Shown here in pieces: positions 1 through 64,000 of a DNA stretch of 64,000 bases. This stretch comes from Lentzea atacamensis (lineage in GTDB: Bacteria; Actinomycetota; Actinomycetes; Mycobacteriales; Pseudonocardiaceae). The notes under the pieces are model-generated. The model was not told where the DNA came from. It made no database searches and was given only the letters and a program-made list of their open reading frames with translations. Every line of letters starts with the position of its first letter. The stretch's first letter is position 1. The translations under genes were made by a program, and so were the position numbers. The stretch is from positions 124,001 through 188,000 of the forward strand of contig NZ_QLTT01000004.1 in assembly GCF_003269295.1 (NCBI RefSeq), read 5' to 3'.

Positions 1-268
1 GCGTCGGCTTCTGGTACGTCTCCGACAGCGTGGAAACCGGGAATTCCAGCGGATATCCGCCCGCCTCCCACACGCCGCGCTCGACCTGTTCGGCCCGCTC
101 GCGCAAGTGCATGTGGCACGGGTTGATGCCGCTCCACGTGTTCAGGATGGCGATGACCGGCTTGCCGAGGTGCTCGGACGGGTTCATGCCCAGCTGGCGC
201 ATGCGGGCGTTGTGCGAGAACGCCCGCAACCCCTCGCCCTCGAACCACTCCGCGCTGCGCAGCCTCAC
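1..268 (-). CDS. IlvD/Edd-family sugar-acid dehydratase, N-terminal part (runs off window)
   Basis: Only the first 89 codons are present; the gene continues beyond base 1. The translation has the N-terminal signature of the dihydroxy-acid/6-phosphogluconate dehydratase family: RSAEWFEGEG near the start, then RMRQLG, GKPVIAILNTWS, NPCHMHLRE and GGYPLEFPVSTLSET. The Cys after NP is probably an Fe-S ligand by family knowledge. The GTG start overlaps the stop of the DapA-family gene as GTGA, so the two are translationally coupled. With a DapA-like partner and a FadR-type regulator, a hexonate or pentonate dehydratase is more likely than IlvD itself. Substrate unknown. Confidence 0.85.
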   Translation of the reverse strand, partial: MRLRSAEWFEGEGLRAFSHNARMRQLGMNPSEHLGKPVIAILNTWSGINPCHMHLRERAEQVERGVWEAGGYPLEFPVSTLSETYQKPT

Positions 269-1170
269 CGCAGGCTCCACGAGTTGAGCAGCACACCGAC
301 GGCAGACCGGTCGGCCTCCGCCAGCACGGAAGCAGGCGGTCGCACGTCCCGGCGGCACAACCCCAGCTGTGCCAGCGCTTCCTTCACCACGGACACGTTG
401 TTCGCGGACTCGTTGAGCGCCCGCAGCTCCTCGAACTTCCTGATGAACTCCCAGAGCTCCATCGCGGCACCGAACTCGCCTGCCCGCAGGCAACGGAACA
501 TCTGCACCGACAGCTGCGGCGCCACGTTCGCGAGCCCGGACGTGAACCCGGTCGCCCCCACCGCGAAGTAGCCGGGCGCCGACAGTTCGGCCAGCCCGGC
601 GATCCACGTCAGCCGGTCCAGCCCGGCGTCGCGGGCCACCGAGGCGAAGCGAACCGGGTCCGGCACCGCGTACTTCACGCCGACGACGTTCGGGCACGCG
701 TCGGCCAGTGCGGCGATCTGAGCACCCCCGATCCGCGGGTTCCGCACGTACAGGACCACGCTCAGCTCGGGCACAGAAGACGCGATCTCCCGGTGGTAGT
801 CGACCCAGCCGTCCAGCGAGACGTACGGGTGCACCGGCTGGTGGATCATGATCCCGTTCGCGCCCGCCCGATCAGCGAACCGGGCAGCCGCGACGGCGGT
901 CCCCACGTCGTGCCCGACACCGGCGACGATCGCGGCACGGTCCCCGACCGCGTCCACGGTGATGGAAAGCGCGCGCTCGGTCTCCGCAGCGGACAACGTG
1001 TAGAACTCGCTGGTGTTGCCGTTCGGTGTGACGACCGAGACGCCGCCCTCCACCATCCGGTCCACGATCGCGGCGTAGTTCTTCTCGTCGATCGCGCCGT
1101 CGGCGTCGAACGGCGTGACGGTGATCGCCACGACGGACGCGAGCCGCTCGGAGAGGTCATCGAACGCCAT
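265..1170 (-). CDS. DapA/N-acetylneuraminate lyase family aldolase or dehydratase
   Basis: A 301-aa class I aldolase-superfamily protein. Visible signatures: substrate-binding loop TPNGNTSEFYTLS (GTTGE-like, residues about 48-60), catalytic Tyr in VVLYVRNPR and Schiff-base Lys in GVKYAVPD. The GNTSEF variant resembles 5-dehydro-4-deoxyglucarate dehydratases and 2-keto-3-deoxy acid lyases more than lysine-pathway DapA. ATG 1170 was chosen because GAGGAG lies 7 nt upstream; an in-frame start 15 nt earlier has no such site. Its start lies inside the 3' end of the GntR gene and its stop overlaps the dehydratase start, so this is one tight operon. It probably acts after the dehydratase in sugar-acid breakdown. 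Confidence 0.82.
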   Translation of the reverse strand: MAFDDLSERLASVVAITVTPFDADGAIDEKNYAAIVDRMVEGGVSVVTPNGNTSEFYTLSAAETERALSITVDAVGDRAAIVAGVGHDVGTAVAAARFADRAGANGIMIHQPVHPYVSLDGWVDYHREIASSVPELSVVLYVRNPRIGGAQIAALADACPNVVGVKYAVPDPVRFASVARDAGLDRLTWIAGLAELSAPGYFAVGATGFTSGLANVAPQLSVQMFRCLRAGEFGAAMELWEFIRKFEELRALNESANNVSVVKEALAQLGLCRRDVRPPASVLAEADRSAVGVLLNSWSLR

Positions 1171-1804
1171 CGGGAAGCTCCTCAACTACTCGGTCGGCGA
1201 AGGTCTGGATGTGGCGGCGGAGGAGTTCGCAGGCGAGGTCACCCTCGCCCCGCACGGCGGCGGCCAGGATCGCGCGGTGCTCGGCGGCCTCGTCGTCCCA
1301 GGTCGGGCAGATGCCCCAGCCGGCGACGGTGATCAGCGCCGCCTGGTCGCGCAGGCCGTCCAGGATCTCGATCATCAAAGGGTTGCCGCACCGGGCGTAC
1401 AGGGCGCGGTGGAAGCGGCGGTTGGCGAGCGAGCGCCGGGCCAGGTCGGGGACGTCCTCCAGCGCCGAAGCCGCCTCGTCGAACGAGGCGCCCAGCAGGA
1501 TCGCGCGGCGCAGCGCCTCGGGTTCCAGCAGCATCCGCACGTCGTAGACGGAAGCGGCCATCTCGGCGTCGACGGTGCGGACCGCGGCGCCTTTGTACGG
1601 ACTCATCACGACGAGTCCTGATCCCGCGAGCGTCTTGAGCGCCTCGCGCACCGGCGTCTTGGAGACGTTGAGCGTGGCCGCGAGATCTGTTTCCACGAGC
1701 GCCTGACCGGGCTTCAGCTTTCCGTTGAGAATCGCTTCTTTGATCGATTCCAGAACGAAGTCCGTGCGCGACGCCGGAGGCGCTTCCGCTCGGTCATACA
1801 TCAT
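1157..1804 (-). CDS. GntR/FadR-type transcriptional regulator
   Basis: 215 aa. The N-terminal winged HTH has the family pattern (ILNGKLKPGQ, DLAATLNVSKTPVREALKTL, residues about 25-65). The C-terminal FCD ligand domain carries likely metal or ligand residues in NRRFHRALY, EHRAILAA and LLRRHIQ. First gene of the minus-strand operon, so probably autoregulated and induced by the sugar acid or its keto product. Two adjacent ATG codons (1804, 1801) could start it. The upstream intergenic region (1805-1952) separates it from a rightward small reading frame. Confidence 0.9.
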   Translation of the reverse strand: MMYDRAEAPPASRTDFVLESIKEAILNGKLKPGQALVETDLAATLNVSKTPVREALKTLAGSGLVVMSPYKGAAVRTVDAEMAASVYDVRMLLEPEALRRAILLGASFDEAASALEDVPDLARRSLANRRFHRALYARCGNPLMIEILDGLRDQAALITVAGWGICPTWDDEAAEHRAILAAAVRGEGDLACELLRRHIQTFADRVVEELPDGVR

Positions 1805-1952
1805 ATACGAGACCCTAGGAGCTGCCAGAGGCCCAGGTCAAGCGACTCCTGTGGGCTGGGCAACGTCCGTGTATCTGCGTTGAACCAAGTTCCTCGAACG
1901 CTCGTTTTGAAGGTGTCGGTCACCGCAACTGCGCGGGACTGGAGAAGGAGAA

Positions 1953-2057
1953 ATGAGTGAGTCGTTCCGCGTAAAACGTGTCCATTGCCGCGTCCGCCAG
2001 CGCATGGCACCGAACGTCCTGGACACCAACGAGTTGGACGAGATCGACACATGCTGA
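1953..2057 (+). CDS. small ORF upstream of truncated anti-sigma paralogue
   Basis: 34 codons after a strong ribosome site (GGAGAAGGAG, 1941-1950). The last residues (NELDEID) match the ELDEL that follows the zinc motif in the intact anti-sigma at 4288, but no HxxxCxxC motif remains. The frame ends in TGA overlapping the ATG at 2051. This is either the decayed, frameshifted 5' end of the downstream gene or a coupled leader peptide. Low confidence as an independent gene. Confidence 0.35.
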   Translation: MSESFRVKRVHCRVRQRMAPNVLDTNELDEIDTC

Positions 2058-2554
2058 TGGAAGAACTGCCACCGGAGGCCGCACTGGACGGCCCTCCGCG
2101 CAACGCGGACCACCTGCTGCAGCGCACGCTCGGCACGGTCCGCGAGGAGAGACACCTGGCCGTGCGACGCCGAGGGCGCATCACGGCCCTGACCTCGACC
2201 TTCGTGGTCGCCGGCGTGCTGGCCGGCGGCGTCTGGCTGGGCCAGGGGCTCGGCGTCGGTGGCACGGACGGTGTCCTGCAGGGGACCTCGCCGGCAGGCG
2301 CGCACCTGGCCGTGAAGGTCACCGAAACCGAGGGCGGCCTGAGACTGGTCGCCACCGTCGACGGCGTGCAGGACGGGGAAGCCTGCTGGCTGGTCGTGCA
2401 CACGAAGGACGGGCGCACCTTCACCGCGGGCTCCTGGCGGGCGCACGCCGGCGAGGTGACGCTGGCCGGGTCCGCGATGGTGCGGGCGGGCGACGTCGCC
2501 GGGGTCAGCGTGGTGAACCACCACCACGAGCCGCTGGTGACCGCGAACCAGTGA
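2051..2554 (+). CDS. truncated anti-sigma-factor-like membrane protein (paralogue of 4288-4995)
   Basis: 167 aa from ATG 2051. It aligns with the 4288-4995 anti-sigma factor from its linker on: ELPPEAALDGPP versus EVPPEAMLDGPP, then HLLQRTL versus LLLQRTL, a transmembrane helix (about residues 40-62) and an RskA-like outer domain (CWLVVHTKDGRTF versus CRIFVVAKDGSRQ). The cytoplasmic zf-HC2 sigma-binding domain is missing and no sigma gene is adjacent. Spacing between the shared ELDE and PPEA motifs is 23 nt here against 30 in the intact copy, so a frameshift has occurred. It may be a pseudogene or a membrane protein that no longer binds a sigma factor. The start is weakly supported. Confidence 0.6.
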   Translation: MLMEELPPEAALDGPPRNADHLLQRTLGTVREERHLAVRRRGRITALTSTFVVAGVLAGGVWLGQGLGVGGTDGVLQGTSPAGAHLAVKVTETEGGLRLVATVDGVQDGEACWLVVHTKDGRTFTAGSWRAHAGEVTLAGSAMVRAGDVAGVSVVNHHHEPLVTANQ

Positions 2555-2677
2555 TGTGGCCCGGCCGAGGTCCGGGCCACACGCTCACCGTGCCACCGGC
2601 GACGCTACCGACCGGAAATTCGCTGACCGCCGAAGTGAGACAGTGCCCTGTCATCTCAGTGATCCGCTTGGCAAGCT

Positions 2678-3619
2678 GTGGGTGTGGCCCCGAACAAATC
2701 GATGACCGTCGCAGTCGCGGTGGTCTCGGTTCTCGTCATCGGGCTCTCGGCGGTCCTGCTGTGCGGCACGTCCAGCGGCGAACGCGCCGCTGACCAGTAC
2801 GTGAGCGAGCTCGACCAGGTGATGGACGAGCCGAAGGCCCCCAGCGTGGTCATCCGCTGCGGCACGAACGAGGAACGGCACCTCAACGCGGACAACCCCG
2901 TTGTGTCACCTGGAATCCCGTTCGGTGCACACCACACGCACGAGTACGTGGGCAACAGGTCGGCCAACGCGATGTCGACGAACGACTCTCTCGCGGCCGC
3001 GACCAGCACGTGCGAGAAGGGAGACCTCTCCACCTACTACTGGCCGGTGTTGCGCCTGACCGACGGCACGGGCCACGACGTGCACGCCGAGGGCGGCGGG
3101 GTGCACGGCAACACCGGCGAGGTGCTGAAGCCCAGGAGCGTGGAGATCCGGTACGAGGGCAGCCCGGTGAGCGACGTGCTGCCGATGCCCCGGTTCCTGC
3201 GCATGATCACCGGTGATCCGTCGGCGTTCACCAGCGACTACGGCCCGAACACCCGCGCCAGGTGGGGGTGCTCGGACCAGCCCGGCCGGTACACGACGCG
3301 GTACCCGTTGTGCGGGAGCGCGACGACGCTGCGCACCTTCGACTTCGGCAGCTGCTGGGACGGCAACAACACCGACAGCGCCTCCCACCGCTCGCACGTG
3401 GTGTTCCCGCTGGAAAGCGGAGTCTGCCCGCCCAAGACGTTCCCGATCCCGCACCTGCGCGTCACCGTCGGGTACGACGTTCCCGCGGGCCGCCCGTTCG
3501 CGATCGACAGCTTCCCCGAGGAGCTGCGCGACCCGGCGACCGACCACGCCATGGCCATCAACGTGATGCCGGAGGCGCAGATGAGTGAACTCGTCGGGCA
3601 CCTCAACCGCAGCCGCTAG
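2678..3619 (+). CDS. DUF1996 secreted or membrane-anchored protein
   Basis: 313 aa with an N-terminal hydrophobic segment (VAVVSVLVIGLSAVLLC, residues about 11-28) acting as signal or anchor. The body matches DUF1996: PGIPFGAHHTHEYVGN, LSTYYWPVL, and the strongest signature SCWDGNNTDSASHRSH near residue 235, with conserved His and Cys residues. The function of this mostly secreted family is unknown; association with cell-wall or carbohydrate processing is speculation. Several GTG/ATG starts exist in the first 8 codons (2678, 2684, 2699). It stands alone on the plus strand. Confidence 0.85.
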   Translation: MGVAPNKSMTVAVAVVSVLVIGLSAVLLCGTSSGERAADQYVSELDQVMDEPKAPSVVIRCGTNEERHLNADNPVVSPGIPFGAHHTHEYVGNRSANAMSTNDSLAAATSTCEKGDLSTYYWPVLRLTDGTGHDVHAEGGGVHGNTGEVLKPRSVEIRYEGSPVSDVLPMPRFLRMITGDPSAFTSDYGPNTRARWGCSDQPGRYTTRYPLCGSATTLRTFDFGSCWDGNNTDSASHRSHVVFPLESGVCPPKTFPIPHLRVTVGYDVPAGRPFAIDSFPEELRDPATDHAMAINVMPEAQMSELVGHLNRSR

Positions 3620-3739
3620 CATCCGCTCCATCTTTCGTCGAAACCTGTTTGAACCGAAGCCCGCTTTCGCTCGTGTGTCGGCTGAGGTCTTGAACAGAAC
3701 GCCCGCAAGAGGTGTTCGCGGGCGGGGAGGAGTGGGTGG

Positions 3740-4291
3740 ATGGCGGCTTTGTTCTCCCGCAAACGGGAGACCGCGGCCGACGAGGCACTGATCCGGTCGC
3801 TCTACGAGGAGCACGGTCGGGCGCTGCTGGCGTACGCGACGCGGTTGACCGGCGATCGGGCGGCGGCCGAGGACGTGGTCCAGGAGACCCTCGTCCGAGC
3901 CTGGCGCCATCCCGACGCCCTCGTGAACGGCAAGGGATCGGTGCGCGGCTGGTTGCTGACCGTGGCGCGCAACATCGTCACCGACAGGGTGCGGGCCAAG
4001 GCGGCGCGCCCGCAGGAGGTGGCGGAGTCTCCGGCAACGCCACCGATCGAACGTGACCACGCCGATCAGGTGGTCGACTCGGTGGTGGTGCTGGAGGCGC
4101 TCGACCGGTTGTCCTCCGACCACCGCGATGTGCTGATGGAGATCTACTTCCGCGGCCGCAGCGTGACGGAGGCGGCGGAAGCGCTCGGAGTACCACCGGG
4201 CACTGTGAAATCAAGATCGTATTACGCGTTGCGAGCCCTGAGGGAGACGTTCGTCGGTCAACAGGTCGCACTGAAGGGGGTGGCCGGATGA
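3740..4291 (+). CDS. ECF sigma factor, SigL-like
   Basis: 183 aa. Region 2: LIRSLYEEHGRALLAYATRLTGD, then AEDVVQETLVRAW, the core-binding and -10 recognition segment. Region 4: LDRLSSDHRDVLMEIYFRGRSV followed by the HTH AEALGVPPGTVKSRSYYALRAL. It resembles mycobacterial SigL. The stop overlaps the ATG of the next gene (ATGA), a zf-HC2 anti-sigma, so the pair is co-translated and the sigma factor is presumably held inactive at the membrane. ATG 3740 follows GGGGAGGAG with suitable spacing. Confidence 0.92.
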   Translation: MAALFSRKRETAADEALIRSLYEEHGRALLAYATRLTGDRAAAEDVVQETLVRAWRHPDALVNGKGSVRGWLLTVARNIVTDRVRAKAARPQEVAESPATPPIERDHADQVVDSVVVLEALDRLSSDHRDVLMEIYFRGRSVTEAAEALGVPPGTVKSRSYYALRALRETFVGQQVALKGVAG

Positions 4292-4995
4292 CCACGCAGC
4301 ACGACCCGCAGCTGCTCGGTGCCTATGTTCTCGGAGCACTGGACGAGCAGGAGGTGCGCGCCATGGACGAGCACCTGGCATCCTGCCCGGACTGCACGCG
4401 TGAGCTCGATGAACTCCGTTCGATGGAGGCCTACCTCGGCGAGGTGCCGCCGGAGGCCATGCTCGACGGACCGCCGGAAGGCGGCGATCTGTTGTTGCAG
4501 CGCACCCTTCGTCAGGTGCGCGCGGAACGAGGCGGCGTCGCACGGCGTCGTCAGTTCGCTCTCGGTGCCGCGGCGGCAGTCGTCGCCGCTCTGGTGCTCG
4601 GCGCCGGTGTCTTCGTCGGCAAGGCCACGTCGCCCGATGCGACCACGGCCCTTCCCACGCCGTCGGTGGCTCCGGATCCGACCGGTACCAGGCTCGCCAC
4701 CTTCACCGACCCGGTGACCAAGGCGTCGATGACCGTCAAGGTCGTCCCCGCCGCGGGCTGGGTGCGCACGAACATGTCGATCAACGGTATTCCCGAGGGC
4801 GAGAAGTGCCGGATCTTCGTCGTGGCGAAGGACGGCAGCCGCCAGGAAGCCGGTTCCTGGGTGGTGTCCAAGAAGGGCGCCGCCGAGGGCACGAACCTGG
4901 ACGGCTCCGCCCTCGTGGCACCGAACGACGTCAAGTCCGTGGTGGTGGAGAACTTCGCGGGCAAGAAGTTCGTCGAGGTACCCGTACAGGCATGA
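4288..4995 (+). CDS. membrane anti-sigma factor, zf-HC2 and RskA-like
   Basis: 235 aa. The N-terminal zinc-associated anti-sigma domain has HLASCPDC (HxxxCxxC, residues about 31-38) after the typical LLGAYVLGALDEQE helix. One transmembrane helix at about residues 89-112 (LGAAAAVVAALVLGAGVFVG), then a roughly 120-residue outer RskA-like domain. Four bases overlap the sigma gene. The expected mechanism is intramembrane proteolysis or redox release of the sigma factor. A strong terminator follows. A paralogue without the zinc domain lies at 2051-2554. Confidence 0.92.
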   Translation: MTTQHDPQLLGAYVLGALDEQEVRAMDEHLASCPDCTRELDELRSMEAYLGEVPPEAMLDGPPEGGDLLLQRTLRQVRAERGGVARRRQFALGAAAAVVAALVLGAGVFVGKATSPDATTALPTPSVAPDPTGTRLATFTDPVTKASMTVKVVPAAGWVRTNMSINGIPEGEKCRIFVVAKDGSRQEAGSWVVSKKGAAEGTNLDGSALVAPNDVKSVVVENFAGKKFVEVPVQA

Positions 4996-5011
4996 CCGAG
5001 GGGTGAAAAGG

Positions 5012-5044
5012 GAGGGGCCGTCTTCGTGGCGGCCCCTCTACCTT
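5012..5044 (+). terminator. intrinsic terminator after sigma/anti-sigma operon
   Basis: Perfect 9-bp stem GAGGGGCCG (5012-5020) / CGGCCCCTC (5030-5038), 9-nt loop, then TACCTTTG. It sits 17 bases after the anti-sigma stop. Confidence 0.8.
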
Positions 5045-5051
5045 TGTCCGG

Positions 5052-5231
5052 GTGTCATCTCCTCTGATCGGCGACGACTGCTGGAACCACTCCAGCGGCA
5101 CCGTGTGCTGGACGCTCGAGGTCATCGCCGGCCACGTCACGAACGAGGCGGCCGCGGCAGAGCTCAGGGCGTGCTCGAGCGGGCTGATCTTCGTGGACGA
5201 CATCGGCCGAGCCGGACCCGCAAGCCCGTGA
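5052..5231 (+). CDS. hypothetical 59-aa ORF, possibly a gene remnant
   Basis: A GTG-started frame of 59 codons directly after the terminator with actinobacterial codon bias. It contains DDCWNHSSGTVCWTLE and no recognised domain. A second frame just downstream (ARDYLVARADELIEMAERW, about 5216-5280) also looks coding, which suggests one frameshifted gene whose parts lie in two frames. No clear ribosome site. Low confidence. Confidence 0.3.
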   Translation: MSSPLIGDDCWNHSSGTVCWTLEVIAGHVTNEAAAAELRACSSGLIFVDDIGRAGPASP

Positions 5232-5318
5232 CTACCTGGTGGCACGCGCTGACGAGCTCATCGAGATGGCGGAGCGCTGGCCCGCTTCGAAGCGCGGGAC
5301 GAGAAGGACCGGGCGGCG

Positions 5319-6263
5319 TCAGGGCTTGAGCACGACCTTCCCGACCGTGGCGCGTGACTCCAGCGCCTCGTGCGCCTTCGCGGCGTCCTTCAACGCGAAC
5401 GCCGGGTTGACCAGCGGCACGAACCGCCCGCTCGCGAGCCCGGCCATCGACTCGTCCTCCAGCGCGCGCAACCCGCGCCGCATCAGGCCGGGCCCGAGCG
5501 CGACCGTGGCCGTGAGGCTGTTGGCGAACAACGCTTCCGTGCTGATCGGCGTCATGCTCCCGGACGCCCAGCCGTAGATGATCTGCCGGCCGCCGGGCCC
5601 CAGCGTCTTCAGTGCCGTCGCGCCCACCTCGCCGCCGACGCCGTCGAGCACCACGGTCATGTCCTTGATCCCGTCCGCCCAGTCCGGCCGGGTGTAGTCG
5701 ATGGCGGCGTCCGCGCCGTTGTCCATCACGTGGTCGAGCTTCTCGCCGCTGGCCAGACCCACGACCTGCGCTCCGATGTTGCGCGCCTCCTGCACGAACA
5801 GCGCTCCCATGCCGCCTGCCGCCGAGGTCACCAGCACCACGTCGTCCTTGGTGAGCTTCGCCGCGTCGAGCACCGCGACCACCGTGCGGCCGGTGCCGAT
5901 CATCGCCACCGCGGCCTCGAACGACACCTCGTCCGGAAGGGCGTGCAGCGACTCGACCTTCGCGACGGCGAGTTCCGCGTAGCCGCCGTTGGCCTGGCCG
6001 AGGTGTGCGGTGACGCGGCGGCCCAGCCACTCGGGGGAGACGCCGTCGCCGAGGGCCGTGACGACGCCGGCCACTTCACGGCCCGGTGTCATGGGGAACT
6101 CGACCGGGCCGAACCCGCCCTTGCGGATGGTCGTGTCGACGAGGTGGACGCCGGCCGCGGCCACCGTGACGCGGACCTGGCCCGCGGCGGGCTCCGGGTC
6201 GGGCACCTCCTCGAAGAGCAGGTTCTCCGCCGGGCCGAACTCGTACTGCCTGATCGCGAACAT
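5319..6263 (-). CDS. zinc-independent MDR oxidoreductase (quinone oxidoreductase type)
   Basis: 314 aa, medium-chain dehydrogenase/reductase. GroES-like N-terminal half (MFAIRQYEFGPAENLLFEEV, then AAGVHLVDTTIRKG and PGREVAGVV) and a Rossmann half with the NADPH loop VTSAAGGMGALFVQEA at about residues 145-160, then a GGVG-like turn (LDGVGGEVG). No structural-zinc Cys cluster is visible, which fits NADPH quinone/enone reductases. ATG 6263 was chosen because family proteins start at this motif; an upstream in-frame extension would cross non-coding DNA. A broken copy of its first 50 codons is found at 7222-7370. Confidence 0.85.
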   Translation of the reverse strand: MFAIRQYEFGPAENLLFEEVPDPEPAAGQVRVTVAAAGVHLVDTTIRKGGFGPVEFPMTPGREVAGVVTALGDGVSPEWLGRRVTAHLGQANGGYAELAVAKVESLHALPDEVSFEAAVAMIGTGRTVVAVLDAAKLTKDDVVLVTSAAGGMGALFVQEARNIGAQVVGLASGEKLDHVMDNGADAAIDYTRPDWADGIKDMTVVLDGVGGEVGATALKTLGPGGRQIIYGWASGSMTPISTEALFANSLTATVALGPGLMRRGLRALEDESMAGLASGRFVPLVNPAFALKDAAKAHEALESRATVGKVVLKP

Positions 6264-6348
6264 GGCGGTGACGCTATGAGCTCGACTTAACTGGAGGTCA
6301 ACACCCGCGGGTGGCGTGTTATGATACGACTGCGCTAAAAACGCAGTC

Positions 6349-7030
6349 GTGTGGAAAACCGTCATCGCGGGCCTGCTCGTGGTCACGTCGGCGCCCGTGG
6401 CGTCGGCGGCCCCCGAGCAGGTGCCCCACGTCGTCGCGTCCCACTACCTCGGCCTGGGGGACGGCATCGGGTTCGAACAGGCCAAGGCTCATCTTTGCGA
6501 GCTCGCCGGGATGGGCGGCGAGCTCGCCGCCGACCCGCAGTTCCGCGACCGCGGCCATCATGCGGAAGCTGGTGCTGGAGAACAGGAACACCGCCGCCGA
6601 GAAGTACCTCGACACCATGCCGTGCACGCGCGGTGAGTGCGAGATCCTGCGGAAGTGGGACCGCCGCAACGACATCGGCAGCGTGGGGGCGGTGCTATTC
6701 GACCGGTGGTTCGCGGCGGGCGGCACCGAGCAGGCGTTCGACGAGGTCGTGCGCGAGCTCGGGCCGAAGATCCACCAGCGGCTGGGGGAGATCCAGTACG
6801 TGGTGCGCGACGGCAGGAAGATCCCGCTGCACGGCGGGCCGCCGTCGTCCGGGGTCTACAACCTGATCAACATGGACTGGCAGCGCCAGGAGGTGCGGGA
6901 CGGGTCGAGCTTCATCTTCGCCGTCGAGTACGCGGACAAGGCGTGCCCGACCGCGTACACGCTGATGGCGCCCACCCGCCCCGACCTCTACTCCCAGAAG
7001 AAGTGGCGGAAGGGCGCCCTCTGCCGCTGA
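6349..7030 (+). pseudogene. penicillin acylase-family remnant
   Basis: From GTG 6349 a clear signal peptide (MWKTVIAGLLVVTSAPVASA) leads into about 60 residues, after which the frame is lost. From about 6560 another frame carries motifs typical of the C-terminal part of penicillin/acyl-homoserine-lactone acylases: CEILRKWDRRNDIGSVGAVLFDRWF, GVYNLINMDWQRQEV, DGSSFIFAVEY and LYSQKKW. The catalytic centre (N-terminal Ser of the beta chain) and most of the roughly 700-residue enzyme are absent. I infer an internal deletion plus frameshift, so no active enzyme is expected. Confidence 0.72.
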
Positions 7031-7073
7031 GGCCAGGTCGCTCGTGCGCCACCCGAACCGGCCTGCCGCGGCA

Positions 7074-7370
7074 CTAGTGGGCGATCATCACGTGCTTGAC
7101 GCGCGTGTAGTCCTCCAGCCCGTGCATTGAGAGGTCCTTGCCGTAGCCCGAGGCGCCGAACCCGCCATGCGACATCTCGGACGTGACGAGGCCGTGGGTG
7201 TTGACCCACATGATGCCGAAGTCGCCTTGCGGATCGTGGTGTCGACGAGGTGCACCCCGGCCGCGGCGACCGTGACGTTCACCTGGCCGGACGCAGGCGT
7301 TAGGGTCGGGCACCTCCTCGAAGAGCAGGGTCGAAACCGGACCGAACTCGTACTGCCGACTCGCGAACCT
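7074..7370 (-). pseudogene. chimeric remnant: oxidoreductase 5' end fused to aldehyde dehydrogenase 3' end
   Basis: The right part (about 7222-7370) is a diverged copy of the first 50 codons of the oxidoreductase at 5319-6263 (SRQYEFGPVSTLLFEEVPDP), with its start codon mutated and a frameshift inside. The left part (7074-7221) is a diverged copy of the last 49 codons of the aldehyde dehydrogenase at 12301-13689 (DFGIMWVNTHGLV to TRVKHVMIAH). Both intact parents are in this window. The join falls at about 7221 within a short shared CGAAGTCG-like stretch. Not expected to make a functional protein. Confidence 0.85.
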
Positions 7371-7619
7371 GCTCCAGGGCGCCAGGAGCTCGACCTGGCT
7401 GGACGTCGACAGCCCGTTCGGCGGGTGAGACTGCCGCACATCGTCCGACTGGTTGTTCTCGTTACGAGACGAGCACCACGCGTGCAACTGCGTCTTCAAT
7501 CCTTTCGCGGGCGGGCGGAATCCGGAACGCGGAGGTAGCCTGCTCGCGGCACCGGGGGAGGCGTGTGCCCGCAGGCAGCAGTGGTGTTTTGGCACGTACG
7601 TACCTCTGGGGGGGTCGTT

Positions 7620-8747
7620 TTGCGCATACGCACGCGCTTCGCCGTGCTCGCGGTGGCGTTGTCCACGGTCGCGAGCACGCTCGTCGTAGTTCCACCGGCC
7701 GGTGCCGACACAGTTGATCGCGGTGACGAACGCATGCGCGTTCTGACCGTGTGGCGCATGGGTGGCCCGGCCACTCGGGAGGCCGTTGCCGCCGCGCTCG
7801 TCGGCACGGACGCCGACGTCAAGGCGTTCCTGGACAACGGGTGGAACCGCGCCGCCGAGTCCGACGAACGCAGCCGCGTCGTCGAGATGCTCGAGAGCTC
7901 GGGCGTCTCCGTCAAGCAGGCTGCTCAGCGGGCGCTCGACGCCGGGAACCCGAGCAGCGTCAAGGAGTTCCTGCAGACCGGCTACGTCGCGCCGAACACG
8001 CAGGACCTCCGCATCCGCATCAACCAGATGATGGCCGTCGGCGGAGCCAACCTCCGCGCCGCGGGGCAGGCGGCGCTGGACGTGGGCACCGTGGAGGCCT
8101 ACCGCGCGTTCCTCGACAACGGCTGGCAGACGCCGGACACAGCGGACCAGCGCATCCGGGTCAACCAGCTCATGGCCGCCGGCGGCCAGAAGGTCAAGCA
8201 GAAGGCCCAGGAAGCGCTCGACCGGGGCACCTCCGAGGCCTACCAGCAGTTCTTCGACTACGAGTGGCCGACCGCTCAGGCCCGGGACCAGGAGACCGCC
8301 TCCATCGTCGAGAGCTGGGCCTGGCGCAACGCGGTGTCCCACGCGGCGGAGGAATCGGCCAAGATCGCGGAGACGCAGCGCCTGGCGAACCTCGGGTACG
8401 ACTTCGCGAAGAGCAAGTTCATCGAGGACGAGTACAAGGTCGCCGTGCTGCTCGAGCAGAAGTTCCGCCTGCAGCTCATGCGGTTCCCCGAGGTGAAGGG
8501 GCAGAAGAACCCGGACTGGATCGACGCGAACGGGCTCACCTACGACGCCGTCGGCCCGATTCCCACGCAGTTCTTCGACAAGCAGTGGCAGCTGGGGAAA
8601 ATCCAGGCGCAGATCAAGACGCACCTGGACAAGGCGGACATGGTCCCGTTCGACATCCGCGGCTTGACCCCCGATCAGGTGAAGCTGGTGGAGGCCGAGC
8701 TGAACAAGTACGACACACTTCGCGTGTTCATCATCCAGACGAGGTGA
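7620..8747 (+). CDS. secreted ALF-repeat protein with C-terminal CdiA-type (BECR-like) toxin domain
   Basis: About 375 aa from TTG 7620 (seven Gs just upstream); longer in-frame starts lack a ribosome site. Signal peptide at residues 1-32 (FAVLAVALSTVASTLVV to PPAGA). Then several ALF-type helical repeats (AALVGTDADVKAFLDNGW; ALDAGNPSSVKEFLQTGY; ALDVGTVEAYRAFLDNGW; ALDRGTSEAYQQFFDYEW), which are common in actinobacterial polymorphic toxins. The last 75 residues (GLTYDAVGPIPTQFFDKQW, then IKTHLDKADMVPFDIRGL and RVFIIQTR) resemble the BECR-fold nuclease tips of CdiA-type toxins. An unrelated small gene starts 4 bases later and is the likely immunity partner. The nuclease assignment is by resemblance. 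Confidence 0.7.
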   Translation: MRIRTRFAVLAVALSTVASTLVVVPPAGADTVDRGDERMRVLTVWRMGGPATREAVAAALVGTDADVKAFLDNGWNRAAESDERSRVVEMLESSGVSVKQAAQRALDAGNPSSVKEFLQTGYVAPNTQDLRIRINQMMAVGGANLRAAGQAALDVGTVEAYRAFLDNGWQTPDTADQRIRVNQLMAAGGQKVKQKAQEALDRGTSEAYQQFFDYEWPTAQARDQETASIVESWAWRNAVSHAAEESAKIAETQRLANLGYDFAKSKFIEDEYKVAVLLEQKFRLQLMRFPEVKGQKNPDWIDANGLTYDAVGPIPTQFFDKQWQLGKIQAQIKTHLDKADMVPFDIRGLTPDQVKLVEAELNKYDTLRVFIIQTR

Positions 8748-8751
8748 GGTC

Positions 8752-9093
8752 ATGTCGGCGATTTTCCTGATTGACCACGAGGACTCCGGCTTCGAGGAGG
8801 ACTGGGACGTCCCCCGAGGGATTTTCCTCTGGGTCCTCGACTTCATTGCGGACCACGTTCGTGACGAAGAGGTCGCAGTCACGATGAAGGACCTGGTGAA
8901 GGGTGGCTACGCGTACTTCGCGCTGTCGTTCTTCACGACGGAGCAGGCCGCCGAGATCGTGCGGGTCATTCGCGAGGAGCTGAAGGAGGCTGTCGACGCC
9001 GAGTTCCCGTCCACTGAGGACAAGAACGAGGGGTGGCAGTGGATGACGGCGGATCTGATCGACAAAGCTGGTCGCTGGGACAGGTCGTCCTGA
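8752..9093 (+). CDS. putative immunity protein for the upstream ALF-repeat toxin
   Basis: 113 aa, acidic, cytoplasmic, no signal peptide, no family recognised (starts SAIFLIDHEDSGFEEDWDVP). It begins 4 bases after the toxin stop with GAGGTGAGG upstream, the usual toxin-immunity arrangement. The role is inferred from position, size and acidity. Confidence 0.6.
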   Translation: MSAIFLIDHEDSGFEEDWDVPRGIFLWVLDFIADHVRDEEVAVTMKDLVKGGYAYFALSFFTTEQAAEIVRVIREELKEAVDAEFPSTEDKNEGWQWMTADLIDKAGRWDRSS

Positions 9094-9142
9094 GTGGACG
9101 CTGACGGAACCGTTACGGCAAAAGGGATCTGGGGGTATTGGG

Positions 9143-9670
9143 ATGAGATCGTGGTCGCGTGCGGTCACGGCCGTGTTGGCGGTCGGTGTGGTCGCGGTGA
9201 GTGGTGTGTGGGTGGCGAGTGCCGGCGAGTCGTCTGCTGCTGATGAGCAGCAGTCGTTGGTGGAGGATTTCGCGTATCCGGGTGCGGCGCGGATTTTGGC
9301 TGAGGACAATGTGAAGCTGGTGTCCGGTGACGGGCACATCGTGTATGCGCCGTGTGCTCAGCAGCCTGTGAACGGTATTGGTGTGATCGAGGTTCGGTCG
9401 ACCGATTTCTCGGTGGGTAAGAACGATGGTCTGGTGTGTTTCAAGGTTCTCGGCGACACGGGTTCGCTGGTGCTGTTGATTCCGGATGTGTTCGAGATTC
9501 GTGGTGATGGTTTCGGTAGCACGCCGGGTCACAAGGGTACGGCGGAGGTGAAGGCGCAGTCGGGTGAGTCGCGCACGGTTGTGTTGAATCCCAATGGTTC
9601 GCAGCAGGTGGGTATCGGTCGTCCGAACGGTGTTCCGGAGACCCTGCTCAAGCTCGAGGTCAAGCCGTGA
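9143..9670 (+). CDS. small secreted protein paired with trypsin-like gene
   Basis: 175 aa. Signal peptide AVTAVLAVGVVAVSGVWVAS at residues 7-26, then a mature region with QQSLVEDFAYPGAARILAED and VKLVSGDGHIVYAPC. It belongs to a family of short secreted actinobacterial proteins encoded just before secreted proteases or lectins; function unknown. Its GTGA stop overlaps the start of the trypsin remnant. Third-position use is richer in T than in neighbours (GTGTTG, GATTTT), a hint of different origin. A broken paralogue is at 10827-10979, again in front of a trypsin-like gene. Confidence 0.7.
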   Translation: MRSWSRAVTAVLAVGVVAVSGVWVASAGESSAADEQQSLVEDFAYPGAARILAEDNVKLVSGDGHIVYAPCAQQPVNGIGVIEVRSTDFSVGKNDGLVCFKVLGDTGSLVLLIPDVFEIRGDGFGSTPGHKGTAEVKAQSGESRTVVLNPNGSQQVGIGRPNGVPETLLKLEVKP

Positions 9671-10191
9671 GCGTGAGCAGAAAGGTCACGGTCGGCGCGC
9701 TCGCCGCGGTCGCACTGGCAGGCGGGCTCACCGCGTCGCCGTCGATGGCGCTGTCCGGCGGCACGGTGGTGCCCGACGGCGCCTACAAGTTCCTCGCGAA
9801 GCGTCGTCTCGCGGATCGCCGGCTTGCTGCGCAAGGTGATCGGCAAGTCGCCGGACGAGCTGCCGACGGGCTGTCTCCCGAACAGCTTCACCGGCGACAC
9901 CAGAGTGCTGATGGGCGACGGCAGTGCCAAACGCATCGCGGATGTCCGCCGGGGTGACGTCGTCAAGTCGATGAACCCGTTCAACGGCAACGTCGACACG
10001 GCCGCGGTGGGCCGCCCGATCACCGGCGAAGGCGCGCGGTGTACCGGGAGACCCTGGTCAAACCACCCCCGCCCAACCCCTTCTGGACCTGGCGGGAGCT
10101 GGACGCCATGCACGAGGCCGAGATCCTCGGCCACGTCGACTTCTACTACGGGGGCGTGAAGCAACCGAACCCGTACGCCAAACCGGCTTGA
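9667..10191 (+). pseudogene. trypsin signal/N-terminus joined out of frame to a PT-HINT polymorphic-toxin remnant
   Basis: GTG 9667 opens a signal peptide and the start of a trypsin-like protein (TASPSMALSGGTVVPDGAYKFLAK) that stops making sense near 9798. A second frame then encodes VVSRIAGLLRKVIGKSPDEL and GCLPNSFTGDTRVLMGDGSA, the start of a pretoxin HINT autoprotease domain, continuing KRIADVRRGDVV to ITGEG. A third frame from about 10037 (VYRETLVKPPPPNPFW to VDFYYGGVKQPNPY) is a toxin C-terminus ending at TGA 10191. Most of the HINT domain is missing. The three frames cannot be translated as one protein. Confidence 0.72.
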
Positions 10192-10216
10192 CCCGTGTGT
10201 CAGGGAGGATGACGAA

Positions 10217-10573
10217 GTGCGGACGAACCCTTTTCCGCTGAGGCTGCCGCGGCACTTCTTCCTGCGAGCGTACTCGGCTGAGTCGACCACGATTGCCTTC
10301 CGCTCGGAGAAGAGCGGCACGGAGTTCACCCAGGCGGACATGCTCTTCGAGGAAGTCGTCGAGATGTTCGTCCGTCCGGTTCTGAACGACGTCACGGTCA
10401 GCCTGATCGAGGGCGGTTACTCGCTGTCCACACCGGACTTCCCAGACGGGTACGTGCTCTGCAAGCGGTTCCACTACGCCGAGGACGACGTGGAGGACTG
10501 GAGCACGTTCGACGTGCTGGCGCCCAAGAGGCCGGGGTACAGGAGGATCTACCACCCGAGTCCGGGGCCGTAG
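10217..10573 (+). CDS. putative orphan immunity protein
   Basis: 118 aa from GTG 10217 with GGGAGGA 10 bases upstream. Cytoplasmic, acidic (RSEKSGTEFTQADMLFEEVVE; FHYAEDDVEDWSTFDVL), no family recognised. It lies 25 bases after the end of the toxin remnant, where an immunity gene is expected. It looks intact although its toxin is broken; such orphans can persist to protect against kin toxins. Function inferred from position. Confidence 0.55.
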   Translation: MRTNPFPLRLPRHFFLRAYSAESTTIAFRSEKSGTEFTQADMLFEEVVEMFVRPVLNDVTVSLIEGGYSLSTPDFPDGYVLCKRFHYAEDDVEDWSTFDVLAPKRPGYRRIYHPSPGP

Positions 10574-10826
10574 TTCCGTTGCGCGACAAGCATCGCCCCC
10601 AGGTGGGCCGGTGGGACGGCATGGTCTCAGCGGCCCACTCGGGGCCGCCCTCGACTGGGCAGGACTTCGTTACACCTTGTGGTGCACGTCATGATGACTT
10701 GGTTTTGGGGGGCTGGTACCGCATGATCTGCGTTGACGTCTGGCCTGGGGGCTCGGCGTGTCTGGGGTTGCGTTTCGCGTGAAGCGGTGTGATTCGCCGC
10801 GCGGGCGCCTGATGGGGAGGTCACGA

Positions 10827-10979
10827 GTGAGAGCTCGTTCTCGCATGCTCGTTCTGGGGGCGCTCGGTGCTGCCGGAGCACTACGTTTCAGTTCGTTCGT
10901 CACCTTCGGCGGCGGGGCTTCCGCACTGGCTGAGGATCTGCAGCCGAGGTTGATGGAGGACTTCGATGCGACCCGGTAA
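10827..10979 (+). CDS. truncated paralogue of the 9143-9670 small secreted protein
   Basis: 50 aa from GTG 10827 (GGGGAGG 7 bases upstream). Signal-like segment MLVLGALGAAGALRFSSFV, then ASALAEDLQPRLMEDFDATR, which aligns with SSAADEQQSLVEDFAYPGA of the longer paralogue and then stops. The last 14 bases overlap the start of the trypsin-like gene, keeping translational coupling although most of the mature domain is lost. The 253 bases before it (10574-10826) hold no convincing gene. Confidence 0.5.
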   Translation: MRARSRMLVLGALGAAGALRFSSFVTFGGGASALAEDLQPRLMEDFDATR

Positions 10980-12075
10980 GCGCATCAGCGCGATCGCGCT
11001 GACCTTCGTCGCCGCGGCGACGTTCGTGATCCCGGCTTCCGCGGTCGTCGGCGGAGCCCCGGTGTCCGAGGGCACGCACACGTTCATCGCGAAGATCGAC
11101 GTGGGTAACCGTGAGCGCACTTGCACGGGCGCGCTCGTCGATCCGTTCTGGGTCGTCACGGCCAAGAGCTGTGTCGCGGGCACTTCGAGCAAGATCGTCG
11201 CGACCGTTGGCCGCACGAACGTGGCGCAGACCTCCGGCGTCACCCGTGACGTGAAGGCGGTCGTGCCGCGTGAGGACCGGGACCTCGCGCTGCTCAAGCT
11301 CCAGTACCCGATCATGGAGATCGCTCCGGTCAAGGTCGGCACGGCCGCTGCGGGCGAGACGGTGCAGGTCCCCGGCTTCGGGCACACCAGCACCGGCTGG
11401 ACGACCGAGCAGCTGTACCAGGCCGCGTTCGCCGTCGACTCCTCAGCCACCACCAGCTTCGCCATCACCGGCGCGTCGAAGGGCTTGTGCCGCGGGGACG
11501 CGGGTGCACCGCTGCTCAACGCGCGCAACGAGATCGTCGGCGTCGGGAGCACTTCGTGGCAGGGCGGATGCTTTGGCGTCTCCGAGACGCGCACGGGTGC
11601 GACCGGTAGCCGTTACGACAACATCGGCGACTGGGTGAAGACGCACGTCTCGCGGACGGTGATGTTGCAGAACAACTTCAACAAGCGCTGCATGCTGCAC
11701 TGGTCCGGCAACATCGCCGACGGCTCGCCGGTGACGCAGTTCGACTGCGAGCCGCGGTACTACGACCAGGCGTGGACGATGAAGCCGGTCAGCGGTGGCT
11801 TCCAGCTGCGCAACGGTGTCTCGGACCGGTGCGTGTCCGCTCGCACGTCGAACGACACCTTTGGCACTGAGGTCTGGGCCAAGGACTGCGCGGACACCGA
11901 CACGCTGCAGAAGTGGCAGGTCAACAAGGTCACGGGCGGAACGCAGCTGCGCAACGTCCAAACCGGACTCTGCCTCGCCGTGTGGCACGGCACACCGAAC
12001 AACGGCGCGCCGGTGACCGAGCAGGTCTGCGAGCCGGCCTACATCGACCAGGTGTGGACCGAGCTGCCTGTGTAG
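10966..12075 (+). CDS. secreted trypsin-fold pseudoprotease with ricin-type lectin domain
   Basis: 369 aa. Signal peptide at residues 1-26 (AIALTFVAAATFVIPASA), then the S1 domain beginning VVGGAPVSEG. The catalytic Asp is present (DRDLALLKL), but the His motif TAAHC reads TAKSC and the Ser motif GDSGGP reads GDAGAP, so two of three catalytic residues are gone. Residues about 225-369 form a ricin B-type beta-trefoil with QxW-type repeats (DQAWTM, LQKWQV, DQVWTE). It should be secreted and bind carbohydrate but not cleave peptide bonds. Coupled to the truncated small secreted protein upstream. A strong terminator follows. Confidence 0.88.
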   Translation: MRPGKRISAIALTFVAAATFVIPASAVVGGAPVSEGTHTFIAKIDVGNRERTCTGALVDPFWVVTAKSCVAGTSSKIVATVGRTNVAQTSGVTRDVKAVVPREDRDLALLKLQYPIMEIAPVKVGTAAAGETVQVPGFGHTSTGWTTEQLYQAAFAVDSSATTSFAITGASKGLCRGDAGAPLLNARNEIVGVGSTSWQGGCFGVSETRTGATGSRYDNIGDWVKTHVSRTVMLQNNFNKRCMLHWSGNIADGSPVTQFDCEPRYYDQAWTMKPVSGGFQLRNGVSDRCVSARTSNDTFGTEVWAKDCADTDTLQKWQVNKVTGGTQLRNVQTGLCLAVWHGTPNNGAPVTEQVCEPAYIDQVWTELPV

Positions 12076-12086
12076 TCAACCGAGTT

Positions 12087-12136
12087 CGAAAACACCTGAG
12101 GCCGACTGCGAACGCGGTCGGCCTCAGGTGTTTTCG
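12087..12136. terminator. strong, probably bidirectional terminator hairpin
   Basis: Perfect 20-bp inverted repeat (12087-12106 with 12117-12136), 10-nt loop, A-rich on one side and TTTTCG on the other. It separates the rightward trypsin-like gene from the leftward aldehyde dehydrogenase operon. The next 160 bases (to 12300) hold nothing I recognise. Confidence 0.88.
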
Positions 12137-12300
12137 TTGCCGTGGCTACTCGGTGGCGAGCCGCTCTTACGCCCGTGAGAGCACCCGCGAACAACCCGGT
12201 GTCGGTGCTCAGGTAGCCGCCGGCGGGCCGAGATCGTGACCAGTCGGACGTCACCGAGCACGTTCCAGCCGACGCCGTCGAGAAAGCGCTGGTTGTGCGG

Positions 12301-13689
12301 TCAGTGGGCGATCATCACGTGCTTGACGCGCGTGTAGTCCTCCAGCCCGTGCATCGAGAGGTCCTTGCCGTAGCCCGAGGCGCCGAACCCGCCGTGCGGC
12401 ATCTCGGACGCCACGAGGCCGTGCGTGTTGACCCACACGATGCCGAAGTCGAGCCGCGTCGTCAGCGCCGCGACCCGGCTCGTGTCGCGGGTCCAGATCG
12501 ACGAAGCGAGGCCTTGCGGCACACCGTTGGCCAGCTCGACCGCCTCGTCGTCGGAGCCGAACGACTGCACCGTGATCACCGGTGCGAACGGTTCCTCCTG
12601 CACCAGCTCGTCCTCCTGAGCGAGCCCGGAGATCACGGTGGGCTCCAGGAAGAATCCGGTCGTACCGTGCCGCTTCCCTCCACAGTGGACCGTGGCGGAC
12701 GACCTGCCGAGCATCGCGAGCACGCGGTCCAGCTGCGCCGCGCTGTTCAGCGGGCCGAAGTCGGTGCCGGGAACCTGCGCCGACGCGGCCTTCACCAGCG
12801 CCGCGACAAACTCGTCGTGCACCGCCGAATGCACCAGCACGCGCGTGGCGGCCGTGCAGTCCTGGCCCGCGTTGTAGAAGGCGGCGCCCACGATGCCCTC
12901 GGCGGCGGAAGCGACGTCCACGTCGTCGAACACCAGAACCGGCGCGTTGCCACCGAGTTCGAGGTGCGTGCGCTTCACGGTCGCGGCGGCGCTGCGGGCC
13001 ACCTCGACGCCGGCGCGGGTGGAGCCCGTCAGCGAGACCATCGCCGGGGCGGGATGCTCGACCAGCAACCGGCCGGTGTCGCGGTCGCCCAGCACCACGT
13101 TGAACACACCGGCGGGCAGCACCCGAGCGGCGAGAGACGCGAGCAGCACGGTGGACGACGGCGTGGTGTCGGCGGGTTTGACCACGACGGTGTTGCCCGC
13201 CGCCAGTGCCGGGGCGATCTTCCACACGGCCATCATCAGCGGGTAGTTCCACGGCGTGATCTGCGCGATCACACCCACCGGCTCGCGACGCTGGTACGAG
13301 GTGGCGCCGGAGACGTACTCACCCGCGGCGGCGGTGCCCAGCGCACGGGCGGCACCGGCGAAGAACCGGATCTGGTCCACGCACTGCGGGATCTCCTCGC
13401 CCAGCACGACCGCGCGGATCTTGCCGGTCTCCCGGATCTCCGCGTCGGCCACCGCTTCGGCGTTGGCTTCGAGGAGGTCGGCGAGCTTCAGCAACGCCAG
13501 CTGGCGTTCGCCGGGCGTGGTGCGCGACCAGGTGGGAAAGGCATCGGCCGCGGCCTGGACGGCGGCGTCGACCTCGGCGGCACGGGAGACGACGGCGCGG
13601 CCGAACTCCTCGCCGGCGGCGGGATCGACCAGCGGCGAGGTCTCGTCGGCGGAAACAGCCGTGCCGTTGATGAAGTTCGCGACGATCAC
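12301..13689 (-). CDS. NAD(P)-dependent aldehyde dehydrogenase (amino/guanidinobutyraldehyde type)
   Basis: 462 aa, complete ALDH fold. ITPWNYPLMMAVWKIAPALAA and NTVVVKP form the cofactor site; general base Glu is in LELGGNAP (about residue 250) and the nucleophile Cys in NAGQDCTA (about 285). It resembles gamma-aminobutyraldehyde dehydrogenases. GTG 13689 overlaps the upstream stop as GTGA. It is the last gene of a symporter-ureohydrolase-ThDP enzyme operon, and the likely job is oxidation of 4-guanidinobutyraldehyde or 4-aminobutyraldehyde. A diverged copy of its last 49 codons sits at 7074-7221. Confidence 0.87.
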   Translation of the reverse strand: MIVANFINGTAVSADETSPLVDPAAGEEFGRAVVSRAAEVDAAVQAAADAFPTWSRTTPGERQLALLKLADLLEANAEAVADAEIRETGKIRAVVLGEEIPQCVDQIRFFAGAARALGTAAAGEYVSGATSYQRREPVGVIAQITPWNYPLMMAVWKIAPALAAGNTVVVKPADTTPSSTVLLASLAARVLPAGVFNVVLGDRDTGRLLVEHPAPAMVSLTGSTRAGVEVARSAAATVKRTHLELGGNAPVLVFDDVDVASAAEGIVGAAFYNAGQDCTAATRVLVHSAVHDEFVAALVKAASAQVPGTDFGPLNSAAQLDRVLAMLGRSSATVHCGGKRHGTTGFFLEPTVISGLAQEDELVQEEPFAPVITVQSFGSDDEAVELANGVPQGLASSIWTRDTSRVAALTTRLDFGIVWVNTHGLVASEMPHGGFGASGYGKDLSMHGLEDYTRVKHVMIAH

Positions 13690-15296
13690 GTGTGCTCCAG
13701 GTGCGTGGGGGCGAACATGCGCAACACCGCGGGCAGCACCACCACGTGCGGACCGTCCCCGGCGAAGGCCTTGGCGAGATCTTCGCGCAGCGACTCGGGC
13801 GTGCTGCGGGTGGCGGGCACCCCGAACGCGCCGGCGAGCGCCACGAAGTCGGGCCTGGCCAGCTCGGTGGCGGTGGCCTGGCCGAACACGTCGGTCATGT
13901 ACTCGCGCAGGATGCCGTAGCCGCCGTCGTCGACGATCAGCCACACCACCCGCGAACCGTGCTGGGCGGCAACGGCCAGCTCCGAGATCCCGTACATCGC
14001 GCCGCCGTCACCGGACACCGCCAGCACGGGCCCGTCGACGGCCGCCGCGACGCCCAGCGCGGCCGGGAAGCCGTAACCCAGACCACCGGCACCCTGGGCG
14101 GAGAACTGCGCGCCACCGCGCGGATCCCACGCCGACCAGGCCCAGTAGGCGAGGATCGTCATGTCCCAGCAGGTGGGTGTGCCGTCCGGGACCGCCGACC
14201 GCAGCGCCGACAGCACCTGCTGCTCCAGCTCCAGGTCCTGCGCCGCCAGCCGCGCCCGCACCAGCTCCAGCAACCGGCTGACCAGCGACTCCGAGGCGCC
14301 GTCCGCAGCGCGCGCGGTCACGCCGGAAGTCAAGGCGCGCAACGCGTGCCGGGCATCGGCGTGGATGCCGAGCGCCGGGTAGTTCGACTCCAGCTTGCCC
14401 AGGTCGGCCTCGATCTGGACGACCTTCCCCGCCGGGCGGAACGTGCGGTAGTTGGTGGACAGCTCGCCCAGCCCGGAGCCCACGACGAGCAGCACGTCGG
14501 CGGAGGCGAGGAACTCGGTGGTGTGCCAGTCCTCCAGCCACGACCGCGCGGAAAGCGGGTGCTCCCAAGGGAAGCTGCCCTTGCCGCCGAACGTCGTCAC
14601 GACCGGTGCCCGCAGCTTCTCGGCCAGCTCCAGCAACTCGTCCGACGCCCTGACCGCACCGCCACCGGCGAGAATCACCGGCCGGGAAGCCCCGTCCAGC
14701 AACCGGACGGCCTCCGCGACGAGCTCCGGCCGCGGGTACAACTCCCGCGCGGACCAGGAAACCGACGTCACCGGCGGCACCGTGGCCGGCCCGAGCAGCA
14801 CGTCCTGCGGAATCTCCACCCACACCGGCCCGAACGGCGCGGTCAGCGCGATCTCCCACGCCTCGGCCAGCGCTGACGGGATCTGCGACACGTGCCGCAC
14901 GACCCGCGCGTGCTTCACCACGTCCCGGAACGACGCCAGCTGATCGGTGAGTTCGTGCAGGTACCCGCCCCGCACCCCGCCCAGCCCGGCGGAAGGGATC
15001 TGCGACGAGATCCCCAGCACCGGCGCCGACGCGGCCGCGGACTCCTGCAGCCCGGCCAGGGTCTGCAACGCGCCGGGCCCGGTCGACACCAGCAACGGCG
15101 TCACCGAACCGGTGATCCGCGCGTGTCCGTCGGCGGCGAAGGCGGCGTTGACCTCGGTCCGTGAGCCGACGTACCGCAGGTCGGAGCGGCGAAGCGCGTC
15201 GAAGAGCCCGAGGGCGTGCTGGCCGGGGATGCCGAACACGGTGTGGGCGCCGAGTGCTTCGAGCGTCTCGACGACGACGTCACCGCCGGTCCTCAC
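13686..15296 (-). CDS. thiamine-diphosphate-dependent decarboxylase (2-ketoarginine decarboxylase-like)
   Basis: 536 aa with three ThDP domains. N-terminal PYR domain with catalytic Glu in [17 protein letters not shown] (about residue 50); central domain [14 protein letters not shown]-terminal PP domain with ThDP motif [18 protein letters not shown] and [13 protein letters not shown] 15296 follows AAGGAGG and overlaps the ureohydrolase stop (GTGA). Acetolactate synthase-like enzymes act on many keto acids. Next to a ureohydrolase and an aldehyde dehydrogenase, decarboxylation of 2-ketoarginine to 4-guanidinobutyraldehyde (AruI reaction) is the most coherent reading, but that is inference. Confidence 0.8.
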
Positions 15297-16231
15297 AAAC
15301 CCTCCTTCAGCGCCAGCAAACTCACCAAGTCGTAGGCGAGGTGCGAAGCCGCCACCGACGTGATGTCCGCGTGGTCGTAGGCGGGCGCCACTTCGACCAC
15401 GTCCGCGCCCACGAGGTTCAGCCCCCGCAGCCCGCGCACGATCTCCAGCAGCTCCCGCGACGTCATCCCACCGGCCTCGGGCGTCCCGGTACCGGGGGCG
15501 TGCGCCGGATCCAGCACGTCGATGTCGATCGACACGTACAACGGCCGCGACCCGATCCGCTGCCGCAACGCGTCCACGGTCTCGTCGACGCCACGCCGCA
15601 TCACGTCGGACGAGGTGACGATCCCGAACCCGAGCCGCCGGTCGTCCTCCAGATCCTTCTTGCCGTACAACGGGCCCCGCGTGCCGACGTGCGAGATCGC
15701 CTCGGTGTCGAGGATGCCTTCCTCCACCGCGCGCCGGAACGGTGTCCCGTGCGTGAACGGCTCGCCGAAGTAGGTGTCCCACGTGTCGAGGTGCGCGTCG
15801 AAGTGCAGCAGCGCCACCGGGCCGTGGATCCGCGACACCGCCCGCAGCAACGGCAGCGCGATCGTGTGGTCACCGCCGATCGTCACCAGCCGCGTGCCCT
15901 CGCGCTGCAGTTCGGAAGCGGCACCCTCGATCGTTTCGATGGCCTCGCCGATGTGGAACGGGTTCACCGGGATGTCCCCGCCGTCCGCGACCTGGACGCG
16001 TTCGAACGGCGACACGTCCAGACCGGGGTTGTAGGGCCGCAGCAGCCGGGAGGCCTCCCGCACGGCCGTGGGCGCGAACCTCGCTCCCGGCCGGTACGAG
16101 ACGCCGGTGTCGAACGGGACTCCCACCACCGCGACGTCCGCGTGCGCCACCTGGTCGAGGCGCGGCAGCCGGGCGAAGGTCGCCGGTCCCGCGTAGCGCG
16201 GGACCTGGGAGGAGTCGACGGGGCCGATCAT
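15293..16231 (-). CDS. ureohydrolase: agmatinase or guanidinobutyrase
   Basis: 312 aa, arginase/agmatinase family. All Mn2+ motifs are visible: [10 protein letters not shown] (about residue 120), [14 protein letters not shown], and [20 protein letters not shown]. Length and N-terminus ([17 protein letters not shown]) fit agmatinase/guanidinobutyrase rather than arginase. Product would be urea plus putrescine or GABA. It overlaps the symporter by ATGA and the ThDP gene by GTGA. With a ketoarginine-type decarboxylase and an aldehyde dehydrogenase present, guanidinobutyrase (GbuA) is favoured; agmatinase (SpeB) cannot be excluded. Confidence 0.88.
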
Positions 16232-17649
16232 GCGTTCACCAGTTCCTCTTCTTCGTCAGCCTTTCCCGCCACCCGGCGGTCCCACGCCGCCAGCACCTCG
16301 GCCGGGGTCGGTGGCGTCGCCAGGCTCACCGCCACGTAGGTCACGAACGACGCGCCGAGGCTGTAGTAGATCGGGGAGTCGGCCAGCACGCCGTCGATCA
16401 CCATGAACGCGATCGCCGTCAGCGCGCCGACCGCCATGGACGCCATCGCGCCGATCCGCGTGCCGCGCTTCCACACCAGCCCGCCGATGATCGCGACGAG
16501 CAGACCGCCCACGAGGATGTTGTAGGCGACGGTCAGCGCGGCCACCACGTCGTTCAGGGCGACCGCCACGCCGATCGCGATCACGCCGAGCACCAGCGTG
16601 AACATCCGGTTGGAGTGCACGTCGGTCTTGCGCTTCCAGATGTCGTTGGCCGCGACGGTCGCACACGCGATGAGCGCGCCGGAGGACGTCGACATCATCG
16701 CCGCCAGCGCGGCCGCGAGCACGAGCCCGCGCACACCCGTCGGCAGCAGGCCTTCCACCATCGTCGCGAACGCCTCGTCCTTGTTGGCGATGTCGGGGTA
16801 CAGCGCCTTGCCCGCGGTGCCGATCAACGCGCCGGCGACCGCGTAGACGAGGCAGTAGAGCCCGGACGTGATCCCGCCCCACGTCGCGACCTTCGGCGAC
16901 TTCGCGGTGAACACGCGCTGCCAGATGTCCTGGCCGATCAGCAGGCCGAACACGTAGATCAGCAGGAACGTGACGATCGTGCTGATGCCGATGTTGCCGA
17001 CGTCGAACATCGCGGGGTCGTCGAGCCGCGCCTGGATGCCGTCGATGCCGCCCGCCGCGAACAGCGAGATCGGCAGCAGCAGGAACAGGATGCCGATGGT
17101 CTTCACGATGAACTGCACGATGTCGGTCAGCGTGATCGACCACATGCCGCCGAGAACGCTGTACAGCACCACGATGCTGCCGCCGATGATCACGCCGACG
17201 GTCTTCGGCAGTCCGAAGAGGACGTTGAAGATGGTCGAGTAGGCGATCGTGGACGTGACGGTGAGCATCAGCGTGTACGCCCACATCACCGCGCCGGACA
17301 CCATCGACGAGTTGCCGCCGTAACGAAGATCGAGCATCTGCGAGACGGTGTAGACCTTGAGCCGGACGATCCTGCGCGCGAACAACGCGGAGAGCAGCAG
17401 GATTCCGAGGCCGATCGCGAACACCATCCAGGCGCCGGAGATGCCGAACTTGTAGCCGAGCCCGACACCGCCGATGGTCGACGCGCCGCCGAGCACGACG
17501 GCCGACATGGTGCCGGAGTACATGCCGAAACCGAGCCTGCGTCCTGCGACCAGGTACTCGCTCTTGGTGGTGGCGCGGCGCATGCCCCACCAGCCCATCC
17601 CGATCATGCCGAGCACGTAGGCGGCGATCACCGCGTAGTCGAGAGCCAC
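16228..17649 (-). CDS. sodium:solute symporter (SSS family)
   Basis: 473 aa with about 13 predicted membrane helices: [20 protein letters not shown] at the start, the family segment [20 protein letters not shown], then [20 protein letters not shown]. First gene of the four-gene catabolic operon, so it probably imports the guanidino or polyamine substrate with Na+. Divergent from the PucR regulator, with 82 bases between starts. ATG 17649 follows AAGGAGGT. Confidence 0.9.
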
Positions 17650-17714
17650 TGTCGGACCTCCTTGGGTTGCAGGTCACAGTAGGAACGCGCACTGGCGCTG
17701 GTAAGTGGTTGTTC

Positions 17715-17742
17715 TGCACAATCGTCCGACCATGGTTGTGCA
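17715..17742. promoter_or_regulatory. inverted repeat in the symporter/PucR divergent control region
   Basis: Perfect 7-bp inverted repeat TGCACAA (17715-17721) / TTGTGCA (17736-17742), 14 bases apart. The right arm lies 1 base after the PucR ATG, so binding there would block its start. A candidate operator for PucR autoregulation and control of the operon. Confidence 0.5.
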
Positions 17743-19084
17743 AACCGTCCCGCTGAAGGATCTGGTCGCGCGAGTCGATCTCGGGCTGACGGTCCTGTGT
17801 GGAGCCGACGGGCTGGACCGGCCGATCCGCTGGGCGCACGTGTCCGAGCTGGAGGACCCGACGCCCTACCTGGTCGGCGAGGAGCTGCTGCTCACGGCCG
17901 GCGTGCGGTTCCCGTTCGACGTGCCCGCGTACGTCGCCGGGCTGGTGTCGTCCGGTGTCTCGGCTATCGGGTTCGGTGTCGAGCCGGAGTTCCCGACCGT
18001 GCCGCCGTCGCTGGTGGAAGCCTGTGCGGCGCAGGGGATGCCGCTGCTGGAGGTGCCGCCGTCGACGCCGTTCCTCGCGGTGTCGCAGGCGCTGGGGGCG
18101 TTGCTCGCGGAGATCGCCGTGCGGGAGCAGCGGATGCTCGCGGACAGCCAGCGCGCCCTGACCCGCGCGGCGACCCGCGTCCGTCCCGTCGAGTCGGTGC
18201 TGACCACGCTCGCGGTCGTCCTGAACTGCCGGGCCGACCTCGTCGACGCTCGGAACGCGCCCGAAGACGTCTCCTCTCTCGTGGCACGTGTCGCGTCCGG
18301 TACGGGACCTCGTTCGGCCTCCGCCCAGGTGGGGGAAGACCACGTGACGCTCGACCCGGTCGAGTCCGCGGTCCTCGTGGTCAGACGTCCGGCCCCGCTG
18401 TCCGCCGCCGAACGGGCGGTCGTCGCGGTCGCGCTGGCGTTGCTCGGGCTGCTGCGCCGGGACGTGGAGAGCGAACGCGGCCACATCGCCCGGCTCGCGG
18501 CGTCGGCGGTGCTGCGCTCGGAGGTGTCCGGGCTGGCGGGCGTGCTGGGACCGGGGCCGTACCGGGCGGTGGCGGGGGAGTCGCGAGCGGACTACGACGT
18601 GCTCGCGCAGCGGTACGGGCCGCTGGTGTCGAAGGCGGGGGACGAGCTTCTGGCGCTGGTGCCGGCGGGGTTCGCGGTGTCGGGACCGGTCGGGGTGTCG
18701 TCCCCGGTCGCCGAGCCCGCTGCCGCCTCCACGTCCGCGATCGACAGCGCGGTGGCGGAGGCTCGTGCGTTGCTGCCGCGTGCTCTCGCCACCGGCTCAC
18801 CCGCGTTCCCGGCGTCCGATCTGTCCTCTTTGGTGGACCCGGTGGCAGCGCGCGCCTTCGCCCGCCGCGAGCTCGCGGCACTGCTCGGACGCCCCGAACT
18901 GATCGAGACGCTGCGAGCCTGGCTGGGTCAGCACGGCAGCTGGGACCGGGCCGCGACGGTGCTCGGCGTGCACCGCAACAGCGTCCGGCACCGCATCGCC
19001 CACGTCGAACGGCTGCTCGGCCGTGATCTTGGTTCGGCCGACGCGCGGGCCTCGCTGTGGCTCTCGCTGACGTGGCTCGATTAA
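17732..19084 (+). CDS. PucR-family transcriptional regulator
   Basis: 450 aa. N-terminal purine-catabolism-type domain (LTVLCGADGLDRPIRWAHVS, then ELEDPTPYLVGEELLLTAG), a variable GGDEF-like middle, and the C-terminal PucR HTH (RAWLGQHGSWDRAATVLGVH, then RNSVRHRIAHVERLLGRDL). Divergently transcribed from the symporter-ureohydrolase-decarboxylase-dehydrogenase operon, it is the likely local regulator; PucR proteins often respond to nitrogenous catabolites. ATG 17732 was chosen because the family starts at this point; a GTG 27 bases upstream is in frame. Confidence 0.9.
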   Translation: MVVQTVPLKDLVARVDLGLTVLCGADGLDRPIRWAHVSELEDPTPYLVGEELLLTAGVRFPFDVPAYVAGLVSSGVSAIGFGVEPEFPTVPPSLVEACAAQGMPLLEVPPSTPFLAVSQALGALLAEIAVREQRMLADSQRALTRAATRVRPVESVLTTLAVVLNCRADLVDARNAPEDVSSLVARVASGTGPRSASAQVGEDHVTLDPVESAVLVVRRPAPLSAAERAVVAVALALLGLLRRDVESERGHIARLAASAVLRSEVSGLAGVLGPGPYRAVAGESRADYDVLAQRYGPLVSKAGDELLALVPAGFAVSGPVGVSSPVAEPAAASTSAIDSAVAEARALLPRALATGSPAFPASDLSSLVDPVAARAFARRELAALLGRPELIETLRAWLGQHGSWDRAATVLGVHRNSVRHRIAHVERLLGRDLGSADARASLWLSLTWLD

Positions 19085-19228
19085 TTCCTTTGCGAGGTGT
19101 GCGGCCCTTCGGTCATCATTGTTCCATGATTACCGCAGAGGAATGGGCCGGAGCGCCCTCAAAGCCGTGACCAGCTAGTACTTTTTCTTCTAATCTCTGC
19201 GAGCATTTGTGTATCAATGCTCGTTCCT

Positions 19229-19300
19229 GGCGTGTTCGTCTAGTGGTCAGGACGCTGGACTCTCAATCCGGAAACACGGGTTCGATCCCCGTACGCGCTA
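19229..19300 (+). tRNA. tRNA-Glu (anticodon CTC)
   Basis: Cloverleaf: acceptor GGCGTGT / ACGCGCT (two G-U pairs), D-arm GTCTAGTGGTCAGGAC, anticodon stem CTGGA / TCCGG with loop CTCTCAA (CTC at 19262-19264), T-arm ACGGG TTCGATC CCCGT, discriminator A, no encoded CCA. Reads GAG. Confidence 0.92.
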
Positions 19301-19408
19301 CGTGGCCCGGTCTGTGTGGGGTGGACCGGGCCCGCTCGCCTCAGACGGGCCCAAAGAATCTTCCCAAAACTTCGCCCGAATGGTCTAGGCGCCAGTTACG
19401 CTCTGCGA

Positions 19409-20074
19409 ATGGCTGCGGTCCCCGCCTTCGCACGCTACGAGGTCGACGTACGTCGGCCGAACGCCGCACGGATCCATGACTTCTATCTGGGCGGCGCGCA
19501 CAACTACGCCGCCGACCGGGCGTTCGCCAAACAGGCCGTCCGGATCGACCCGGAGCTGCCGCTCGTGACCAGGGCGCACCGGCTGTTCCTCCGGCACGCC
19601 GTCCGCCACTGCTGGGCGGCGGGCGTGCGTCAGTTCCTCGACCTCGGTTCCGGCATCCCGACGTGCGGTGCGACCCACCAGACGCTGCCGGACGCCCGCG
19701 TCGTCTACGTGGACTCGGACCCGGTGACCGTGACGTTCGCGCGTGGCCTGTTGCGCGGCGAACCGCGGACGTGCGCCGTGGAGGCCGATCTGCGCCGCCC
19801 CGAGCAGGTGCTGAGGCATCCGGGCGTGATGTCCCATCTCGACCTCCGTGAGCCTTACGCCGTGCTGATGATCGACGTCCTGAGATACGTCGACGACGCC
19901 ACGGGACAGGGTCGGGTGGTGCGCCGGTACCGGCACGCGTTACCGGCGGGCGGGTTCCTGGTGGTGTCGCATCCGGCACCGGTCGAGCAGCTCATGGAAG
20001 GGCTGTCGATCGAGGCGCCGTGCGTGGTGCCGGGGGCGTACTCGGGCATCGGGCGCAAGCCGGGCCGTATCTAG
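19409..20074 (+). CDS. SAM-dependent methyltransferase, DUF574/Methyltransf_19 type
   Basis: 221 aa. Family signatures: RPNAARIHDFYLGGAHNYAADR near residue 15-40, then the SAM-binding FLDLGSGIPTCGATHQ and ARVVYVDSDPVTVTFARGLL. These methyltransferases are abundant in actinomycetes and mostly uncharacterised. ATG 19409 was chosen over longer in-frame starts that run into the tRNA-proximal leader. Length is somewhat short for the family, which is often 260-270 aa, and the C-terminus ends abruptly (SGIGRKPGRI). Confidence 0.85.
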   Translation: MAAVPAFARYEVDVRRPNAARIHDFYLGGAHNYAADRAFAKQAVRIDPELPLVTRAHRLFLRHAVRHCWAAGVRQFLDLGSGIPTCGATHQTLPDARVVYVDSDPVTVTFARGLLRGEPRTCAVEADLRRPEQVLRHPGVMSHLDLREPYAVLMIDVLRYVDDATGQGRVVRRYRHALPAGGFLVVSHPAPVEQLMEGLSIEAPCVVPGAYSGIGRKPGRI

Positions 20075-20101
20075 GAGTTCCGCCGCGCCTCCCAAGGGAA
20101 C

Positions 20102-20922
20102 GTGCGGGAAGCACTTGAGCGGGCGAAGGCGTTGCGATGGGCGGGAAGGCCGGAGGATGCCGCTGCGGAGCTGCGCAAGGCACTCGCCGGCGCCGGTGAC
20201 GGCTGCGAGGTGCTGTACCTGTTGTGGGACTGCCAGTTCGTGCTGGGCGACCGGCCGCGGCGCACGAGACCCTGCTGGAGGCCAAGGGACTGGCCTCGGG
20301 CGAGATGGTCCAGCGCATCGCCGTCGCGGAAGCCAGCTGGCTGATGTCGCAGGGCGAGTACTTCCGGGCGGTCGAGAAGATCCACGGGGTCGACACCGAT
20401 GACGACGAGACACGTGCCTACGCGTTGAGCGTCCGGGGTGTCTGCGAGGCGTTCCTGGGGAACGTCGAGCGCGGCACGGCCACTCTGGAGGACGCGCGGA
20501 CAGCAGCGCACCGCAGCGGCAGCATCCGTGAGCTCACCAGGGCCGTCGGGAACCTGACCTTCGTGCTCGGCAGTTCCGGTCAGCACGAACGCAGCGCCCG
20601 CATCGGCAAGGAGGCGTTGACCCGCCTCGGGGTTCAAGGGCTCGCGCCGACGTTCAGCGCGGTGATCCGCTACAACCTCGCGACCAGCCTGCTCGCGCTC
20701 GGGCGGTGGCACGAGCTGGACGCGCTGGAGGTGCCGGACGCCGTCCCCGGCAACAAGGCCGCGCGGATCCTGCTGTGCAAGTCCGTCGTCGAGGACGACC
20801 CCGCCGTCGACACCGTCATCGGCTCGTTCCGCGTGCCGTGCCGCACCGCCTCGAAGGAGCAGCCGGTGTCCGGGGCGGGTGCGTTCTACGAGGTCTCGTA
20901 CGTCGTGACCCAGCTCCCGTGA
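20102..20922 (+). pseudogene. frameshifted TPR-repeat protein
   Basis: GTG 20102 starts about 53 good codons of TPR-like helices (ALERAKALRWAGRPEDAAAE, YLLWDCQFVLGD). At about 20258 the frame breaks and the same helical pattern continues in the next frame to 20922 (AAHETLLEAKGLASGEMVQR, ALSVRGVCEAFLGNVERGTA, GNLTFVLGSSGQHERSARIG, NLATSLLALGRWHELDAL). A one-base change near 20258 would restore one protein of about 270 aa resembling the helical region of large LuxR-type ATPase regulators, without ATPase or HTH. Probably a remnant; a sequencing error is the alternative. Confidence 0.62.
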
Positions 20923-20998
20923 CAACACGCCGCAACAGAATTCCGGGCGCCGAGCGGTGGGCGCGGCGCCCGGAGCCCACCACCGAGGGGATTTCGCG

Positions 20999-21301
20999 AT
21001 GAATCCGACCGATCCACCCACCGACCACGAGCTCTGGGCCGTGCTGAACGTGGACGAGTTCCAGTTCCGGCTCGTCAAACCGTGGAACCTGGACACGCTC
21101 GCCGCGGCTCTGCGCAACGCCGCCGCCCGCGGCACACAGGTCGAGGTCCGCGCGTACAACGAGCAGAACGCCGAAATCACGGTTCTCGTGAACCCTGCGA
21201 GAGCCCGTGTGGTGCACATCGGCAAACGCAATGTCGTCGTGCCGCGTAATGGCATGCCGGACGTTTCGGTGAACGGTTTGACGAAAGCTGACGCGGGGTA
21301 G
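20999..21301 (+). CDS. hypothetical protein, 100 aa
   Basis: Starts at ATG 20999 with GAGGGG 7 bases upstream. Soluble and no family recognised; contains ELWAVLNVDEFQFRLVKPWN and VEVRAYNEQNAEITVLV, suggesting a small alpha/beta fold. Followed 36 bases later by the DUF4383 gene. Confidence 0.6.
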   Translation: MNPTDPPTDHELWAVLNVDEFQFRLVKPWNLDTLAAALRNAAARGTQVEVRAYNEQNAEITVLVNPARARVVHIGKRNVVVPRNGMPDVSVNGLTKADAG

Positions 21302-21337
21302 TCAGCCGAGCGACAAGTACGGAGCCTGGAGGGCGTC

Positions 21338-21970
21338 ATGACCCACCGCGTCACTGTCAAGGTCGCCGGTCTGCAACCGGTGCAGATTCTGGCCGCGCTG
21401 GCCGGTATCGCGTTCATCGTGTTCGGCGTCGTGGGCTTCACCCGCACCGGGGTCGGTGACTGGTCCACCCACTCGTTCGTGCTCGGGTTCTCGGTGAACC
21501 CGCTGCACAACCTGGTGCACGTGGCCATCGGCGTGCTCGGTCTGCTGATGGCTCTCGGGTCGGGCCTCGCCCGGCTGTACGGGTGGCTGCTGTTCGCCGG
21601 CTACGGCGCGCTCTTCGTCTGGGGCCTGATGATCACCGGGATCCTCGCGCAGAACCCCGCGTCAGAGTTCGGCAACCCGTTGGCGCTCAACACGAACGAC
21701 AACTGGCTGCACCTCGGCCTCGCGCTCTTCGGCCTGTTGCTCGCGGTGGTGCCCGCGCGCCGCAAGCTGATCGAGGAGGACGAGGAGCCGGAGCTGCCCC
21801 AGCAGCGTTCGGCGGCGTTCCGGGACGCCGGCGACGAGCCGGCCCGCGAACACCGCATCGAGGAGATGGACCCGACGGTCAGCCCGAGGGAACGCGAGCC
21901 CATCACCAAGGAGCAGGCCGTGGTCGATCCCAAGACCGACCGCGTGAGCAAGGACAAGATCAAGCACTGA
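21338..21970 (+). CDS. DUF4383 membrane protein
   Basis: 210 aa. Four hydrophobic helices in the first 145 residues, with DUF4383 features: GVVGFTRTG, FSVNPLHNLVHVAIGVLG and NDNWLHLGLALFGLLLAVV. The C-terminal 65 residues form a charged, probably disordered cytoplasmic tail (IEEDEEPELPQQRS to KDKIKH). Function unknown; the family is widespread in actinobacteria. Confidence 0.87.
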   Translation: MTHRVTVKVAGLQPVQILAALAGIAFIVFGVVGFTRTGVGDWSTHSFVLGFSVNPLHNLVHVAIGVLGLLMALGSGLARLYGWLLFAGYGALFVWGLMITGILAQNPASEFGNPLALNTNDNWLHLGLALFGLLLAVVPARRKLIEEDEEPELPQQRSAAFRDAGDEPAREHRIEEMDPTVSPREREPITKEQAVVDPKTDRVSKDKIKH

Positions 21971-21987
21971 CCCCCTGCCGAGCACTC

Positions 21988-22022
21988 GCGCCGTGAGAGC
22001 CCACATGCGGCTCTCACGGCGC
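21988..22022 (+). terminator. hairpin terminator
   Basis: Perfect 14-bp stem GCGCCGTGAGAGCC / GGCTCTCACGGCGC with loop CACATGC, then GTCTGTTTCG. Located after the DUF4383 gene and just before the M50 peptidase gene. Confidence 0.75.
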
Positions 22023-22040
22023 GTCTGTTTCGATGTCCCG

Positions 22041-22715
22041 ATGCCGGAGCTGACTCATGAGGTCGTGATCACCTGGGGCACCGCGCTCGCCGCGTTCCTG
22101 GCCGTGGCGCTGCACGGGTTCTGGCGGGTGACCCGCAACGTCATCACCATCGCTCACGAAGGCGGCCACGCACTGGTGGCCGTCCTCACGGGAAGACGCC
22201 TCAGCGGCATCAAGCTGCACTCCGACACCAGCGGCCTCACGGTCTCGCGCGGCAAGCCCCGCGGACCCGGCATGGTCCTCACCGCCCTGGCCGGCTACAT
22301 CGCCCCGTCGCTGCTCGGCTTCGGCGCCGCCGCGCTCATCACCAACGAGCAGATCCAGCTCATGCTCTGGATCAGCATCGGCTTCCTCGCCGCCATGCTG
22401 ATCATGATCCGCAACGTCTTCGGCGTCCTGTCCGTCATCGTCACCGGCGGCGCGTTCTTCTTCGTCTCCTTCTACGCATCACCCGAGGTCAGGGACACCG
22501 CCGCGTACGTCTTCGCGTGGTTCCTGCTGCTCGGCGGCGTGCGGCCGGTGTGGGAACTGCAGGTCAAGCGGTGGCGCCGGCAGGCACCGCGGTCGGACGC
22601 CGACCAGCTCGCCTGGCTGACCGGCGTGCCCGCGCTCGGCTGGGTGACGCTCTTCGGCGCGGTGAGTCTGGCGGCGCTCGTGGGCGGCGGTGCGTTACTG
22701 CTTGGACGCTGGTGA
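22041..22715 (+). CDS. M50-type membrane metallopeptidase family protein
   Basis: 224 aa with about six membrane helices. The zinc motif HEGGH (TIAHEGGHALVAVLTGRRLS, residues about 38-57) is within the first third, as in site-2-protease-like M50B proteins of actinobacteria. A second conserved region, LTALAGYIAPSLLGFGAAAL, follows. ATG 22041 was chosen; upstream in-frame starts lie in the terminator hairpin. Substrate unknown, and such proteins may not be proteolytic. Confidence 0.82.
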   Translation: MPELTHEVVITWGTALAAFLAVALHGFWRVTRNVITIAHEGGHALVAVLTGRRLSGIKLHSDTSGLTVSRGKPRGPGMVLTALAGYIAPSLLGFGAAALITNEQIQLMLWISIGFLAAMLIMIRNVFGVLSVIVTGGAFFFVSFYASPEVRDTAAYVFAWFLLLGGVRPVWELQVKRWRRQAPRSDADQLAWLTGVPALGWVTLFGAVSLAALVGGGALLLGRW

Positions 22716-22753
22716 AATACTGGGTTCAAAGCCGCGGGTGAAAGGTGGGTTCA

Positions 22754-24487
22754 GTGCTGCGTGGGGATGTCGGGCTCGAACTGGGCCAGCGGGTCGCGCG
22801 GGCGTTGCGCGCCGCTCTGGACGTGGACATCACCGCCGAGGAAGCGCTGATCCGACCGTCCAACCGAGACGGTGCCGACTACCAGTGCAACGTGGCGATG
22901 AGCCTCGCCAAGAAGGTCGGCCGCAACCCTCGCGAGGTCGCCGCGCTGATCGTCGAGCACCTCGACGCGGCCGACGCGCTCGAGACCCCGGAGATCGCGG
23001 GCCCCGGCTTCATCAACCTGAAGCTGCGCCGCGAGTGGCTGGAGACGCAGACCGCGCGCCTGCTGGCCGACGACCGGCTGGGCGTGCCCACGACGGACGA
23101 GCCGCGGCGGATCGCGATCGACTACAGCAGCCCGAACGTCGCCAAGGAGATGCACGTCGGGCACCTGCGCTCGACGATCATCGGTGACGCGTTCTGTCGG
23201 CTGCTGACGTTCGCCGGCCACGAGGTCATCCCGCACAACCACCTCGGTGACTGGGGCACGCCGTTCGGCATGCTCATCGAGCACCTCACCGACGAGGGCC
23301 ACGGCGCCGATCACGAGATCAGCGACCTCAACGCCTTCTACCAGCAGGCGCGGCAGAAGTTCGACAACGAGCCGGGCTTCGCCGACCGCGCGCGCCGCCG
23401 GGTCGTGCTGCTGCAGGGCGGCGACGAGCACACGCTCGCCCTGTGGAACGAGCTGGTCGCGGAGTCGCAGCGGCACTTCAACCAGATCTACGACATGCTC
23501 GGCATCGGCCTGTCCGCCGCCGACAACTACGGCGAGAGCTTCTACAACCCCTATCTCGCCGACACGATCACCGAGCTGCAGCAGAAGGGTCTCGTCGAGA
23601 CCAGCGACGGCGCCCTGTGCGTGTTCCCGCCCGGCTTCACCAACCGCGACGGCGACCGGCTGCCGCTGATCGTCCGCAAGAGCGACGGCGGCTACGGCTA
23701 CGCCACCACGGACTTCGCGACGGTCCGCTACTGGGTGCGCGACCGCAAGGTCGACGACCTGATCTACGTCGTCGGCACCCCGCAGGCCCAGCACTTCCAG
23801 ATGATCTTCGCCACCGCCAGGCAGGCCGGCTGGCTCGACGACGCCCACACCGCCGTGCACACGGGCTTCGGCACGATCCTCGGCTCGGACGGCAAGACCA
23901 TCCGCACCCGCGCGGGCGGCACCATCAAGCTCATCGACCTGCTCACCGAGGCGATCGAGAACTCGTACAAGGTCATGCCCGAAACGTCCGAAGTGGAGGG
24001 TGCGGAGAAGGAACAGCTCGCCCGCACCATCGGCCTCGGCGCGGTGAAGTACGCGGACCTCTCCAACGACCGCGAGAAGGACTACGTCTTCACCTGGGAG
24101 AAGATGCTCGCCACCACCGGCGACACGTCCGTCTACATCCAGTACGCGAACGCCCGCATCCTCTCCATCGGACGCAAGGTGGGCCGCGAGGCCCCCGCGG
24201 ACGCCCCGCTCGTGCTGCAGGAGCAGGCCGAACGCGACCTCGCCCTGAAGCTGCTGCAGCTGCCCACGGCGATCCAGGCGGCCATCGACGAGCTCGCCCC
24301 GCACAAGCTCACGACGTACCTGTTCGAGACGGCGACGGCGTTCTCCACCTTCTACAACAACTGCCCCGTGGCGACCGCGGAGTCCCAGGAGCTGCAGGAT
24401 TCACGCCTGCACCTGCTCACCCTCACGTCACGCGTGCTCACGCTGGGCCTGTCGTTGCTGGGCATCGGGGCACCTGAACGGCTTTAG
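22754..24487 (+). CDS. argS: arginyl-tRNA synthetase
   Basis: 577 aa, class I synthetase. N-terminal ArgRS domain (SNRDGADYQCNVAMSLAKK), HIGH-type motif SPNVAKEMHVGHLRSTIIGD at about residue 120, catalytic body HNHLGDWGTPFGMLIEHL, a KMSKS-equivalent region GSDGKTIRTRAGGTIKL, and the C-terminal DALR anticodon-binding helices (AFSTFYNNCPV, SRVLTLGLSLLGI). GTG 22754 sits 6 bases after AAAGGTGG; GTG 22745 in the same frame is an alternative. Missing canonical KMSKS is normal for many ArgRS. Confidence 0.96.
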   Translation: MLRGDVGLELGQRVARALRAALDVDITAEEALIRPSNRDGADYQCNVAMSLAKKVGRNPREVAALIVEHLDAADALETPEIAGPGFINLKLRREWLETQTARLLADDRLGVPTTDEPRRIAIDYSSPNVAKEMHVGHLRSTIIGDAFCRLLTFAGHEVIPHNHLGDWGTPFGMLIEHLTDEGHGADHEISDLNAFYQQARQKFDNEPGFADRARRRVVLLQGGDEHTLALWNELVAESQRHFNQIYDMLGIGLSAADNYGESFYNPYLADTITELQQKGLVETSDGALCVFPPGFTNRDGDRLPLIVRKSDGGYGYATTDFATVRYWVRDRKVDDLIYVVGTPQAQHFQMIFATARQAGWLDDAHTAVHTGFGTILGSDGKTIRTRAGGTIKLIDLLTEAIENSYKVMPETSEVEGAEKEQLARTIGLGAVKYADLSNDREKDYVFTWEKMLATTGDTSVYIQYANARILSIGRKVGREAPADAPLVLQEQAERDLALKLLQLPTAIQAAIDELAPHKLTTYLFETATAFSTFYNNCPVATAESQELQDSRLHLLTLTSRVLTLGLSLLGIGAPERL

Positions 24488-24572
24488 GCCGTGTCCTGCA
24501 GGTCCGTTCGATGAGAGTCACGGGCCCCTCGGCCGCGACTATCGCTAACGAGACCTGCAGGACACGGCCTAA
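24484..24572. repeat. 89-bp element with perfect 21-bp terminal inverted repeats (MITE-like)
   Basis: Bases 24484-24504 and 24552-24572 are exact inverted copies (TTAGGCCGTGTCCTGCAGGT... and its complement) around 47 bases of interior. The GGCCGTGTCCTGCAGG ends resemble transposase-type terminal repeats, and the outer TTA/TAA suggests a TA-type target. The left end overlaps the last codon and stop of argS (TAG at 24485-24487). It could also act as a terminator. Confidence 0.65.
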
Positions 24573-24642
24573 CAGGTTTACCGCTGGTCAGACCACGGGT
24601 ACGCAGTGATCGCAACTCTTCCGCCCAGCCAAGGGAGTCGCG

Positions 24643-24942
24643 ATGACCTGCACGACCCGTCTGCCCAAGCCGGTCACCGACGTGTGGGACTGGCAGATGC
24701 ATGGTCTGTGCCGCGGCCAGAACAGCGCCATCTTCTTCCACCCGGACAACGAGCGCGGCTACGCCCGCGCCGCCCGGGAGGAGAAGGCCAAGGCGATCTG
24801 CGCGCACTGCCCGGTGCTCGAGCAGTGCCGCGAGCACGCCCTTGAGGCCCAGGAACCCTACGGCGTGTGGGGCGGCATGGGGGAGGACGAGCGGCGCCAG
24901 ATCATCGCTGCGACCCGGCGCCGCGTCCGCGTGGCGTCCTGA
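24643..24942 (+). CDS. WhiB-family Fe-S regulator, WhiB3/WhiD type
   Basis: 99 aa. Four cluster-binding Cys: WQMHGLCRGQNSAIFFHPDN and AKAICAHCPVLEQCREHALE, followed by the G[VI]WGG turn EPYGVWGGMGEDER and a basic C-terminal tail (ATRRRVRV). The N-terminal VTDVWDWQMHGLCRG is typical of mycobacterial WhiB3 and Streptomyces WhiD. It binds a [4Fe-4S] cluster and partners the principal sigma factor in redox or developmental control. GGGAG lies 8 bases before ATG 24643. Confidence 0.9.
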   Translation: MTCTTRLPKPVTDVWDWQMHGLCRGQNSAIFFHPDNERGYARAAREEKAKAICAHCPVLEQCREHALEAQEPYGVWGGMGEDERRQIIAATRRRVRVAS

Positions 24943-25002
24943 AAAGCTCGTGGGCACCGGTGCCGATGCAGCGGCGAGACGTGACCGTGCCGGAACTCCG
25001 GC

Positions 25003-25812
25003 TCACTCCTCGAGCACGTCTCGGAGTTGCCGCAACGTCTTCGCGAGCAACCGCGAGACGTGCATCTGCGAGATCCCGACCTTCTGCGCGATCTGCGTCT
25101 GCGTCATGTTCCCGAAGAACCGCATGATCACGATCTTGCGTTCCCGCTCCGGCAGCTTCTGCAGCAACGGGTGCAGAGCCTCCCGCTGCTCGATCATCGC
25201 GATCTCGGGATCCTCCTCGCCGATCGTGGAACCGAGCGAGATCGACGAGTCCTCCGACATCAGCATGTCGTCCAAAGACGCACTCTGGTAGGCGTTTCCG
25301 GCCGCGAGTCCTTCGTGGATCTCGTCGCGCGAGAGCCCCAGGTGCTCGGCCAGCTCCGACGGCGTCGGTGCCCGCCCCAGCTGCTGCGACAACCGCGAGG
25401 TCCCCGCGTTGATCGCCAGGTGCAGCTCCTTCAGCCGGCGCGGCATGCGCACCGACCAGCTGGAGTCGCGGAAGTACTTCCTGACCTCGCCCATGATCGT
25501 CGGCACGGCGAACGACAGGAAGTCCGAGCCGCGGTCGGGGTCGAACCGGTCGACCGCGTTGATCAGGCCGACCGTCGCGACCTGCACCAGGTCCTCGTGC
25601 GGTTCACCGCGATGGCCGAACCGGCGCGCGATGTGCTGGGCGACCGGGAGGTGCTCGGTCACGAGCCGGTCCCGCAGCGCGTCTCTCGACGGCCCCTCAG
25701 GGGTCTGTGCGAGCTCGGCGAACAGCGGGGCCAGGTGATCGTAATCACCGCCCTGCGAGGTCTTCTTCTCCTCGGCAGGGGAGGTTTTGGTCGCCTCCTC
25801 CGAGCCCGTCAC
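25003..25812 (-). CDS. sigF: SigF/SigB-type alternative sigma factor
   Basis: 269 aa. Region 2: VAQHIARRFGHRGEPHEDLV, FDPDRGSDFLSFAVPTIMGE and VRKYFRDSSWSVRMPRRLKE; region 3: APTPSELAEHLGLSRDEI; region 4: LPERERKIVIMRFFGNMTQT with the HTH QIAQKVGISQMHVSRLLAKT. This is the SigB/F/G group used in stress or development. GTG 25812 overlaps the stop of the RsbW-like gene (GTGA), the classic anti-sigma/sigma pair order. Several sigma-control genes lie nearby (26339-28186). Confidence 0.94.
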   Translation of the reverse strand: MTGSEEATKTSPAEEKKTSQGGDYDHLAPLFAELAQTPEGPSRDALRDRLVTEHLPVAQHIARRFGHRGEPHEDLVQVATVGLINAVDRFDPDRGSDFLSFAVPTIMGEVRKYFRDSSWSVRMPRRLKELHLAINAGTSRLSQQLGRAPTPSELAEHLGLSRDEIHEGLAAGNAYQSASLDDMLMSEDSSISLGSTIGEEDPEIAMIEQREALHPLLQKLPERERKIVIMRFFGNMTQTQIAQKVGISQMHVSRLLAKTLRQLRDVLEE

Positions 25813-26243
25813 GCATCCACCGCCCCTGCCGAGGACTTCACGAGGTCGATGTGGACCACGACCCCTTCGGTCTCCTCGACTCTGGTCTTGACCGAGTCGA
25901 CGAGCGCGGTCAGCACGCGCCAGCCGAAGCTGCCCTCGTCGGGCCCGCCGGCGGAGTTCGTTGCGACGCGGGCCGACACCCGGACCGCACCAGCGGCGTC
26001 GACCGCGAAGTGACAGCTGAGCACCGCGTCCGAGTCCGCCAGTGTGATCAGCGTCGAGCACGTCTCGTCGACGGCGAGCTTCAGGTCCTCGATCGAGTCG
26101 AGGTCGAAGTCCTGCCTCATCGCGATGTCCGCCGCGACGGCGCGGACGATGGACAGCTGCGTGGGATCCGCGGCCATCCGCAGTTCGACCCCTGACAATT
26201 GCGTCACACCCACCTTGTAGTCCGTTCTGCTGAAGGCCGGCAT
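25809..26243 (-). CDS. rsbW: RsbW/UsfX-like anti-SigF factor
   Basis: 144 aa from ATG 26243; a GTG at 26212 is a shorter alternative. GHKL-ATPase fold: VRAVAADIAMRQDFDLDSIE, N-box-like LAVDETCSTLITLA without the usual Asn, and SFGWRVLTALVDSVKTR near the end. Actinobacterial SigF anti-sigma factors often have such degenerate N-boxes, so sigma binding rather than kinase activity may be the main function. It precedes and overlaps sigF. Confidence 0.85.
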   Translation of the reverse strand: MPAFSRTDYKVGVTQLSGVELRMAADPTQLSIVRAVAADIAMRQDFDLDSIEDLKLAVDETCSTLITLADSDAVLSCHFAVDAAGAVRVSARVATNSAGGPDEGSFGWRVLTALVDSVKTRVEETEGVVVHIDLVKSSAGAVDA

Positions 26244-26338
26244 GTCATTGCCGTACCCGAATTGTTCTCGTTTCACACGTGTATTGGTCCGAGCCGCAGG
26301 GAAATCACCTGGCAGAGGCAATCCAGGGGAGGAGCGTT

Positions 26339-27007
26339 GTGCTGGTGCACGAGGACTTCCTGTCCCTCCGCTTCCCCGCGGACGCACGCGAAGTGGCGCC
26401 TTTGCGGCACCAACTGCGCGAGTGGCTGCAGGAAAGCGGTTTTGGTGACGACGAGGCGAGCGACCTCGTTCTCGCCGTCAGCGAAGCGGTCAACAACTCG
26501 GTCGAACACGCGTACCCGGCGCCCGCCACGGGCACCATCGAGGTCCGCGCGCGGATCGGCAAGGACGGCGCCGTCGCGATCGACGTCACCGACCACGGCC
26601 AGTGGCGTGTACCGCCGCCGACGCTCACCACGAGGGGCCGAGGACTTCTGCTCATGCGGGAGAGCGTGGACGACGTCGTGATCGACCGCTCGTCGAGAGG
26701 CACGACCGTGCGGCTGCGCCGCGGCCGTTCGCCGGTGCCGTTCGGGTCTCCGGCCGCGACCGACTGCGAAGTGCACGTGTACGAGACCTCCTCCGGCGTC
26801 GTCGCGGTCATCCGGGGGAACGTGCCCGCCGAGGCCGGTCCGTCGTTGCGACGCACCCTGACCACGGCGGCGCGCGGTGGCACCGTGCCGCTGACCGTCG
26901 ACCTCACCGAGCTCGGCGAGGAGACAGGCGGAGTCCAGCACGCGCTCCACACGGTCTCCGAGGCGTTGGAGGCGGCGGGAAACCGCCTCACCATTCGGAT
27001 GAACTGA
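26339..27007 (+). CDS. HATPase anti-sigma regulator fused to a STAS-like domain
   Basis: 222 aa from GTG 26339, with GGGGAGGAG 5 bases upstream. Residues 1-130 form an RsbW/SpoIIAB-type ATPase with a full N-box (LAVSEAVNNSVEHAYPAP), G1 box (VTDHGQWRVP) and G2 box (RGRGLLLMRESVDDVVI). Residues about 145-222 (CEVHVYETSSGVVAVIRGNV to AAGNRLTIRMN) resemble a STAS domain, but the phosphorylatable-Ser motif reads ELGEETGG. A kinase joined to its own STAS-like partner suggests self-contained partner switching. Divergent from rsbW-sigF. Confidence 0.8.
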   Translation: MLVHEDFLSLRFPADAREVAPLRHQLREWLQESGFGDDEASDLVLAVSEAVNNSVEHAYPAPATGTIEVRARIGKDGAVAIDVTDHGQWRVPPPTLTTRGRGLLLMRESVDDVVIDRSSRGTTVRLRRGRSPVPFGSPAATDCEVHVYETSSGVVAVIRGNVPAEAGPSLRRTLTTAARGGTVPLTVDLTELGEETGGVQHALHTVSEALEAAGNRLTIRMN

Positions 27008-27015
27008 ACGCTGAA

Positions 27016-27378
27016 CTAAACGCTGAGAGCGGCGTCCACGGATTCGTGCACGCTGAACACCTCACCAAGGCCCGTGGCCTCCAGAGGCCGCGTCACGGCC
27101 CGTGCGGTGGCCACGACCTTCAGAGTCGCGGAATGTTGCGGCGCCAACCGGGCAGCTTCCACGAGCACCGCCAGGCCGGCGGATCCGAGGAAGGTCACGC
27201 CGGTCATGTCCACGACGAAGGTGCCGCCGTCCGCGAGGCCGTTGACCAGGGCGTCGCGCAACGCGGGCGCGGACACCATGTCGACCTCGCCGGACACGGC
27301 GAGCACCGTGGCACCGGCCGCCGGCTGGCTCGCCGACAGTGCGATGGTCTGCTCAGCTCGCGGGTCCTGCACAGTCAC
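27016..27378 (-). CDS. STAS anti-anti-sigma factor (RsbV-like)
   Basis: 120 aa from GTG 27378 (GGGAG upstream). STAS fold with AVSGEVDMVSAPALRDAL and the phosphorylation motif VTFLGSAGLAVLVEAARLAP, with Ser near residue 62. It is the natural antagonist of a GHKL anti-sigma, either the rsbW product or the fusion protein convergent with it, whose stop is only 8 bases away. Confidence 0.9.
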   Translation of the reverse strand: MTVQDPRAEQTIALSASQPAAGATVLAVSGEVDMVSAPALRDALVNGLADGGTFVVDMTGVTFLGSAGLAVLVEAARLAPQHSATLKVVATARAVTRPLEATGLGEVFSVHESVDAALSV

Positions 27379-27520
27379 CGATGTTCTCCCTCTCGCACCC
27401 AGGGAGCCGCCACTGCAGCGGCCCCGACGCGGCTGGTGGCTCAACCGCTGCGCCCTCACCGTACGGGAGAGGTCGCATCACATGACAGGTCGAGGGGTCC
27501 ATACCCAACACGAGGGTGAC

Positions 27521-28186
27521 TCAAACGTGGAGCGCCTCCCACAACCGTTGCGCGGTGTCGTAGGCGATCTTCGGCGGCATCGACATGTCGTCGGCGTCCT
27601 CCAGCTGCCCGCAGGCCACCAGCACCAGCGCCATCGCCACGTCCCGCAGCTTCACGTTGGCGTGCTGGCTGGCGCGCACGAGCAGCTCGAACGCGTCTCC
27701 CGGCGGGCAGGGCCGCGCTCCCATCAGCAGCCCCTTGGCCTGTTCGATGTAGCGCCGGTGCTGCACCATCCGCACCATCTGGTCGGCCCTGAGCACCTCG
27801 CCGGCGCAGAACTCGATCACCGCGGCGGCGGTGGCGACGAGCGGTTCGATCTCCTCGATGGCCTTGAGGTCCTCGGCCTCCGGCTCGTGGTCCAGGTACA
27901 CGGTGAGCACCACCGGGCCCCCATCGCCCCAGCTGCCCGGCACGGCGACGACGTCCAGACCGCCGACCTTCCCGGCGGCCTGCCGTTCGTCGCGTGAGGC
28001 GTCGACGAGCGGTCCCTCCCGCCCCTCCACCTGCGCCTGGTCCAGCTCCGCCGCGACACCGACGGCCCTGAGCAGTGCGCCGTCCGGCCACACGCTCAGC
28101 CCGACGCCGAGGCAGCCGTCCAGCCGCTCGCACAGGTGGGTCATCAACCGGGAGATCAGCTCGCCACCGAACTTCACCTGCTCCAT
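27521..28186 (-). CDS. GAF-ANTAR RNA-binding antitermination regulator
   Basis: 221 aa. Residues 1-130 form a GAF-like sensor (GLSVWPDGALLRAVGV, VVLTVYLDHEPEAEDLKAIE). The C-terminal ANTAR domain at about residues 145-215 has IEQAKGLLMGARPCPPGDAF and ELLVRASQHANVKLRDVAMA. ANTAR proteins bind paired RNA hairpins to prevent termination; the target is unknown. A perfect 14-bp palindrome lies 48 bases upstream. Confidence 0.88.
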   Translation of the reverse strand: MEQVKFGGELISRLMTHLCERLDGCLGVGLSVWPDGALLRAVGVAAELDQAQVEGREGPLVDASRDERQAAGKVGGLDVVAVPGSWGDGGPVVLTVYLDHEPEAEDLKAIEEIEPLVATAAAVIEFCAGEVLRADQMVRMVQHRRYIEQAKGLLMGARPCPPGDAFELLVRASQHANVKLRDVAMALVLVACGQLEDADDMSMPPKIAYDTAQRLWEALHV

Positions 28187-28233
28187 CCGCGGAGGTTAGG
28201 CCAGACCGATACGTCGCAAACGTTGTGCGGTCG

Positions 28234-28247
28234 TCGTCGTACGACGA
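28234..28247. promoter_or_regulatory. perfect 14-bp palindrome upstream of the ANTAR gene
   Basis: TCGTCGT / ACGACGA at 28234-28247 in the divergent region between the ANTAR gene (start 28186) and the small gene at 28440. A candidate operator; no regulator identified. The rest of the 253-base gap shows no gene. Confidence 0.35.
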
Positions 28248-28439
28248 ACGGTTGCGTGAGCAATGACCCGTTCTTCCGTTCCGCTTCGGGTCCGAACAGC
28301 TCGGCGCGCCGTTCGGCCCAGTTAACGCTAAGGACCCAAACAGGACACGTGTTCTGAACCACAGTCCGACAGAATTCGTTCTCAGGGATAACACCGGAGC
28401 CCCGGTGCGCGACATCCCTGGTGTCACGGAGGGATTGAA

Positions 28440-28655
28440 ATGAGAACCGCCATGGAGACCCAGCCGCAGCAGTCCGCAGAGATGCAGACCGCGCTGCCCA
28501 CCACGCCGTGCAGCGTGGTGTGGAGCCGGGGGCACGCCTACGTGCTCGAGGGTTTCCGCGCTCGCTGGGTGGGCCGCGACGACCGGGGCCGCCCGCACGC
28601 CATCACCGGCGCCGAGATGCAGCGCCGCGGCTGGACGCTCACCCGGACAGCCTGA
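28440..28655 (+). CDS. hypothetical 71-aa protein
   Basis: ATG 28440 with GGAGGGA 6 bases upstream. A polar N-terminus is followed by a compact domain (SVVWSRGHAYVLEGFRARWV, GRDDRGRPHAITGAEMQRRG). No family recognised; resembles small conserved actinobacterial proteins. Confidence 0.65.
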   Translation: MRTAMETQPQQSAEMQTALPTTPCSVVWSRGHAYVLEGFRARWVGRDDRGRPHAITGAEMQRRGWTLTRTA

Positions 28656-28765
28656 GCTCGACCCCGCAAGAACCGAACACCGCGCACCAGACCCGCAACC
28701 AGTCGCACCGCGTGCCGTGACGCCATCCGGCAGCCCGTGCGCAGCCACTCGTTTAGAGTGCGGGT

Positions 28766-29347
28766 GTGCGTGATCCGGCTGATCGCCTGCTGACGATTCC
28801 GAACCTGCTCAGCGTGTTGCGGCTGGCCGGTGTTCCGCTCTTCCTGTACCTGTTGCTCGGACCCCGCGCGGACGGCTGGGCGCTGCTCGTTCTCGTCTTC
28901 GCGGGGCTTTCCGACTGGCTGGACGGCAAGCTCGCCCGCTGGCTCGACCAGGCCAGCAAGCTGGGCGCGCTGCTCGATCCCGCCGCCGACCGCCTGTACG
29001 TGTTCTGCACGCTGCTGGCGTTCGTGGTCAGGGACATCGTCCCGCTGTGGATCGCTCTCGTGCTCGTGGGCCGAGAGGTCGTCGTCGGCATCTGCCTGCT
29101 GATCCTGCGCGGGCGCGGCTGGGCCCCGTTCGAGGTCACCTACCTGGGCAAGGCCGCGACTTTCAACCTGCTGTACGCGTTCCCCCTGCTGCTGCTCGCA
29201 CAGGGCGACTCGGGCTGGGCGCAGGTCGCCCAGCCGTTCGCCTACGCGTTCACGGTCTGGGGCGGAGCGCTCTACCTGTGGTCGGCGCTGCTGTACGTCT
29301 ACCAGTTCTTCCTGGCCCTGCGGGTCACTCCCGGCAAGGCCGCGTGA
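28766..29347 (+). CDS. CDP-alcohol phosphatidyltransferase family protein (PgsA-like)
   Basis: 193 aa integral membrane protein. The family motif DG-x2-AR-x8-G-x3-D-x3-D is intact: LDGKLARWLDQASKLGALLDPAADR, near residues 52-76, written here in overlapping parts (SDWLDGKLARWL, LGALLDPAADRLY). Five to six helices. In M. tuberculosis a similar gene (pgsA2) lies just before gcvH-garA, as here. Phospholipid head-group transfer is expected; the acceptor alcohol is not determined by sequence. Confidence 0.88.
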   Translation: MRDPADRLLTIPNLLSVLRLAGVPLFLYLLLGPRADGWALLVLVFAGLSDWLDGKLARWLDQASKLGALLDPAADRLYVFCTLLAFVVRDIVPLWIALVLVGREVVVGICLLILRGRGWAPFEVTYLGKAATFNLLYAFPLLLLAQGDSGWAQVAQPFAYAFTVWGGALYLWSALLYVYQFFLALRVTPGKAA

Positions 29348-29389
29348 AAAGATCACCCCATACAGGTTCAGCACGAGGAGCGCAGTCAG

Positions 29390-29773
29390 TTGATTCCCGA
29401 GGAGCTTCGCTACACCGAGGAGCACGAGTGGGTCGCCAGCACGGGCGAGAACACCGTGCGCGTCGGCATCACCGACTACGCCCAGGAACAGCTCGGTGAC
29501 GTCGTCTTCGTCCAGCTGCCCGAGGTCGGCCACACCGTCTCCGCGGGCGACACGTTCGGCGAGGTCGAGTCGACCAAGAGCGTGTCCGACCTCTACTCGC
29601 CGCTCGACGGTGAGGTCGTCGCCATCAACGACGCGTTGGTGCAGACGCCCGACTCGGTCAACAGCGACCCGTACGGCGAGGGCTGGATGGTCGAGCTCCG
29701 GTTGAGCGACCCGGACGCGATCGAAGGGCTGCTGGACGCCGACGGGTACAAGGCTTTGGTGGAGAAGGAGTGA
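29390..29773 (+). CDS. gcvH: glycine cleavage system H protein
   Basis: 127 aa from TTG 29390 with GAGGAG upstream. Lipoyl-domain signature LGDVVFVQLPEVGHTVSAGD and lipoylation Lys in FGEVESTKSVSDLYSPLDGE (about residue 64). It carries the aminomethyl group between GcvP, GcvT and GcvL. Ends adjacent to garA, whose product controls glutamate/2-oxoglutarate metabolism. Confidence 0.96.
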   Translation: MIPEELRYTEEHEWVASTGENTVRVGITDYAQEQLGDVVFVQLPEVGHTVSAGDTFGEVESTKSVSDLYSPLDGEVVAINDALVQTPDSVNSDPYGEGWMVELRLSDPDAIEGLLDADGYKALVEKE

Positions 29774-29886
29774 CGTCGATCTTTCGCCGGATCTTCGGCC
29801 GGAAGGGGAGCCGCGCTCAAGGTGGCGACTCGAACACGATAGGTTTTACCGGAAGTGACGGATCCAGCAGCAGGAGGAGAGCTCAG

Positions 29887-30342
29887 GTGAGCACGAACGA
29901 CGGCCCAGGCGTTCCGCCGGAGCAGTCCCCGGAGCGGACCTCCGTCTTCCGGGCGGACTTCCTCGCAGAGGTCGAAGGCGCAGAGGCGCCCGCGCAGGAG
30001 CCGGCCGTTGCCGGCGTAGACGCACTTCCCGCCGGTTCCGCGCTGCTCGTGGTGAAGCGCGGCCCGAACGCCGGTTCCCGGTTCCTGCTGGACCGCGACA
30101 CGACGAGCGCGGGACGCCACCCCGACAGCGACATCTTCCTGGACGACGTGACGGTGTCCCGCCGCCATGCCGAGTTCCGCCGGGAAAGCGGCGAGTTCGT
30201 CGTCATCGACGTCGGCAGCCTCAACGGCACCTACGTCAACCGCGAGCCGGTCGACCAGGCCGTCCTCGCGAACGGCGACGAGGTCCAGATCGGCAAGTTC
30301 CGCCTCGTCTTCCTGACGGGTCCTGGCTCCTCCGGAGCCTGA
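29887..30342 (+). CDS. garA: GarA-type FHA-domain protein
   Basis: 151 aa from GTG 29887, chosen because AGGAGGAG lies 7 bases upstream. The N-terminal phospho-acceptor segment ERTSVFRADF corresponds to ETTSVFRADF in mycobacterial GarA, so one of the two Thr is replaced. FHA domain at about residues 55-145: ALLVVKRGPNAGSRFLLDRD, SAGRHPDSDIFLDDVTVSRR, VVIDVGSLNGTYVN. By family knowledge GarA inhibits 2-oxoglutarate dehydrogenase and Glu dehydrogenase and activates Glu synthase depending on phosphorylation by PknB/PknG. Confidence 0.93.
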   Translation: MSTNDGPGVPPEQSPERTSVFRADFLAEVEGAEAPAQEPAVAGVDALPAGSALLVVKRGPNAGSRFLLDRDTTSAGRHPDSDIFLDDVTVSRRHAEFRRESGEFVVIDVGSLNGTYVNREPVDQAVLANGDEVQIGKFRLVFLTGPGSSGA

Positions 30343-30345
30343 CGC

Positions 30346-30936
30346 GTGACGGCCGGGCGGCCACAACGCGGGGTACTGAGCATCGGGGCGGTGCTCTCGC
30401 AGCTCCGCCCCGAGTTCCCCGAGGTCACCATCTCCAAGATCCGCTTCCTGGAAGCGGAGGGGCTGGTCCGCCCGGCACGCACGGCCTCCGGCTACCGCCA
30501 GTTCTCCGTGGCGGACGTCGAGAGGCTGCGTTTCGTGCTGTCCGCACAACGCGACAGATACCTGCCGCTCAAGGTGATCCGCGAACAGCTCGACAGCGCG
30601 GTTGCCGCCGACTCCGGCTCGGTGACGCGGGCAGACCTGCTGGCCCAGACCGGAATCAGCGCGGAGCAGCTGTCCCAGCTGGAACGCGACGGTCTGCTGC
30701 GCGCGGGCCCCGGTGGCCGTTTCACCACCGATGACATCACCGCGCTCCGCACGATCCGGACGATGACCGGACTCGGCGTCGAGCGCGAGCAGCTGCGCGC
30801 GGTTCGCGCTGCGGCGGACCACGAGGTGGTTCTGCTGAAGTCTTTCTCAGATCCCGAGACGGTCCGGGAATTGGCTGACCTGTTCACCTCGTTGCACACG
30901 TTGTTGGTAAGAGCAGGTCTGCGTCAATCGTCTTGA
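30346..30936 (+). CDS. ftsR: MerR-family regulator FtsR
   Basis: 196 aa. Winged HTH: LSIGAVLSQLRPEFPEVTIS, KIRFLEAEGLVRPARTASGY. Matches the actinobacterial FtsR family (Rv1828 ortholog), a regulator of ftsZ in Corynebacterium. The GTG start is 4 bases after garA, so probably co-transcribed. The C-terminal half (FTTDDITALRTIRTMTGLGV) is the second helical domain typical of the family. Confidence 0.9.
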   Translation: MTAGRPQRGVLSIGAVLSQLRPEFPEVTISKIRFLEAEGLVRPARTASGYRQFSVADVERLRFVLSAQRDRYLPLKVIREQLDSAVAADSGSVTRADLLAQTGISAEQLSQLERDGLLRAGPGGRFTTDDITALRTIRTMTGLGVEREQLRAVRAAADHEVVLLKSFSDPETVRELADLFTSLHTLLVRAGLRQSS

Positions 30937-31061
30937 TCACGTTCTGCCCGCAACGATTGAGCACACGGCCCGCTTGGCGGGTAGCGTCGAACGCATACGC
31001 CGGGGGATGCTCGGAGACAAACCGGGTACTCCCCAACGAGTCCAGAGGGAGGCGAGACCCG

Positions 31062-31535
31062 ATGAGCGAGATGCGCGTCGTGGGCGTCCGGGTGGAGCTG
31101 CCCCAGAACCAGCCGATCCTCCTGCTGCGCGAAACCGAGGGCGAGCGGTACCTGCCGATCTGGATCGGCTCCGTCGAGGCCACGGCCATCGCACTCGAGC
31201 AACAGGGCGTGCGCCCGGCCCGGCCCCTCACCCACGACCTGCTCAAGGACGTCATCGGAGCGTTGGGTCGCAACCTCGAACAGGTGCGGATCACCGACCT
31301 GCAGGAGGGCACCTTCTTCGCCGAACTCGTGTTCGACGGCGACGTGCGGGTGTCCGCGCGGCCCTCGGACTCGGTGGCGCTGGCGTTGCGCGTCGGTGTG
31401 CCGATCCACGCGGAGGAGTCCGTGCTGGCCGAGGCGGGCCTCATCATCCCGGACGAGCAGGAGGACGAGGTGGAGAAGTTCCGCGAGTTCCTCGACTCGG
31501 TCTCGCCCGAGGACTTCCGCGGAGCGGACACATAA
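31062..31535 (+). CDS. bifunctional nuclease domain (DUF151) protein
   Basis: 157 aa from ATG 31062 (GAGGGAGGCG upstream). DUF151 signatures: VVGVRVELPQNQPILLLRET, YLPIWIGSVEATAIALEQQG, RPLTHDLLKDVIGALG, and SARPSDSVALALRVGVPIHA. Conserved in actinobacteria between the two MerR genes (Rv1829 position). Reported nuclease activity for plant relatives; the bacterial role is unsettled. Its 3' end is part of a 25-bp tandem repeat. Confidence 0.9.
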   Translation: MSEMRVVGVRVELPQNQPILLLRETEGERYLPIWIGSVEATAIALEQQGVRPARPLTHDLLKDVIGALGRNLEQVRITDLQEGTFFAELVFDGDVRVSARPSDSVALALRVGVPIHAEESVLAEAGLIIPDEQEDEVEKFREFLDSVSPEDFRGADT

Positions 31536-31594
31536 GCGCAGTCGCGGAGCGGACACATAAGCACAGTCGCGGAGCGGATACATAGGCGTGTCGC
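31518..31594 (+). repeat. three tandem 25-bp repeats at the 3' end of the DUF151 gene
   Basis: Units start at 31521, 31546 and 31571; the first two differ at one base, the third is diverged and 24 nt. Each contains GGAGCGGACACATAAG, so each carries the same TAA stop. The first unit codes the gene's last residues (GADT). From the repeat to the next gene (31595-31882) I see no gene or clear hairpin. Confidence 0.8.
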
Positions 31595-31882
31595 TGTCCG
31601 TCTTGTTTGGCACCGGCGTAACTCGTCCGCTTGTCGCTCTTTTGGGCTACTTTCCGCACAATTTGCCCGCTAAACGATCACTAAACGTCACCTGAACGTC
31701 CCACTTCGGGTGACGGCGTGACTATCTACCTGAGGTTGAGCGTCGACACTCCCCGCGCGTCGCGTTGACCTGCCCTCTGACCGGTCTTACCGTCGAACTC
31801 GAGTGGACGTCGCTGGTTTGCGTGAGCTGACGTAGCGGCTTGACGGCCATGAGTTTCGTGGCCGTTCCGAGGGGAGGCAGGC

Positions 31883-32449
31883 GTGGTCGAGGAAGCGCCC
31901 GTTCGGGCCGAATCCGGGCAGCAGGGTGAGCTGTTCCCGGACTCCTCGCTGCCGGACGAGCTCGTCGGTTACCGGGGTCCCGCGGCGTGTCAGATCGCGG
32001 GCATCACGTACCGGCAGCTCGACTACTGGGCCAGGACCGGCCTCGTCGCTCCGACGGTGCGGATGGCGCACGGCTCCGGTAGCCAGCGGCTGTACTCGTT
32101 CAAGGACATCCTGGTCCTGAAGGTCGTCAAGCGACTGCTGGACACCGGGGTCTCGCTGCAGAACATCAGGGTCGCGGTCGACCACCTGCGCCGCCGCGGC
32201 GTGCAGGACCTGGCGAAGATCACGTTGTTCTCCGACGGCACGACCGTCTACGAGTGCACCTCGCCTGAGGAGGTCGTCGACCTGCTGCAGGGCGGCCAGG
32301 GCGTGTTCGGCATCGCGGTCTCCGGCGCCATGCGGGAGATCAGCGGCACGATCCACGAGTTCCCGGCCGAACGTGCGGACGGCGTCGAGATCGCTCCCAT
32401 GACGGAGGACGAGCTGGCGCGTCGCCGCCGGGAGCGCGCGACCGGCTGA
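31883..32449 (+). CDS. MerR-family transcriptional regulator (Rv1830-like)
   Basis: 188 aa from GTG 31883, with GAGGGGAGG upstream. HTH: GYRGPAACQIAGITYRQLDY, WARTGLVAPTVRMAHGSGSQ, RLYSFKDILVLKVVKRLLDT. The C-terminal region YECTSPEEVVDLLQGGQGVF is characteristic of this second MerR, conserved next to ftsR and gcvP in actinobacteria. Target unknown. Confidence 0.9.
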   Translation: MVEEAPVRAESGQQGELFPDSSLPDELVGYRGPAACQIAGITYRQLDYWARTGLVAPTVRMAHGSGSQRLYSFKDILVLKVVKRLLDTGVSLQNIRVAVDHLRRRGVQDLAKITLFSDGTTVYECTSPEEVVDLLQGGQGVFGIAVSGAMREISGTIHEFPAERADGVEIAPMTEDELARRRRERATG

Positions 32450-32528
32450 GAGACCGTGGCCGATCGGCTGTCGCTCGTGGCCAGTCGGCAGCAGCGTTGC
32501 GATCGTGGCGCTCTCTAGCGTTGAGCGC

Positions 32529-33491
32529 ATGATCTACACACCCTCCTCGCAGGTCGTGAAGGTGCTCGCGGCCGCGGTGCGGCGAGCGTCCCGGCTGGAG
32601 TTCGGCTTCGTCGGCACCGAGAACCTGTTGATCGCGCTGGCCGACACGACCGGCCCCGGCCGCAAGCTGGGTGTGAAGTCGCTGAGGCCCCAGGCGATGG
32701 CGCGCGGAACCGAGCACTGGGCCGGTGACGACGGCGGCGTCCTCGCCGAGCCCGATCCGGGTGTCACCGCCCTGATGCGTGCCGCCCACCACCACGCTCG
32801 CGTCACACCGGTGCTGCCGGTCAGCCGTGCGCTGGACGAGTGCCTCCGTGCGGCGATCACCGACGCCGGCGACGGTGTGCTGACCACGACCCACCTGTCG
32901 CTGGCGTTGTTGTCGCAGGGCTCCGGGCGCGTGGCTGATCTGTTCACCGTTCGTCGTGTGGACGTCGAGGCGATGACCGAGGCCGTGCGCCGAGCCGCCG
33001 AGCCCGAGGAAGCACCTGCGGTGTGGCTGCTGCGCAAGGCAGGGGCGCTGGAAGGCGAGTCCGGTGGCGGGTACGTGCGCTGGTTGACGAAGCTGGTCGT
33101 GCGCGGCGGCGGGCTGGGCGGACCCGTGCTGCCGGCCGTGCGCAACGAGGCCGAGAGGCTCGCGGTGGCTGCCGGACGTCCGGAGGCCACGGCCGCCGAC
33201 CTGGTGGCCGCGGTGCTGACGGTCGACCACCAGCTGACCGTCGCCGGACGACGGTTGCGGCCGGAGTTCGAGTCCGGTGGGGCGGCGGCGCTGCGGGCGG
33301 CAGGAGTGGACCCGGCCGCGTTGCCGGCCGCGTCCGGTGCCGGGGTCGAGCGGTTCGTCGAGGGCGCGAAGCTCGTCGCGGCGCAGCGCGGGGACGACGT
33401 GGTGGGCACCTCGCACCTGCTGGTGGCGGTGCGCGAGGACCTGCTCGACCCGGTCGGCAGGGTGCTGCGCGATCTCGCTGTTGAGACGTAG
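32529..33491 (+). CDS. Clp N-terminal repeat-domain protein without ATPase
   Basis: 320 aa from ATG 32529. Contains Clp-N-type double-helix repeats: EFGFVGTENLLIALADTTGP in the first, GDGVLTTTHLSLALLSQGSG in the second, and RGDDVVGTSHLLVAVREDLL near the C-terminus. No Walker motifs. Such stand-alone Clp-N proteins may bind substrates or adaptors of Clp ATPases; role unknown. It lies directly before the glycine riboswitch. Confidence 0.78.
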   Translation: MIYTPSSQVVKVLAAAVRRASRLEFGFVGTENLLIALADTTGPGRKLGVKSLRPQAMARGTEHWAGDDGGVLAEPDPGVTALMRAAHHHARVTPVLPVSRALDECLRAAITDAGDGVLTTTHLSLALLSQGSGRVADLFTVRRVDVEAMTEAVRRAAEPEEAPAVWLLRKAGALEGESGGGYVRWLTKLVVRGGGLGGPVLPAVRNEAERLAVAAGRPEATAADLVAAVLTVDHQLTVAGRRLRPEFESGGAAALRAAGVDPAALPAASGAGVERFVEGAKLVAAQRGDDVVGTSHLLVAVREDLLDPVGRVLRDLAVET

Positions 33492-33555
33492 GTCGCGTCC
33501 CTGGGGACTAGGTGGGCCACCTGCGGGTATTCTTCGCGGGTAGTCGCTGAACTCA

Positions 33556-33770
33556 GGCGGGAGAGACCGGGCCTCGAACCCGGCGCCGAAGGAGCAAGTC
33601 CCTCCCCGGGAACCTCTCAGGCATCCAGGACCGCGTGAGCGAGACGCCTCTGGAAAGTGGACCGCTGAAGATCTTTTTGCGGTCCCGCCGACGGTGAAAG
33701 CCCTGGTTCGCGCCGGGGTGAACCTCTCAGGCGCCCCTCGGGGTACGGACAGAGCGGGGAGGGCACCAGG
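33556..33770 (+). promoter_or_regulatory. tandem glycine riboswitch upstream of gcvP
   Basis: Two consecutive glycine aptamers. First: GCGGGAGAGACCGGG, GCCGAAGGAGCAAG, GGAACCTCTCAGGCA, then GACGCCTCTGGAAAG (about 33556-33660). Second: GACGGTGAAAGCC, GGGTGAACCTCTCAGGC, GGACAGAGCGGGGAGG (about 33690-33766). Conserved CCTCTCAGGC cores occur at 33613 and 33723. It ends 33 bases before the gcvP start and should switch expression on when glycine is high. Confidence 0.93.
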
Positions 33771-33802
33771 ACACGTGTGCCCGCAGCCCCCGGAGGCGTT
33801 TG

Positions 33803-36694
33803 ATGTCGCAGGACCGCATTCCGCTCGCCGCTCTCGAGCACGGCACCCCGTTCGCCGACCGCCACGTCGGTCCGCGCCCCGCCGAACTCGCGCGCATCCT
33901 CGACGTCATCGGCGTCGGGTCGCTGGAGGAGCTGGCGCAGCGCGCGGTGCCTTCGTCCATTCACGAGCGCGACCTCGTGCTGGACCTGCCCGCCCCGGCC
34001 ACCGAGACCGAGGCGCTCGCCGAGCTGCGTGAGCTCGCGTCCCAGAACCGGCCGATGACGCAGATGATCGGTCTCGGCTACTACGACACCGTCACGCCGG
34101 GCGTGATCCTGCGCAACGTGCTGGAGTCGCCCGCCTGGTACACCGCGTACACGCCGTACCAGCCGGAGATCTCGCAGGGCCGCCTCGAGGCGCTGCTGAA
34201 CTTCCAGACCATGGTCGGCGACCTGACCGGCCTGCCGGTGGCGAACGCGTCCATGCTGGACGAGTCGACCGCCGCCGCCGAGGCGATGACGCTGGTGCGC
34301 CGCGCCGGTCGGTCCAAGTCGAACAAGTTCGTCGTGGACGCCGACACGCTGCCGCAGACGCTCGCCGTCATCGAGACGCGCGCCGAGCCGCTGGGCATCG
34401 AGATCGTCGTCGCCGACCTGTCGCAGGGCATCGAGGGCCTCGGCCTGGGCGGTGACTTCTTCGGCGTGCTGCTCTCGTACCCCGGCGCGTCCGGTGTGGT
34501 GCGCGACCAGGCCGGCCTGGTCGAGGAGATCCACGCCGCCGGTGCGCAGGCCGTGGTCGCCGCCGACCTCCTCGCGCTGACGCTGCTGCGCGCGCCGGGC
34601 GAGATCGGTGCGGACGTCGTCATCGGCACCACCCAGCGCTTCGGTGTGCCGATCGGGTTCGGTGGCCCGCACGCCGGTTACATGGCCGTCCGGTCCGGGC
34701 TGGAGCGTCAGCTGCCCGGCCGTCTCGTCGGTGTCTCCGTCGACGCCGACGGCTCGCTGGCCTACCGCCTCGCGCTGCAGACGCGCGAGCAGCACATCCG
34801 CCGCGAGAAGGCCACGTCGAACATCTGCACCGCGCAGGTGCTGCTGGCCGTGATCGCCTCCATGTACGCCGTCTACCACGGTCCCGAGGGCCTGCGCGCC
34901 ATCGCGACCCGCGTGCACCGCATGGCCACCGTGCTCGCCACGGGCCTGTGCGAGGCCGGTCTGGACGTCGTGCACGGCGAGTTCTTCGACACCGTCCAGG
35001 TGCGCGTCGAGGGCAAGGCCGCCCGGATCGTCGAGAAGGCGCGCGAGGCAGGCATCAACCTGCGCCAGGTCGACGCCGACGTCGTGGCGATCGCCTGCGA
35101 CGAGAAGACCACGCGGGCGCACGTCGTCGCTGTGTGGGAAGCCTTCGGGGTCACCGGGTCCGATGTGGACGCCATCGACGCCGACACCGCGGACGGCATC
35201 CCGGCAGACCTGCGCCGCACGTCCGACTACCTGACGCATCCGGTCTTCCACGCGCACCGCTCCGAGACCGCGCTGCTGCGTTACCTGCGTGCGTTGTCGG
35301 ACAAGGACGTCGCGCTCGACCGCAGCATGATCCCGCTCGGCTCCTGCACGATGAAGCTGAACGCCACCGCGGAGATGGAGTCCATCACGTGGCCGGAGTT
35401 CTCGACGCTGCACCCCTTCGCGCCCGTCGAGGACGCCGCAGGCCTGCTGAAGATCGTCTCTGACCTCGAGGACTGGCTGGCCGAGCTCACCGGCTACGAC
35501 GCGGTGTCCCTGCAGCCCAACGCCGGTTCGCAGGGCGAGTTCGCCGGTCTGCTGGCGATCCGCGCCTACCACCGCGCGAACGGCAACGCCGACCGCGACG
35601 TCTGCCTGATCCCGTCGTCGGCCCACGGCACCAACGCCGCGTCCGCCGTCATGGCCGGCATGCGCGTCGTCGTCGTGAAGTGCGACGACAAGGGCAACAT
35701 CGACATGGGCCACCTGCGGGAAACCGTCGCGGAGCACGCGGACGACCTCGCCGCGATCATGATCACCTACCCGTCGACCCACGGCGTGTACGAGGACACG
35801 GTCCGAGAGGTGTGCGGCCTGGTCCACGACGCGGGCGGCCAGGTGTACGTCGACGGCGCGAACCTCAACGCCCTCATCGGCCTCGCGCGCTACGGCAAGT
35901 TCGGCTCGGACGTCTCGCACCTGAACCTGCACAAGACGTTCTGCATCCCGCACGGCGGCGGTGGCCCCGGCGTCGGCCCGATCGGCGTCCGCTCCCACCT
36001 CGCCCCGTTCCTGCCGAACCACCCGCTGCAGCCCACCGCGGGCCCGGCGACGGGTGTCGGCCCGATCAGCGCCGCCCCGTGGGGTTCCGCGTCGATCCTG
36101 CCGATCTCGTGGGCCTACGTGCGCATGATGGGCGGCGACGGCCTGCGCCGCGCCACCCTGACCGCTGTGGCCGCCGCCAACTACGTCGCACGCCGCCTCG
36201 ACGAGCACTACCCGGTCCTCTACACCGGTGAGGGCGGCTTCGTGGCCCACGAGTGCATCCTGGACCTGCGCCCGATCACCAAGGCCACCGGCGTGACGGT
36301 CGACGACGTCGCCAAGCGCCTCGCCGACTACGGCCTGCACGCCCCGACGATGTCGTTCCCCGTCGCCGGCACGCTGATGGTCGAGCCCACCGAGTCCGAG
36401 GACCTGGCCGAGATCGACAGGTTCATCGACGCCATGATCGCCATCAAGCGCGAGATCGACCGCGTCGGCGCCGGCGAGTGGCCCGTCGAGGACAACCCGC
36501 TGCGCAACGCCCCGCACACCGCGGCCTGCGTGACCGTCGGCGAGTGGAACCACCCGTACACCCGCGAGGAGGCCGTCCACCCGGCCGGTACGGGCGCTCC
36601 GAAGATCTGGCCGCCGGTCCGCCGCATCGACGGCGCGAAGGGCGACCGCAACCTGGTCTGCTCCTGCCCGCCGCTCTCGGCGTACGGCAGCTGA
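33803..36694 (+). CDS. gcvP: glycine dehydrogenase (decarboxylating), P protein
   Basis: 963 aa, full-length fused P1-P2 form. PLP Lys in [20 protein letters not shown] (about residue 713). Other signatures: [20 protein letters not shown] at the start, [31 protein letters not shown] and the glycine-rich [16 protein letters not shown]. Start ATG 33803; a preceding in-frame TTG is unlikely. It decarboxylates glycine onto the H-protein lipoyl arm (gcvH at 29390). A riboswitch controls it and a terminator follows. Confidence 0.97.
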
Positions 36695-36706
36695 TCCGGT
36701 CCGGTG

Positions 36707-36738
36707 AAAGGGGCGCACTCGGGGGTGCGCCCCTTTTT
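36707..36738 (+). terminator. intrinsic terminator after gcvP
   Basis: GGGGCGCAC (36710-36718) pairs with GTGCGCCCC (36725-36733), 6-nt loop, followed by TTTTT. The A-rich 5' side may let it serve the opposite strand too. Confidence 0.92.
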
Positions 36739-36739
36739 C

Positions 36740-36919
36740 CTATGCGGCCGAAGGGCAGGCGGGGTCGCCGCAGTCCTCGTCCACGCTGAGGCCGGGCTGG
36801 GTCAGGTCGTGCTCGAACGCGTAGTGGAAGCACTCCGGGTGCATGCGCTCGAACAGCTCGTAGTCCTCCCGGTCGAGCTCGACCGGCTCACCGCACCGCT
36901 GACAGGTCTGGTCGTTCAC
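36740..36919 (-). CDS. small Cys-rich protein, 59 aa
   Basis: GTG 36919 to TAG 36740. Sequence features: NDQTCQRCGEPVELDREDYE, HPECFHYAFEHD and DEDCGDPACPS, giving paired CxxC-type motifs likely to bind zinc. Typical of short conserved actinobacterial proteins of unknown function. The stop lies directly beside the gcvP terminator. Confidence 0.72.
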   Translation of the reverse strand: MNDQTCQRCGEPVELDREDYELFERMHPECFHYAFEHDLTQPGLSVDEDCGDPACPSAA

Positions 36920-36931
36920 CGGCAGATGGTC

Positions 36932-37591
36932 TCACTCCTCGAAGGGCTCCGGCCGGTGCCGTCCGAACAACGCGAGCGACGAGATCCAGGTGTCCGGATC
37001 CCCGTCCCAGTCCATCGCCTTGATCTGATCCGCCGACCGCCGCCCGCCGATGGCCCGCATCAGCTCGAACGACGTCGTCCGCAACGTCCCCTCCGGCTCG
37101 CCGTGCCCCAGCACCCGGTCCCCGTGCTCCAGCGAGATCCGCAACGCGGGCACGTCGTTCTCCCGCATCCGCTGATCCAGCTGCTGCAACGGTTTCGTCA
37201 ACGCCGACCGCACGGCGACGCCGTCCCGGTCACCAGGCACACCCAGCGCCGCCCGCAGATCGTGCTCGTGCTGCACGACCTCGGAGATCAGCACGGACCC
37301 CATGGGGGTGTCGAACAACGGCTCGGCCAGCTCCCGGTTCGCGTCCCACTCCGCGAAGGCGTCGTCCAGCGTGTTGGCCCGGCGGTCGCGGACCTGCCGC
37401 TCACCCCACTCACCGGACTCGACGCCGTCGAACCGGCGGTCCACGAAGTCGCGCAGACCGCCGGCGAGGTGCGCCACCACGTCCTTGACCGACCAGCCGG
37501 GCGTCGCCGCCACGGGCGTCTGGGGATCCCGGCCTCGCACCAGTTCGGTGATCCGCTGCCTGGTCGCGTCGTAGACGGGGGCGTTGGTCAT
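36932..37591 (-). CDS. DinB/mycothiol-dependent maleylpyruvate isomerase-type protein
   Basis: 219 aa. N-terminal DinB-like four-helix bundle with TPGWSVKDVVAHLAGGLRDF (metal His in HLAGG) and SEVVQHEHDLRAALGVPGDR (HxxxD-type second site), then a C-terminal region (LISLEH-like RISLEHGDRVLG, SFELMRAIGGRRSADQIKAM) as in TIGR03083 proteins. Probable thiol- or metal-dependent enzyme. The gene begins 2 bases after the DUF3224 gene, so the two are an operon. Confidence 0.82.
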   Translation of the reverse strand: MTNAPVYDATRQRITELVRGRDPQTPVAATPGWSVKDVVAHLAGGLRDFVDRRFDGVESGEWGERQVRDRRANTLDDAFAEWDANRELAEPLFDTPMGSVLISEVVQHEHDLRAALGVPGDRDGVAVRSALTKPLQQLDQRMRENDVPALRISLEHGDRVLGHGEPEGTLRTTSFELMRAIGGRRSADQIKAMDWDGDPDTWISSLALFGRHRPEPFEE

Positions 37592-37593
37592 GG

Positions 37594-37971
37594 TCAGACC
37601 TCGTACTCCAGGGTGTAGGTGGCGCTGCCATCCTCCGCCCAGTCGATCGTCGCCGCACCTCGCGCGCCGGCGTAGGCCCCGGTGCCGTCCAGAATCTCGA
37701 TCACGGCCTCCACACTGGTGCGATAGGCGCCCACGTGCCGCAACACCAGCGTGCCGTCGTCGGTCGTGATCTCCTCGATCGCCGTCGTCCACGCCACGTT
37801 GTCGCCGTACGACATGAGGTACCGGCAGGTTCCGACGCCGCTGACATCACCCGCGTAGGCGAACTGGACGTGCGCCTCGGTCAGCTTGCGTCCCTCGACC
37901 TCCTGGTACGGGCGGCCGTCCCAGGTCTTCTCGTCCCAGCTCTTCACTTCGATGGTTCCGGTTGCCTTCAT
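37594..37971 (-). CDS. DUF3224 family protein
   Basis: 125 aa from ATG 37971. Beta-rich lipocalin-like family: TGTIEVKSWDEKTWDGRPYQ, LTEAHVQFAYAGDVSGVGTC, GTGAYAGARGAATIDW. Function unknown. Divergent from a WYL-type regulator that is probably its repressor; a dyad lies between them. Confidence 0.88.
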   Translation of the reverse strand: MKATGTIEVKSWDEKTWDGRPYQEVEGRKLTEAHVQFAYAGDVSGVGTCRYLMSYGDNVAWTTAIEEITTDDGTLVLRHVGAYRTSVEAVIEILDGTGAYAGARGAATIDWAEDGSATYTLEYEV

Positions 37972-37993
37972 GCGGACCACTCTGCTGGCGATT

Positions 37994-38012
37994 CCTGACA
38001 GTTCGTGTCAGG
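37994..38012. promoter_or_regulatory. dyad operator between DUF3224 and WYL regulator
   Basis: Perfect 7-bp inverted repeat CCTGACA GTTCG TGTCAGG in the 49-base divergent intergenic region, ending 8 bases before the regulator start. TGACA-N-TGTCA boxes are typical of YafY/WYL regulators. Confidence 0.65.
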
Positions 38013-38020
38013 TTTGAGAG

Positions 38021-38992
38021 ATGAAGTCCAGCCGGCTCATCCAGGTGCTCCTGCTCCTCCAGTCGAGGGGCCGGATGACGGCGGACGAGCTCGCCGCCGA
38101 GCTGGAGGTCTCGCCCCGCACGATCTACCGCGACATCGAGTCGCTCGGCGCCGCCGGCATCCCCGTCTACGCCGACCGCGGCCCCACCGGCGGCTACCAG
38201 CTGATCGACGGCTACCGCACCCGCCTGACCGGCCTCACCACCGGCGAGGCCCAGTCGTTGTTCCTCGCCGGCCTGCCAGGCCCGGCGGAGGAGCTGGGGT
38301 TGAAGGAGTTCGCCGCCGCCGCTCAGCTCAAGCTCCTCGCCGCGCTGCCGACCGAGCTGCGCACCCGCGCCGAGCAGATCCGCCAGCGCTTCCACCTCGA
38401 CACCCCGACGTGGTTCCGCGGCGACGAACCCGCCGAGCACCTCGCCGCGATCGCCGACGCCGTCTGGGAGCAGCGCCGGATCCGCATGACCTACCAGCGG
38501 TGGGGCAACCAGACCGTCGAGCGCGAGGTCGACCCGTACGGGCTCGTGGTGAAGGCCGGCACCTGGTACTTCGTCGGCAGCGGCCGCACCTACCGCGTGT
38601 CGCGTGTCCTGTCGCTCGACACGTTGCCGGAGACCTTCGACCGGCAGGCGGACTTCGACCTGGCCCGGTACTGGGCCAGGTGGTCGGAGCAGTTCGAGGC
38701 CCGCATGTACGGCGAGCGAGTCACGGTCCGCATGACGCAGGCGGGCCTCGGCAAGACCCAGTACCTGCTGAGCGGCTACCAGGCCCGGGTCGTCCGGGAG
38801 ACCGCGCCGCAGCCGGGCCAGGAGTTCGGTTTCCCCACCGAGTCGACCCGGCACGCCGTCGCTGACCTGCTCAAATTCGGTGCGGACGTGGAGGTGGTCG
38901 CTCCGGTCGAACTGAGACACGAACTCGTCGAGACAATCAAGGCGATGCAGGACGTCTACAACGGTGCGAAGCTACGCGCATGGTTCCGCTGA
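38021..38992 (+). CDS. WYL-domain transcriptional regulator (YafY/DeoR-type)
   Basis: 323 aa. N-terminal winged HTH (LLLQSRGRMTADELAAELEV, SPRTIYRDIESLGAAGIPVY), central WYL domain (YGLVVKAGTWYFVGSGRTYR, RVSRVLSLDTLPETFDR) and C-terminal WCX domain. WYL domains sense small ligands or nucleic acids. It likely controls the divergent DUF3224-DinB pair through the dyad at 37994. The stop overlaps the aldo/keto reductase start by 13 bases. Confidence 0.9.
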   Translation: MKSSRLIQVLLLLQSRGRMTADELAAELEVSPRTIYRDIESLGAAGIPVYADRGPTGGYQLIDGYRTRLTGLTTGEAQSLFLAGLPGPAEELGLKEFAAAAQLKLLAALPTELRTRAEQIRQRFHLDTPTWFRGDEPAEHLAAIADAVWEQRRIRMTYQRWGNQTVEREVDPYGLVVKAGTWYFVGSGRTYRVSRVLSLDTLPETFDRQADFDLARYWARWSEQFEARMYGERVTVRMTQAGLGKTQYLLSGYQARVVRETAPQPGQEFGFPTESTRHAVADLLKFGADVEVVAPVELRHELVETIKAMQDVYNGAKLRAWFR

Positions 38993-39792
38993 TCGCGTTG
39001 AACAACGGAGTACGGATCCCTCAACTCGGCTTCGGCGTCTTCCAGGTGCCGGAGGACCAGGTCGCCGGTGCGGTCACGACCGCGATCGAAGCCGGCTACC
39101 GCAGCATCGACACGGCGGCCGCCTACCGCAACGAGTCCGGTGTCGGCGACGCGATCGCAGGCGTCCCCGACCTGTTCGTCACGACCAAGCTGTGGAACTC
39201 CGACCAGGGCTACGACTCGACGCTGCGCGCGTTCGACGAGAGCATGCGACGCCTGCGCCGCGACGTGCTCGACCTCTACCTCATCCACTGGCCGACCCCC
39301 GAACGCGACCTCTACGCCGAGACGTGGCGCGCGTTCGAGCAGCTCTACGCCGACGGCCGCGTGCGTGCCATCGGCGTCTCGAACTTCCACACGCGACACC
39401 TGCAGCGCCTCTTCGACGAGTTCCCGACCACTCCGGCGGTGAACCAGATCGAGCTGCACCCGTTGCTGCAGCAGGAAGAGATGCGCAAGGTCCACGTCAC
39501 CCACCGCATCGTCACCGAGGCGTGGTCCCCGCTGGCCCAGGGCGCGTTGCTGCACAAGCCCGACATCACGAGCCTCGCCGAGAAGTACGGTAAGACCCCG
39601 GCCCAGATCGTGCTGCGCTGGCACATCCAGCTCGGCAACGTGGTGATCCCGAAGTCCGTCACGCCCTACCGGATCAAGGAGAACATCGACATCTTCGACT
39701 TCGAGCTGGCCCAGGACGACATGACCGTCATCGCCGAACTGGACAACGGCACCAGGACCGGGCCGGACCCCGACCGCTTCAACGTCGCCTGA
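38980..39792 (+). CDS. aldo/keto reductase
   Basis: 270 aa TIM barrel. Catalytic tetrad visible: Asp and Tyr in GYRSIDTAAAYRNESGVG, Lys in FVTTKLWNSDQGYD, His in DLYLIHWPTPERDLY. NADPH-binding end IPKSVTPYRIKENIDIFDFE. Resembles 2,5-diketo-D-gluconate reductase types. Overlaps the regulator gene, so co-expressed with it. Confidence 0.92.
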   Translation: MVPLIALNNGVRIPQLGFGVFQVPEDQVAGAVTTAIEAGYRSIDTAAAYRNESGVGDAIAGVPDLFVTTKLWNSDQGYDSTLRAFDESMRRLRRDVLDLYLIHWPTPERDLYAETWRAFEQLYADGRVRAIGVSNFHTRHLQRLFDEFPTTPAVNQIELHPLLQQEEMRKVHVTHRIVTEAWSPLAQGALLHKPDITSLAEKYGKTPAQIVLRWHIQLGNVVIPKSVTPYRIKENIDIFDFELAQDDMTVIAELDNGTRTGPDPDRFNVA

Positions 39793-40084
39793 CCAGCTCC
39801 TCGACCAGATCCGCCGCCCTGGCCGCGCCACCGGCCGCCGTGATCGCGCGCCCCAGCTCGCGCACCCGGTGGCGCGGCTGAGCGAGCACCTGGTCCACCG
39901 CGTTCCTGAGCCGCTCGGGCTTTTTCCGCACGACCCCGGCTCCCACCCGCGCGACCCGTCGCGCGGCCTGAGGCTTGTCCAGCGAGCCCGGCACCACGAC
40001 CATCGGCACACCCGCCTCGACCGCGGCGAGCACGCCACCCCACCCGCCGTTGGTGATCATCACATCGGTCCGCGGCAGCAGCAG
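39779..40084 (-). pseudogene. C-terminal fragment of a UDP-glycosyltransferase (MGT type)
   Basis: About 100 codons encode the donor-sugar end of a GT1 glycosyltransferase: LLLPRTDVMITNGGWGGVLA, GVPMVVVPGSLDKPQAARRV, GAGVVRKKPERLRNAVDQVL. Everything upstream (about 300 residues) is missing; at 40084 the sequence changes to unrelated DNA. Its 3' end overlaps the aldo/keto reductase stop by 14 bases. No functional enzyme expected. Confidence 0.78.
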
Positions 40085-40140
40085 GCATCGAAGCGACCAA
40101 TATCCGTGGTTCCCCCATGCGAGCAGGCTGCGGTCGGTTC

Positions 40141-40430
40141 ATGTCGGGCCCAGCCGAAGCCGTCAGCACACGCAATGCCGAGGTCGTCCGCCGCTATCTC
40201 CGGGTCTTCGAGACGAGGAACGTCGCCGAGCTGGCCGAGCTCGTCGCCGAGGACGTCCTCGTGCACGGCGCGACCTCTCACGTCCGCGGACGGCACCACC
40301 CCGAACAGGCGGTGCTGACTCCGGGACTGTCCAACTGCCGCGTGCAGGTGGACGACTTCTTCGCCGCGGCCGACCGGGTGACCGTGGCTTGCACGCTCAG
40401 GCAGGACTCCTGCCGGAGCAGATTCCGTCG
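40141..40430 (+). pseudogene. truncated SnoaL-like protein
   Basis: From ATG 40141: STRNAEVVRRYLRVFETRNV, AELVAEDVLVHGATSHVRGR and LSNCRVQVDDFFAAADRVTV, the first two thirds of a SnoaL/NTF2-like domain. After TLRQDS the pattern is lost and the frame runs antisense into the VWA gene. The last beta strands are missing, so it is probably non-functional. Confidence 0.62.
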
Positions 40431-40442
40431 TTCTGACCGCGG

Positions 40443-42149
40443 TCAGGCGTTCGTCGACAGCACCTGGCCGAGTGCCGCCTCGATCCCGTCGGGGTTCTCC
40501 ACCACCGACACCGAACCGCCGGTGGTCTGCGCGATGTCGGTCAGCGCGCCCTTGTCGACCTCACCGCCGATGGCGATGAAGCTGACGGCCAGGTCCTTGC
40601 CGTGCAGGCGGCTCTTCAACGCCGCCAGGTCGATCCCGCCGTCCGAGGTGCCGTCGGTGATCACCACGACCCGGTTGACCCGCCCGGCCACGAAGCCGTC
40701 GTGCGCGGCCTCGTAGCAGGCCGCCAGCGAGCTGTAGAGCTGTGACCCGTCGGACGTCCTGAGCCCGTCGACGGCCCTGCGCAGCGCGTCGCGCTTCTCC
40801 GCCACCGGCCCGGTCCCGACGAGCTGCTTGTAGGGCTTGGCGCCGTCGAGGTCCCGCGCGAACTCCCAGAGCCCGAACGACCCGGACACCGATCTGTCGA
40901 TCTGGCCGCGCAGCGCGGCCTTCACCTTGTCCAGCCGGGGTTTCATCGACGTCGACACGTCGGCCAGCACCGTCACGACCTGCCCGCCGCGGTCCGCCGA
41001 CGCCCACGCCGACGAGATCTGCTGCGTGGTGGTCGCGTCCGCGGCGACGAGGTTCTCCGTGACAGCGGCCCAGGACACGCCGGGGGAGGGCGTCGGACGG
41101 TCCTGAGTGGACTCGACCCGCAACCCGCCCTTCGCCAGGATCTTCTGCTGCTCGGGCTCGGTCATGAACTCGCGGAACGCCTGCGCCGCCCGCTCTTCCG
41201 CCTCGCCGACCTCGGAGCCGCCCAGCGCGATGTACGGGAAGTCCGCCACCGGCGCCGGTCCGACCGGAAGCACGCCCACGAGCGGCTTCGACGGGGCTTC
41301 CTTGCCGGTGTTGTGCTTGTAGAGGTCCACTTCGGACACCGGCGTGACGCTGAAGCCCGCCGCGTTGACCGTCGCGCTGTCACCCAGGCGCCGCAACGCG
41401 TCGCGCGTCGTCGGCGGCACCTCCGGCGGCACCGTGGCCGCGAGCTTCGTGAGCTTCGCCTTGGCGCTCTCCGAGTTGAGCGACTCGGCCGTGACGGGAC
41501 CCCTGCCCTCGGCCAGCGCCGACTGGATCGCGAGCGCGGACGCCGTGTTCGCGGACGGGTCGGGCATGGCGACGCTGAACCGTCCCCACGACTGGCCGAA
41601 CTTGTTCCAGTCCGTCACCTCGGGCATGTCCGACCAGCGGAAGTCCTTCAGCACGGGCGCCGCCGCCTCCGGTGCCGCGAGCAGCACGGGCGAGGTGCCG
41701 ACGGACTTGGGCGCCGCGCCGACGAGCTTCGCGTTGAGCGCGCTCAGCCGGTTCGCCCACAACGTCGAGTCGGGCAGCCACGCGTGCGGCCGCTTGCCGA
41801 GCTTGGTCTCGTCCCACGTCGTCGTCAGCCCGTCCAGCACCGCGGACGAGTCCAGTGACGTCACCTCGATGGCGATGCAGTGGTCGTACACAACGGGCCG
41901 CGTGGCGCTCCATGCGCGCGCGACGTCGGCAACAGCCCCGGCAACACTCGGCGTCGCGGCGACGCGCAGCACCGAGTCGCCCTCGCTGCAGTTCTGGGCC
42001 AGGGCCCTGGCCCGGCTGTCGAGCACGCCACCGGCCCACGACCACGCCAGGTACCCGAGGCCGATCAGCACGACGAACACGACGATGAGCACGGGCCACT
42101 TGGCGATCCCGCGCCGCACCCTCGCCCGCAGCGCGCGGTGTCGAGACAT
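40443..42149 (-). CDS. membrane-anchored substrate-binding/VWA-domain protein
   Basis: 568 aa from ATG 42149. N-terminal transmembrane helix (WPVLIVVFVVLIGLGYLAWS, about residues 19-38). Residues 45-340 resemble a periplasmic solute-binding fold (VLRVAATPSVAGAVADVARA, SPVLLAAPEAAAPVL, FREFMTEPEQQKILAKGGLR). Residues about 385-560 form a von Willebrand A domain with MIDAS motif DVSTSMK, then SDGSQLYSSLAA and VVVITDGTSDGGID. This SBP_bac_11-VWA architecture is common in actinobacteria; role unknown. Confidence 0.88.
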   Translation of the reverse strand: MSRHRALRARVRRGIAKWPVLIVVFVVLIGLGYLAWSWAGGVLDSRARALAQNCSEGDSVLRVAATPSVAGAVADVARAWSATRPVVYDHCIAIEVTSLDSSAVLDGLTTTWDETKLGKRPHAWLPDSTLWANRLSALNAKLVGAAPKSVGTSPVLLAAPEAAAPVLKDFRWSDMPEVTDWNKFGQSWGRFSVAMPDPSANTASALAIQSALAEGRGPVTAESLNSESAKAKLTKLAATVPPEVPPTTRDALRRLGDSATVNAAGFSVTPVSEVDLYKHNTGKEAPSKPLVGVLPVGPAPVADFPYIALGGSEVGEAEERAAQAFREFMTEPEQQKILAKGGLRVESTQDRPTPSPGVSWAAVTENLVAADATTTQQISSAWASADRGGQVVTVLADVSTSMKPRLDKVKAALRGQIDRSVSGSFGLWEFARDLDGAKPYKQLVGTGPVAEKRDALRRAVDGLRTSDGSQLYSSLAACYEAAHDGFVAGRVNRVVVITDGTSDGGIDLAALKSRLHGKDLAVSFIAIGGEVDKGALTDIAQTTGGSVSVVENPDGIEAALGQVLSTNA

Positions 42150-42212
42150 CGATCCCTCACAACTACTCAGCGGCCCCCGACGACCGCCAATCACGCTAAC
42201 AGGTGAACTCGC

Positions 42213-42488
42213 TCAGCGAAGTGAAGTCACTGTAAGTATCGACTGGCACACGAACACGAGCCGTTCTCGCAACGGTCGTGCCCGCTCGGCGAACGCCGCC
42301 TGCTGCCGCGCGTACTCCGCCCGCCCGTCGGGGGTCTCGATCGGCACGGGGTCGTACCCGAGTCCAGCCAGGTCGTACGGCGAGGCCCGCATGTCGAGCT
42401 CGCGCACGTCGGCTGCCAGCTCGAAGCAGTCCGCGACCAGGTCGGACGGCGTGGCGGGCTCCATCTTGTAGGCCCACTTGAAGAGGTC
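42213..42488 (-). pseudogene. C-terminal half of interrupted 3-methyladenine DNA glycosylase-like gene
   Basis: Encodes DLFKWAYKMEPATPSDLVAD, CFELAADVRELDMRASPYDL and IETPDGRAEYARQQAAFAER, the C-terminal 85 codons plus the six encoded by the att core. The N-terminal half is at 55507-56121. Joining the two at the shared core restores one frame of about 290 aa matching a conserved actinobacterial family usually annotated as 3-methyladenine DNA glycosylase. An element-derived ATG at 42512 could start a short version, but no function is expected from this piece alone. Confidence 0.85.
42471..42488 (+). other. attL core
   Basis: GGCCCACTTGAAGAGGTC, identical to 55507-55524. Encodes DLFKWA on the minus strand in the host gene. 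On the element side, CCTACAAG (42502-42509) is the inverted partner of CTTGTAGG beside attR. Confidence 0.93.
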
Positions 42489-42523
42489 AAAGTGGTTGAA
42501 ACCTACAAGCAAGGGGGCTGATG

Positions 42524-42721
42524 ATGACCAGCAACGAACGTAGGGCAGTCAAGGGCGAGCTGTGCACCTGCGGCAGGCAGGCCGTGACCGTGTTCCGTAC
42601 CGAGCTGCATGGAGAGATCGGTTGGTGCGGAGTCAGCAACGTCCCCCAGGTCTCCCCGTGCCCGTGGTGCTCAGGGGATCACGGCGGCAAGTGTGCCCAC
42701 TACTCGATCTCTACGCACTGA
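42524..42721 (+). CDS. small Cys-rich (zinc-ribbon-like) protein at element end
   Basis: 65 aa from ATG 42524 (AAGGGGG 6 bases upstream; ATG 42521 is an alternative). CTCGRQAVTVFRTE and CPWCSGDHGGKCAHYS give two CxC/CxxC-like knuckles. It lies between attL and the integrase gene, a place where recombination directionality factors or small regulators may occur; there is no sequence evidence for that role. Confidence 0.65.
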   Translation: MTSNERRAVKGELCTCGRQAVTVFRTELHGEIGWCGVSNVPQVSPCPWCSGDHGGKCAHYSISTH

Positions 42722-42740
42722 CCAACAGGGAGCGAATCAG

Positions 42741-44297
42741 GTGGCATCTAAGGCGAAAACCCGAACTGGTGTCCTTCGCGTGCTGGGAGCCGTGAGGCTT
42801 AGTCGGACAACCGATGAGAGCACGTCCCCAGAGCGGCAGAAGCAACGCATTCACTACTGGGCTGGTGGCAACGACGCGCGGGTTGTCCAGGTCACCGAAG
42901 ATCTTGATGTGTCCGGCGCAGTCTCACCGTTTGATCGTCCGGGGCTGGGGGAGTGGCTGACTGATGGCAAGGCCAATGAATGGGATGTGCTGGTCTCATG
43001 GAAGCTCGACCGTATTTCCAGGTCAGCAGAAGACACGCTCAGGCTCTTGAAGTGGTGTGAGAAGCACGGTAAACGAATCGTCTGTGTAGATGATGGGATC
43101 GACTCCGAAACCCAAATGGGTAGGGTGTGGATTCAGCTTGCAGCCATCTTTGCGGAGGTCGAACGCAATACCATCAAAGAACGAGCCCTAGCAAGCCGTG
43201 AACAGCTCCGGAAGTCTGGCCGTTGGCATGGTGAGGCAGTTCCTTATGGCTACATGCCTGAACCCATTCCTACGGGTGGTTGGCGACTGGTCATCGACCC
43301 GACTGCTCAAGAGCACGTAGACCGGATTGTGTCTGATGTTCTGGCCGGTAAGTCGGTGCAGTCCATTGCCGATGGGTTGACTGAGCAAGGTGTGTTGAGT
43401 CCTAGGGATCACTTCCGCAACGTACGGGGCCTCAAGGTCAAGGGCGCCAAGTGGAACCCACAGACAATATTCAAGACGCTGGAATCACGTGCGTGGCTGG
43501 GTGTGGTCTCCCACGAGGGAAATCCTGTGCTCGATCCTGAGGGTAACGAGATCACCAAAGCCGAACCCCTGATCTCGCTTGAGACGTGGCACCGCATCCA
43601 ATCCGCATTGCAGGAACGTCGTATTGGCAAGGTGAACAACCGGACGTCTGATGCAAGCCCTTTGCTGGGTGTCATTGGATGTAAGGAATGCCAAGCCAAC
43701 ATGCATCACAGGGCACAAATGATGAGTGGTAAGCAGTACAGGTATTACTACTGCCCAAAGAAGCACGGGAAGTCCGTGAAGGCAGTCGAGTTTGAAAACG
43801 CGTTTGAGCAGACCTTTCTAACTCTGCTTGGCGACAAGACGGTAATGCGACGCGAGTATGTAGCCGCCGAGAATCACACTGTGGAGCTGATGGATGCTAA
43901 GGCCACGCTCAATAGCCTCATGGCATCCATGATGTCTGCACAGTCCAACACCGTTCGAGAGGCACTGACTCAGCAAATCGCTTCTGTAGACCTCAGGATT
44001 GCTCACCTTGAAAGCTTGCCTCAGCGTGAAGCCGAGTGGCGCATGGTCCCGACCGGTAAGACCTACGCACAGGAATGGGATTATGCCGACCAGGAAGGTC
44101 GCAGGCAGCTTCTCATCAACTCGGGTATTCGGGCTCTGACTATCAATCTGGGTAAGGGCAAGACGCCAGTAAGTTTCTACATCCCTGCCAACATCCTTGA
44201 ACGAATGGAAGACCAGGACGCGTCTGACTTCCGGTCTGAAGAGTCTCCCTGGGAGTTGACAGTCCAAGAGCTGAACGAACTCATCAACAACAACTAG
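42741..44297 (+). CDS. int: large serine recombinase (phage-type integrase)
   Basis: 518 aa from GTG 42741 (CAGGGAGCG upstream). N-terminal resolvase domain with nucleophile Ser21 in GAVRLSRTTDESTSPERQKQ, then VLVSWKLDRISRSAEDTLRL and RVWIQLAAIFAEVERNTIKE. Recombinase domain at about 170-270 (GEAVPYGYMPE, IFKTLESRAWLGVVSHEGNP). Zinc ribbon at about residues 310-345 (GCKECQANMHH, YYYCPKKHGKSV), a coiled-coil segment and a C-terminal tail. It would integrate attP into attB without host factors; excision needs a directionality factor not identified here. Located 250 bases from attL, as expected. Confidence 0.97.
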   Translation: MASKAKTRTGVLRVLGAVRLSRTTDESTSPERQKQRIHYWAGGNDARVVQVTEDLDVSGAVSPFDRPGLGEWLTDGKANEWDVLVSWKLDRISRSAEDTLRLLKWCEKHGKRIVCVDDGIDSETQMGRVWIQLAAIFAEVERNTIKERALASREQLRKSGRWHGEAVPYGYMPEPIPTGGWRLVIDPTAQEHVDRIVSDVLAGKSVQSIADGLTEQGVLSPRDHFRNVRGLKVKGAKWNPQTIFKTLESRAWLGVVSHEGNPVLDPEGNEITKAEPLISLETWHRIQSALQERRIGKVNNRTSDASPLLGVIGCKECQANMHHRAQMMSGKQYRYYYCPKKHGKSVKAVEFENAFEQTFLTLLGDKTVMRREYVAAENHTVELMDAKATLNSLMASMMSAQSNTVREALTQQIASVDLRIAHLESLPQREAEWRMVPTGKTYAQEWDYADQEGRRQLLINSGIRALTINLGKGKTPVSFYIPANILERMEDQDASDFRSEESPWELTVQELNELINNN

Positions 44298-44310
44298 AAG
44301 GGGGAATAGC

Positions 44311-45069
44311 ATGAACAAGACATTGTTTTGGATTGCCGTAGTCGCAGTCATCGTAGTTGCCCTGGTTGCCGGAATCGTTTCCTATGACCACCTGCACACG
44401 GTTGCCGTTGCCGCAGGCGAACAATCCTGGATTGCCAAGCTTGTGCCACTTTCCGCAGACGGCCTGTTGGTTTCCGCCAGTCTTTCCGCATTCGTGGCAA
44501 AGTGGCAGGGCCGGAAGGTTCATGGCATGACCAAGCTGAGCCTGGCCGTTGGCCTTACCGCGTCGGTTGCCGCGAACATCGCATCACCCTTTGTGGGTGG
44601 ACTTACCGGAACTGGTCAAGACATCCTTGCCGCAATCGTCGGTGCGTGGCCTGCCATTGCCCTAGCACTCTCGTTTGAGGAAGTCCTCAGGCTGAGTGTT
44701 GCCCACACTTCCGTTCCGGAAACAGCCGAGGAAGTAGCCGCAGTGCCGGAAACGGCAGAGACGGAAGCAGTGGTCATTGCCGAACCCGTGGAAGTTCCGG
44801 AAGTAGCGGAAGTGCCACAAGCGGAAACCCCGGAAGTGCTCCCATTGCCGGTGGCAGCCTCACCAGTGCGGAAGTCGAGTCCCCGGAAGTCCCCGGCAAC
44901 TCAAGGCGGAACTTCGGTCAAGGCGGAAGCGCTCGCATATCTGACCGCCAACCCCAACACTACTGCCGTTGAATTGGCAGCGAGGTTCGACCGGTCCGAC
45001 CGATGGGCACGGATGATTCGTAAGGAATTCCTGGAGAGCGGAAAGGCTCTGCAACTGGTATCCGCATAA
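44311..45069 (+). CDS. DUF2637 membrane protein with C-terminal HTH
   Basis: 252 aa, ATG 44311 after AAGGGGGA. Residues 1-125: four hydrophobic helices with DUF2637 features (GIVSYDHLHTVAVAAGEQSW, LVPLSADGLLVSASLSAFVA, AWPAIALALSFEEVLRL). Then a long Glu/Pro/Val-rich linker built from repeated VPET/VEVPEVAE-like units. Residues about 200-252 form a short HTH (EALAYLTANPNTTAVELAAR, FDRSDRWARMIRKEFLESGK). DUF2637 proteins occur in actinobacterial plasmids, AICEs and phages, where a link to DNA transfer or replication has been proposed. Not proof of conjugation here. Confidence 0.82.
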   Translation: MNKTLFWIAVVAVIVVALVAGIVSYDHLHTVAVAAGEQSWIAKLVPLSADGLLVSASLSAFVAKWQGRKVHGMTKLSLAVGLTASVAANIASPFVGGLTGTGQDILAAIVGAWPAIALALSFEEVLRLSVAHTSVPETAEEVAAVPETAETEAVVIAEPVEVPEVAEVPQAETPEVLPLPVAASPVRKSSPRKSPATQGGTSVKAEALAYLTANPNTTAVELAARFDRSDRWARMIRKEFLESGKALQLVSA

Positions 45070-45129
45070 AAGGACCATTGGGATAGCCGCTAACTACCCC
45101 AATGGCAAGTCAATAGTACCAAATCGTCT

Positions 45130-45158
45130 AGAGGGTCGCCCAATGGCGGCCCTCTTTC
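45130..45158 (+). terminator. intrinsic terminator
   Basis: Stem AGAGGGTCGCC / GGCGGCCCTCT (one G-T pair), loop CAAT, then TTTCTC. Ends the integrase/DUF2637 unit. Confidence 0.85.
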
Positions 45159-45177
45159 TCATGCAGGGGAGATTGCA

Positions 45178-45321
45178 ATGATTGCACCGTGGAAGCCCAT
45201 AATTGGCTATGAGGGTGCGTATGTCATCCACCTGATGATGTGCCTAGATCGGCAATGCGCAGACGGGCTTTTAACGCGTCCCAGTCTGAGCGAAAACCGG
45301 ACCATAATGCAGAGCATGTGA
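45178..45321 (+). pseudogene. remnant of a NUMOD4/HNH endonuclease gene
   Basis: A 47-codon frame with a good ribosome site (GCAGGGGAGA) starting IAPWKPIIGYEGAYVIH, which matches the NUMOD4 DNA-recognition motif at the start of phage HNH endonucleases (compare WGDIPEYEGLYQVSDHG at 47028). After about 17 residues the similarity ends and the frame continues antisense through the lipoprotein gene. Interpreted as a truncated gene start. Confidence 0.5.
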
Positions 45322-45691
45322 CATCCGGGTAGTACTTGACGGTGGTCTTAAACCCACTCTTGCATTTGTTCAGGTTGTACTCGGACGCAGATCTGATGAT
45401 GGAGCTTGCAGCAGCACGAACCTCACTATATCTACGGCTGTCGGGGTGTTTGTCTATCTCGGACCTGAGGTCAACGGCCACCTCTGCCATTGGGTCATAG
45501 TCGGTCTTGCAGGGTTCCGACGCATTACACGGCGTGAGTCGTCGATCTATAGCCTCTATTGACGCTGAGAATTTGTCTTGAAGACGAACATCCCCCGCCG
45601 ACTCAGAGCCGTTGTCGGGTGCCGCTCCGCAGGCTGACACCAGCACCAACCCGACCACCAAGAGGGCATGGCCACACCTGGTCACGCTCAT
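45224..45691 (-). CDS. putative lipoprotein of the element
   Basis: 155 aa from ATG 45691; a GTG 9 bases upstream is possible. Lipoprotein signal GHALLVVGLVLVSACGAAPD with lipobox LVSAC, then a polar domain with four Cys (PCNASEPCKTD, NKCKSGFK, VTCSALW) that may form disulfides. No family recognised. It is the only minus-strand gene in the left half of the element, so probably expressed from the lysogen; a surface or superinfection-exclusion role is only a guess. Confidence 0.65.
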   Translation of the reverse strand: MSVTRCGHALLVVGLVLVSACGAAPDNGSESAGDVRLQDKFSASIEAIDRRLTPCNASEPCKTDYDPMAEVAVDLRSEIDKHPDSRRYSEVRAAASSIIRSASEYNLNKCKSGFKTTVKYYPDVTCSALWSGFRSDWDALKARLRIADLGTSSGG

Positions 45692-46012
45692 GAGACTCAC
45701 CCGCTTCACGTTGCTGGTCTGGGCATGGTGACACCGCACCCTGTGTCGAGCCCTGTCAGACAGCAGCTCGGCGACCGCGTGTGCCGACACAGGCCGGACG
45801 CAAGCAGGAACAAGCCCTGAGAGCCTCTCTAAGCGCTTGAAGGTCCGCGACCACCAAACCGTACCCGGAACCGGGCTCCAGTGGCGCAGCGTTGAACTGA
45901 GGGGCTTAAACGAGGGTCTTGCACTCGACCTTGACCACGGGTATAAGCCCTGAACCCCCGGACCAGGCTCAGCCTGCACAGTCACCAACAGGCTGAAACC
46001 CTTGGCGCACAA

Positions 46013-46867
46013 CGACTTCAGTCACTTTCGGGTGGTGCTGGCAGCCCTCAGTGACGTTGAGGTCTCACCAACTGAGTACCCGATGACGTTGAGAAGTCAC
46101 CTTTCCCGCGTGCGCGTAGTAGAGGCTCGTGTGCGTCCACACGCGCGGCTCATCCCCGTAGGGGATGGACTACCTACTCAACCGCTGGAGTGACCTCCAC
46201 CCTCAGACCTCACCGCAGGAACCCCCGAGGTCAATGGATGGGTGCAGAGGCCCCAGAAAGGGCCTCTATGGGTTGAATGAATGGCATCGGTGGTTGGGTT
46301 GCTCAGCCATTGGAGTACGTGCCTGCGGTTCGTTCGAGCCACCGGAAATTGGGCAGACCCGAGCTACCGTTCAGGAACTGGACCAATGTACCGCAGACGT
46401 GAGGTCACCGACTGAGCCAAAACCCCTTGACCAGGCACGATGCCCAAGCCGGCAACGGGACTGCGATAATACCAATGCATGTCTATGGTGGCGAGGTGCG
46501 TCACATACACAGGGCAGATGTGCTTGTGCCCGGTCATATACAGGTTGAGGGACTAGTCACACCAGTGTCATGGTCCCAGCTGGATGACACCTAGTACAGG
46601 GTGAGACGTCTTTCCGGGCTCGCCACTGGCACCCCCAAACGCCCTGTAAAAGTGACCTGGGGGAAACGCAGATACTGATGTGAGGTGCATCACACATACA
46701 GGGCAGTTGGGCGGTTCCCCGGTCTAGTACAGGGTGAGAGACCATCTCACTCAACCCATATACGTACCTCCATGCTCATAGAGCTTGGAGGATTTTTAGT
46801 TTGCGCTCCTACTGATCACTAATCAGCTACCAATCGGCTACTTACTGCAACAAGGGAAGGGGTACTA
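46013..46867. other. 855-bp non-coding region of the element
   Basis: Several short frames exist, but none has a convincing ribosome site or domain. Contains hairpins (CATCCCC GTA GGGGATG at 46151-46167; AGAGGCCC/GGGCCTCT at 46246-46267) and the direct repeats listed separately. Size and repeat content suit a replication origin or a long control region. Confidence 0.5.
46493..46739 (+). repeat. two pairs of direct repeats, iteron-like
   Basis: Pair A: GAGGTGCGTCACATACACAG (46493-46517) and GAGGTGCATCACACATACAG (46682-46706), 22 of 25 bases identical. Pair B: CTAGTACAGGGTGAGA, exact at 46591-46606 and 46724-46739; a weaker TACAGGTTGAG occurs at 46539. All in one orientation within a gene-free region. 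Confidence 0.75.
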
Positions 46868-47035
46868 ATGGCCACCGACACGTTCAGGTGTGGGCACGAA
46901 CGTACTGCTCTGAACACGTACAACTCTGGGAACAACCCAAGATGCCGACAGTGCTACAACGATTACCAAAGGAATTACCGCCGTAAGGCGTCACAGGCTC
47001 TGCGAGAGAAGGAGGGAAGGTGCAACGGTGGCTAA
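46868..47035 (+). CDS. small zinc-finger-like protein upstream of HNH endonuclease
   Basis: 55 aa, ATG 46868 after AGGGAAGGGG. Contains TFRCGHERTALNTY and PRCRQCYNDYQRNYRRKASQ, a CxH...CxxC knuckle with a basic tail, as seen beside or inside phage HNH endonucleases. It overlaps the HNH gene by 8 bases, so translation is coupled. Possibly a DNA-binding accessory of that endonuclease. Confidence 0.68.
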   Translation: MATDTFRCGHERTALNTYNSGNNPRCRQCYNDYQRNYRRKASQALREKEGRCNGG

Positions 47036-47639
47036 AGAGTTGTGGGGGGATATCCCCGAATACGAGGGACTGTATCAGGTAAGTGATCATGGCCGCGTGC
47101 GTTCCCTTGACCGTGAGATTGAATGTATGAGCCGGTGGGGAGACCCAATGACAAAGCGATGGAAAGGCCGTGTCATGAAGCCGACACGGAGCAAGTTGAC
47201 CGGGCATCTTATGGTCAGCCTCTGGCGAAGCGGCGAAATGCGAAAGCGGACAATACATACGCTAGTCGCAGAAGTATTCATCGGGCCGCGTCCAGTCGGT
47301 ATGGAGGTACTGCACGGACCCAATGGCGTCACTGACAACAGTGTGTCTAATCTGAGCTACGGCACTCACGCCCAAAACATGCGGGACATGCTGAGGGATG
47401 GTACTCACAACGAGGCCCGTAAGACGCATTGCAAGTATGGGCATCCGTTTAATGAGCGCAACTTGGCGAAATACATGCTTAAACGAGGCCGTCGACTATG
47501 TCTAGCGTGCTCTCGTGCTCAATCAGCGTTAAAGGATATTCGCAAGGCAGGCAAAGCTGAGCCAAACTTTCAAAGGCTTTCCGACATCAAATACGCTGCA
47601 ATTCGCAACGGCGGTCAGGACGTCACTGAAGACGAGTAA
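47028..47639 (+). CDS. NUMOD4-HNH homing endonuclease
   Basis: 203 aa from GTG 47028 (GGAGGGAAGG 7 bases upstream). NUMOD4: LWGDIPEYEGLYQVSDHGRV. HNH: TIHTLVAEVFIGPRPVGMEV, LHGPNGVTDNSVSNLSYGTH with HG-N-N pattern. C-terminal knuckle HCKYGHPFNERNL and LCLACSRAQSALK (C..H...CxxC). The gene uses a TTA Leu codon (47529-47531). Such endonucleases spread within phage genomes or act near packaging genes. Confidence 0.88.
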   Translation: MAKELWGDIPEYEGLYQVSDHGRVRSLDREIECMSRWGDPMTKRWKGRVMKPTRSKLTGHLMVSLWRSGEMRKRTIHTLVAEVFIGPRPVGMEVLHGPNGVTDNSVSNLSYGTHAQNMRDMLRDGTHNEARKTHCKYGHPFNERNLAKYMLKRGRRLCLACSRAQSALKDIRKAGKAEPNFQRLSDIKYAAIRNGGQDVTEDE

Positions 47640-47677
47640 GTCAGTCACCACCACAACCACATACGAACCACACGATG

Positions 47678-47702
47678 ACCAGGCTGCCACGCCTGGTTTT
47701 TT
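47678..47702 (+). terminator. intrinsic terminator after HNH gene
   Basis: CCAGGC (47679-47684) / GCCTGG (47691-47696), loop TGCCAC, then TTTTTT. Confidence 0.92.
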
Positions 47703-47734
47703 CATACCCGACGTAGGACGAAAGGAACCATCAC

Positions 47735-48571
47735 GTGACGAACAACGACAACGCAGCCCTGATTCAGCTACGCGGCGTAGTACAGCAGCTCAAGACGGTA
47801 GGAGTAACCATCCCGGAAGATCTGGCCTCCGAGATCAAGGGCGTAGATACCCTGCGAGTAATGACGGAACAGACCCGACATGACCGTGACAACGCAATGC
47901 GTGATCTTGGCCAGGCCCCTACCCAGGATCTCGAAAAGGCTTTGAGGGAAGCACGGCTTAAGTGGGCCGAGTCGAGCGTTGATGCTGAATTCATCTCACG
48001 GGCAGAGGCGATCCAGCAGGGCAGGGTTTCGGGAGCGTTCTACCGCAATGCAGGCTGGTTCCTGGAAGAGCTAACCGACAAGATGAATGCCGTTGTGGAT
48101 GAGTATGAGCTGAACACGCTCCGACTTCCACCGAACCTAAATGAGATCAACCCGCTATGGATGACTCCTGAGGATCAGAATTCTATTGAGGCGTTTCGAA
48201 GTGCAGTTCCGATTCTGGACTCACTATGGAACCCGTACAAGATGGTTGCGGTCGCGGTGGGACACCAGTACTCCATTGCCAACAAGACGGATGAGGGTCC
48301 CTCGGTCGCCGTGGCATGGCTCGTTTCCGACGTCGAATCGTCCAGGGATGCCGATGCGCTCGCAACCGACTTCCGTCGCCTGAGTCAGGGTGTGACCAGT
48401 ATGGAAAGGATTCGGTCTCTGGGAATCTGGGGCGTGATCTCACTGTCTGGTTTCAATATCGACATCTGCTCACCGGAAGAGGCTGAGTATCGACGTGAGT
48501 TCGCCCGCAACCCAGCCAGCGCATCTGCACCCCCTGCAAAGAAGCGCAAGGCAGTACTGCTCAACAAGTAA
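47735..48571 (+). CDS. hypothetical element protein, 278 aa
   Basis: GTG 47735 with AAAGGA 8 bases upstream. N-terminal third is helical and charged (LIQLRGVVQQLKTVGVTIPE, EQTRHDRDNAMRDLGQAPTQ), possibly coiled-coil; the rest contains NAGWFLEELTDKMNAVVDEY and GVISLSGFNIDICSPEEAEY. The tail is basic (PPAKKRKAVLLNK). No family recognised. Flanked by a terminator and the folded-RNA candidate, so it may be its own transcript. Confidence 0.75.
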   Translation: MTNNDNAALIQLRGVVQQLKTVGVTIPEDLASEIKGVDTLRVMTEQTRHDRDNAMRDLGQAPTQDLEKALREARLKWAESSVDAEFISRAEAIQQGRVSGAFYRNAGWFLEELTDKMNAVVDEYELNTLRLPPNLNEINPLWMTPEDQNSIEAFRSAVPILDSLWNPYKMVAVAVGHQYSIANKTDEGPSVAVAWLVSDVESSRDADALATDFRRLSQGVTSMERIRSLGIWGVISLSGFNIDICSPEEAEYRREFARNPASASAPPAKKRKAVLLNK

Positions 48572-48595
48572 GCAACCGAATAGAAGTGGGTAGCG

Positions 48596-48670
48596 GCCTG
48601 CGGCTTGTCGCACCCGAGTAGTTCGGGTGCTTAGGGATTCAGCTTTGCTGAGATCCCGCGAACCGCAGGC
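48596..48670 (+). ncRNA. candidate structured RNA (three-way junction)
   Basis: Outer stem GCCTGCGG (48596-48603) / CCGCAGGC (48663-48670). Hairpin 1: GCACCCGA / TCGGGTGC (48610-48630), loop GTAGT. Hairpin 2: GGGAT+TCAGC / GCTGA+ATCCC (48634-48657), one bulged G, loop TTT. All pairs are Watson-Crick. It does not fit a tRNA cloverleaf or hammerhead core. It lies 33 bases before the FDXHR gene. Confidence 0.5.
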
Positions 48671-48702
48671 TTTGTCATGCCCAAGCAAAGGAGAAAGACC
48701 AC

Positions 48703-49128
48703 ATGGAGAAACTGACCCAGACCACAGCACAGTTCGCGACCACCACGCTAGAGCCTCACCCAAACGCGTTTTCAGGGCTTGAGAGCCCTTGGCCGGTACA
48801 ACCACCCTACCCAGACGAAAAAGTCGCTCAGAATGACGCATTGACGGCAAAGAGGCCCCGTCTAAATACATGCGGTGGATGTGATGCCAGGTGGAAGGGA
48901 GCCAAGGTCTGTCACTGCTCCGCCCGTGGCTGCCATCAGACGTTTTCTACGGTCACCCTTTTCGACTTGCACCGATCCGCAGAAGGTGACCACGGTTCTT
49001 GTAAGGACCCTGCGACCATGAGGAACGGCAAGACGGGTGAGCCTCTGATGTCCTTCCGTGAGGGTGTCTGGCGTGGCCCTGCAATGACTGAGGAACAGAA
49101 GGTTGCAAAGTATGGAGGTAAGGCGTGA
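48703..49128 (+). CDS. FDXHR-type zinc-binding phage protein
   Basis: 141 aa, ATG 48703 after AAAGGAGAAAG. The zinc-binding core NTCGGCDARWKGAKVCHCSA, GCHQTFSTVTLFDLHRSAEG has CxxC...CHC...C and FDxHR, as in a domain common in actinophages. C-terminus VWRGPAMTEEQKVAKYGGKA. Function unknown, probably early or regulatory. Confidence 0.82.
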   Translation: MEKLTQTTAQFATTTLEPHPNAFSGLESPWPVQPPYPDEKVAQNDALTAKRPRLNTCGGCDARWKGAKVCHCSARGCHQTFSTVTLFDLHRSAEGDHGSCKDPATMRNGKTGEPLMSFREGVWRGPAMTEEQKVAKYGGKA

Positions 49129-49340
49129 ATGACCCAATCCCTGCACAAGTCAAATGGTGTGGTCAGTGGTACGAGCTAGGTAAGGCTCTCAAAGGGCCGT
49201 TTGTAGAGGTCTTGAATCACGACCTAAAGACATGGTTCCGGGTTCGCAAGGGCGACTGTGAAGCGGCAACCTTCCTCGACCTGGAGAGCTACACCTATCG
49301 CACGGTGAGTGGACCGTTCGCCAACAACCAACTTGTGTAG
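49125..49340 (+). CDS. hypothetical small protein, 71 aa
   Basis: GTG 49125 overlaps the previous stop (GTGA). Beta-rich appearance (VKWCGQWYELGKALKGPFVE, NHDLKTWFRVRKGDCEAATF). No family recognised; translationally coupled to the FDXHR gene. Confidence 0.65.
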   Translation: MNDPIPAQVKWCGQWYELGKALKGPFVEVLNHDLKTWFRVRKGDCEAATFLDLESYTYRTVSGPFANNQLV

Positions 49341-49370
49341 AAGAAAACCAATCTGAAGGAGAGAGATCCT

Positions 49371-49595
49371 ATGTCGTATACCGCAGGAATGCGTGACCGA
49401 AACCAACCTGAGGAGGTGTTCACCATGTCAGCACCTAAGCCGACCCCCGAGAAATGGGGACGTTGGCAAACTGAAGTAGTTCGAGGATGCAAAGGCCGAA
49501 AGGTTGTTCCCTTGACCAGCAACACACGAATCAACCAGCAACTCCGCGCAGAAGAGGTAACCAATGACGAACGCAGTACAGACCGACCAGACTAA
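49371..49595 (+). CDS. hypothetical small protein, 74 aa
   Basis: ATG 49371 follows GAAGGAGAG. A second in-frame ATG at 49425 has an even better site (AGGAGG, 8 bases), so a 56-aa product (SAPKPTPEKWGRWQTEVVRG) may be the main one. Basic; no family recognised. Overlaps the next gene by 32 bases in another frame. Confidence 0.55.
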   Translation: MSYTAGMRDRNQPEEVFTMSAPKPTPEKWGRWQTEVVRGCKGRKVVPLTSNTRINQQLRAEEVTNDERSTDRPD

Positions 49596-50343
49596 CTCCT
49601 ACAACGACGCTGACAGGGTATTGGAGATTCTTTCGAATAGTACTATGGGCCTCCGTCTTGAGGACATTTATCGAAAGCTGTCCGGTGACGTCCAGTATCT
49701 GTCTCCTCAAGAACTCCCCGAGTTTGACCCGTTCGGCGATAACGCGCCTGATCCGAAGCTAGACAGCCTGCGGTCATTGATGGACGGACACAGGGATGCG
49801 GGAAAGGTGGAGCTGAACACCCTTGGCCGTTGGCAACTAGTACGTACCCCGTTCGCCCCTCAGAAGCCTGTACAGCCTCCAAAGGCAGCTGTGCCTAGTC
49901 CCAGGGCACCTCAGACTGTCTCAGCCGCTCAGCCCCCAGAAAAGCCGTTCCGGTCAGACAAGCAGACCCGCAAGGGTGAGAAGCACCCAGGTTCGGCAAC
50001 CAAGAACCGTCCTACCCGAGACGACTTCACTCAGAATGAGCATCAGATGGCAGTTTTCATGATGGACATCGGTTCGGTTGAAGGGTTTATGGCGCTACGA
50101 CTGGCAACTCTTGCTTACGGCACTGATAAGTATGGTGGTCGGGGAGTCTTCAAGGCACCCATTGATACTGCCGCTGACCTCTGCAAGATGGGCCGTTCCA
50201 CGTTTAGCCGGAATCTGGTGAAGCTTTTGGATGCCGGGTTGTTCGTTCGCTTGGACAACGCTATGGGTGGTCGAGGCAACCGGAACCCCATGATCCTAAA
50301 GCCCTCACTGCCTGCGTGGTACAAGAAGGGCAGTGAACTATAA
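49564..50343 (+). CDS. putative DNA-binding protein with winged-helix domains
   Basis: 259 aa. N-terminal part looks like a winged helix (ADRVLEILSNSTMGLRLEDI, DAGKVELNTLGRWQLVRTPF), followed by a Pro/Gln-rich linker (about residues 95-150). The C-terminal part (YGGRGVFKAPIDTAADLCKM, GRSTFSRNLVKLLDAGLFVR) has a clear HTH and wing. This architecture resembles phage replication initiators or regulators, but there is no decisive motif. ATG 49564 after AGAAGAGG. Confidence 0.6.
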   Translation: MTNAVQTDQTNSYNDADRVLEILSNSTMGLRLEDIYRKLSGDVQYLSPQELPEFDPFGDNAPDPKLDSLRSLMDGHRDAGKVELNTLGRWQLVRTPFAPQKPVQPPKAAVPSPRAPQTVSAAQPPEKPFRSDKQTRKGEKHPGSATKNRPTRDDFTQNEHQMAVFMMDIGSVEGFMALRLATLAYGTDKYGGRGVFKAPIDTAADLCKMGRSTFSRNLVKLLDAGLFVRLDNAMGGRGNRNPMILKPSLPAWYKKGSEL

Positions 50344-50667
50344 ACCTTCTCACTTCTGAGAGGGTTTAGTGGCCAATACGCCCGCTGACCTGCGGAAACC
50401 CCGTAAACCTTCTCACTAAAGGTTCTCAGATGTGGGGAACGATAGTCTAATGGTAAGTCTAGAGACTCGTAGACCTAAGAGACGACCAGCTTAGGGCTGG
50501 TCTTTCTCGCATTATCCCAGGTCATCGCAAGAGCAACCGCAGGTTGCTCCCACACTCCGTGTGGACATTTAACGTCACCGGGTATGTCTAGTGTAGTAAC
50601 AAACCCTCTCACTTCTGAGAGGCTTTCTAGTCTGAACACCCAAACCCTGTCAGATTTGGCAGGGTTT
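50342..50667 (+). repeat. array of short hairpins in a 349-bp intergenic region
   Basis: AAACCTTCTCACTTCTGAGAGG (50342-50363, written in part: CTTCTCACTTCTGAGAGG) recurs at 50601-50622 with one change; each folds as CTCTC/GAGAG. Further hairpins: GACCAGC/GCTGGTC followed by TTTCTC (50484-50505) and AAACCCTG/CAGGGTTT followed by CTC (50642-50667). No gene of its own was found between 50344 and 50692. Confidence 0.65.
50484..50507 (+). terminator. intrinsic terminator
   Basis: GACCAGC (50484-50490) / GCTGGTC (50496-50502), loop TTAGG, then TTTCTC. Confidence 0.75.
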
Positions 50668-50692
50668 CTCACTCGACCCGTAAGGAGCGCCT

Positions 50693-50899
50693 GTGCACAA
50701 GAACCCGCTTATCGCTGGTCCGCACATGACCATCTCAATGGCGGAACTTGCCGAACTGAACGGTGGCACCGTTGAGGAAGCTATTCAGTCAATGACTCGT
50801 TTGGTTGAAGTCGGCCTATTCGCGATCATTGACCATCACCCTGACGACTGGACTATCTGGGCAACGTTCATTCCGACCATCCCTGAGGACGTCCCATGA
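50693..50899 (+). CDS. hypothetical small protein, 68 aa
   Basis: GTG 50693 with AAGGAG 6 bases upstream. HTH-like content (MTISMAELAELNGGTVEEAI, QSMTRLVEVGLFAIIDHHPD) suggests a small winged-helix fold. Overlaps the next gene by ATGA. Confidence 0.62.
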   Translation: MHKNPLIAGPHMTISMAELAELNGGTVEEAIQSMTRLVEVGLFAIIDHHPDDWTIWATFIPTIPEDVP

Positions 50900-51225
50900 A
50901 GCCAGTAGATATGGAGGTGTTCACGCACTACCAAGAGAACGACACTAGGACCTATCCAGTCCTGATCGGCTCGTGTCCGTGGTGCTGTCGCCTGCACAAG
51001 TTTCCATTCAGTCTCAGGAGCCGCTTAGAGGCCGTGAAGCTCACTGGACAGATAAGGACACCAGAAGCTCACCGCCTGCACTGTGAAGCGTTCTCAGAGG
51101 GTGTAACGCTAGTCGTCAGGGATGAGCCCATGAGCCTCTACCGACGTCCTCTCACAGACGAGAAACCAGAGGATTGGAATCGCTGGATTCGTATCACTCC
51201 TCCCTCGGATGAGCCTCCCTTCTGA
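50896..51225 (+). CDS. hypothetical Cys/His protein, 109 aa
   Basis: ATG 50896 overlaps the previous stop. Possible zinc site: GSCPWCCRLHKFPFS and EAHRLHCEAFSEG (CxxC...H...C). Contains a TTA codon (51025-51027). No family recognised. Confidence 0.65.
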   Translation: MKPVDMEVFTHYQENDTRTYPVLIGSCPWCCRLHKFPFSLRSRLEAVKLTGQIRTPEAHRLHCEAFSEGVTLVVRDEPMSLYRRPLTDEKPEDWNRWIRITPPSDEPPF

Positions 51226-51287
51226 AAGTCATACTCACACCCCGTCTGACCTGCAATAAATGTCACCGCGGCCTGACGGAAGTTCCT

Positions 51288-51449
51288 CTACCTGCGGAAC
51301 GTCACATAGGTCCCGTACGCCGCAGGAGCAAGCGACACAAAGTGCCATCCCTGCCTCACCATCTCATTGATTGCCTTTGTGGCCTCGGCCGCAGCTACGG
51401 CAGGTTCAGAAATCGGCCCACTTACGTGTTTCACCACGTATTCATCCAC
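51288..51449 (-). CDS. DUF4177-like small protein, 53 aa
   Basis: Minus-strand GTG 51449 with an excellent ribosome site (AAAGGAG, 5 bases). DEYVVKHVSGPIS at the start and INEMVRQGWHFVSLAPAAYG at the end match the YxVV...G[WY].LVS pattern of DUF4177. Function unknown. It is transcribed against the surrounding genes. Confidence 0.68.
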   Translation of the reverse strand: MDEYVVKHVSGPISEPAVAAAEATKAINEMVRQGWHFVSLAPAAYGTYVTFRR

Positions 51450-51514
51450 CGCGACTCCTTTAATTGCAAACTTTCCGATCTGACAGATCATACGACCAAC
51501 AGCAAGGAGACCCA

Positions 51515-51685
51515 TTGAACCCATCCCAAATGCCACGACGTCGACCACGGCGTAACAGCAACCCCAGTCGATCACGCAACGAACCCAGGACAGTTCTACA
51601 GGCCCGCAAGCACGTAGCGGACGTCAAGGTAATGGACAAGGACAAGCACAAGATTCGCATGCAACTGCACTTCGGAAAGGATTAG
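51515..51685 (+). CDS. hypothetical Arg-rich small protein, 56 aa
   Basis: TTG 51515 with AAGGAG 5 bases upstream; ATG 51530 is a weaker alternative. Very basic first half (MPRRRPRRNSNPSRSRNEPR), then VLQARKHVADVKVMDKDKHK. Could bind nucleic acid. It ends 4 bases before the next gene. Confidence 0.58.
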   Translation: MNPSQMPRRRPRRNSNPSRSRNEPRTVLQARKHVADVKVMDKDKHKIRMQLHFGKD

Positions 51686-51689
51686 ACCG

Positions 51690-52040
51690 ATGTTGGATCT
51701 CATCGCAACTCAGGCACTAGTGGAGCGTGCTCAGGCAGACGCACAGAAGGAGGTCAGTCGCTATAAGGCTCGCATTGATAACGCACCCACTCTGGCTAGG
51801 GACGAACTGGGCAAGGAATATCTACCTCAGATTGAAGGCCTACAGGCTGACATCACCACAATCACTCAGGAGCGAGACCAGGCACATGCACGTATCGAAA
51901 AGCTAGGCGTAGCCGTGTCCCTGGGAATCCCTCTCAAGAACGCTGCCACATTCGCAGAGCTTCTACAGGGCTCTAACCCAGACGAGTACGAGGCCCATGC
52001 AGAACATCTACTCGAACTCTTCAGGAAGGCGGGAAGGTAA
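51690..52040 (+). CDS. coiled-coil protein, possibly phage scaffold-like
   Basis: 116 aa, ATG 51690. A long heptad-like helix (QALVERAQADAQKEVSRYKA, LQADITTITQERDQAHARIE) followed by KLGVAVSLGIPLKNAATFAE and LLQGSNPDEYEAHAEHLLEL. The order 'coiled coil, short G[IL]P helix, ...E.LL..F' is seen in capsid scaffolding proteins, but scaffolds are usually longer and no capsid gene is present. The assignment is tentative. Confidence 0.45.
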   Translation: MLDLIATQALVERAQADAQKEVSRYKARIDNAPTLARDELGKEYLPQIEGLQADITTITQERDQAHARIEKLGVAVSLGIPLKNAATFAELLQGSNPDEYEAHAEHLLELFRKAGR

Positions 52041-52336
52041 TGGCCACTAACCGAATCCCATGCAAGAGGACCTCATGTCCTGGGACTATCCGGGCTGGTG
52101 CTAACTACACCCATTGCAGCGCTCTCTGTAGGTACACAGACGTACAGGTGGATATGGCCCTGAATAAGGGCGACAACGCGTCTGTAGCAGAGCTGAGCGC
52201 ACTACTAGGGATTGTAGACGCGGTAAATGCATGGCGTGCGGTTGTACAGGTAGAGGCGCGACTAGGAAAGCGTCGTAATAAGAGCGCGAACACACATGCA
52301 CACAACACCCCTGAGAGCCCCTGTGGACCTACGTAG
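52040..52336 (+). CDS. hypothetical zinc-ribbon-like protein, 98 aa
   Basis: ATG 52040 overlaps the previous stop by one base (TAATG). N-terminal Cys pairs: RIPCKRTSCPGTIRAG and YTHCSALCRYTD (CxxxxC...CxxxC), then a helix (ASVAELSALLGIVDAVNAWR). No family recognised. Confidence 0.65.
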   Translation: MATNRIPCKRTSCPGTIRAGANYTHCSALCRYTDVQVDMALNKGDNASVAELSALLGIVDAVNAWRAVVQVEARLGKRRNKSANTHAHNTPESPCGPT

Positions 52337-52541
52337 AGATAGTGGGTAGACGTGGGTATAGGGAGAGGGGAGAGCGTGGCTGTGTGTGGCTTACGGGAGG
52401 GCATTAAGACGCCTTTCTGGCAAAAGGTATGGGGGGCTATACCCGGTACCCCCTCTCTTGACCGGTGCGTATAGCGTTCGGCCGATCGCGAGGCAGTTAA
52501 AGGGTAGTTGAAGTTAACTAAAAGTAGTTGGGAGATGTGAA
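52337..52541. other. 205-bp intergenic region before the terminase small subunit
   Basis: No gene. Contains GTATGGGGGGCTATACCCGG (an imperfect GGTA/TACC-rich block, about 52425-52455) and AGTT-type short repeats (52493-52530). Packaging (cos/pac) sites often lie beside terS; there is no direct evidence here. Confidence 0.4.
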
Positions 52542-52958
52542 ATGAGTGATTCAGGTACCGGCTCAGACGTGGATATCTACGTACCACCCGCGCCAGACGG
52601 TCTCAATGACGATGCAGTGGCTTTCTGGGAGCATGTTCACGGGGCCACGCCTATCAGTGATTATGAGAGGACGATTCTTGCAAAGCTATGTCGTGCCCTC
52701 ACTCGGGTTGATGAGCTAGAAGACGCCTTGAAGCGTGATGGTGACTTCCTGATTCCAGGTTCGCATGGAAGTACGGTCATCAATCCCCTGTTGCCTGAGA
52801 TGCGACAGCAACTGACCACGATCAACACGCTATACAGGACTTTGAAGCTCCATGATGTGATCGGAGAGCTTCCTAACGCCAAGAACGAGCCTGCGGTAGA
52901 CCCCAACGTGGTTGATCTGATTGCCCGTGCCAAGAACAAGAGGGCGAGTGGTTCCTGA
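52542..52958 (+). CDS. P27-family-like phage terminase small subunit
   Basis: 138 aa, ATG 52542 after GGGAGATG. Features of the P27 group: LNDDAVAFWEHVHGATPISD, YERTILAKLCRALTRVDELE, LIPGSHGSTVINPLLPEMRQ, QLTTINTLYRTLKLHDVIGE. The small subunit recognises the packaging site and normally precedes the large subunit, but the next gene is an HNH endonuclease and no large subunit follows. Overlaps that gene by one base (TGATG). Confidence 0.8.
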   Translation: MSDSGTGSDVDIYVPPAPDGLNDDAVAFWEHVHGATPISDYERTILAKLCRALTRVDELEDALKRDGDFLIPGSHGSTVINPLLPEMRQQLTTINTLYRTLKLHDVIGELPNAKNEPAVDPNVVDLIARAKNKRASGS

Positions 52959-53557
52959 TGCCACGCGAAAAGGGACGTCCTGGCCATGCGACGGTCAGAA
53001 ACGACACAGACGTAGGAAAGAAGCACGCGAAGATCGCTGCACTTGTTCCGGTCGTGGATCACCTCAGGCTCAGGCTTGACTCCCAGCCCGATTACTCCGG
53101 CATGTCAGATCATCTAGACGATGCGGTAGACGACGTGGTGAATGACATCCTTGAATCACCCGTAGAAGACCCTGTCAGGATCTCACTTTTGTTCCGAGCT
53201 GTTCTAGAGTCGCCAGTAGAGATCAATGAGAACTCGATCCACTGGAATCCGCCGCCTGTTGTTGTGCTTGTGGTGAGGGAAGTTGAACTCAATCGTGGTT
53301 TCGTGGCCCTGGTTGATGATGAGGACTACGAACGAGTATGTGAGCACACTTGGGAAGCCTCGTTCACTAATCAGGTCTACGCGTTGAGGAAGTACAAGAA
53401 TGATGACGGCAGAACGGCTCGTGAGTCTCTGCATGACTTCCTCATGAGCCCGCCTGACGGTTTCCGTGTGGAGCACGTAGACGGGGACAGGTTGAACTGT
53501 CAGCGTGAGAATCTGCGACTCGTGGAAGTCGAGCCCAAAACAAAGGACCCGGCTTAA
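52958..53557 (+). CDS. HNH endonuclease with unusual N-terminal extension
   Basis: 199 aa. Residues about 108-190 match AP2/HNH homing endonucleases: LNRGFVALVDDEDYERVCEH, TWEASFTNQVYALRKYKNDD, RVEHVDGDRLNCQRENLRLV (HNH: H-x-D...N...N). Residues 1-105 (PREKGRPGHATVRNDTDVGK, SDHLDDAVDDVVNDILESPV) do not belong to that family and might be the start of another gene now fused. HNH enzymes beside terminase are needed for packaging in many phages; the NUMOD/AP2 type is instead often a selfish element. Confidence 0.78.
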   Translation: MPREKGRPGHATVRNDTDVGKKHAKIAALVPVVDHLRLRLDSQPDYSGMSDHLDDAVDDVVNDILESPVEDPVRISLLFRAVLESPVEINENSIHWNPPPVVVLVVREVELNRGFVALVDDEDYERVCEHTWEASFTNQVYALRKYKNDDGRTARESLHDFLMSPPDGFRVEHVDGDRLNCQRENLRLVEVEPKTKDPA

Positions 53558-53569
53558 GTAAGCCGGGTC
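53546..53569 (+). terminator. hairpin at the end of the terS-HNH unit
   Basis: GACCCGGCTTA / TAAGCCGGGTC, 11 complementary bases with a 2-base apex, overlapping the HNH stop; followed by TCC, with no T tract. Between here and 53757 I found no gene. Confidence 0.6.
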
Positions 53570-53757
53570 TCCAGGGCGTATTTGATTCCTGCTGTCCATT
53601 AAGCGATTTGAGGCGTTGAACCCCTTCTCGGGTATGACCACCCTAGGCGGGCGTAAAAACGGCTCAGAGGCTCTCTGGGTAGGGCGTAATGGCCTGTCCT
53701 TAGTTGTCACACGATCCAGATACAGCAGCAAACGTCGTTTCCGCCTGTGTATGCCAT

Positions 53758-53928
53758 TCAGGGGGTCTCTTCCTGGTTGTTTCGTGAGTCTTGCCGTTTG
53801 TTGTCGATTGCCTCAACCGTGGCGGCGATGACAGCGACCAGAACTAGTGCGACCAGACCACCTATCAGCGGTGTTGCCAATGAGAGGAGAAATTCGCCTA
53901 TCGCTTTCGCTTCCATGCCCATACCCAT
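53758..53928 (-). CDS. small membrane protein, holin-like in size
   Basis: 56 aa from ATG 53928; ATG 53922 or 53916 are possible. One hydrophobic helix LLSLATPLIGGLVALVLVAV, then a charged tail (EAIDNKRQDSRNNQEETP). It overlaps the preceding minus-strand gene by up to 31 bases in another frame. Function unknown. Confidence 0.58.
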   Translation of the reverse strand: MGMGMEAKAIGEFLLSLATPLIGGLVALVLVAVIAATVEAIDNKRQDSRNNQEETP

Positions 53929-54032
53929 AGCCGGTAATAGATGCGGGTCTCCTTGAAGTGAGACCACCAGACGTATCCGGTCACGAAGACAGCCGACGTG
54001 ACCAGTACAGCCAAGAGGATATCCCCAGCCAT
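53898..54032 (-). CDS. small single-pass membrane protein, 44 aa
   Basis: ATG 54032 overlaps the previous stop by one base (TGATG). Hydrophobic AGDILLAVLVTSAVFVTGYV, then a basic aromatic tail (WWSHFKETRIYYRLWVWAWK). No family recognised. Its overlap on both sides suggests a tightly coupled three-gene unit. Confidence 0.6.
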   Translation of the reverse strand: MAGDILLAVLVTSAVFVTGYVWWSHFKETRIYYRLWVWAWKRKR

Positions 54033-54244
54033 CACAGATCCCCTATGGCGTTCATGTACTGCTGTGCCCTCTTTCGCAATCGAACGGCTACCTGCGGGTG
54101 CTTGGTCACCTTGGCGTTGGTCATGAGCCGATTGATCCTGAACCGCACTATTCGACGGATGGCCTCCTCGTCATCCCCGAAGGTTTCTCGAAGGTTCTGC
54201 ATCGCATCCTCAACACCATCCATCGTGATCACCACCCCAGGCAT
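54032..54244 (-). CDS. hypothetical protein, 70 aa
   Basis: ATG 54244 after AAGGGG. Helical, charged: MDGVEDAMQNLRETFGDDEE, AIRRIVRFRINRLMTNAKVT. First gene of a three-gene minus-strand unit that diverges from the XRE regulator, which may control it. Confidence 0.62.
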   Translation of the reverse strand: MPGVVITMDGVEDAMQNLRETFGDDEEAIRRIVRFRINRLMTNAKVTKHPQVAVRLRKRAQQYMNAIGDL

Positions 54245-54370
54245 TCCGACCCCTTACCGCTATAACTCGACTGGGTGAGCAGTCCCCGCCGCTGATCGAG
54301 GGTGGTTCAACGACGGGAACCGCTCTGGTCCCATTCCAACCCATGGCAGGCTCATATATGCTGCTCAGAG

Positions 54371-54388
54371 CGTCTACAGCCGTCTACA
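54371..54388. promoter_or_regulatory. direct repeat in front of the XRE regulator
   Basis: CGTCTACA at 54371-54378 and 54381-54388, spaced 10 bp (one helical turn), ending 16 bases before the regulator start, in the 160-bp divergent region. Candidate operator. Confidence 0.4.
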
Positions 54389-54404
54389 AATCGAGGGGTG
54401 GCCT

Positions 54405-55319
54405 GTGAACGGGGCAGATCTACGAACCGCACGCGTGGCGGCTGGTGTCAGCCTGAGTGAGATGTCTCGGCGAACCCACTTCAGTAAGGCGTACCTAGGC
54501 CACCTGGAAACCGGAAAACGGTCGATCGGTCCCGAACACATACGGGCCTACGAACAAGCCCTGAACGTCTCCCTGAGCCACGAACGGCACTCGGTGGGGG
54601 TGACTGACGTCGAGCTGCTCTCACAGGCGGTAAACGTGGTTACAGCCCTTGGGTTGAGGCATGGCGGCATGGCTATCGCAGACATGGCTAGGTCTCACTG
54701 GGGCTGGACTGAGGGGCTTCTCAACCAGTCGATGCCTGACAACGTCCGAAAGGGACTGTCATGGCAGGCCGCACGTCTGGCTAACCGTCTGGGGTGGTCC
54801 TTGTCAGAGGCCGGACGCAAGACCCAAGCAACCACGGCCTACACCACGGCACTTGACCTGTCGAAGCACGACCACGGGCTACACGCAGCGGTGAGCGTCG
54901 ATCTTGCCAAGCACAAGGTTGGTATGGGCCACCCTCAGGAAGCCCTTACGTTGCTGGATTCCTTGTCTCCCAAGGAACCCGTTCATCAGTTCACCGCCAA
55001 CGGCGTTGCTTCTCTGGCAGCAGCCACGCTAGGGGACTGGCAAGGAACCGTGAGGTATGTAGGGCTTGCCGACGAGGCATGGTCCAGGGTCGAGCTGAGC
55101 AACCTTCCTGAGGTCAACAGGCCGTACGTCTCGGGTCATGAGGCGCACGCTCACAGGGATGCAGGCAGGGCGTTTCATGTGCTGGCACTCAAGGGTGAGA
55201 AGAGGGCTGTTCCCCTTGCGGGGCAACGACTTGAGCTAGCCGTCTCCATGTTCGGTCCGGACCGGGCGAACGCCGTTTCCCAGTGCCGTAAGCGTTTGGA
55301 CTCTCTGGCCACCCTCTGA
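54405..55319 (+). CDS. XRE-family regulator with C-terminal TPR-like domain
   Basis: 304 aa from GTG 54405 (GAGGGG 8 bases upstream). HTH at residues 4-58: LRTARVAAGVSLSEMSRRTH, FSKAYLGHLETGKRSIGPEH. The remaining 240 residues are TPR-like helices (QATTAYTTALDLSKHDHGLH, HPQEALTLLDSLSPKEPVHQ). This layout is common in actinobacterial regulators of secondary metabolism and mobile elements, and it is the best candidate for the element's repressor. Followed by the tRNA. Confidence 0.85.
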   Translation: MNGADLRTARVAAGVSLSEMSRRTHFSKAYLGHLETGKRSIGPEHIRAYEQALNVSLSHERHSVGVTDVELLSQAVNVVTALGLRHGGMAIADMARSHWGWTEGLLNQSMPDNVRKGLSWQAARLANRLGWSLSEAGRKTQATTAYTTALDLSKHDHGLHAAVSVDLAKHKVGMGHPQEALTLLDSLSPKEPVHQFTANGVASLAAATLGDWQGTVRYVGLADEAWSRVELSNLPEVNRPYVSGHEAHAHRDAGRAFHVLALKGEKRAVPLAGQRLELAVSMFGPDRANAVSQCRKRLDSLATL

Positions 55320-55373
55320 TCTTGCCCCGTTTGGCCCCTCACAGGATTGTGTACGGCCCTTAGGGTCTTCTGT

Positions 55374-55447
55374 GCCCCCGTAGCCCAACCGGCAGAGGCA
55401 GACCCCTTAAAAGGGTTGTGTTGTGGGTTCGACTCCCATCGGGGGCA
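55374..55447 (+). tRNA. tRNA with anticodon UAA (reads UUA), class I variable arm
   Basis: Acceptor GCCCCCG / CGGGGGC, TA, D-arm GCCCAACCGGCAGAGGC, anticodon stem GACCC / GGGTT with loop CTTAAAA (TAA at 55408-55410), 5-nt variable loop GTGTT, T-arm GTGGG TTCGACT CCCAT, discriminator A, no CCA. The anticodon is that of tRNA-Leu(UAA), but genuine tRNA-Leu has a long variable arm, missing here. The charging amino acid is therefore uncertain. Located 60 bp inside attR. Confidence 0.8.
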
Positions 55448-55506
55448 CTACATGTTTTGCCTGGTCAAAGCACCTGTGTGGACTGCTGGACAAGCCTTGT
55501 AGGATG

Positions 55507-55524
55507 GGCCCACTTGAAGAGGTC
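55507..55524 (+). other. attR core
   Basis: GGCCCACTTGAAGAGGTC, identical to 42471-42488. CTTGTAGG on the element side (55496-55503) is the inverted partner of CCTACAAG beside attL, giving attP a dyad around the core. Confidence 0.93.
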
Positions 55525-56121
55525 CATGTTCGCGTGCAGGCACCCCGGCTGCTCGTTCGCGACCTGGTCTTCACGCGTGGGCTGGAGGGCGTTGCGAGGC
55601 CGCGCGGGCTGCGTGAAGAATCGGAACGCGTCGAAGTGCCCGCACTGGATCCGGCTGGCCTCCACCACCCGATCGGTCCCATCGCTGCCGAGCCGCAGCG
55701 GCCACGCGTTGTGCCTGATCTCCTCGGGTTCCTGCCGGTAGACCATGGCCCACTCGTGCAGCCCGAAACACCCGAGCCGCGGCGGCCGGCTGAGCGTCGC
55801 CGTGAGCAGCTGCCGCACGAAATCGACAGTCTTCGCGCGCTGCCCCAGGAAGCTCTCGACGTCGAGCACGACACCGTCCGGCGTGGCCTTGTAGTGCGGA
55901 AACTCCAGGTACTCCGCCGCGTCCTCGAGGACGACACCCGGCCCCGGATGCCACCGTTCAAGCCGCACGGGCCGATGGCTGTAGTACGTGAAGAGGAAGT
56001 CCATCACCGGGTGCTTCTCCTTGCGAAGCTTCCGTTCCTGATGCGGACCCGTGAACCGCCTCATGCGTGCGACGTGCGCCTCGCGCAATTCGTGCCATTC
56101 GGCTCGGGTCAGGACCTCCAC
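55507..56121 (-). pseudogene. N-terminal part of interrupted 3-methyladenine DNA glycosylase-like gene
   Basis: 205 codons from GTG 56121 to the att core: MDFLFTYYSHRPVRLERWHP, GCFGLHEWAMVYRQEPEEIR, GHFDAFRFFTQPARPRNALQ, GCLHANMDLFKWA. The frame then runs into the element and stops at 55465 after 13 foreign residues. The C-terminal half is at 42213-42488. The label glycosylase is the common annotation of this conserved family; I see no helix-hairpin-helix motif to support it biochemically. The start is 20 bases from the divergent DUF1801 gene. Confidence 0.87.
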
Positions 56122-56140
56122 GAGCGATTACCGTACGCGC

Positions 56141-56593
56141 ATGGTCCAGAGCAAAGCCTCGACGGTCGCCGAGTACCTCGCCGAACTGCCTGATGAGAGG
56201 CGTGCCGAGGTCAGCGCTGTGCGCGACGTCATTCTCGCCAGCCTGCCCGACGGCTACGTCGAGGGCGTGATGTGGGGAATGATCACGTGGTTCGTGCCGC
56301 TGGAGGTCAGCGGCCCGACCTACAACAAACAGCCCCTCTCCTATGTGGCCCTGGCCGCCCAGAAGAACTACTACTCTGTCTACCTCACCACGGTGATGGG
56401 CCCAGGCGAGGAGTCGTTCCGCGAGCGCTACGAGGCCACCGGCAAGAAGCTGGACATGGGCAAGTCCTGCATCCGCTTCAAACGCGCCTCGGACCTGGCC
56501 CTCGACGTCATCGGCGAGGAGATCGCGCGCCTGAGCGTCGACGACTTCCTCGGCTGGCACGACGCGGCTAGAGCGGCGGGATCAGCCCGTTGA
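56141..56593 (+). CDS. DUF1801 (YdhG-type) protein
   Basis: 150 aa, ATG 56141. Family pattern: TVAEYLAELPDERRAEVSAV, VMWGMITWFVPLEVSGPTYN, KQPLSYVALAAQKNYYSVYL, GKSCIRFKRASDLALDVIGE. Small cytoplasmic proteins of unknown function, sometimes in iron or stress regulons. Its end overlaps the next convergent gene by 26 bases. Confidence 0.87.
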   Translation: MVQSKASTVAEYLAELPDERRAEVSAVRDVILASLPDGYVEGVMWGMITWFVPLEVSGPTYNKQPLSYVALAAQKNYYSVYLTTVMGPGEESFRERYEATGKKLDMGKSCIRFKRASDLALDVIGEEIARLSVDDFLGWHDAARAAGSAR

Positions 56594-56813
56594 ACGTCCG
56601 CGCGCCGTTGCAGTGCGGGCACTCCCGCCCGTTGTCGACGGTCCGCGGCGCGCCTCCGATGAGCGCGAGCGTGGGTGCCGCGATGTAGCTGGCTCCTCCG
56701 CACAGGTGGCACACCGTGCGCGGCTCCGGCGTGACGGCGAAGAGGTCGTCGGCGTCTTCCTCGTCCTCGAAGTCGTCGTCCTCGGCGAACTCGTCCTCGT
56801 CGTCCTCACTCAT
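56568..56813 (-). CDS. acidic zinc-ribbon protein, 81 aa
   Basis: ATG 56813. Residues 1-30 are almost all Asp/Glu (DDEDEFAEDDDFEDEEDADD). Then CHLCGGASYIAAP and CPHCNGARTFNGL, a two-knuckle zinc ribbon. No family recognised; it may sit in the same unit as the Imm63-like gene upstream. Confidence 0.7.
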   Translation of the reverse strand: MSEDDEDEFAEDDDFEDEEDADDLFAVTPEPRTVCHLCGGASYIAAPTLALIGGAPRTVDNGRECPHCNGARTFNGLIPPL

Positions 56814-56823
56814 GGTGCACAAC

Positions 56824-57189
56824 CTAGTGGGTGGGCCTGGCCGCACGCGCGCGCTCCACCCACGCGGGGTTGAGCGTGCCCAGCAGCTCCTCCTGCCGCC
56901 GGAACGCGGTGAACCGCTGCTCCTCGTCCTCCACCGGATGCTCCACGGCGTACCCGTACGCCATGTTCCAGGTGACCTCGTACATCGCCCAGTACAGGAT
57001 CTCGTCGAGCTCCGTCGTCTCCTTGGTGAACAGCCGCTTCCCCCGCTCGTACGCCGTGAGCCGGTACACCGGCCCCTCCGCGACCTCGATGAACGGGTGG
57101 CCCCCGTCGAAGTTCTCGAACCCGACGACCCACCTGGCACCGATCTGCCGCCGCATGGCTTCGAGCCGCGCGGCGAGCTCGTCCTTCAC
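56824..57189 (-). CDS. Imm63-like immunity-family protein
   Basis: 121 aa, GTG 57189 overlapping the HxlR stop (GTGA). Matches the Imm63 pattern: GGHPFIEVAEGPVYRLTAYE, RGKRLFTKETTELDEILYWA, MYEVTWNMAYGYAVEHPVED, RRQEELLGTLNPAWVERARA. Imm63 is a polymorphic-toxin immunity family, but no toxin gene is next to it. It may be an orphan immunity gene or have another function. Confidence 0.65.
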   Translation of the reverse strand: MKDELAARLEAMRRQIGARWVVGFENFDGGHPFIEVAEGPVYRLTAYERGKRLFTKETTELDEILYWAMYEVTWNMAYGYAVEHPVEDEEQRFTAFRRQEELLGTLNPAWVERARAARPTH

Positions 57190-57617
57190 GACGCCGCCGG
57201 AATCGGTGCGGGGGTCAGCGACTCCGGCGTCGCCTCCTCGCCGCACGACGCGCACACGACGCGCGGCTGGAGCACGTGGCCGCACGAGTGCTCCCACACG
57301 AGGGGGAGCGGGCCCTCGGTCACGTAGGCGTCGCCCCACTCCTTGAGCAGCAGCATCACGTTGTGCAGCGCGCGCCCCGCCTCGGTCAGGTGGTACTCGT
57401 GGCGCGGCGGGTGGTCGGAGTACGGGCGCTTCTCCAGCACGCCGGCGGCGACCAGCTTCTTCAGGCGCGCGGCGAGCACGTCGCGGGAGGCGCCGGTGTT
57501 CGCCGCGATCTGGTCGAACCGGGTGTTGCCGAAGAAGACCTCGCGCAACGCGAGCAGCGACCAGCGTTCGCCCACGACCTCCAGTGCGTTCGCCATCGAG
57601 CAGGTTCGAGGTGCCAT
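57186..57617 (-). CDS. HxlR-family transcriptional regulator
   Basis: 143 aa. MarR-like winged helix: ANALEVVGERWSLLALREVF, RFDQIAANTGASRDVLAARL, SDHPPRHEYHLTEAGRALHN. The C-terminus adds a CGHVLQPRVVCASCGEE knuckle (CGH...CxxC), as in some HxlR regulators. Divergent from the SDR gene with paired operator-like repeats between; it probably represses both. Confidence 0.9.
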   Translation of the reverse strand: MAPRTCSMANALEVVGERWSLLALREVFFGNTRFDQIAANTGASRDVLAARLKKLVAAGVLEKRPYSDHPPRHEYHLTEAGRALHNVMLLLKEWGDAYVTEGPLPLVWEHSCGHVLQPRVVCASCGEEATPESLTPAPIPAAS

Positions 57618-57636
57618 GTGACCATCCTAGCAGTGG

Positions 57637-57686
57637 GTTGGCAAATCAAACTGACACCCGCTACGGTGAGTTGGAAATTCAAACTC
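57637..57686. promoter_or_regulatory. paired HxlR-type operators
   Basis: GTTGGCAAATCAAACTG (57637-57653) and GAGTTGGAAATTCAAACTC (57668-57686); the second is nearly palindromic. Spacing of 31 bp between equivalent positions is about three helical turns. They lie in the 80-bp divergent region. Confidence 0.6.
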
Positions 57687-57697
57687 AGGAGGTAGTG

Positions 57698-58354
57698 ATG
57701 GACTTCAACGGTGCTGTGGTGCTGGTGACCGGTGCCAACCGCGGGCTCGGCCGTGCGTTCGCCCGAGAGCTCGCGAAACAGGGGGCGAAGGTCTACGCCG
57801 GCGCGCGCAACCCGGCGTCCGTTGTGGACGACGGCGTGATCCCGGTCCAGCTCGACGTGACCGACGACGCGTCCGTCGCGGCCGCGGCCAAGGAGCTCGG
57901 CGACGTCTCGATCGTCATCAACAACGCGGGCGTGGCCATCGGTGGCGAGGACGTCGACAGCATCAGGACGGAGTTCGACGTCAACTTCTACGGCCTCGTC
58001 CGCACGACTGACCAGTTCGCGCCCATTCTGAAAGCCAATGGTGGCGGCGTCCTCGTCAACGTCCTGAGCGTCCTGTCCTTCATCGGCTGGCCGGGCGCGC
58101 GCGGTTACGCGGCGTCCAAGGCGGCGGGGTGGTCGCTGACGCAGTCGACGCGGGAAGCGTTGCGGGAACAGGGAACTCGCGTCATCGCCGTGCACGCCGG
58201 GTTCATCGACACGGACATGGCGTCGGGCGTCGACGCACCCAAGATCGCGCCGGAGGACGTCGTTTCCCAGGTGCTGCAAGCGATTCGGAACGGTGATGAC
58301 GAGGTGCTCGCCGACGACCTCACTCGTTCGGTGAAGGCCGCACTGGCCTCTTGA
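57698..58354 (+). CDS. SDR-family oxidoreductase
   Basis: 218 aa, ATG 57698 with AGGAGG 7 bases upstream. Classical SDR: TGANRGLGRAFARELAKQGA (TGxxxGxG), INNAGVAIGGED (NNAG), Ser in LVNVLSVLSFIGWPG and the YxxxK motif in GARGYAASKAAGWSLTQSTR. NADP(H)-type oxidoreductase of unknown substrate, probably controlled by the divergent HxlR protein. Confidence 0.92.
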   Translation: MDFNGAVVLVTGANRGLGRAFARELAKQGAKVYAGARNPASVVDDGVIPVQLDVTDDASVAAAAKELGDVSIVINNAGVAIGGEDVDSIRTEFDVNFYGLVRTTDQFAPILKANGGGVLVNVLSVLSFIGWPGARGYAASKAAGWSLTQSTREALREQGTRVIAVHAGFIDTDMASGVDAPKIAPEDVVSQVLQAIRNGDDEVLADDLTRSVKAALAS

Positions 58355-58459
58355 GACACTCGGCGCGGCACACGTGAGCATCGTTCGGAACTAGGTGTTC
58401 CCCCTGAACGTCCGGCGTAGGTTTCGCCGCATTTGTCGGACGTGCCAAGGGGAACAGCG

Positions 58460-58766
58460 ATGCTCAACAGACGAGGTGTGCTCGCGGCGGGAGGACTTGT
58501 GGCAGGCGTGTTCGGTGTGCCGCAACTGCTCGCGCCGGCCGGGGGTCATGAAGCCTCGGCGCACGGCGAGTTCCAGGAGTCGAAGAACTTCACCGGTACG
58601 AAACCGGAACCAGTGCCGTGGACACGCGCGATGCCGGTACCGCCCGTGCTCAGACCACTGGTGTCCACACCGAAGCAGGAGATCTACCAGCTCTCGATCG
58701 AACGCACGACCGCCGAGATCCTGCCCGGCCTGCAGTCGCCGGTCATGGGCTTCGGCGGTCAGTTCG
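58460..58766 (+). pseudogene. 5' fragment of a multicopper oxidase gene
   Basis: About 102 codons. Tat-type signal (LNRRGVLAAGGLVAGVFGVP), then PEPVPWTRAMPVPPVLRPLV, IYQLSIERTTAEILPGLQSP and VMGFGGQF, the N-terminal cupredoxin start of a CotA/bilirubin-oxidase-like enzyme. The remaining 350-400 residues, including all copper ligands, are absent. The reading frame then runs antisense into the acetyltransferase gene. Confidence 0.75.
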
Positions 58767-59190
58767 TCTCGGTGAACCCGAGCCGCCGCGCCACGCCACC
58801 GCTCGCGATGTTGGCTTCGTCGTGCCAGATCTGAACTCTGCGCACACCGCCGAGCCCGAACGCGAACTCGACGAGCTCGGCGACCGCGCGGGTGGTGTGG
58901 CCGCGCCCGGTGTGGGCGGGATGCAGCCAGGAGCCGATCTCCACCACGTCACCCGCCCGGTCCGCACCGGCCACACCCACGACGGCGCCGTCGACCGTGA
59001 TCGCGTGGTTGAACAACGTCCCGTTCTCCCAGCCGACCTTCGACGCGGCGGGAAAGCCGGCGACGGACGAAGCGTCGTAGTCATCGGACACCCATGACAC
59101 CCACGGCCGCAGATGCGCGAGCGACTCCGTCACGACCCGCGGCAACTCCGCCGCGTCAGCGTCATTCACCCTGCGAAGCCGCATCCCCAT
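58759..59190 (-). CDS. GNAT (RimJ/RimL-type) acetyltransferase, C-terminally truncated
   Basis: 143 aa, ATG 59190 (ATG 59184 is close). GNAT core: WLHPAHTGRGHTTRAVAELV (acetyl-CoA loop), RVQIWHDEANIASGGVARRL, GFTETN. Family members usually continue 20-40 residues after RRLGF; here the frame stops at once, in sequence derived from the multicopper oxidase remnant. It may still fold, but part of the last strand is missing. Confidence 0.72.
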   Translation of the reverse strand: MGMRLRRVNDADAAELPRVVTESLAHLRPWVSWVSDDYDASSVAGFPAASKVGWENGTLFNHAITVDGAVVGVAGADRAGDVVEIGSWLHPAHTGRGHTTRAVAELVEFAFGLGGVRRVQIWHDEANIASGGVARRLGFTETN

Positions 59191-59193
59191 ACT

Positions 59194-59379
59194 TCACTCT
59201 GTAGCGGTGTTCGCGAGCAGCGCACCGTAGTAGTCCGCGCTGGCCTGCGACGTCCGCATCCCGGCCACCTCGACGTCCCCGGAGCTGAACCACTTGAACA
59301 GGTGCTCGAACCCGGAGAAGTCCGGCCCCGAGACGTACCCGTCGATCGACGTGCTGGCCCCCGTGTAAACCCTGCTCAT
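59194..59379 (-). pseudogene. 5' fragment of a RibD/dihydrofolate-reductase-like gene
   Basis: About 60 codons: SRVYTGASTSIDGYVSGPDF, SGFEHLFKWFSSGDVEVAG, then ASADYYGALLANTATE. This is the start of a RibD C-terminal-domain protein (typically about 200 aa). The rest is gone; the stop falls just before the acetyltransferase start. Confidence 0.68.
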
Positions 59380-59399
59380 CGCCCTGCCTCCCGTGTGGC

Positions 59400-60350
59400 T
59401 CACCGCCGGCTCATCCCCACGTCGAACACGGCAGGCGACTTTCGACACGCGTTGCGATAAACGTGCCACGCGATCACCAGATCCTGCATCGGCAACCCGG
59501 CCGGGCTGTACACCGTGACCTGATCCGGACTGCTCCGCCCAGCGTGCTCCCCGCGCAACACCGCCCCGATCGTCGTGTCCGCGGCAACGTGCGCCAGCCC
59601 GGCATCATCCACCACGACCAGCGCGCCAGCCAGCAACTCCGGCGCCAGCTCGGCCTTGCCCGGCTCATCCGCCCCGAGGCTGGTGACGTGGGTGCCCGGC
59701 GGAACCCGGTGCAACACCGGCTCCCGCGACCACGTCGCCATCAACACGATCTCCCCGACGCCTCCCGACGCGTCGCCCGCCACTGCCGTGATGCCGAGCC
59801 TCTCCGCCCACGCCACGAACTCCGCCTCCGCCGCGGGGTTCGTGTCCCGCACCTCCACCGAGTCGATCGGCCGGAGTGCGGCCAGCGCCTCCAGCTGCGC
59901 GCGGCCCTGGGTTCCGGCGCCGATCACCGTCACGGTGCGGGCGTCGGGGCACGCGAGCAGGTGGGCTCCCAGCGCGCCGCCGAGCCCGGTGCGCAGCGCT
60001 GTCGGGCCGGCGCTGTCGATCAGGGCCAGCAGGTCGCCGGTCTCCAGGTCGTGCAGGCAGATCACGCCGGTGATGGCGGGGGAGCGGTTCGGGTTCTTGG
60101 CGTGCACCTTCACCGTGTAGGCGGGGATGCCCGGCGCCAGCCCCGGCACCAGGATCATGGCCGTGACGTCCGGCGTCACCGGCACCCGCACCCGTTGCCC
60201 TGGACCCGCCGCGCCCGCCTGGCCCGTTGCACCCGCCGGGCCTGCCGCGCCCGCCGGGCCTGCCGCGCCCGCCCGCAGCGCCTCCGTCAGCTCCACCGCC
60301 AGCCGCGGCAGGTCCACCTCGACGTCCCCGGCCCCCAGCACCACCGCCAT
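59400..60350 (-). CDS. ornithine cyclodeaminase/mu-crystallin family protein
   Basis: 316 aa from ATG 60350. NAD-binding Rossmann segment TVTVIGAGTQGRAQLEALAA and the family hallmarks YTVKVHAKNPNRSPAITGVI, LIDSAGPTALRTGLGGALGA and HVTSLGADEPGKAELAPELL. Residues about 28-53 are a Gly-x-x run (GAAGPAGAAGPAGATGQAGA) absent from normal family members, encoded by an imperfect 9/18-bp repeat. An amino-acid or imine reductase/deaminase is expected; substrate unknown. Confidence 0.87.
   Translation of the reverse strand: MAVVLGAGDVEVDLPRLAVELTEALRAGAAGPAGAAGPAGATGQAGAAGPGQRVRVPVTPDVTAMILVPGLAPGIPAYTVKVHAKNPNRSPAITGVICLHDLETGDLLALIDSAGPTALRTGLGGALGAHLLACPDARTVTVIGAGTQGRAQLEALAALRPIDSVEVRDTNPAAEAEFVAWAERLGITAVAGDASGGVGEIVLMATWSREPVLHRVPPGTHVTSLGADEPGKAELAPELLAGALVVVDDAGLAHVAADTTIGAVLRGEHAGRSSPDQVTVYSPAGLPMQDLVIAWHVYRNACRKSPAVFDVGMSRR
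60215..60275 (-). repeat. in-frame minisatellite coding a collagen-like insert
   Basis: An exact 18-bp unit CCGCCGGGCCTGCCGCGC repeats at 60233-60250 and 60251-60268, with decayed copies to the left. It encodes (G-P-A-G-A-A)-type triplets inside the ornithine cyclodeaminase-like gene. Confidence 0.8.
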
Positions 60351-60443
60351 ACCCACACCCTCCCGGAGTCGCTCCCCGCCACGCGTTCCTCGTATAGCGA
60401 GAGAAACGAAACAGCGTTTCGATGACACCCCGATCAGGTGAAG

Positions 60444-61469
60444 CTAGACCCAGCGGACGTGCGTCCCGTCCCGGACGGTGCCGACGTACTCCTCCAGCAG
60501 GTCCTCCAACGCCACGACACCGCGCACCGCACCGTCGGCATCCACCACGCGCGCGAGGTGCGACTGCGCACGGCGCAACGCGGCCAGCGCCTCGTCCAGA
60601 CGAGCGTCCACGGGCACCTCGGGCAGGCCGCGCACCCGAGCGCGCGGCACCGGAGTCGCCGCGCCCTCCAGGTCCAGCACGTCCTTGACGTGCAGATACC
60701 CGATCAAGCCGGTGTCCGACAGCACCGGGAACCGCGAGAACCCGGTGGCCGCCACCGCGGCCTCGATCTCACCGACCGTCGGTGAAGCCGACACCGTCGT
60801 CAGCCGCTCCAGCGGCACCAGCACGTCGGCCACCGTGCGCTCGGCCGAGGACAGCGTCTGCGCCAGCCGCCGGTGCTCGGAGTCCTCCAGCAACCCCTCC
60901 GACCGCGACTGCCCGATCAGCAGCGCCAGCTCGTCCGGCGTGTAGGCCGACTCCAGCTCGTCGACGGGCTCGACGCCGAAGCGGCGCAGCACCCACCGCC
61001 CGACAGCGGTGAACAGCGCCAGCGCTGGCGCGATCATCCGCGAGAAGCCGTAGTGCACCGGAACCAGCCACACCGCCGCCCGCTCCGGGCCGGCGATCGC
61101 CAGGTTCTTCGGCACCATCTCGCCGAGAATCGTGTGCAGCGCGACGACGATGACCAGCGCCACCGCGAACGCCACACCGTGCACCACGGCCAACGGCAGT
61201 CCAATGGCGCTGAGGGGACCCTCAAGCACAGAAGCCAGCGCGGGCTCGGCGATCGCACCCAGCCCCAGAGAACACAACGTGATGCCCAGCTGCGCGCCCG
61301 CGATCAGCAACGGCAGTTGCTGCGAAGCCTTGATCGCGGTACGGGCGCGTGAAGAACCCTTGTCCGCCAACGCTTCCAACCGGTCCCGCCGCGCGGTGAT
61401 CACCGCGAACTCGGCGCCGACGAAGAAGGCGTTGCCCGCCAGCAACAACACGACGATGAAGAAGTTCAC
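60444..61469 (-). CDS. CNNM/CorC-family membrane protein with CBS domains
   Basis: 341 aa, GTG 61469 overlapping the upstream stop (GTGA). DUF21/CNNM domain with four helices (FFIVVLLLAGNAFFVGAEFA, GAQLGITLCSLGLGAIAEPA, HTILGEMVPKNLAIAGPERA), then two CBS domains (FSRFPVLSDTGLIGYLHVKD, LARVVDADGAVRGVVALEDL, LEEYVGT). Lacks the C-terminal CorC_HlyC domain of its partner. Family members are linked to Mg2+ or Co2+ efflux. Pairs with the next gene, a common actinobacterial arrangement. Confidence 0.9.
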   Translation of the reverse strand: MNFFIVVLLLAGNAFFVGAEFAVITARRDRLEALADKGSSRARTAIKASQQLPLLIAGAQLGITLCSLGLGAIAEPALASVLEGPLSAIGLPLAVVHGVAFAVALVIVVALHTILGEMVPKNLAIAGPERAAVWLVPVHYGFSRMIAPALALFTAVGRWVLRRFGVEPVDELESAYTPDELALLIGQSRSEGLLEDSEHRRLAQTLSSAERTVADVLVPLERLTTVSASPTVGEIEAAVAATGFSRFPVLSDTGLIGYLHVKDVLDLEGAATPVPRARVRGLPEVPVDARLDEALAALRRAQSHLARVVDADGAVRGVVALEDLLEEYVGTVRDGTHVRWV

Positions 61470-62773
61470 GACGACACCACCCGCAGCTCGGCCACGCGAT
61501 GGCGGTCCATCCGCATGACGGTCACCCGCCATCCGTCGACCCGGATCTCGTCGCCGACATCCGGAATGCGCCCGAGCCGGGCCAGCACGAGCCCGGCCAG
61601 CGTCTCGTAGTCACCGACCGGCATGCGGAACCCGGTCGCCTCGGCCACCTCGTCATCCCGCAGCAGCCCGGACACGAGCCAGCTGCCCTTGCCCAGCGAC
61701 CGCACCGGCGCGGCCTCGCCGCGGTCGTGCTCGTCGCGCACGTCGCCGACGATCTCCTCGACCACGTCCTCCAGCGTCACCATGCCCGCCGTGCCGCCGT
61801 ACTCGTCCACGACCAGCGCCGTCTGCAGGCCCGAAGCCCGCAGCCGGTCCAGCAGCGCGTCGCCCTCCAGCGTCTCCGGCACCGAGGTGACCGGCCGCGT
61901 CAGAGCGGAGAGAGGAGTCGTCCCGCGCAGAGCGGCGGGCACGGCGAATGCCTGCTTCACGTGCACCATGCCGCGCACTTCGTCCAGCGACCCGTCGTGC
62001 ACCGGAAATCGCGAGAACCCGGTCTCGCGCGCCTTCAGCACGAGATCCGCAACGGTCGCGTCGGCCCGCAAAGCCTCCACTCGCACGCGCGGCGTCATGA
62101 GCTCATCCGCGGTCCGGTCACCGAACCGCAGCGACCGGTCCAGCAGCACCGCGGTGCCCTGGTCCAGCGTCCCGTGCTCGGCAGACGTGCGGACGAGAGC
62201 GCCCAGCTCCTCGGGTGAACGAGCCGACGCGAGCTCCTCGACCGGCTCGACGCCGAAGCGGCGGACCAGCCAGTTCGCCGAGTTGTTCATCCAGTTGATC
62301 AGCCACCGGAACACTGTGGAGAACCCCGCCTGGATCCCCACGACCAGGCGCGCGGTCTGCAGCGGCCGGGCGATCGCGAGGTTCTTCGGGACCAGCTCGC
62401 CGAACACCATCGACAACGCCGTGGCGATCGCGAGCGCCAGAGCCAGCGACAGACCGCCGGCCACCGCCACCGGCACGCCGAGCGCGGTCAGGCCGGGCTC
62501 GATCAGGGACGCGATCGCGGGCTCCGCGATGTACCCGGTGATCAGCGTGGTCAGCGTGATCGCGAGTTGCGCGCCGGAGAGCTGGAAGGACAACGTCCGA
62601 TGCGCGCGGTCGATGGTCCGCGCCTTCGCGTCACCGACCTCGGCGACGTGCCGCTCGACGGTGCTGCGTTCCAGAGCGGTCAGCGAGAACTCCGCCGCCA
62701 CCGCGATGAAGGTGCCCGCGGTCAGCGCCACGACGGCGACCAGACCGAGCACGCTCAACAGGGCTCCGGTCAC
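61466..62773 (-). CDS. CNNM/CorC-family membrane protein with CorC_HlyC domain
   Basis: 435 aa from GTG 62773. CNNM domain (AVAAEFSLTALERSTVERHV, LSGAQLAITLTTLITGYIAE, FGELVPKNLAIARPLQTARL), CBS pair (GFSRFPVHDGSLDEVRGMVH, ALVVDEYGGTAGMVTLEDVV, EEIVGDVRDEHD) and the C-terminal transporter-associated domain (SWLVSGLLRDDEVAEATGFR). Probable divalent-cation transporter or its regulator. First of a two-gene operon. Confidence 0.92.
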   Translation of the reverse strand: MTGALLSVLGLVAVVALTAGTFIAVAAEFSLTALERSTVERHVAEVGDAKARTIDRAHRTLSFQLSGAQLAITLTTLITGYIAEPAIASLIEPGLTALGVPVAVAGGLSLALALAIATALSMVFGELVPKNLAIARPLQTARLVVGIQAGFSTVFRWLINWMNNSANWLVRRFGVEPVEELASARSPEELGALVRTSAEHGTLDQGTAVLLDRSLRFGDRTADELMTPRVRVEALRADATVADLVLKARETGFSRFPVHDGSLDEVRGMVHVKQAFAVPAALRGTTPLSALTRPVTSVPETLEGDALLDRLRASGLQTALVVDEYGGTAGMVTLEDVVEEIVGDVRDEHDRGEAAPVRSLGKGSWLVSGLLRDDEVAEATGFRMPVGDYETLAGLVLARLGRIPDVGDEIRVDGWRVTVMRMDRHRVAELRVVSS

Positions 62774-62881
62774 CTACGCGCTCCAACGGAACAAGGGACC
62801 GGGTTGGTATGCCAGCCGGGGCCAGACCCCATGGGGACGGCTCAACTCCTCATGACTAAGTACGTGAACAGCCAGACGAGT

Positions 62882-63898
62882 CTAATTGTGGGCAGTGGAC
62901 GCCCTGAGCACCACCTCGCCCGCCACACGGACGGTGCGTGCCTCGTCACCGCCCGGATCCAGCACGAGACCTGCGGCGATCTCGCCCATCTCCTCCAGCG
63001 GCAGCCGCACCGTCGACAGCGCGGGCACCGTGTCGCGCAGCGTCGGGATGTCGTCGAACCCGGCGATCGACATGTCCTCCGGCACCCGCACGCCACGCTC
63101 GCGCAACGCGGCCATCGCACCCATCGCCATCACGTCGGTCACGGCGAACACGCAGGTGGCGCGCGACTTCGACGCCAGCAGCTCCAGCGCGGCCTCGTAT
63201 CCGCCGTCGCGCGTGAACGCGCCGTTGATCACCAACGGCGGCGCGGCGCCGGCGTCCGCGAGCCCCGCCTTGAACCCGGCGAGCCGATCACGTGCCACGA
63301 ACAGTTCGGAGGGGCCGGCCAGCACGGCGAACCTCTTGTGACCGAGCTCGGTCAGCGCACGGGCCAGCGCCCGGCCGCCCGCGCGGTTGCCGGGGACGAC
63401 CGTGTCGGTGCCGAGCTTCGCCTGCGACACGCACGCGACACGCCCGCCCTGCTCGGTGAACGCGTCGATCTCCGCCGCCAGCCGCGCCTGCGCCGTGCGG
63501 TCGGTCGTCCGCGAACCGGCCAGAACGATCGCCCGCGCCCGGTGCGCCCGCAGTGTGGAGACCAGCTCCACCTCGCGTTCGGGCCGCCGCCCGGTCGTGC
63601 CCAGCACGACGACGAGTCCTGCCTCCTCGGCCACGCGGGTCACGCCCGCCGCGATGCAGGAGAAGTACGGGTCGGTGATGTCGTGGACGACCAGGCCGAC
63701 GAGGGAGCTGGAGTTGCGGGCCAGCGCCTGCGCGGACGCGTTCGGCACGTAGCCGAGCTGCTCCGCCGTGCGCAGGACGCGGTCGCTCAGCTCCTCGCTC
63801 ACCTGCCGCGTGCTGCCGTTGAGCACGCGCGAGGCCGTCGCCAGCGACACCCCAGCCTGCTTGGCCACCTCGGCAAGCGTCACCTGTCGGGCGGACAC
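62882..63898 (-). CDS. LacI-family transcriptional repressor
   Basis: 338 aa from GTG 63898 (GGAGG 5 bases upstream; GTG 63904 is weaker). HTH and hinge: TLAEVAKQAGVSLATASRVL, NGSTRQVSEELSDRVLRTAE, then the sugar-binding core VGLVVHDITDPYFSCIAAGV, ATCVFAVTDVMAMGAMAALR, SIAGFDDIPTLRDTVPALST. It likely regulates a sugar operon to the right of the window; two palindromes lie just upstream. Confidence 0.93.
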   Translation of the reverse strand: MSARQVTLAEVAKQAGVSLATASRVLNGSTRQVSEELSDRVLRTAEQLGYVPNASAQALARNSSSLVGLVVHDITDPYFSCIAAGVTRVAEEAGLVVVLGTTGRRPEREVELVSTLRAHRARAIVLAGSRTTDRTAQARLAAEIDAFTEQGGRVACVSQAKLGTDTVVPGNRAGGRALARALTELGHKRFAVLAGPSELFVARDRLAGFKAGLADAGAAPPLVINGAFTRDGGYEAALELLASKSRATCVFAVTDVMAMGAMAALRERGVRVPEDMSIAGFDDIPTLRDTVPALSTVRLPLEEMGEIAAGLVLDPGGDEARTVRVAGEVVLRASTAHN

Positions 63899-63949
63899 GA
63901 CCACCTCCGTCAACGTGCATGTGAGCGCTGAGACTAACTCGCGCGGAGG

Positions 63950-63963
63950 TTGACGGCCGTCAA
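63950..63963. promoter_or_regulatory. perfect 14-bp palindrome upstream of lacI-type gene
   Basis: TTGACGG / CCGTCAA, 51 bases before the repressor start. Candidate autoregulatory operator. Confidence 0.5.
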
Positions 63964-63983
63964 GTGCCACGATTAGCGTGGCG

Positions 63984-63997
63984 GGAAAGCGCTTTCC
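63984..63997. promoter_or_regulatory. perfect 14-bp LacI-type operator
   Basis: GGAAAGC / GCTTTCC with a central CG, a standard LacI-family operator. Near the right edge, probably controlling a divergent sugar operon beyond the window. Confidence 0.7.
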
Positions 63998-64000
63998 AGC

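Follow-up and report, generated by a model that had tools for sequence, protein, structure and literature searches.

A probable phage satellite in Lentzea atacamensis that resembles cos-type PICIs and lacks head genes

The window, a 64,000-nucleotide stretch of the Lentzea atacamensis genome (NZ_QLTT01000004.1, positions 124,001 to 188,000), contains a complete, chromosomal mobile element of 13,036 bp at window positions 42471-55506. Its borders are marked by an 18-bp direct repeat within a host protein gene; in each of the 23 other genus genomes compared this gene is unbroken and the element has no counterpart; among the matches listed in 24 genus genomes, apart from the element itself, only its tRNA was covered. 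The element is thus integrated, flanked by att copies and equipped with its own integrase, as phage satellites in general are. A sequence-only reading had placed it at 46868..53557; the genes of that span were confirmed, but the span is only the middle part, and the integrase and likely repressor that it named, though present, lie outside it, at 42609-44297 and 54405-55319. Each of the genes named there is present as an open frame, the listed frames and the two att copies are undamaged, and 22% of the element is free of called genes. The features are as follows.

42213..42512, minus: 3' part of the host gene (host-derived as far as the core; comparison with sister genomes)
42471..42488, no strand: left att core copy, 18 bp (direct repeat; site unbroken in sister genomes)
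42609..44297, plus: large serine integrase, 562 aa (Resolvase 1.8e-31; phrog_95 integrase 5.8e-117)
44311..45069, plus: DUF2637 protein (PF10935 2.6e-15; HTH-like C-terminal tail by eye)
45224..46012, minus: ORF, lipoprotein-like by eye (no family match; true start probably internal)
46868..47035, plus: g55, a 55-aa Cys-containing protein (weak PHROG HNH-tail matches)
47028..47639, plus: NUMOD4-HNH homing-type endonuclease (PF07463 2e-15; PF13392 1.3e-6; phrog_1492 1.1e-67)
47735..48571, plus: g278, satellite-associated protein (profile matches in 8 of 297 family genomes)
48703..49128, plus: phage FDXHR zinc-binding protein (PF24071 2.9e-16, above the Pfam cut-off)
49125..49340, plus: small ORF, 71 aa
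49371..49595, plus: small ORF, 74 aa
49564..50343, plus: HTH protein, weak candidate replication initiator (RP-C and HTH_20, E ~0.05, below cut-off)
50342..50667, no strand: palindromic repeats, candidate origin or terminators (four starts AAACC(C/T)T(C/G)TCA)
50693..50899, plus: small ORF, 68 aa
50896..51225, plus: 109-aa protein, 36% to its homologue in satellite L050 (sequence comparison)
51288..51575, minus: 95-aa ORF, overlapping a 73-aa ORF on the plus strand that may be the real gene instead
51690..52040, plus: shortened head-scaffold protein, 116 aa (phrog_233 2e-11)
52040..52336, plus: 98-aa ORF
52428..52477, plus: cos-like site, a GC-rich palindrome followed by GACCGGTGCGTATAGCG (top site-model match in 64 kb, E 0.011)
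52542..52958, plus: terminase small subunit (TerS), 138 aa (phrog_1496 1.7e-11; actinophage TerS matches)
52958..53557, plus: HNH_3-domain protein adjoining TerS (PF13392 2e-6, above cut-off)
53758..53967, minus: 69-aa ORF, membrane-like by eye
54032..54244, minus: 70-aa ORF
54405..55319, plus: XRE-TPR regulator (NsdA-family type), candidate repressor (HTH_3 2.2e-10; NF053720 9.6e-22, above cut-off)
55374..55448, plus: tRNA-Leu(TAA), within the element (ARAGORN; RF00005 55 bits)
55465..56121, minus: 5' part of the host gene, the element supplying its last codons (ORF and sister-genome comparison)
55507..55524, no strand: right att core copy (direct repeat; site unbroken in sister genomes)

Of the 21 listed ORFs, 19 (all except 53758-53967 and 54032-54244) were searched with the Pfam and PHROGs profiles, and an NCBIfam scan covered 10. 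The integrase reaches 45% to actinophage integrases, and the regulator sits at the opposite end of the element. A weak phrog_733 excisionase match of the DUF2637 protein (1.4e-4) is the only hint of an excision factor. The FDXHR and HNH genes named from the letters alone were borne out by Pfam matches above cut-off, including HNH_3 at both 47028 and 52958, and a PADLOC scan called the 47028 product a homing endonuclease (4e-14) with otherwise weak matches only. PICIs have a replication initiator and, after it, an origin; the weak HTH protein at 49564 and the palindromes that follow it are candidates for these. The repeat region holds 2 stems of at least 9, against a mean of 0.24 and a maximum of 3 in 100 shuffles. 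Homologues of primase, stl or alpA were not seen among the 19 profiled ORFs. Integration into a tRNA gene was rejected because the att core sits in a protein gene and the tRNA is internal to the element. As for a possible role of this tRNA in serving TTA codons, TTA accounts for 6 of 296 leucine codons in the element versus 4 of 762 in 19 host-like ORFs.

Profile searches proposed by the sequence-only reading for the products at 51690, 52542 and 52958 returned scaffold-like, TerS-like and HNH_3 assignments, respectively. The TerS-like character of the second, on which that reading had staked itself, is indicated by phrog_1496 (1.7e-11) and by tblastn matches in 115 phage records (Mycobacterium 104, Gordonia 8, Microbacterium 2, Mycolicibacterium 1), with 18 of the 20 phage matches listed annotated as terminase small subunit; Pfam Terminase_4 (E 9.2e-4) and the NCBIfam P27 model matched below their cut-offs. 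The suspected coiled coil at 51690 is scaffold-like by PHROG 233 (E 2e-11). It matches Rhodococcus phage proteins that are annotated as scaffolding proteins (E 2e-4) and has homologues in three prophages, L034, L035 and L037 (PHROG 233 confirmed for L034 and L037), and it lacks some 40 C-terminal residues found in phage scaffolds. PDB sequence searches for TerS, the scaffold and g278 gave nothing usable.

The claim that TerS occurs here without a large subunit (TerL), portal or capsid held up by both ORF size and profile. TerL, portal, protease, capsid and tail families were absent from the 19 ORFs scanned. The longest ORF besides the integrase is at most 304 aa, too short for a TerL, which at 552-624 aa is the size of the ORF following TerS in 29 of 31 viral contigs, or for a portal (467 and 474 aa in L034 and L037). 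The whole genome gave no TerL match with PF03354, phrog_2 or TerL profile A7, no portal match with phrog_104 and no HK97 capsid match with phrog_10. As a TerL probe, phrog_2 misses the PHROG 9 type: genome G174 is empty with phrog_2 and positive with A7.

The gap before TerS probably contains a cos site. A site model built from 15 other sites at related TerS loci ranks this gap first in the 64 kb (E 0.011), as does a model of 11 sites (E 0.12), and none of 60 column-shuffled models did so. The anchor motif was picked after viewing phage and window sequence, and the window match is weak alone. Six of the 31 viral contigs terminate at the cos-like motif, which is why we read it as a probable cos.

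A search for the same gene set without structural genes found related islands in five other genera, carrying TerS and/or g278 with a serine or tyrosine integrase (L036, L041, L046, L047, L048, L050, L146 and, more loosely, L145); across the family, seven or eight other genomes contain comparable head-gene-less islands. Att-like repeats span 9.45 kb in L050, 10.06 in L041, 10.28 in L146 and 11.28 in L046. Proteins common to the islands and the window element are ~20-60% identical: g278 is carried by seven of nine elements of this kind, g55 has homologues in L046, L050 and L146, the DUF2637 protein has one in L041, and the 49564 protein has one in L050 that links to L046 and L047, with similar palindromes adjoining the L047 homologue. 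The 116-aa scaffold has no match in the other satellite islands. A PHROGs scan covered 18 proteins from five islands. No relative came out of viral-contig scans that used the L046 g278 or four window proteins (integrase, g278, scaffold and TerS). Of the two loci returned by a genome-contig scan with A5, L080 is the L048 island, and L079 has a 606-aa TerL after its TerS. In the TerS tree the satellites are not one clade (5 changes; a single origin is possible), and the window TerS sits on a long branch. TerL profile A7 was empty in nine of the ten genomes with such an element or g278 (G000, G161, G208, G224, G004, G072, G122, G292, G281); the tenth, G079, has one match ~1 Mb from its island. 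As a control, A7 matched beside TerS in prophages of G174, G284 and G205.

We consider the element to be an integrated phage satellite working like a cos-type PICI (probability roughly 0.8, judged from sequence). Lacking particle-building genes, it probably depends on particles made by another phage, whose type likely resembles L034, L035 and L037. The trigger for the cycle would be growth, inside the host, of a related temperate phage with a PHROG 9-type TerL and a PHROG 233-type scaffold: control by the 54405 regulator would be relieved, the integrase would then excise the element, and the 49564 protein would start replication near the palindromes at 50342-50667. The element's TerS would bind the putative cos at 52428-52477 and recruit helper TerL and procapsid, with the adjacent HNH protein (52958) perhaps aiding cleavage. 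In competition with the helper scaffold, the 116-aa protein would favour small heads or reduce helper yield; it perhaps alters head size. We propose, tentatively and at somewhat less than even odds, a diverse and so far undescribed group of actinobacterial satellites that lack capsid genes, are recognisable by g278 and a common cos signature, and include members with and without TerS; the element would be one of them, and its captured, shortened helper-type scaffold would act as a capsid-size switch.

The strongest competing account, close to an even bet, keeps the satellite as proposed and makes the 116-aa protein an inhibitor of helper assembly or unused cargo; the missing C-terminal residues and the absence of this gene from the other islands speak for it, while small SaPI proteins that rival the helper scaffold are described as redirecting capsids (PMC12409344), which speaks against it indirectly.

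That the element is instead a decayed prophage, which lost its late genes and retained TerS and a scaffold fragment, appears improbable. TerS, scaffold, FDXHR, HNH and integrase do have phage homologues, the scaffold is short, and the genome lacks TerL, portal and HK97 capsid genes. Against this, neither the att copies nor the listed frames are damaged, and a search of 50,697 phage records with two g278 sequences came back empty. The element places scaffold before TerS, the reverse of the TerS-TerL-portal-protease-scaffold-capsid order of L034, L035 and L037, and other genera repeatedly have head-gene-less islands with overlapping gene sets, bounded by flanking repeats of their own, so origin by deletion from a prophage is unlikely. 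The earlier preference for a satellite is therefore supported by gene order and recurring islands, and the relatives are not full prophages with head genes where this copy has a deletion, since they lack head genes too.

Even less probable is a capsid-forming satellite (cfPICI or phiRv1-like) that lost its capsid gene. In two relatives at the level of the order, L070 and L073, a major head gene (phrog_10 E 6.6e-34 and 2.2e-33) accompanies TerS and an AAA protein, the latter shared with satellites L036 and L041. However, genome searches with phrog_10 place no capsid gene inside the window element or eight related islands, g278, which precedes TerS in several islands, matches no head family, and no cos-like site was detected in L070 or L073. 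DUF2637 and NsdA-type regulator genes, both present here, occur on actinobacterial plasmids and AICEs, but an integrative conjugative or mobilisable element is highly improbable, with neither a relaxase nor an FtsK/Tra-type translocase in the scans (Pfam and PHROGs, 19 of 21 ORFs; NCBIfam, 10), no near plasmid match (a near phage match was likewise not found), and a TerS, scaffold and cos-like site for which no part in conjugation is known.

Satellites influence both phage defence and gene transfer. The described actinobacterial satellites compared here have their own capsid genes, whereas the proposed group of the window element is capsid-less, and its recognisable cos signature and hallmark protein offer a route to more members and indicate the helper phage type. 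The capsid-size-switch hypothesis becomes directly testable in an antibiotic-producer lineage; if true, it would represent capture of a helper scaffold, an origin otherwise proposed for staphylococcal islands.

Among known systems, phiRv1/phiRv2-like elements are similar in size to the window element. Together with the published Mycobacterium candidate PICIs they share with it an actinobacterial host, serine or tyrosine integrases and, in some, tRNA genes, as outlined in PMC10654092. The suggestion of an undescribed satellite type was thus only partly right: such candidates were already published, but as defined there, by integrase and major capsid gene, they exclude the window element and its relatives, which have no capsid gene (phrog_10 unmatched genome-wide in the former). 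MulchRoom and MiniFlayer are likewise satellites of actinobacterial (Streptomyces) phages and are described in PMC10690885 as encoding encapsidation machinery and capsid genes, where the element has only TerS and a short scaffold. Vibrionaceae PICMIs are similarly small and reduced; as described in PMC10803314, they lack a capsid-remodelling gene and have an unrelated host. The Pfam and PHROGs scans named no P4 replication, regulatory or capsid-size family. The element falls outside both the strict PICI and the capsid-forming definitions: the PICI layout outlined in PMC6092414 has divergent regulators beside int, then xis-pri-rep-ori, whereas here the regulator is far from int, no primase was seen and the excisionase-family match is weak. 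The general libraries (Pfam, PHROGs, NCBIfam) named no PICI-exclusive gene; the present group is marked by g278. Unlike SaPIs, it has a large serine integrase, an actinobacterial host, a regulator at the opposite end and no stl or primase homologue seen, and g278 replaces the known interference genes. The temperate phages L034, L035 and L037 have a TerS, scaffold and cos-like site homologous to or like those of the element, but carry a full head module with TerS and scaffold in the opposite order. A close parallel is with PICIs of Gram-positive cocci (SaPIs, including the cos-type), in which terS in some members, or a helper cos/pac site, serves packaging: like them, the element is a small att-flanked unit with TerS but no TerL or head genes and a putative packaging site, and like the CpmB/Rcm SaPIs it has a small scaffold-like gene.

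The element occupies 42471-55506 of the window (13,036 bp), and GC content is 0.52-0.61 from ~42.5 to 55.5 kb versus 0.64-0.75 outside. An 18-bp exact repeat at 42471 and 55507 lies inside a protein gene whose 5′ part is on the right flank and 3′ part on the left. These limits were assigned because in each of the genus's 23 other genomes the two flanks of the repeat-bearing gene adjoin, with an overlap at the core of 17-18 bases in 21, of 16 in locus L134 and of 11 in L119. The interrupted gene is present in 23/23, as an open frame of 292 aa in 21 and of 298 and 375 aa in the remaining two. The span given by the sequence-only reading, 46868-53557, is real but forms the middle of this larger element, not the whole. 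DNA searches found the element in no other genome of the 24 in the genus, the other listed matches being to its tRNA only. This element-borne tRNA-Leu(TAA) is 76-82% identical to the genus-genome copies and, at 75 nt, short for a leucine tRNA.

A large serine integrase starts just within the left end (phrog_95, 5.8e-117), followed in order by DUF2637, NUMOD4-HNH, g278, FDXHR, HTH, scaffold-like, TerS, HNH_3 and XRE-TPR regulator genes and the tRNA-Leu. Features discussed below are:

46868..47035 (+), 55-aa Cys-containing protein (g55)
47735..48571 (+), satellite-associated protein (g278)
49564, HTH-containing candidate replication initiator
50342..50667, palindromes
51690..52040 (+), scaffold-like protein, 116 aa
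52428-52477, cos-like site
52542..52958 (+), TerS
55374-55448, tRNA-Leu(TAA)

Two products named in the sequence-only reading were borne out by profile searches. TerS is of phage type (phrog_1496, 1.7e-11; 36% identity to an actinophage TerS at 5e-9), scoring under the Pfam and NCBIfam cut-offs, and the possible scaffold matches PHROG 233 scaffolds (2e-11) and Rhodococcus phage scaffolds (2e-4). Compared with the scaffolds of prophages L034 (165 aa), L037 (176 aa) and L035 (a 212-aa ORF whose start is probably too early), it lacks about 30 residues at the N-terminus and about 40 at the C-terminus. Elsewhere in the element, a 61-nt direct repeat (77%; 46493-46553 and 46682-46742) lies in an 850-bp stretch without a convincing gene. 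In the gap that follows the replication candidate, 50428-50506 comprises a tRNA-arm-like sequence by eye, for which neither ARAGORN nor Rfam made a call, and then a terminator-like hairpin.

The claimed absence of structural genes also held: apart from the integrase no ORF exceeds 304 aa, and among the 19 of 21 ORFs scanned against Pfam and PHROGs none matched a TerL, portal, protease, capsid or tail family. Because searches of the whole 9.3-Mb genome for TerL (PF03354, phrog_2, profile A7), portal (phrog_104) and HK97 capsid (phrog_10) were likewise empty, no resident helper with head genes of these searched types is visible.

Islands with the same absences recur, as the sequence-only reading had proposed to check. 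TerS matched in 20 of 297 genomes of the host family, Pseudonocardiaceae, own included, and up to 20 kb was fetched around the 19 other matches. Six loci (L036, L041, L046, L047, L048, L050) are satellite-like: low-GC islands that have TerS and small genes in common, and no head gene of TerL size. Another five are prophages in which TerL lies close to TerS (L034, L035 and L037 by A7; L038 and L052 by phrog_2), the L034 TerL being split across two frames; this division leaves out eight (L033, L039, L040, L042-L045, L049). The g278 profile matched eight of the 297 genomes and added L146, an island with a tyrosine integrase, g55 and FDXHR and no TerS; L145, with an AAA protein and unclear edges; and L144. 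In L144 (9890-10933, genome G292) the homologue, 41% identical to that of L046, lies in DNA of ordinary GC content (70%) where no surrounding element was seen, and we propose a remnant or domesticated copy. Seven of nine elements counted carry g278 (the window, L036, L041, L046, L048, L145, L146; not L047 or L050). Integrases are of the serine type in the window, L036, L046, L048 and L050 and of the tyrosine type in L041 (phrog_1, 1.8e-51) and L146 (54% to L041's); none was found in L047, where the contig ends. PHROGs found no head or packaging family in 18 proteins of L036, L041, L046, L048 and L050. Outside the islands, and never within them, some of the host genomes carry phrog_10 capsids (G161, G004, G072, G122, G079), portals (G292, G079), A7 TerL (G079) and, in several, phrog_2 matches. 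Phylum-wide, a TerS profile matched in 12 of 396 genomes, own included. Two small elements of one of these 12 (L070 and L073, G688) each pair TerS with an AAA protein and a phrog_10 major head protein and are a capsid-forming type; each adjoins a 2.6-kb near-identical (99.7%) region, transposase-like by eye.

A decayed prophage is the rival reading, and gene order and island recurrence speak against it. Prophages L034, L035 and L037 have the order TerS, TerL, portal, protease, scaffold, capsid (PHROGs on eight proteins, every role after TerS covered at least once), whereas the window has scaffold before TerS; loss of the module's middle would not reverse the two. The recurring islands, which lack the same genes and have flanking repeats of their own, point the same way; these repeats are 11 to 18 bp, of which the 11-bp one could be chance, and L036 and L048 have no clear one. 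Relatives are not full prophages with structural genes where this copy would have a deletion: the related islands lack head genes too. A putative membrane-protein cargo near TerS is common to satellites and prophage (L036:8439-9590, L146:7923-8510, L035:8515-9465), L036 and L035 being 79% identical over one 57-aa stretch, which suggests exchange between satellite and helper-type phage.

Evidence for a cos-like site begins with a 91-bp stretch that is 82% identical between satellite L036 and prophage L034, has a weaker copy in L035, and lies before TerS or the HNH gene preceding it. Its pattern, a GC-rich palindrome followed by GATCGGnnnGTATAGCG and after that roughly TGCGTCGC, recurs in front of TerS in many loci. 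Since a plain 17-base pattern from L037 beat shuffles in a minority of loci only, site profiles were built. Leave-one-out runs covered 12 of the 15 sites from outside the window, and one row of the training set was misaligned; the top match was the locus's own site in 12/12 (E <0.005 in 11; 6.4 in L045). Across the whole 64 kb of the window the 15-site model scores best at 52428-52477 (E 0.011), within the 205-bp gap preceding TerS; none of 60 column-shuffled models matches this gap, and the anchor motif was picked after the sequences had been viewed, which counts against the result. An 11-site model also ranks it first (E 0.12); nine of its sites come from loci where a TerL-sized gene is close to TerS, the others being L045 and L069, unverified as such.

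This 11-site model has its top match before TerS in satellites L036, L046, L050 and L041 (E 8.4e-4 or better) and in L033 (E 0.033), and in TerS-less L146, a 10.3-kb island of G079, at 8551-8616 (E 7.6e-6), as would be expected if a satellite relied on its helper's TerS. Support was lacking in L048 (E 0.56, though rightly placed), L047 (E 0.047 but on the wrong strand), L070, L073 and L145. Eight phage loci had no part in the training: five (L084, L085, L097, L099, L100) have the top match ≤0.9 kb before TerS (E 4e-4 or better); L103 matches weakly (E 0.036), and L079 and L081 do not match. Among 31 viral contigs, seven have an end 66-139 bases ahead of their TerS match: L082, L102, L105 and L109 have TAGCA in their first 20 bases (L102 and L105 being training sites), L086 and L108 start with AGCA, and L090 has neither. 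That contigs stop at one and the same sequence suggests that these are physical ends of genomes, and hence that the site before TerS is cos.

For the element as a satellite, we propose that the serine integrase would excise it, the 49564 protein may replicate it near the palindromes, TerS would recognise cos and recruit a helper TerL, and the short scaffold may modify heads. The last step draws on staphylococcal precedent, where CpmB and, as has been proposed, Rcm act as competitors of the helper's scaffold (PMC12409344); without its C-terminal part, the protein could equally be an inhibitor.

PMC11389934 cites three more types of satellite, from Cyanobacteria and Actinobacteria, and PMC10023795 names satellites or PICIs as possible identities of small actinobacterial elements <15 kb. 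Within the library and search words used, the literature (cf. PMC10690885, PMC10654092, PMC6092414, PMC12409344, PMC10803314) gave no description of a capsid-less Pseudonocardiaceae satellite.
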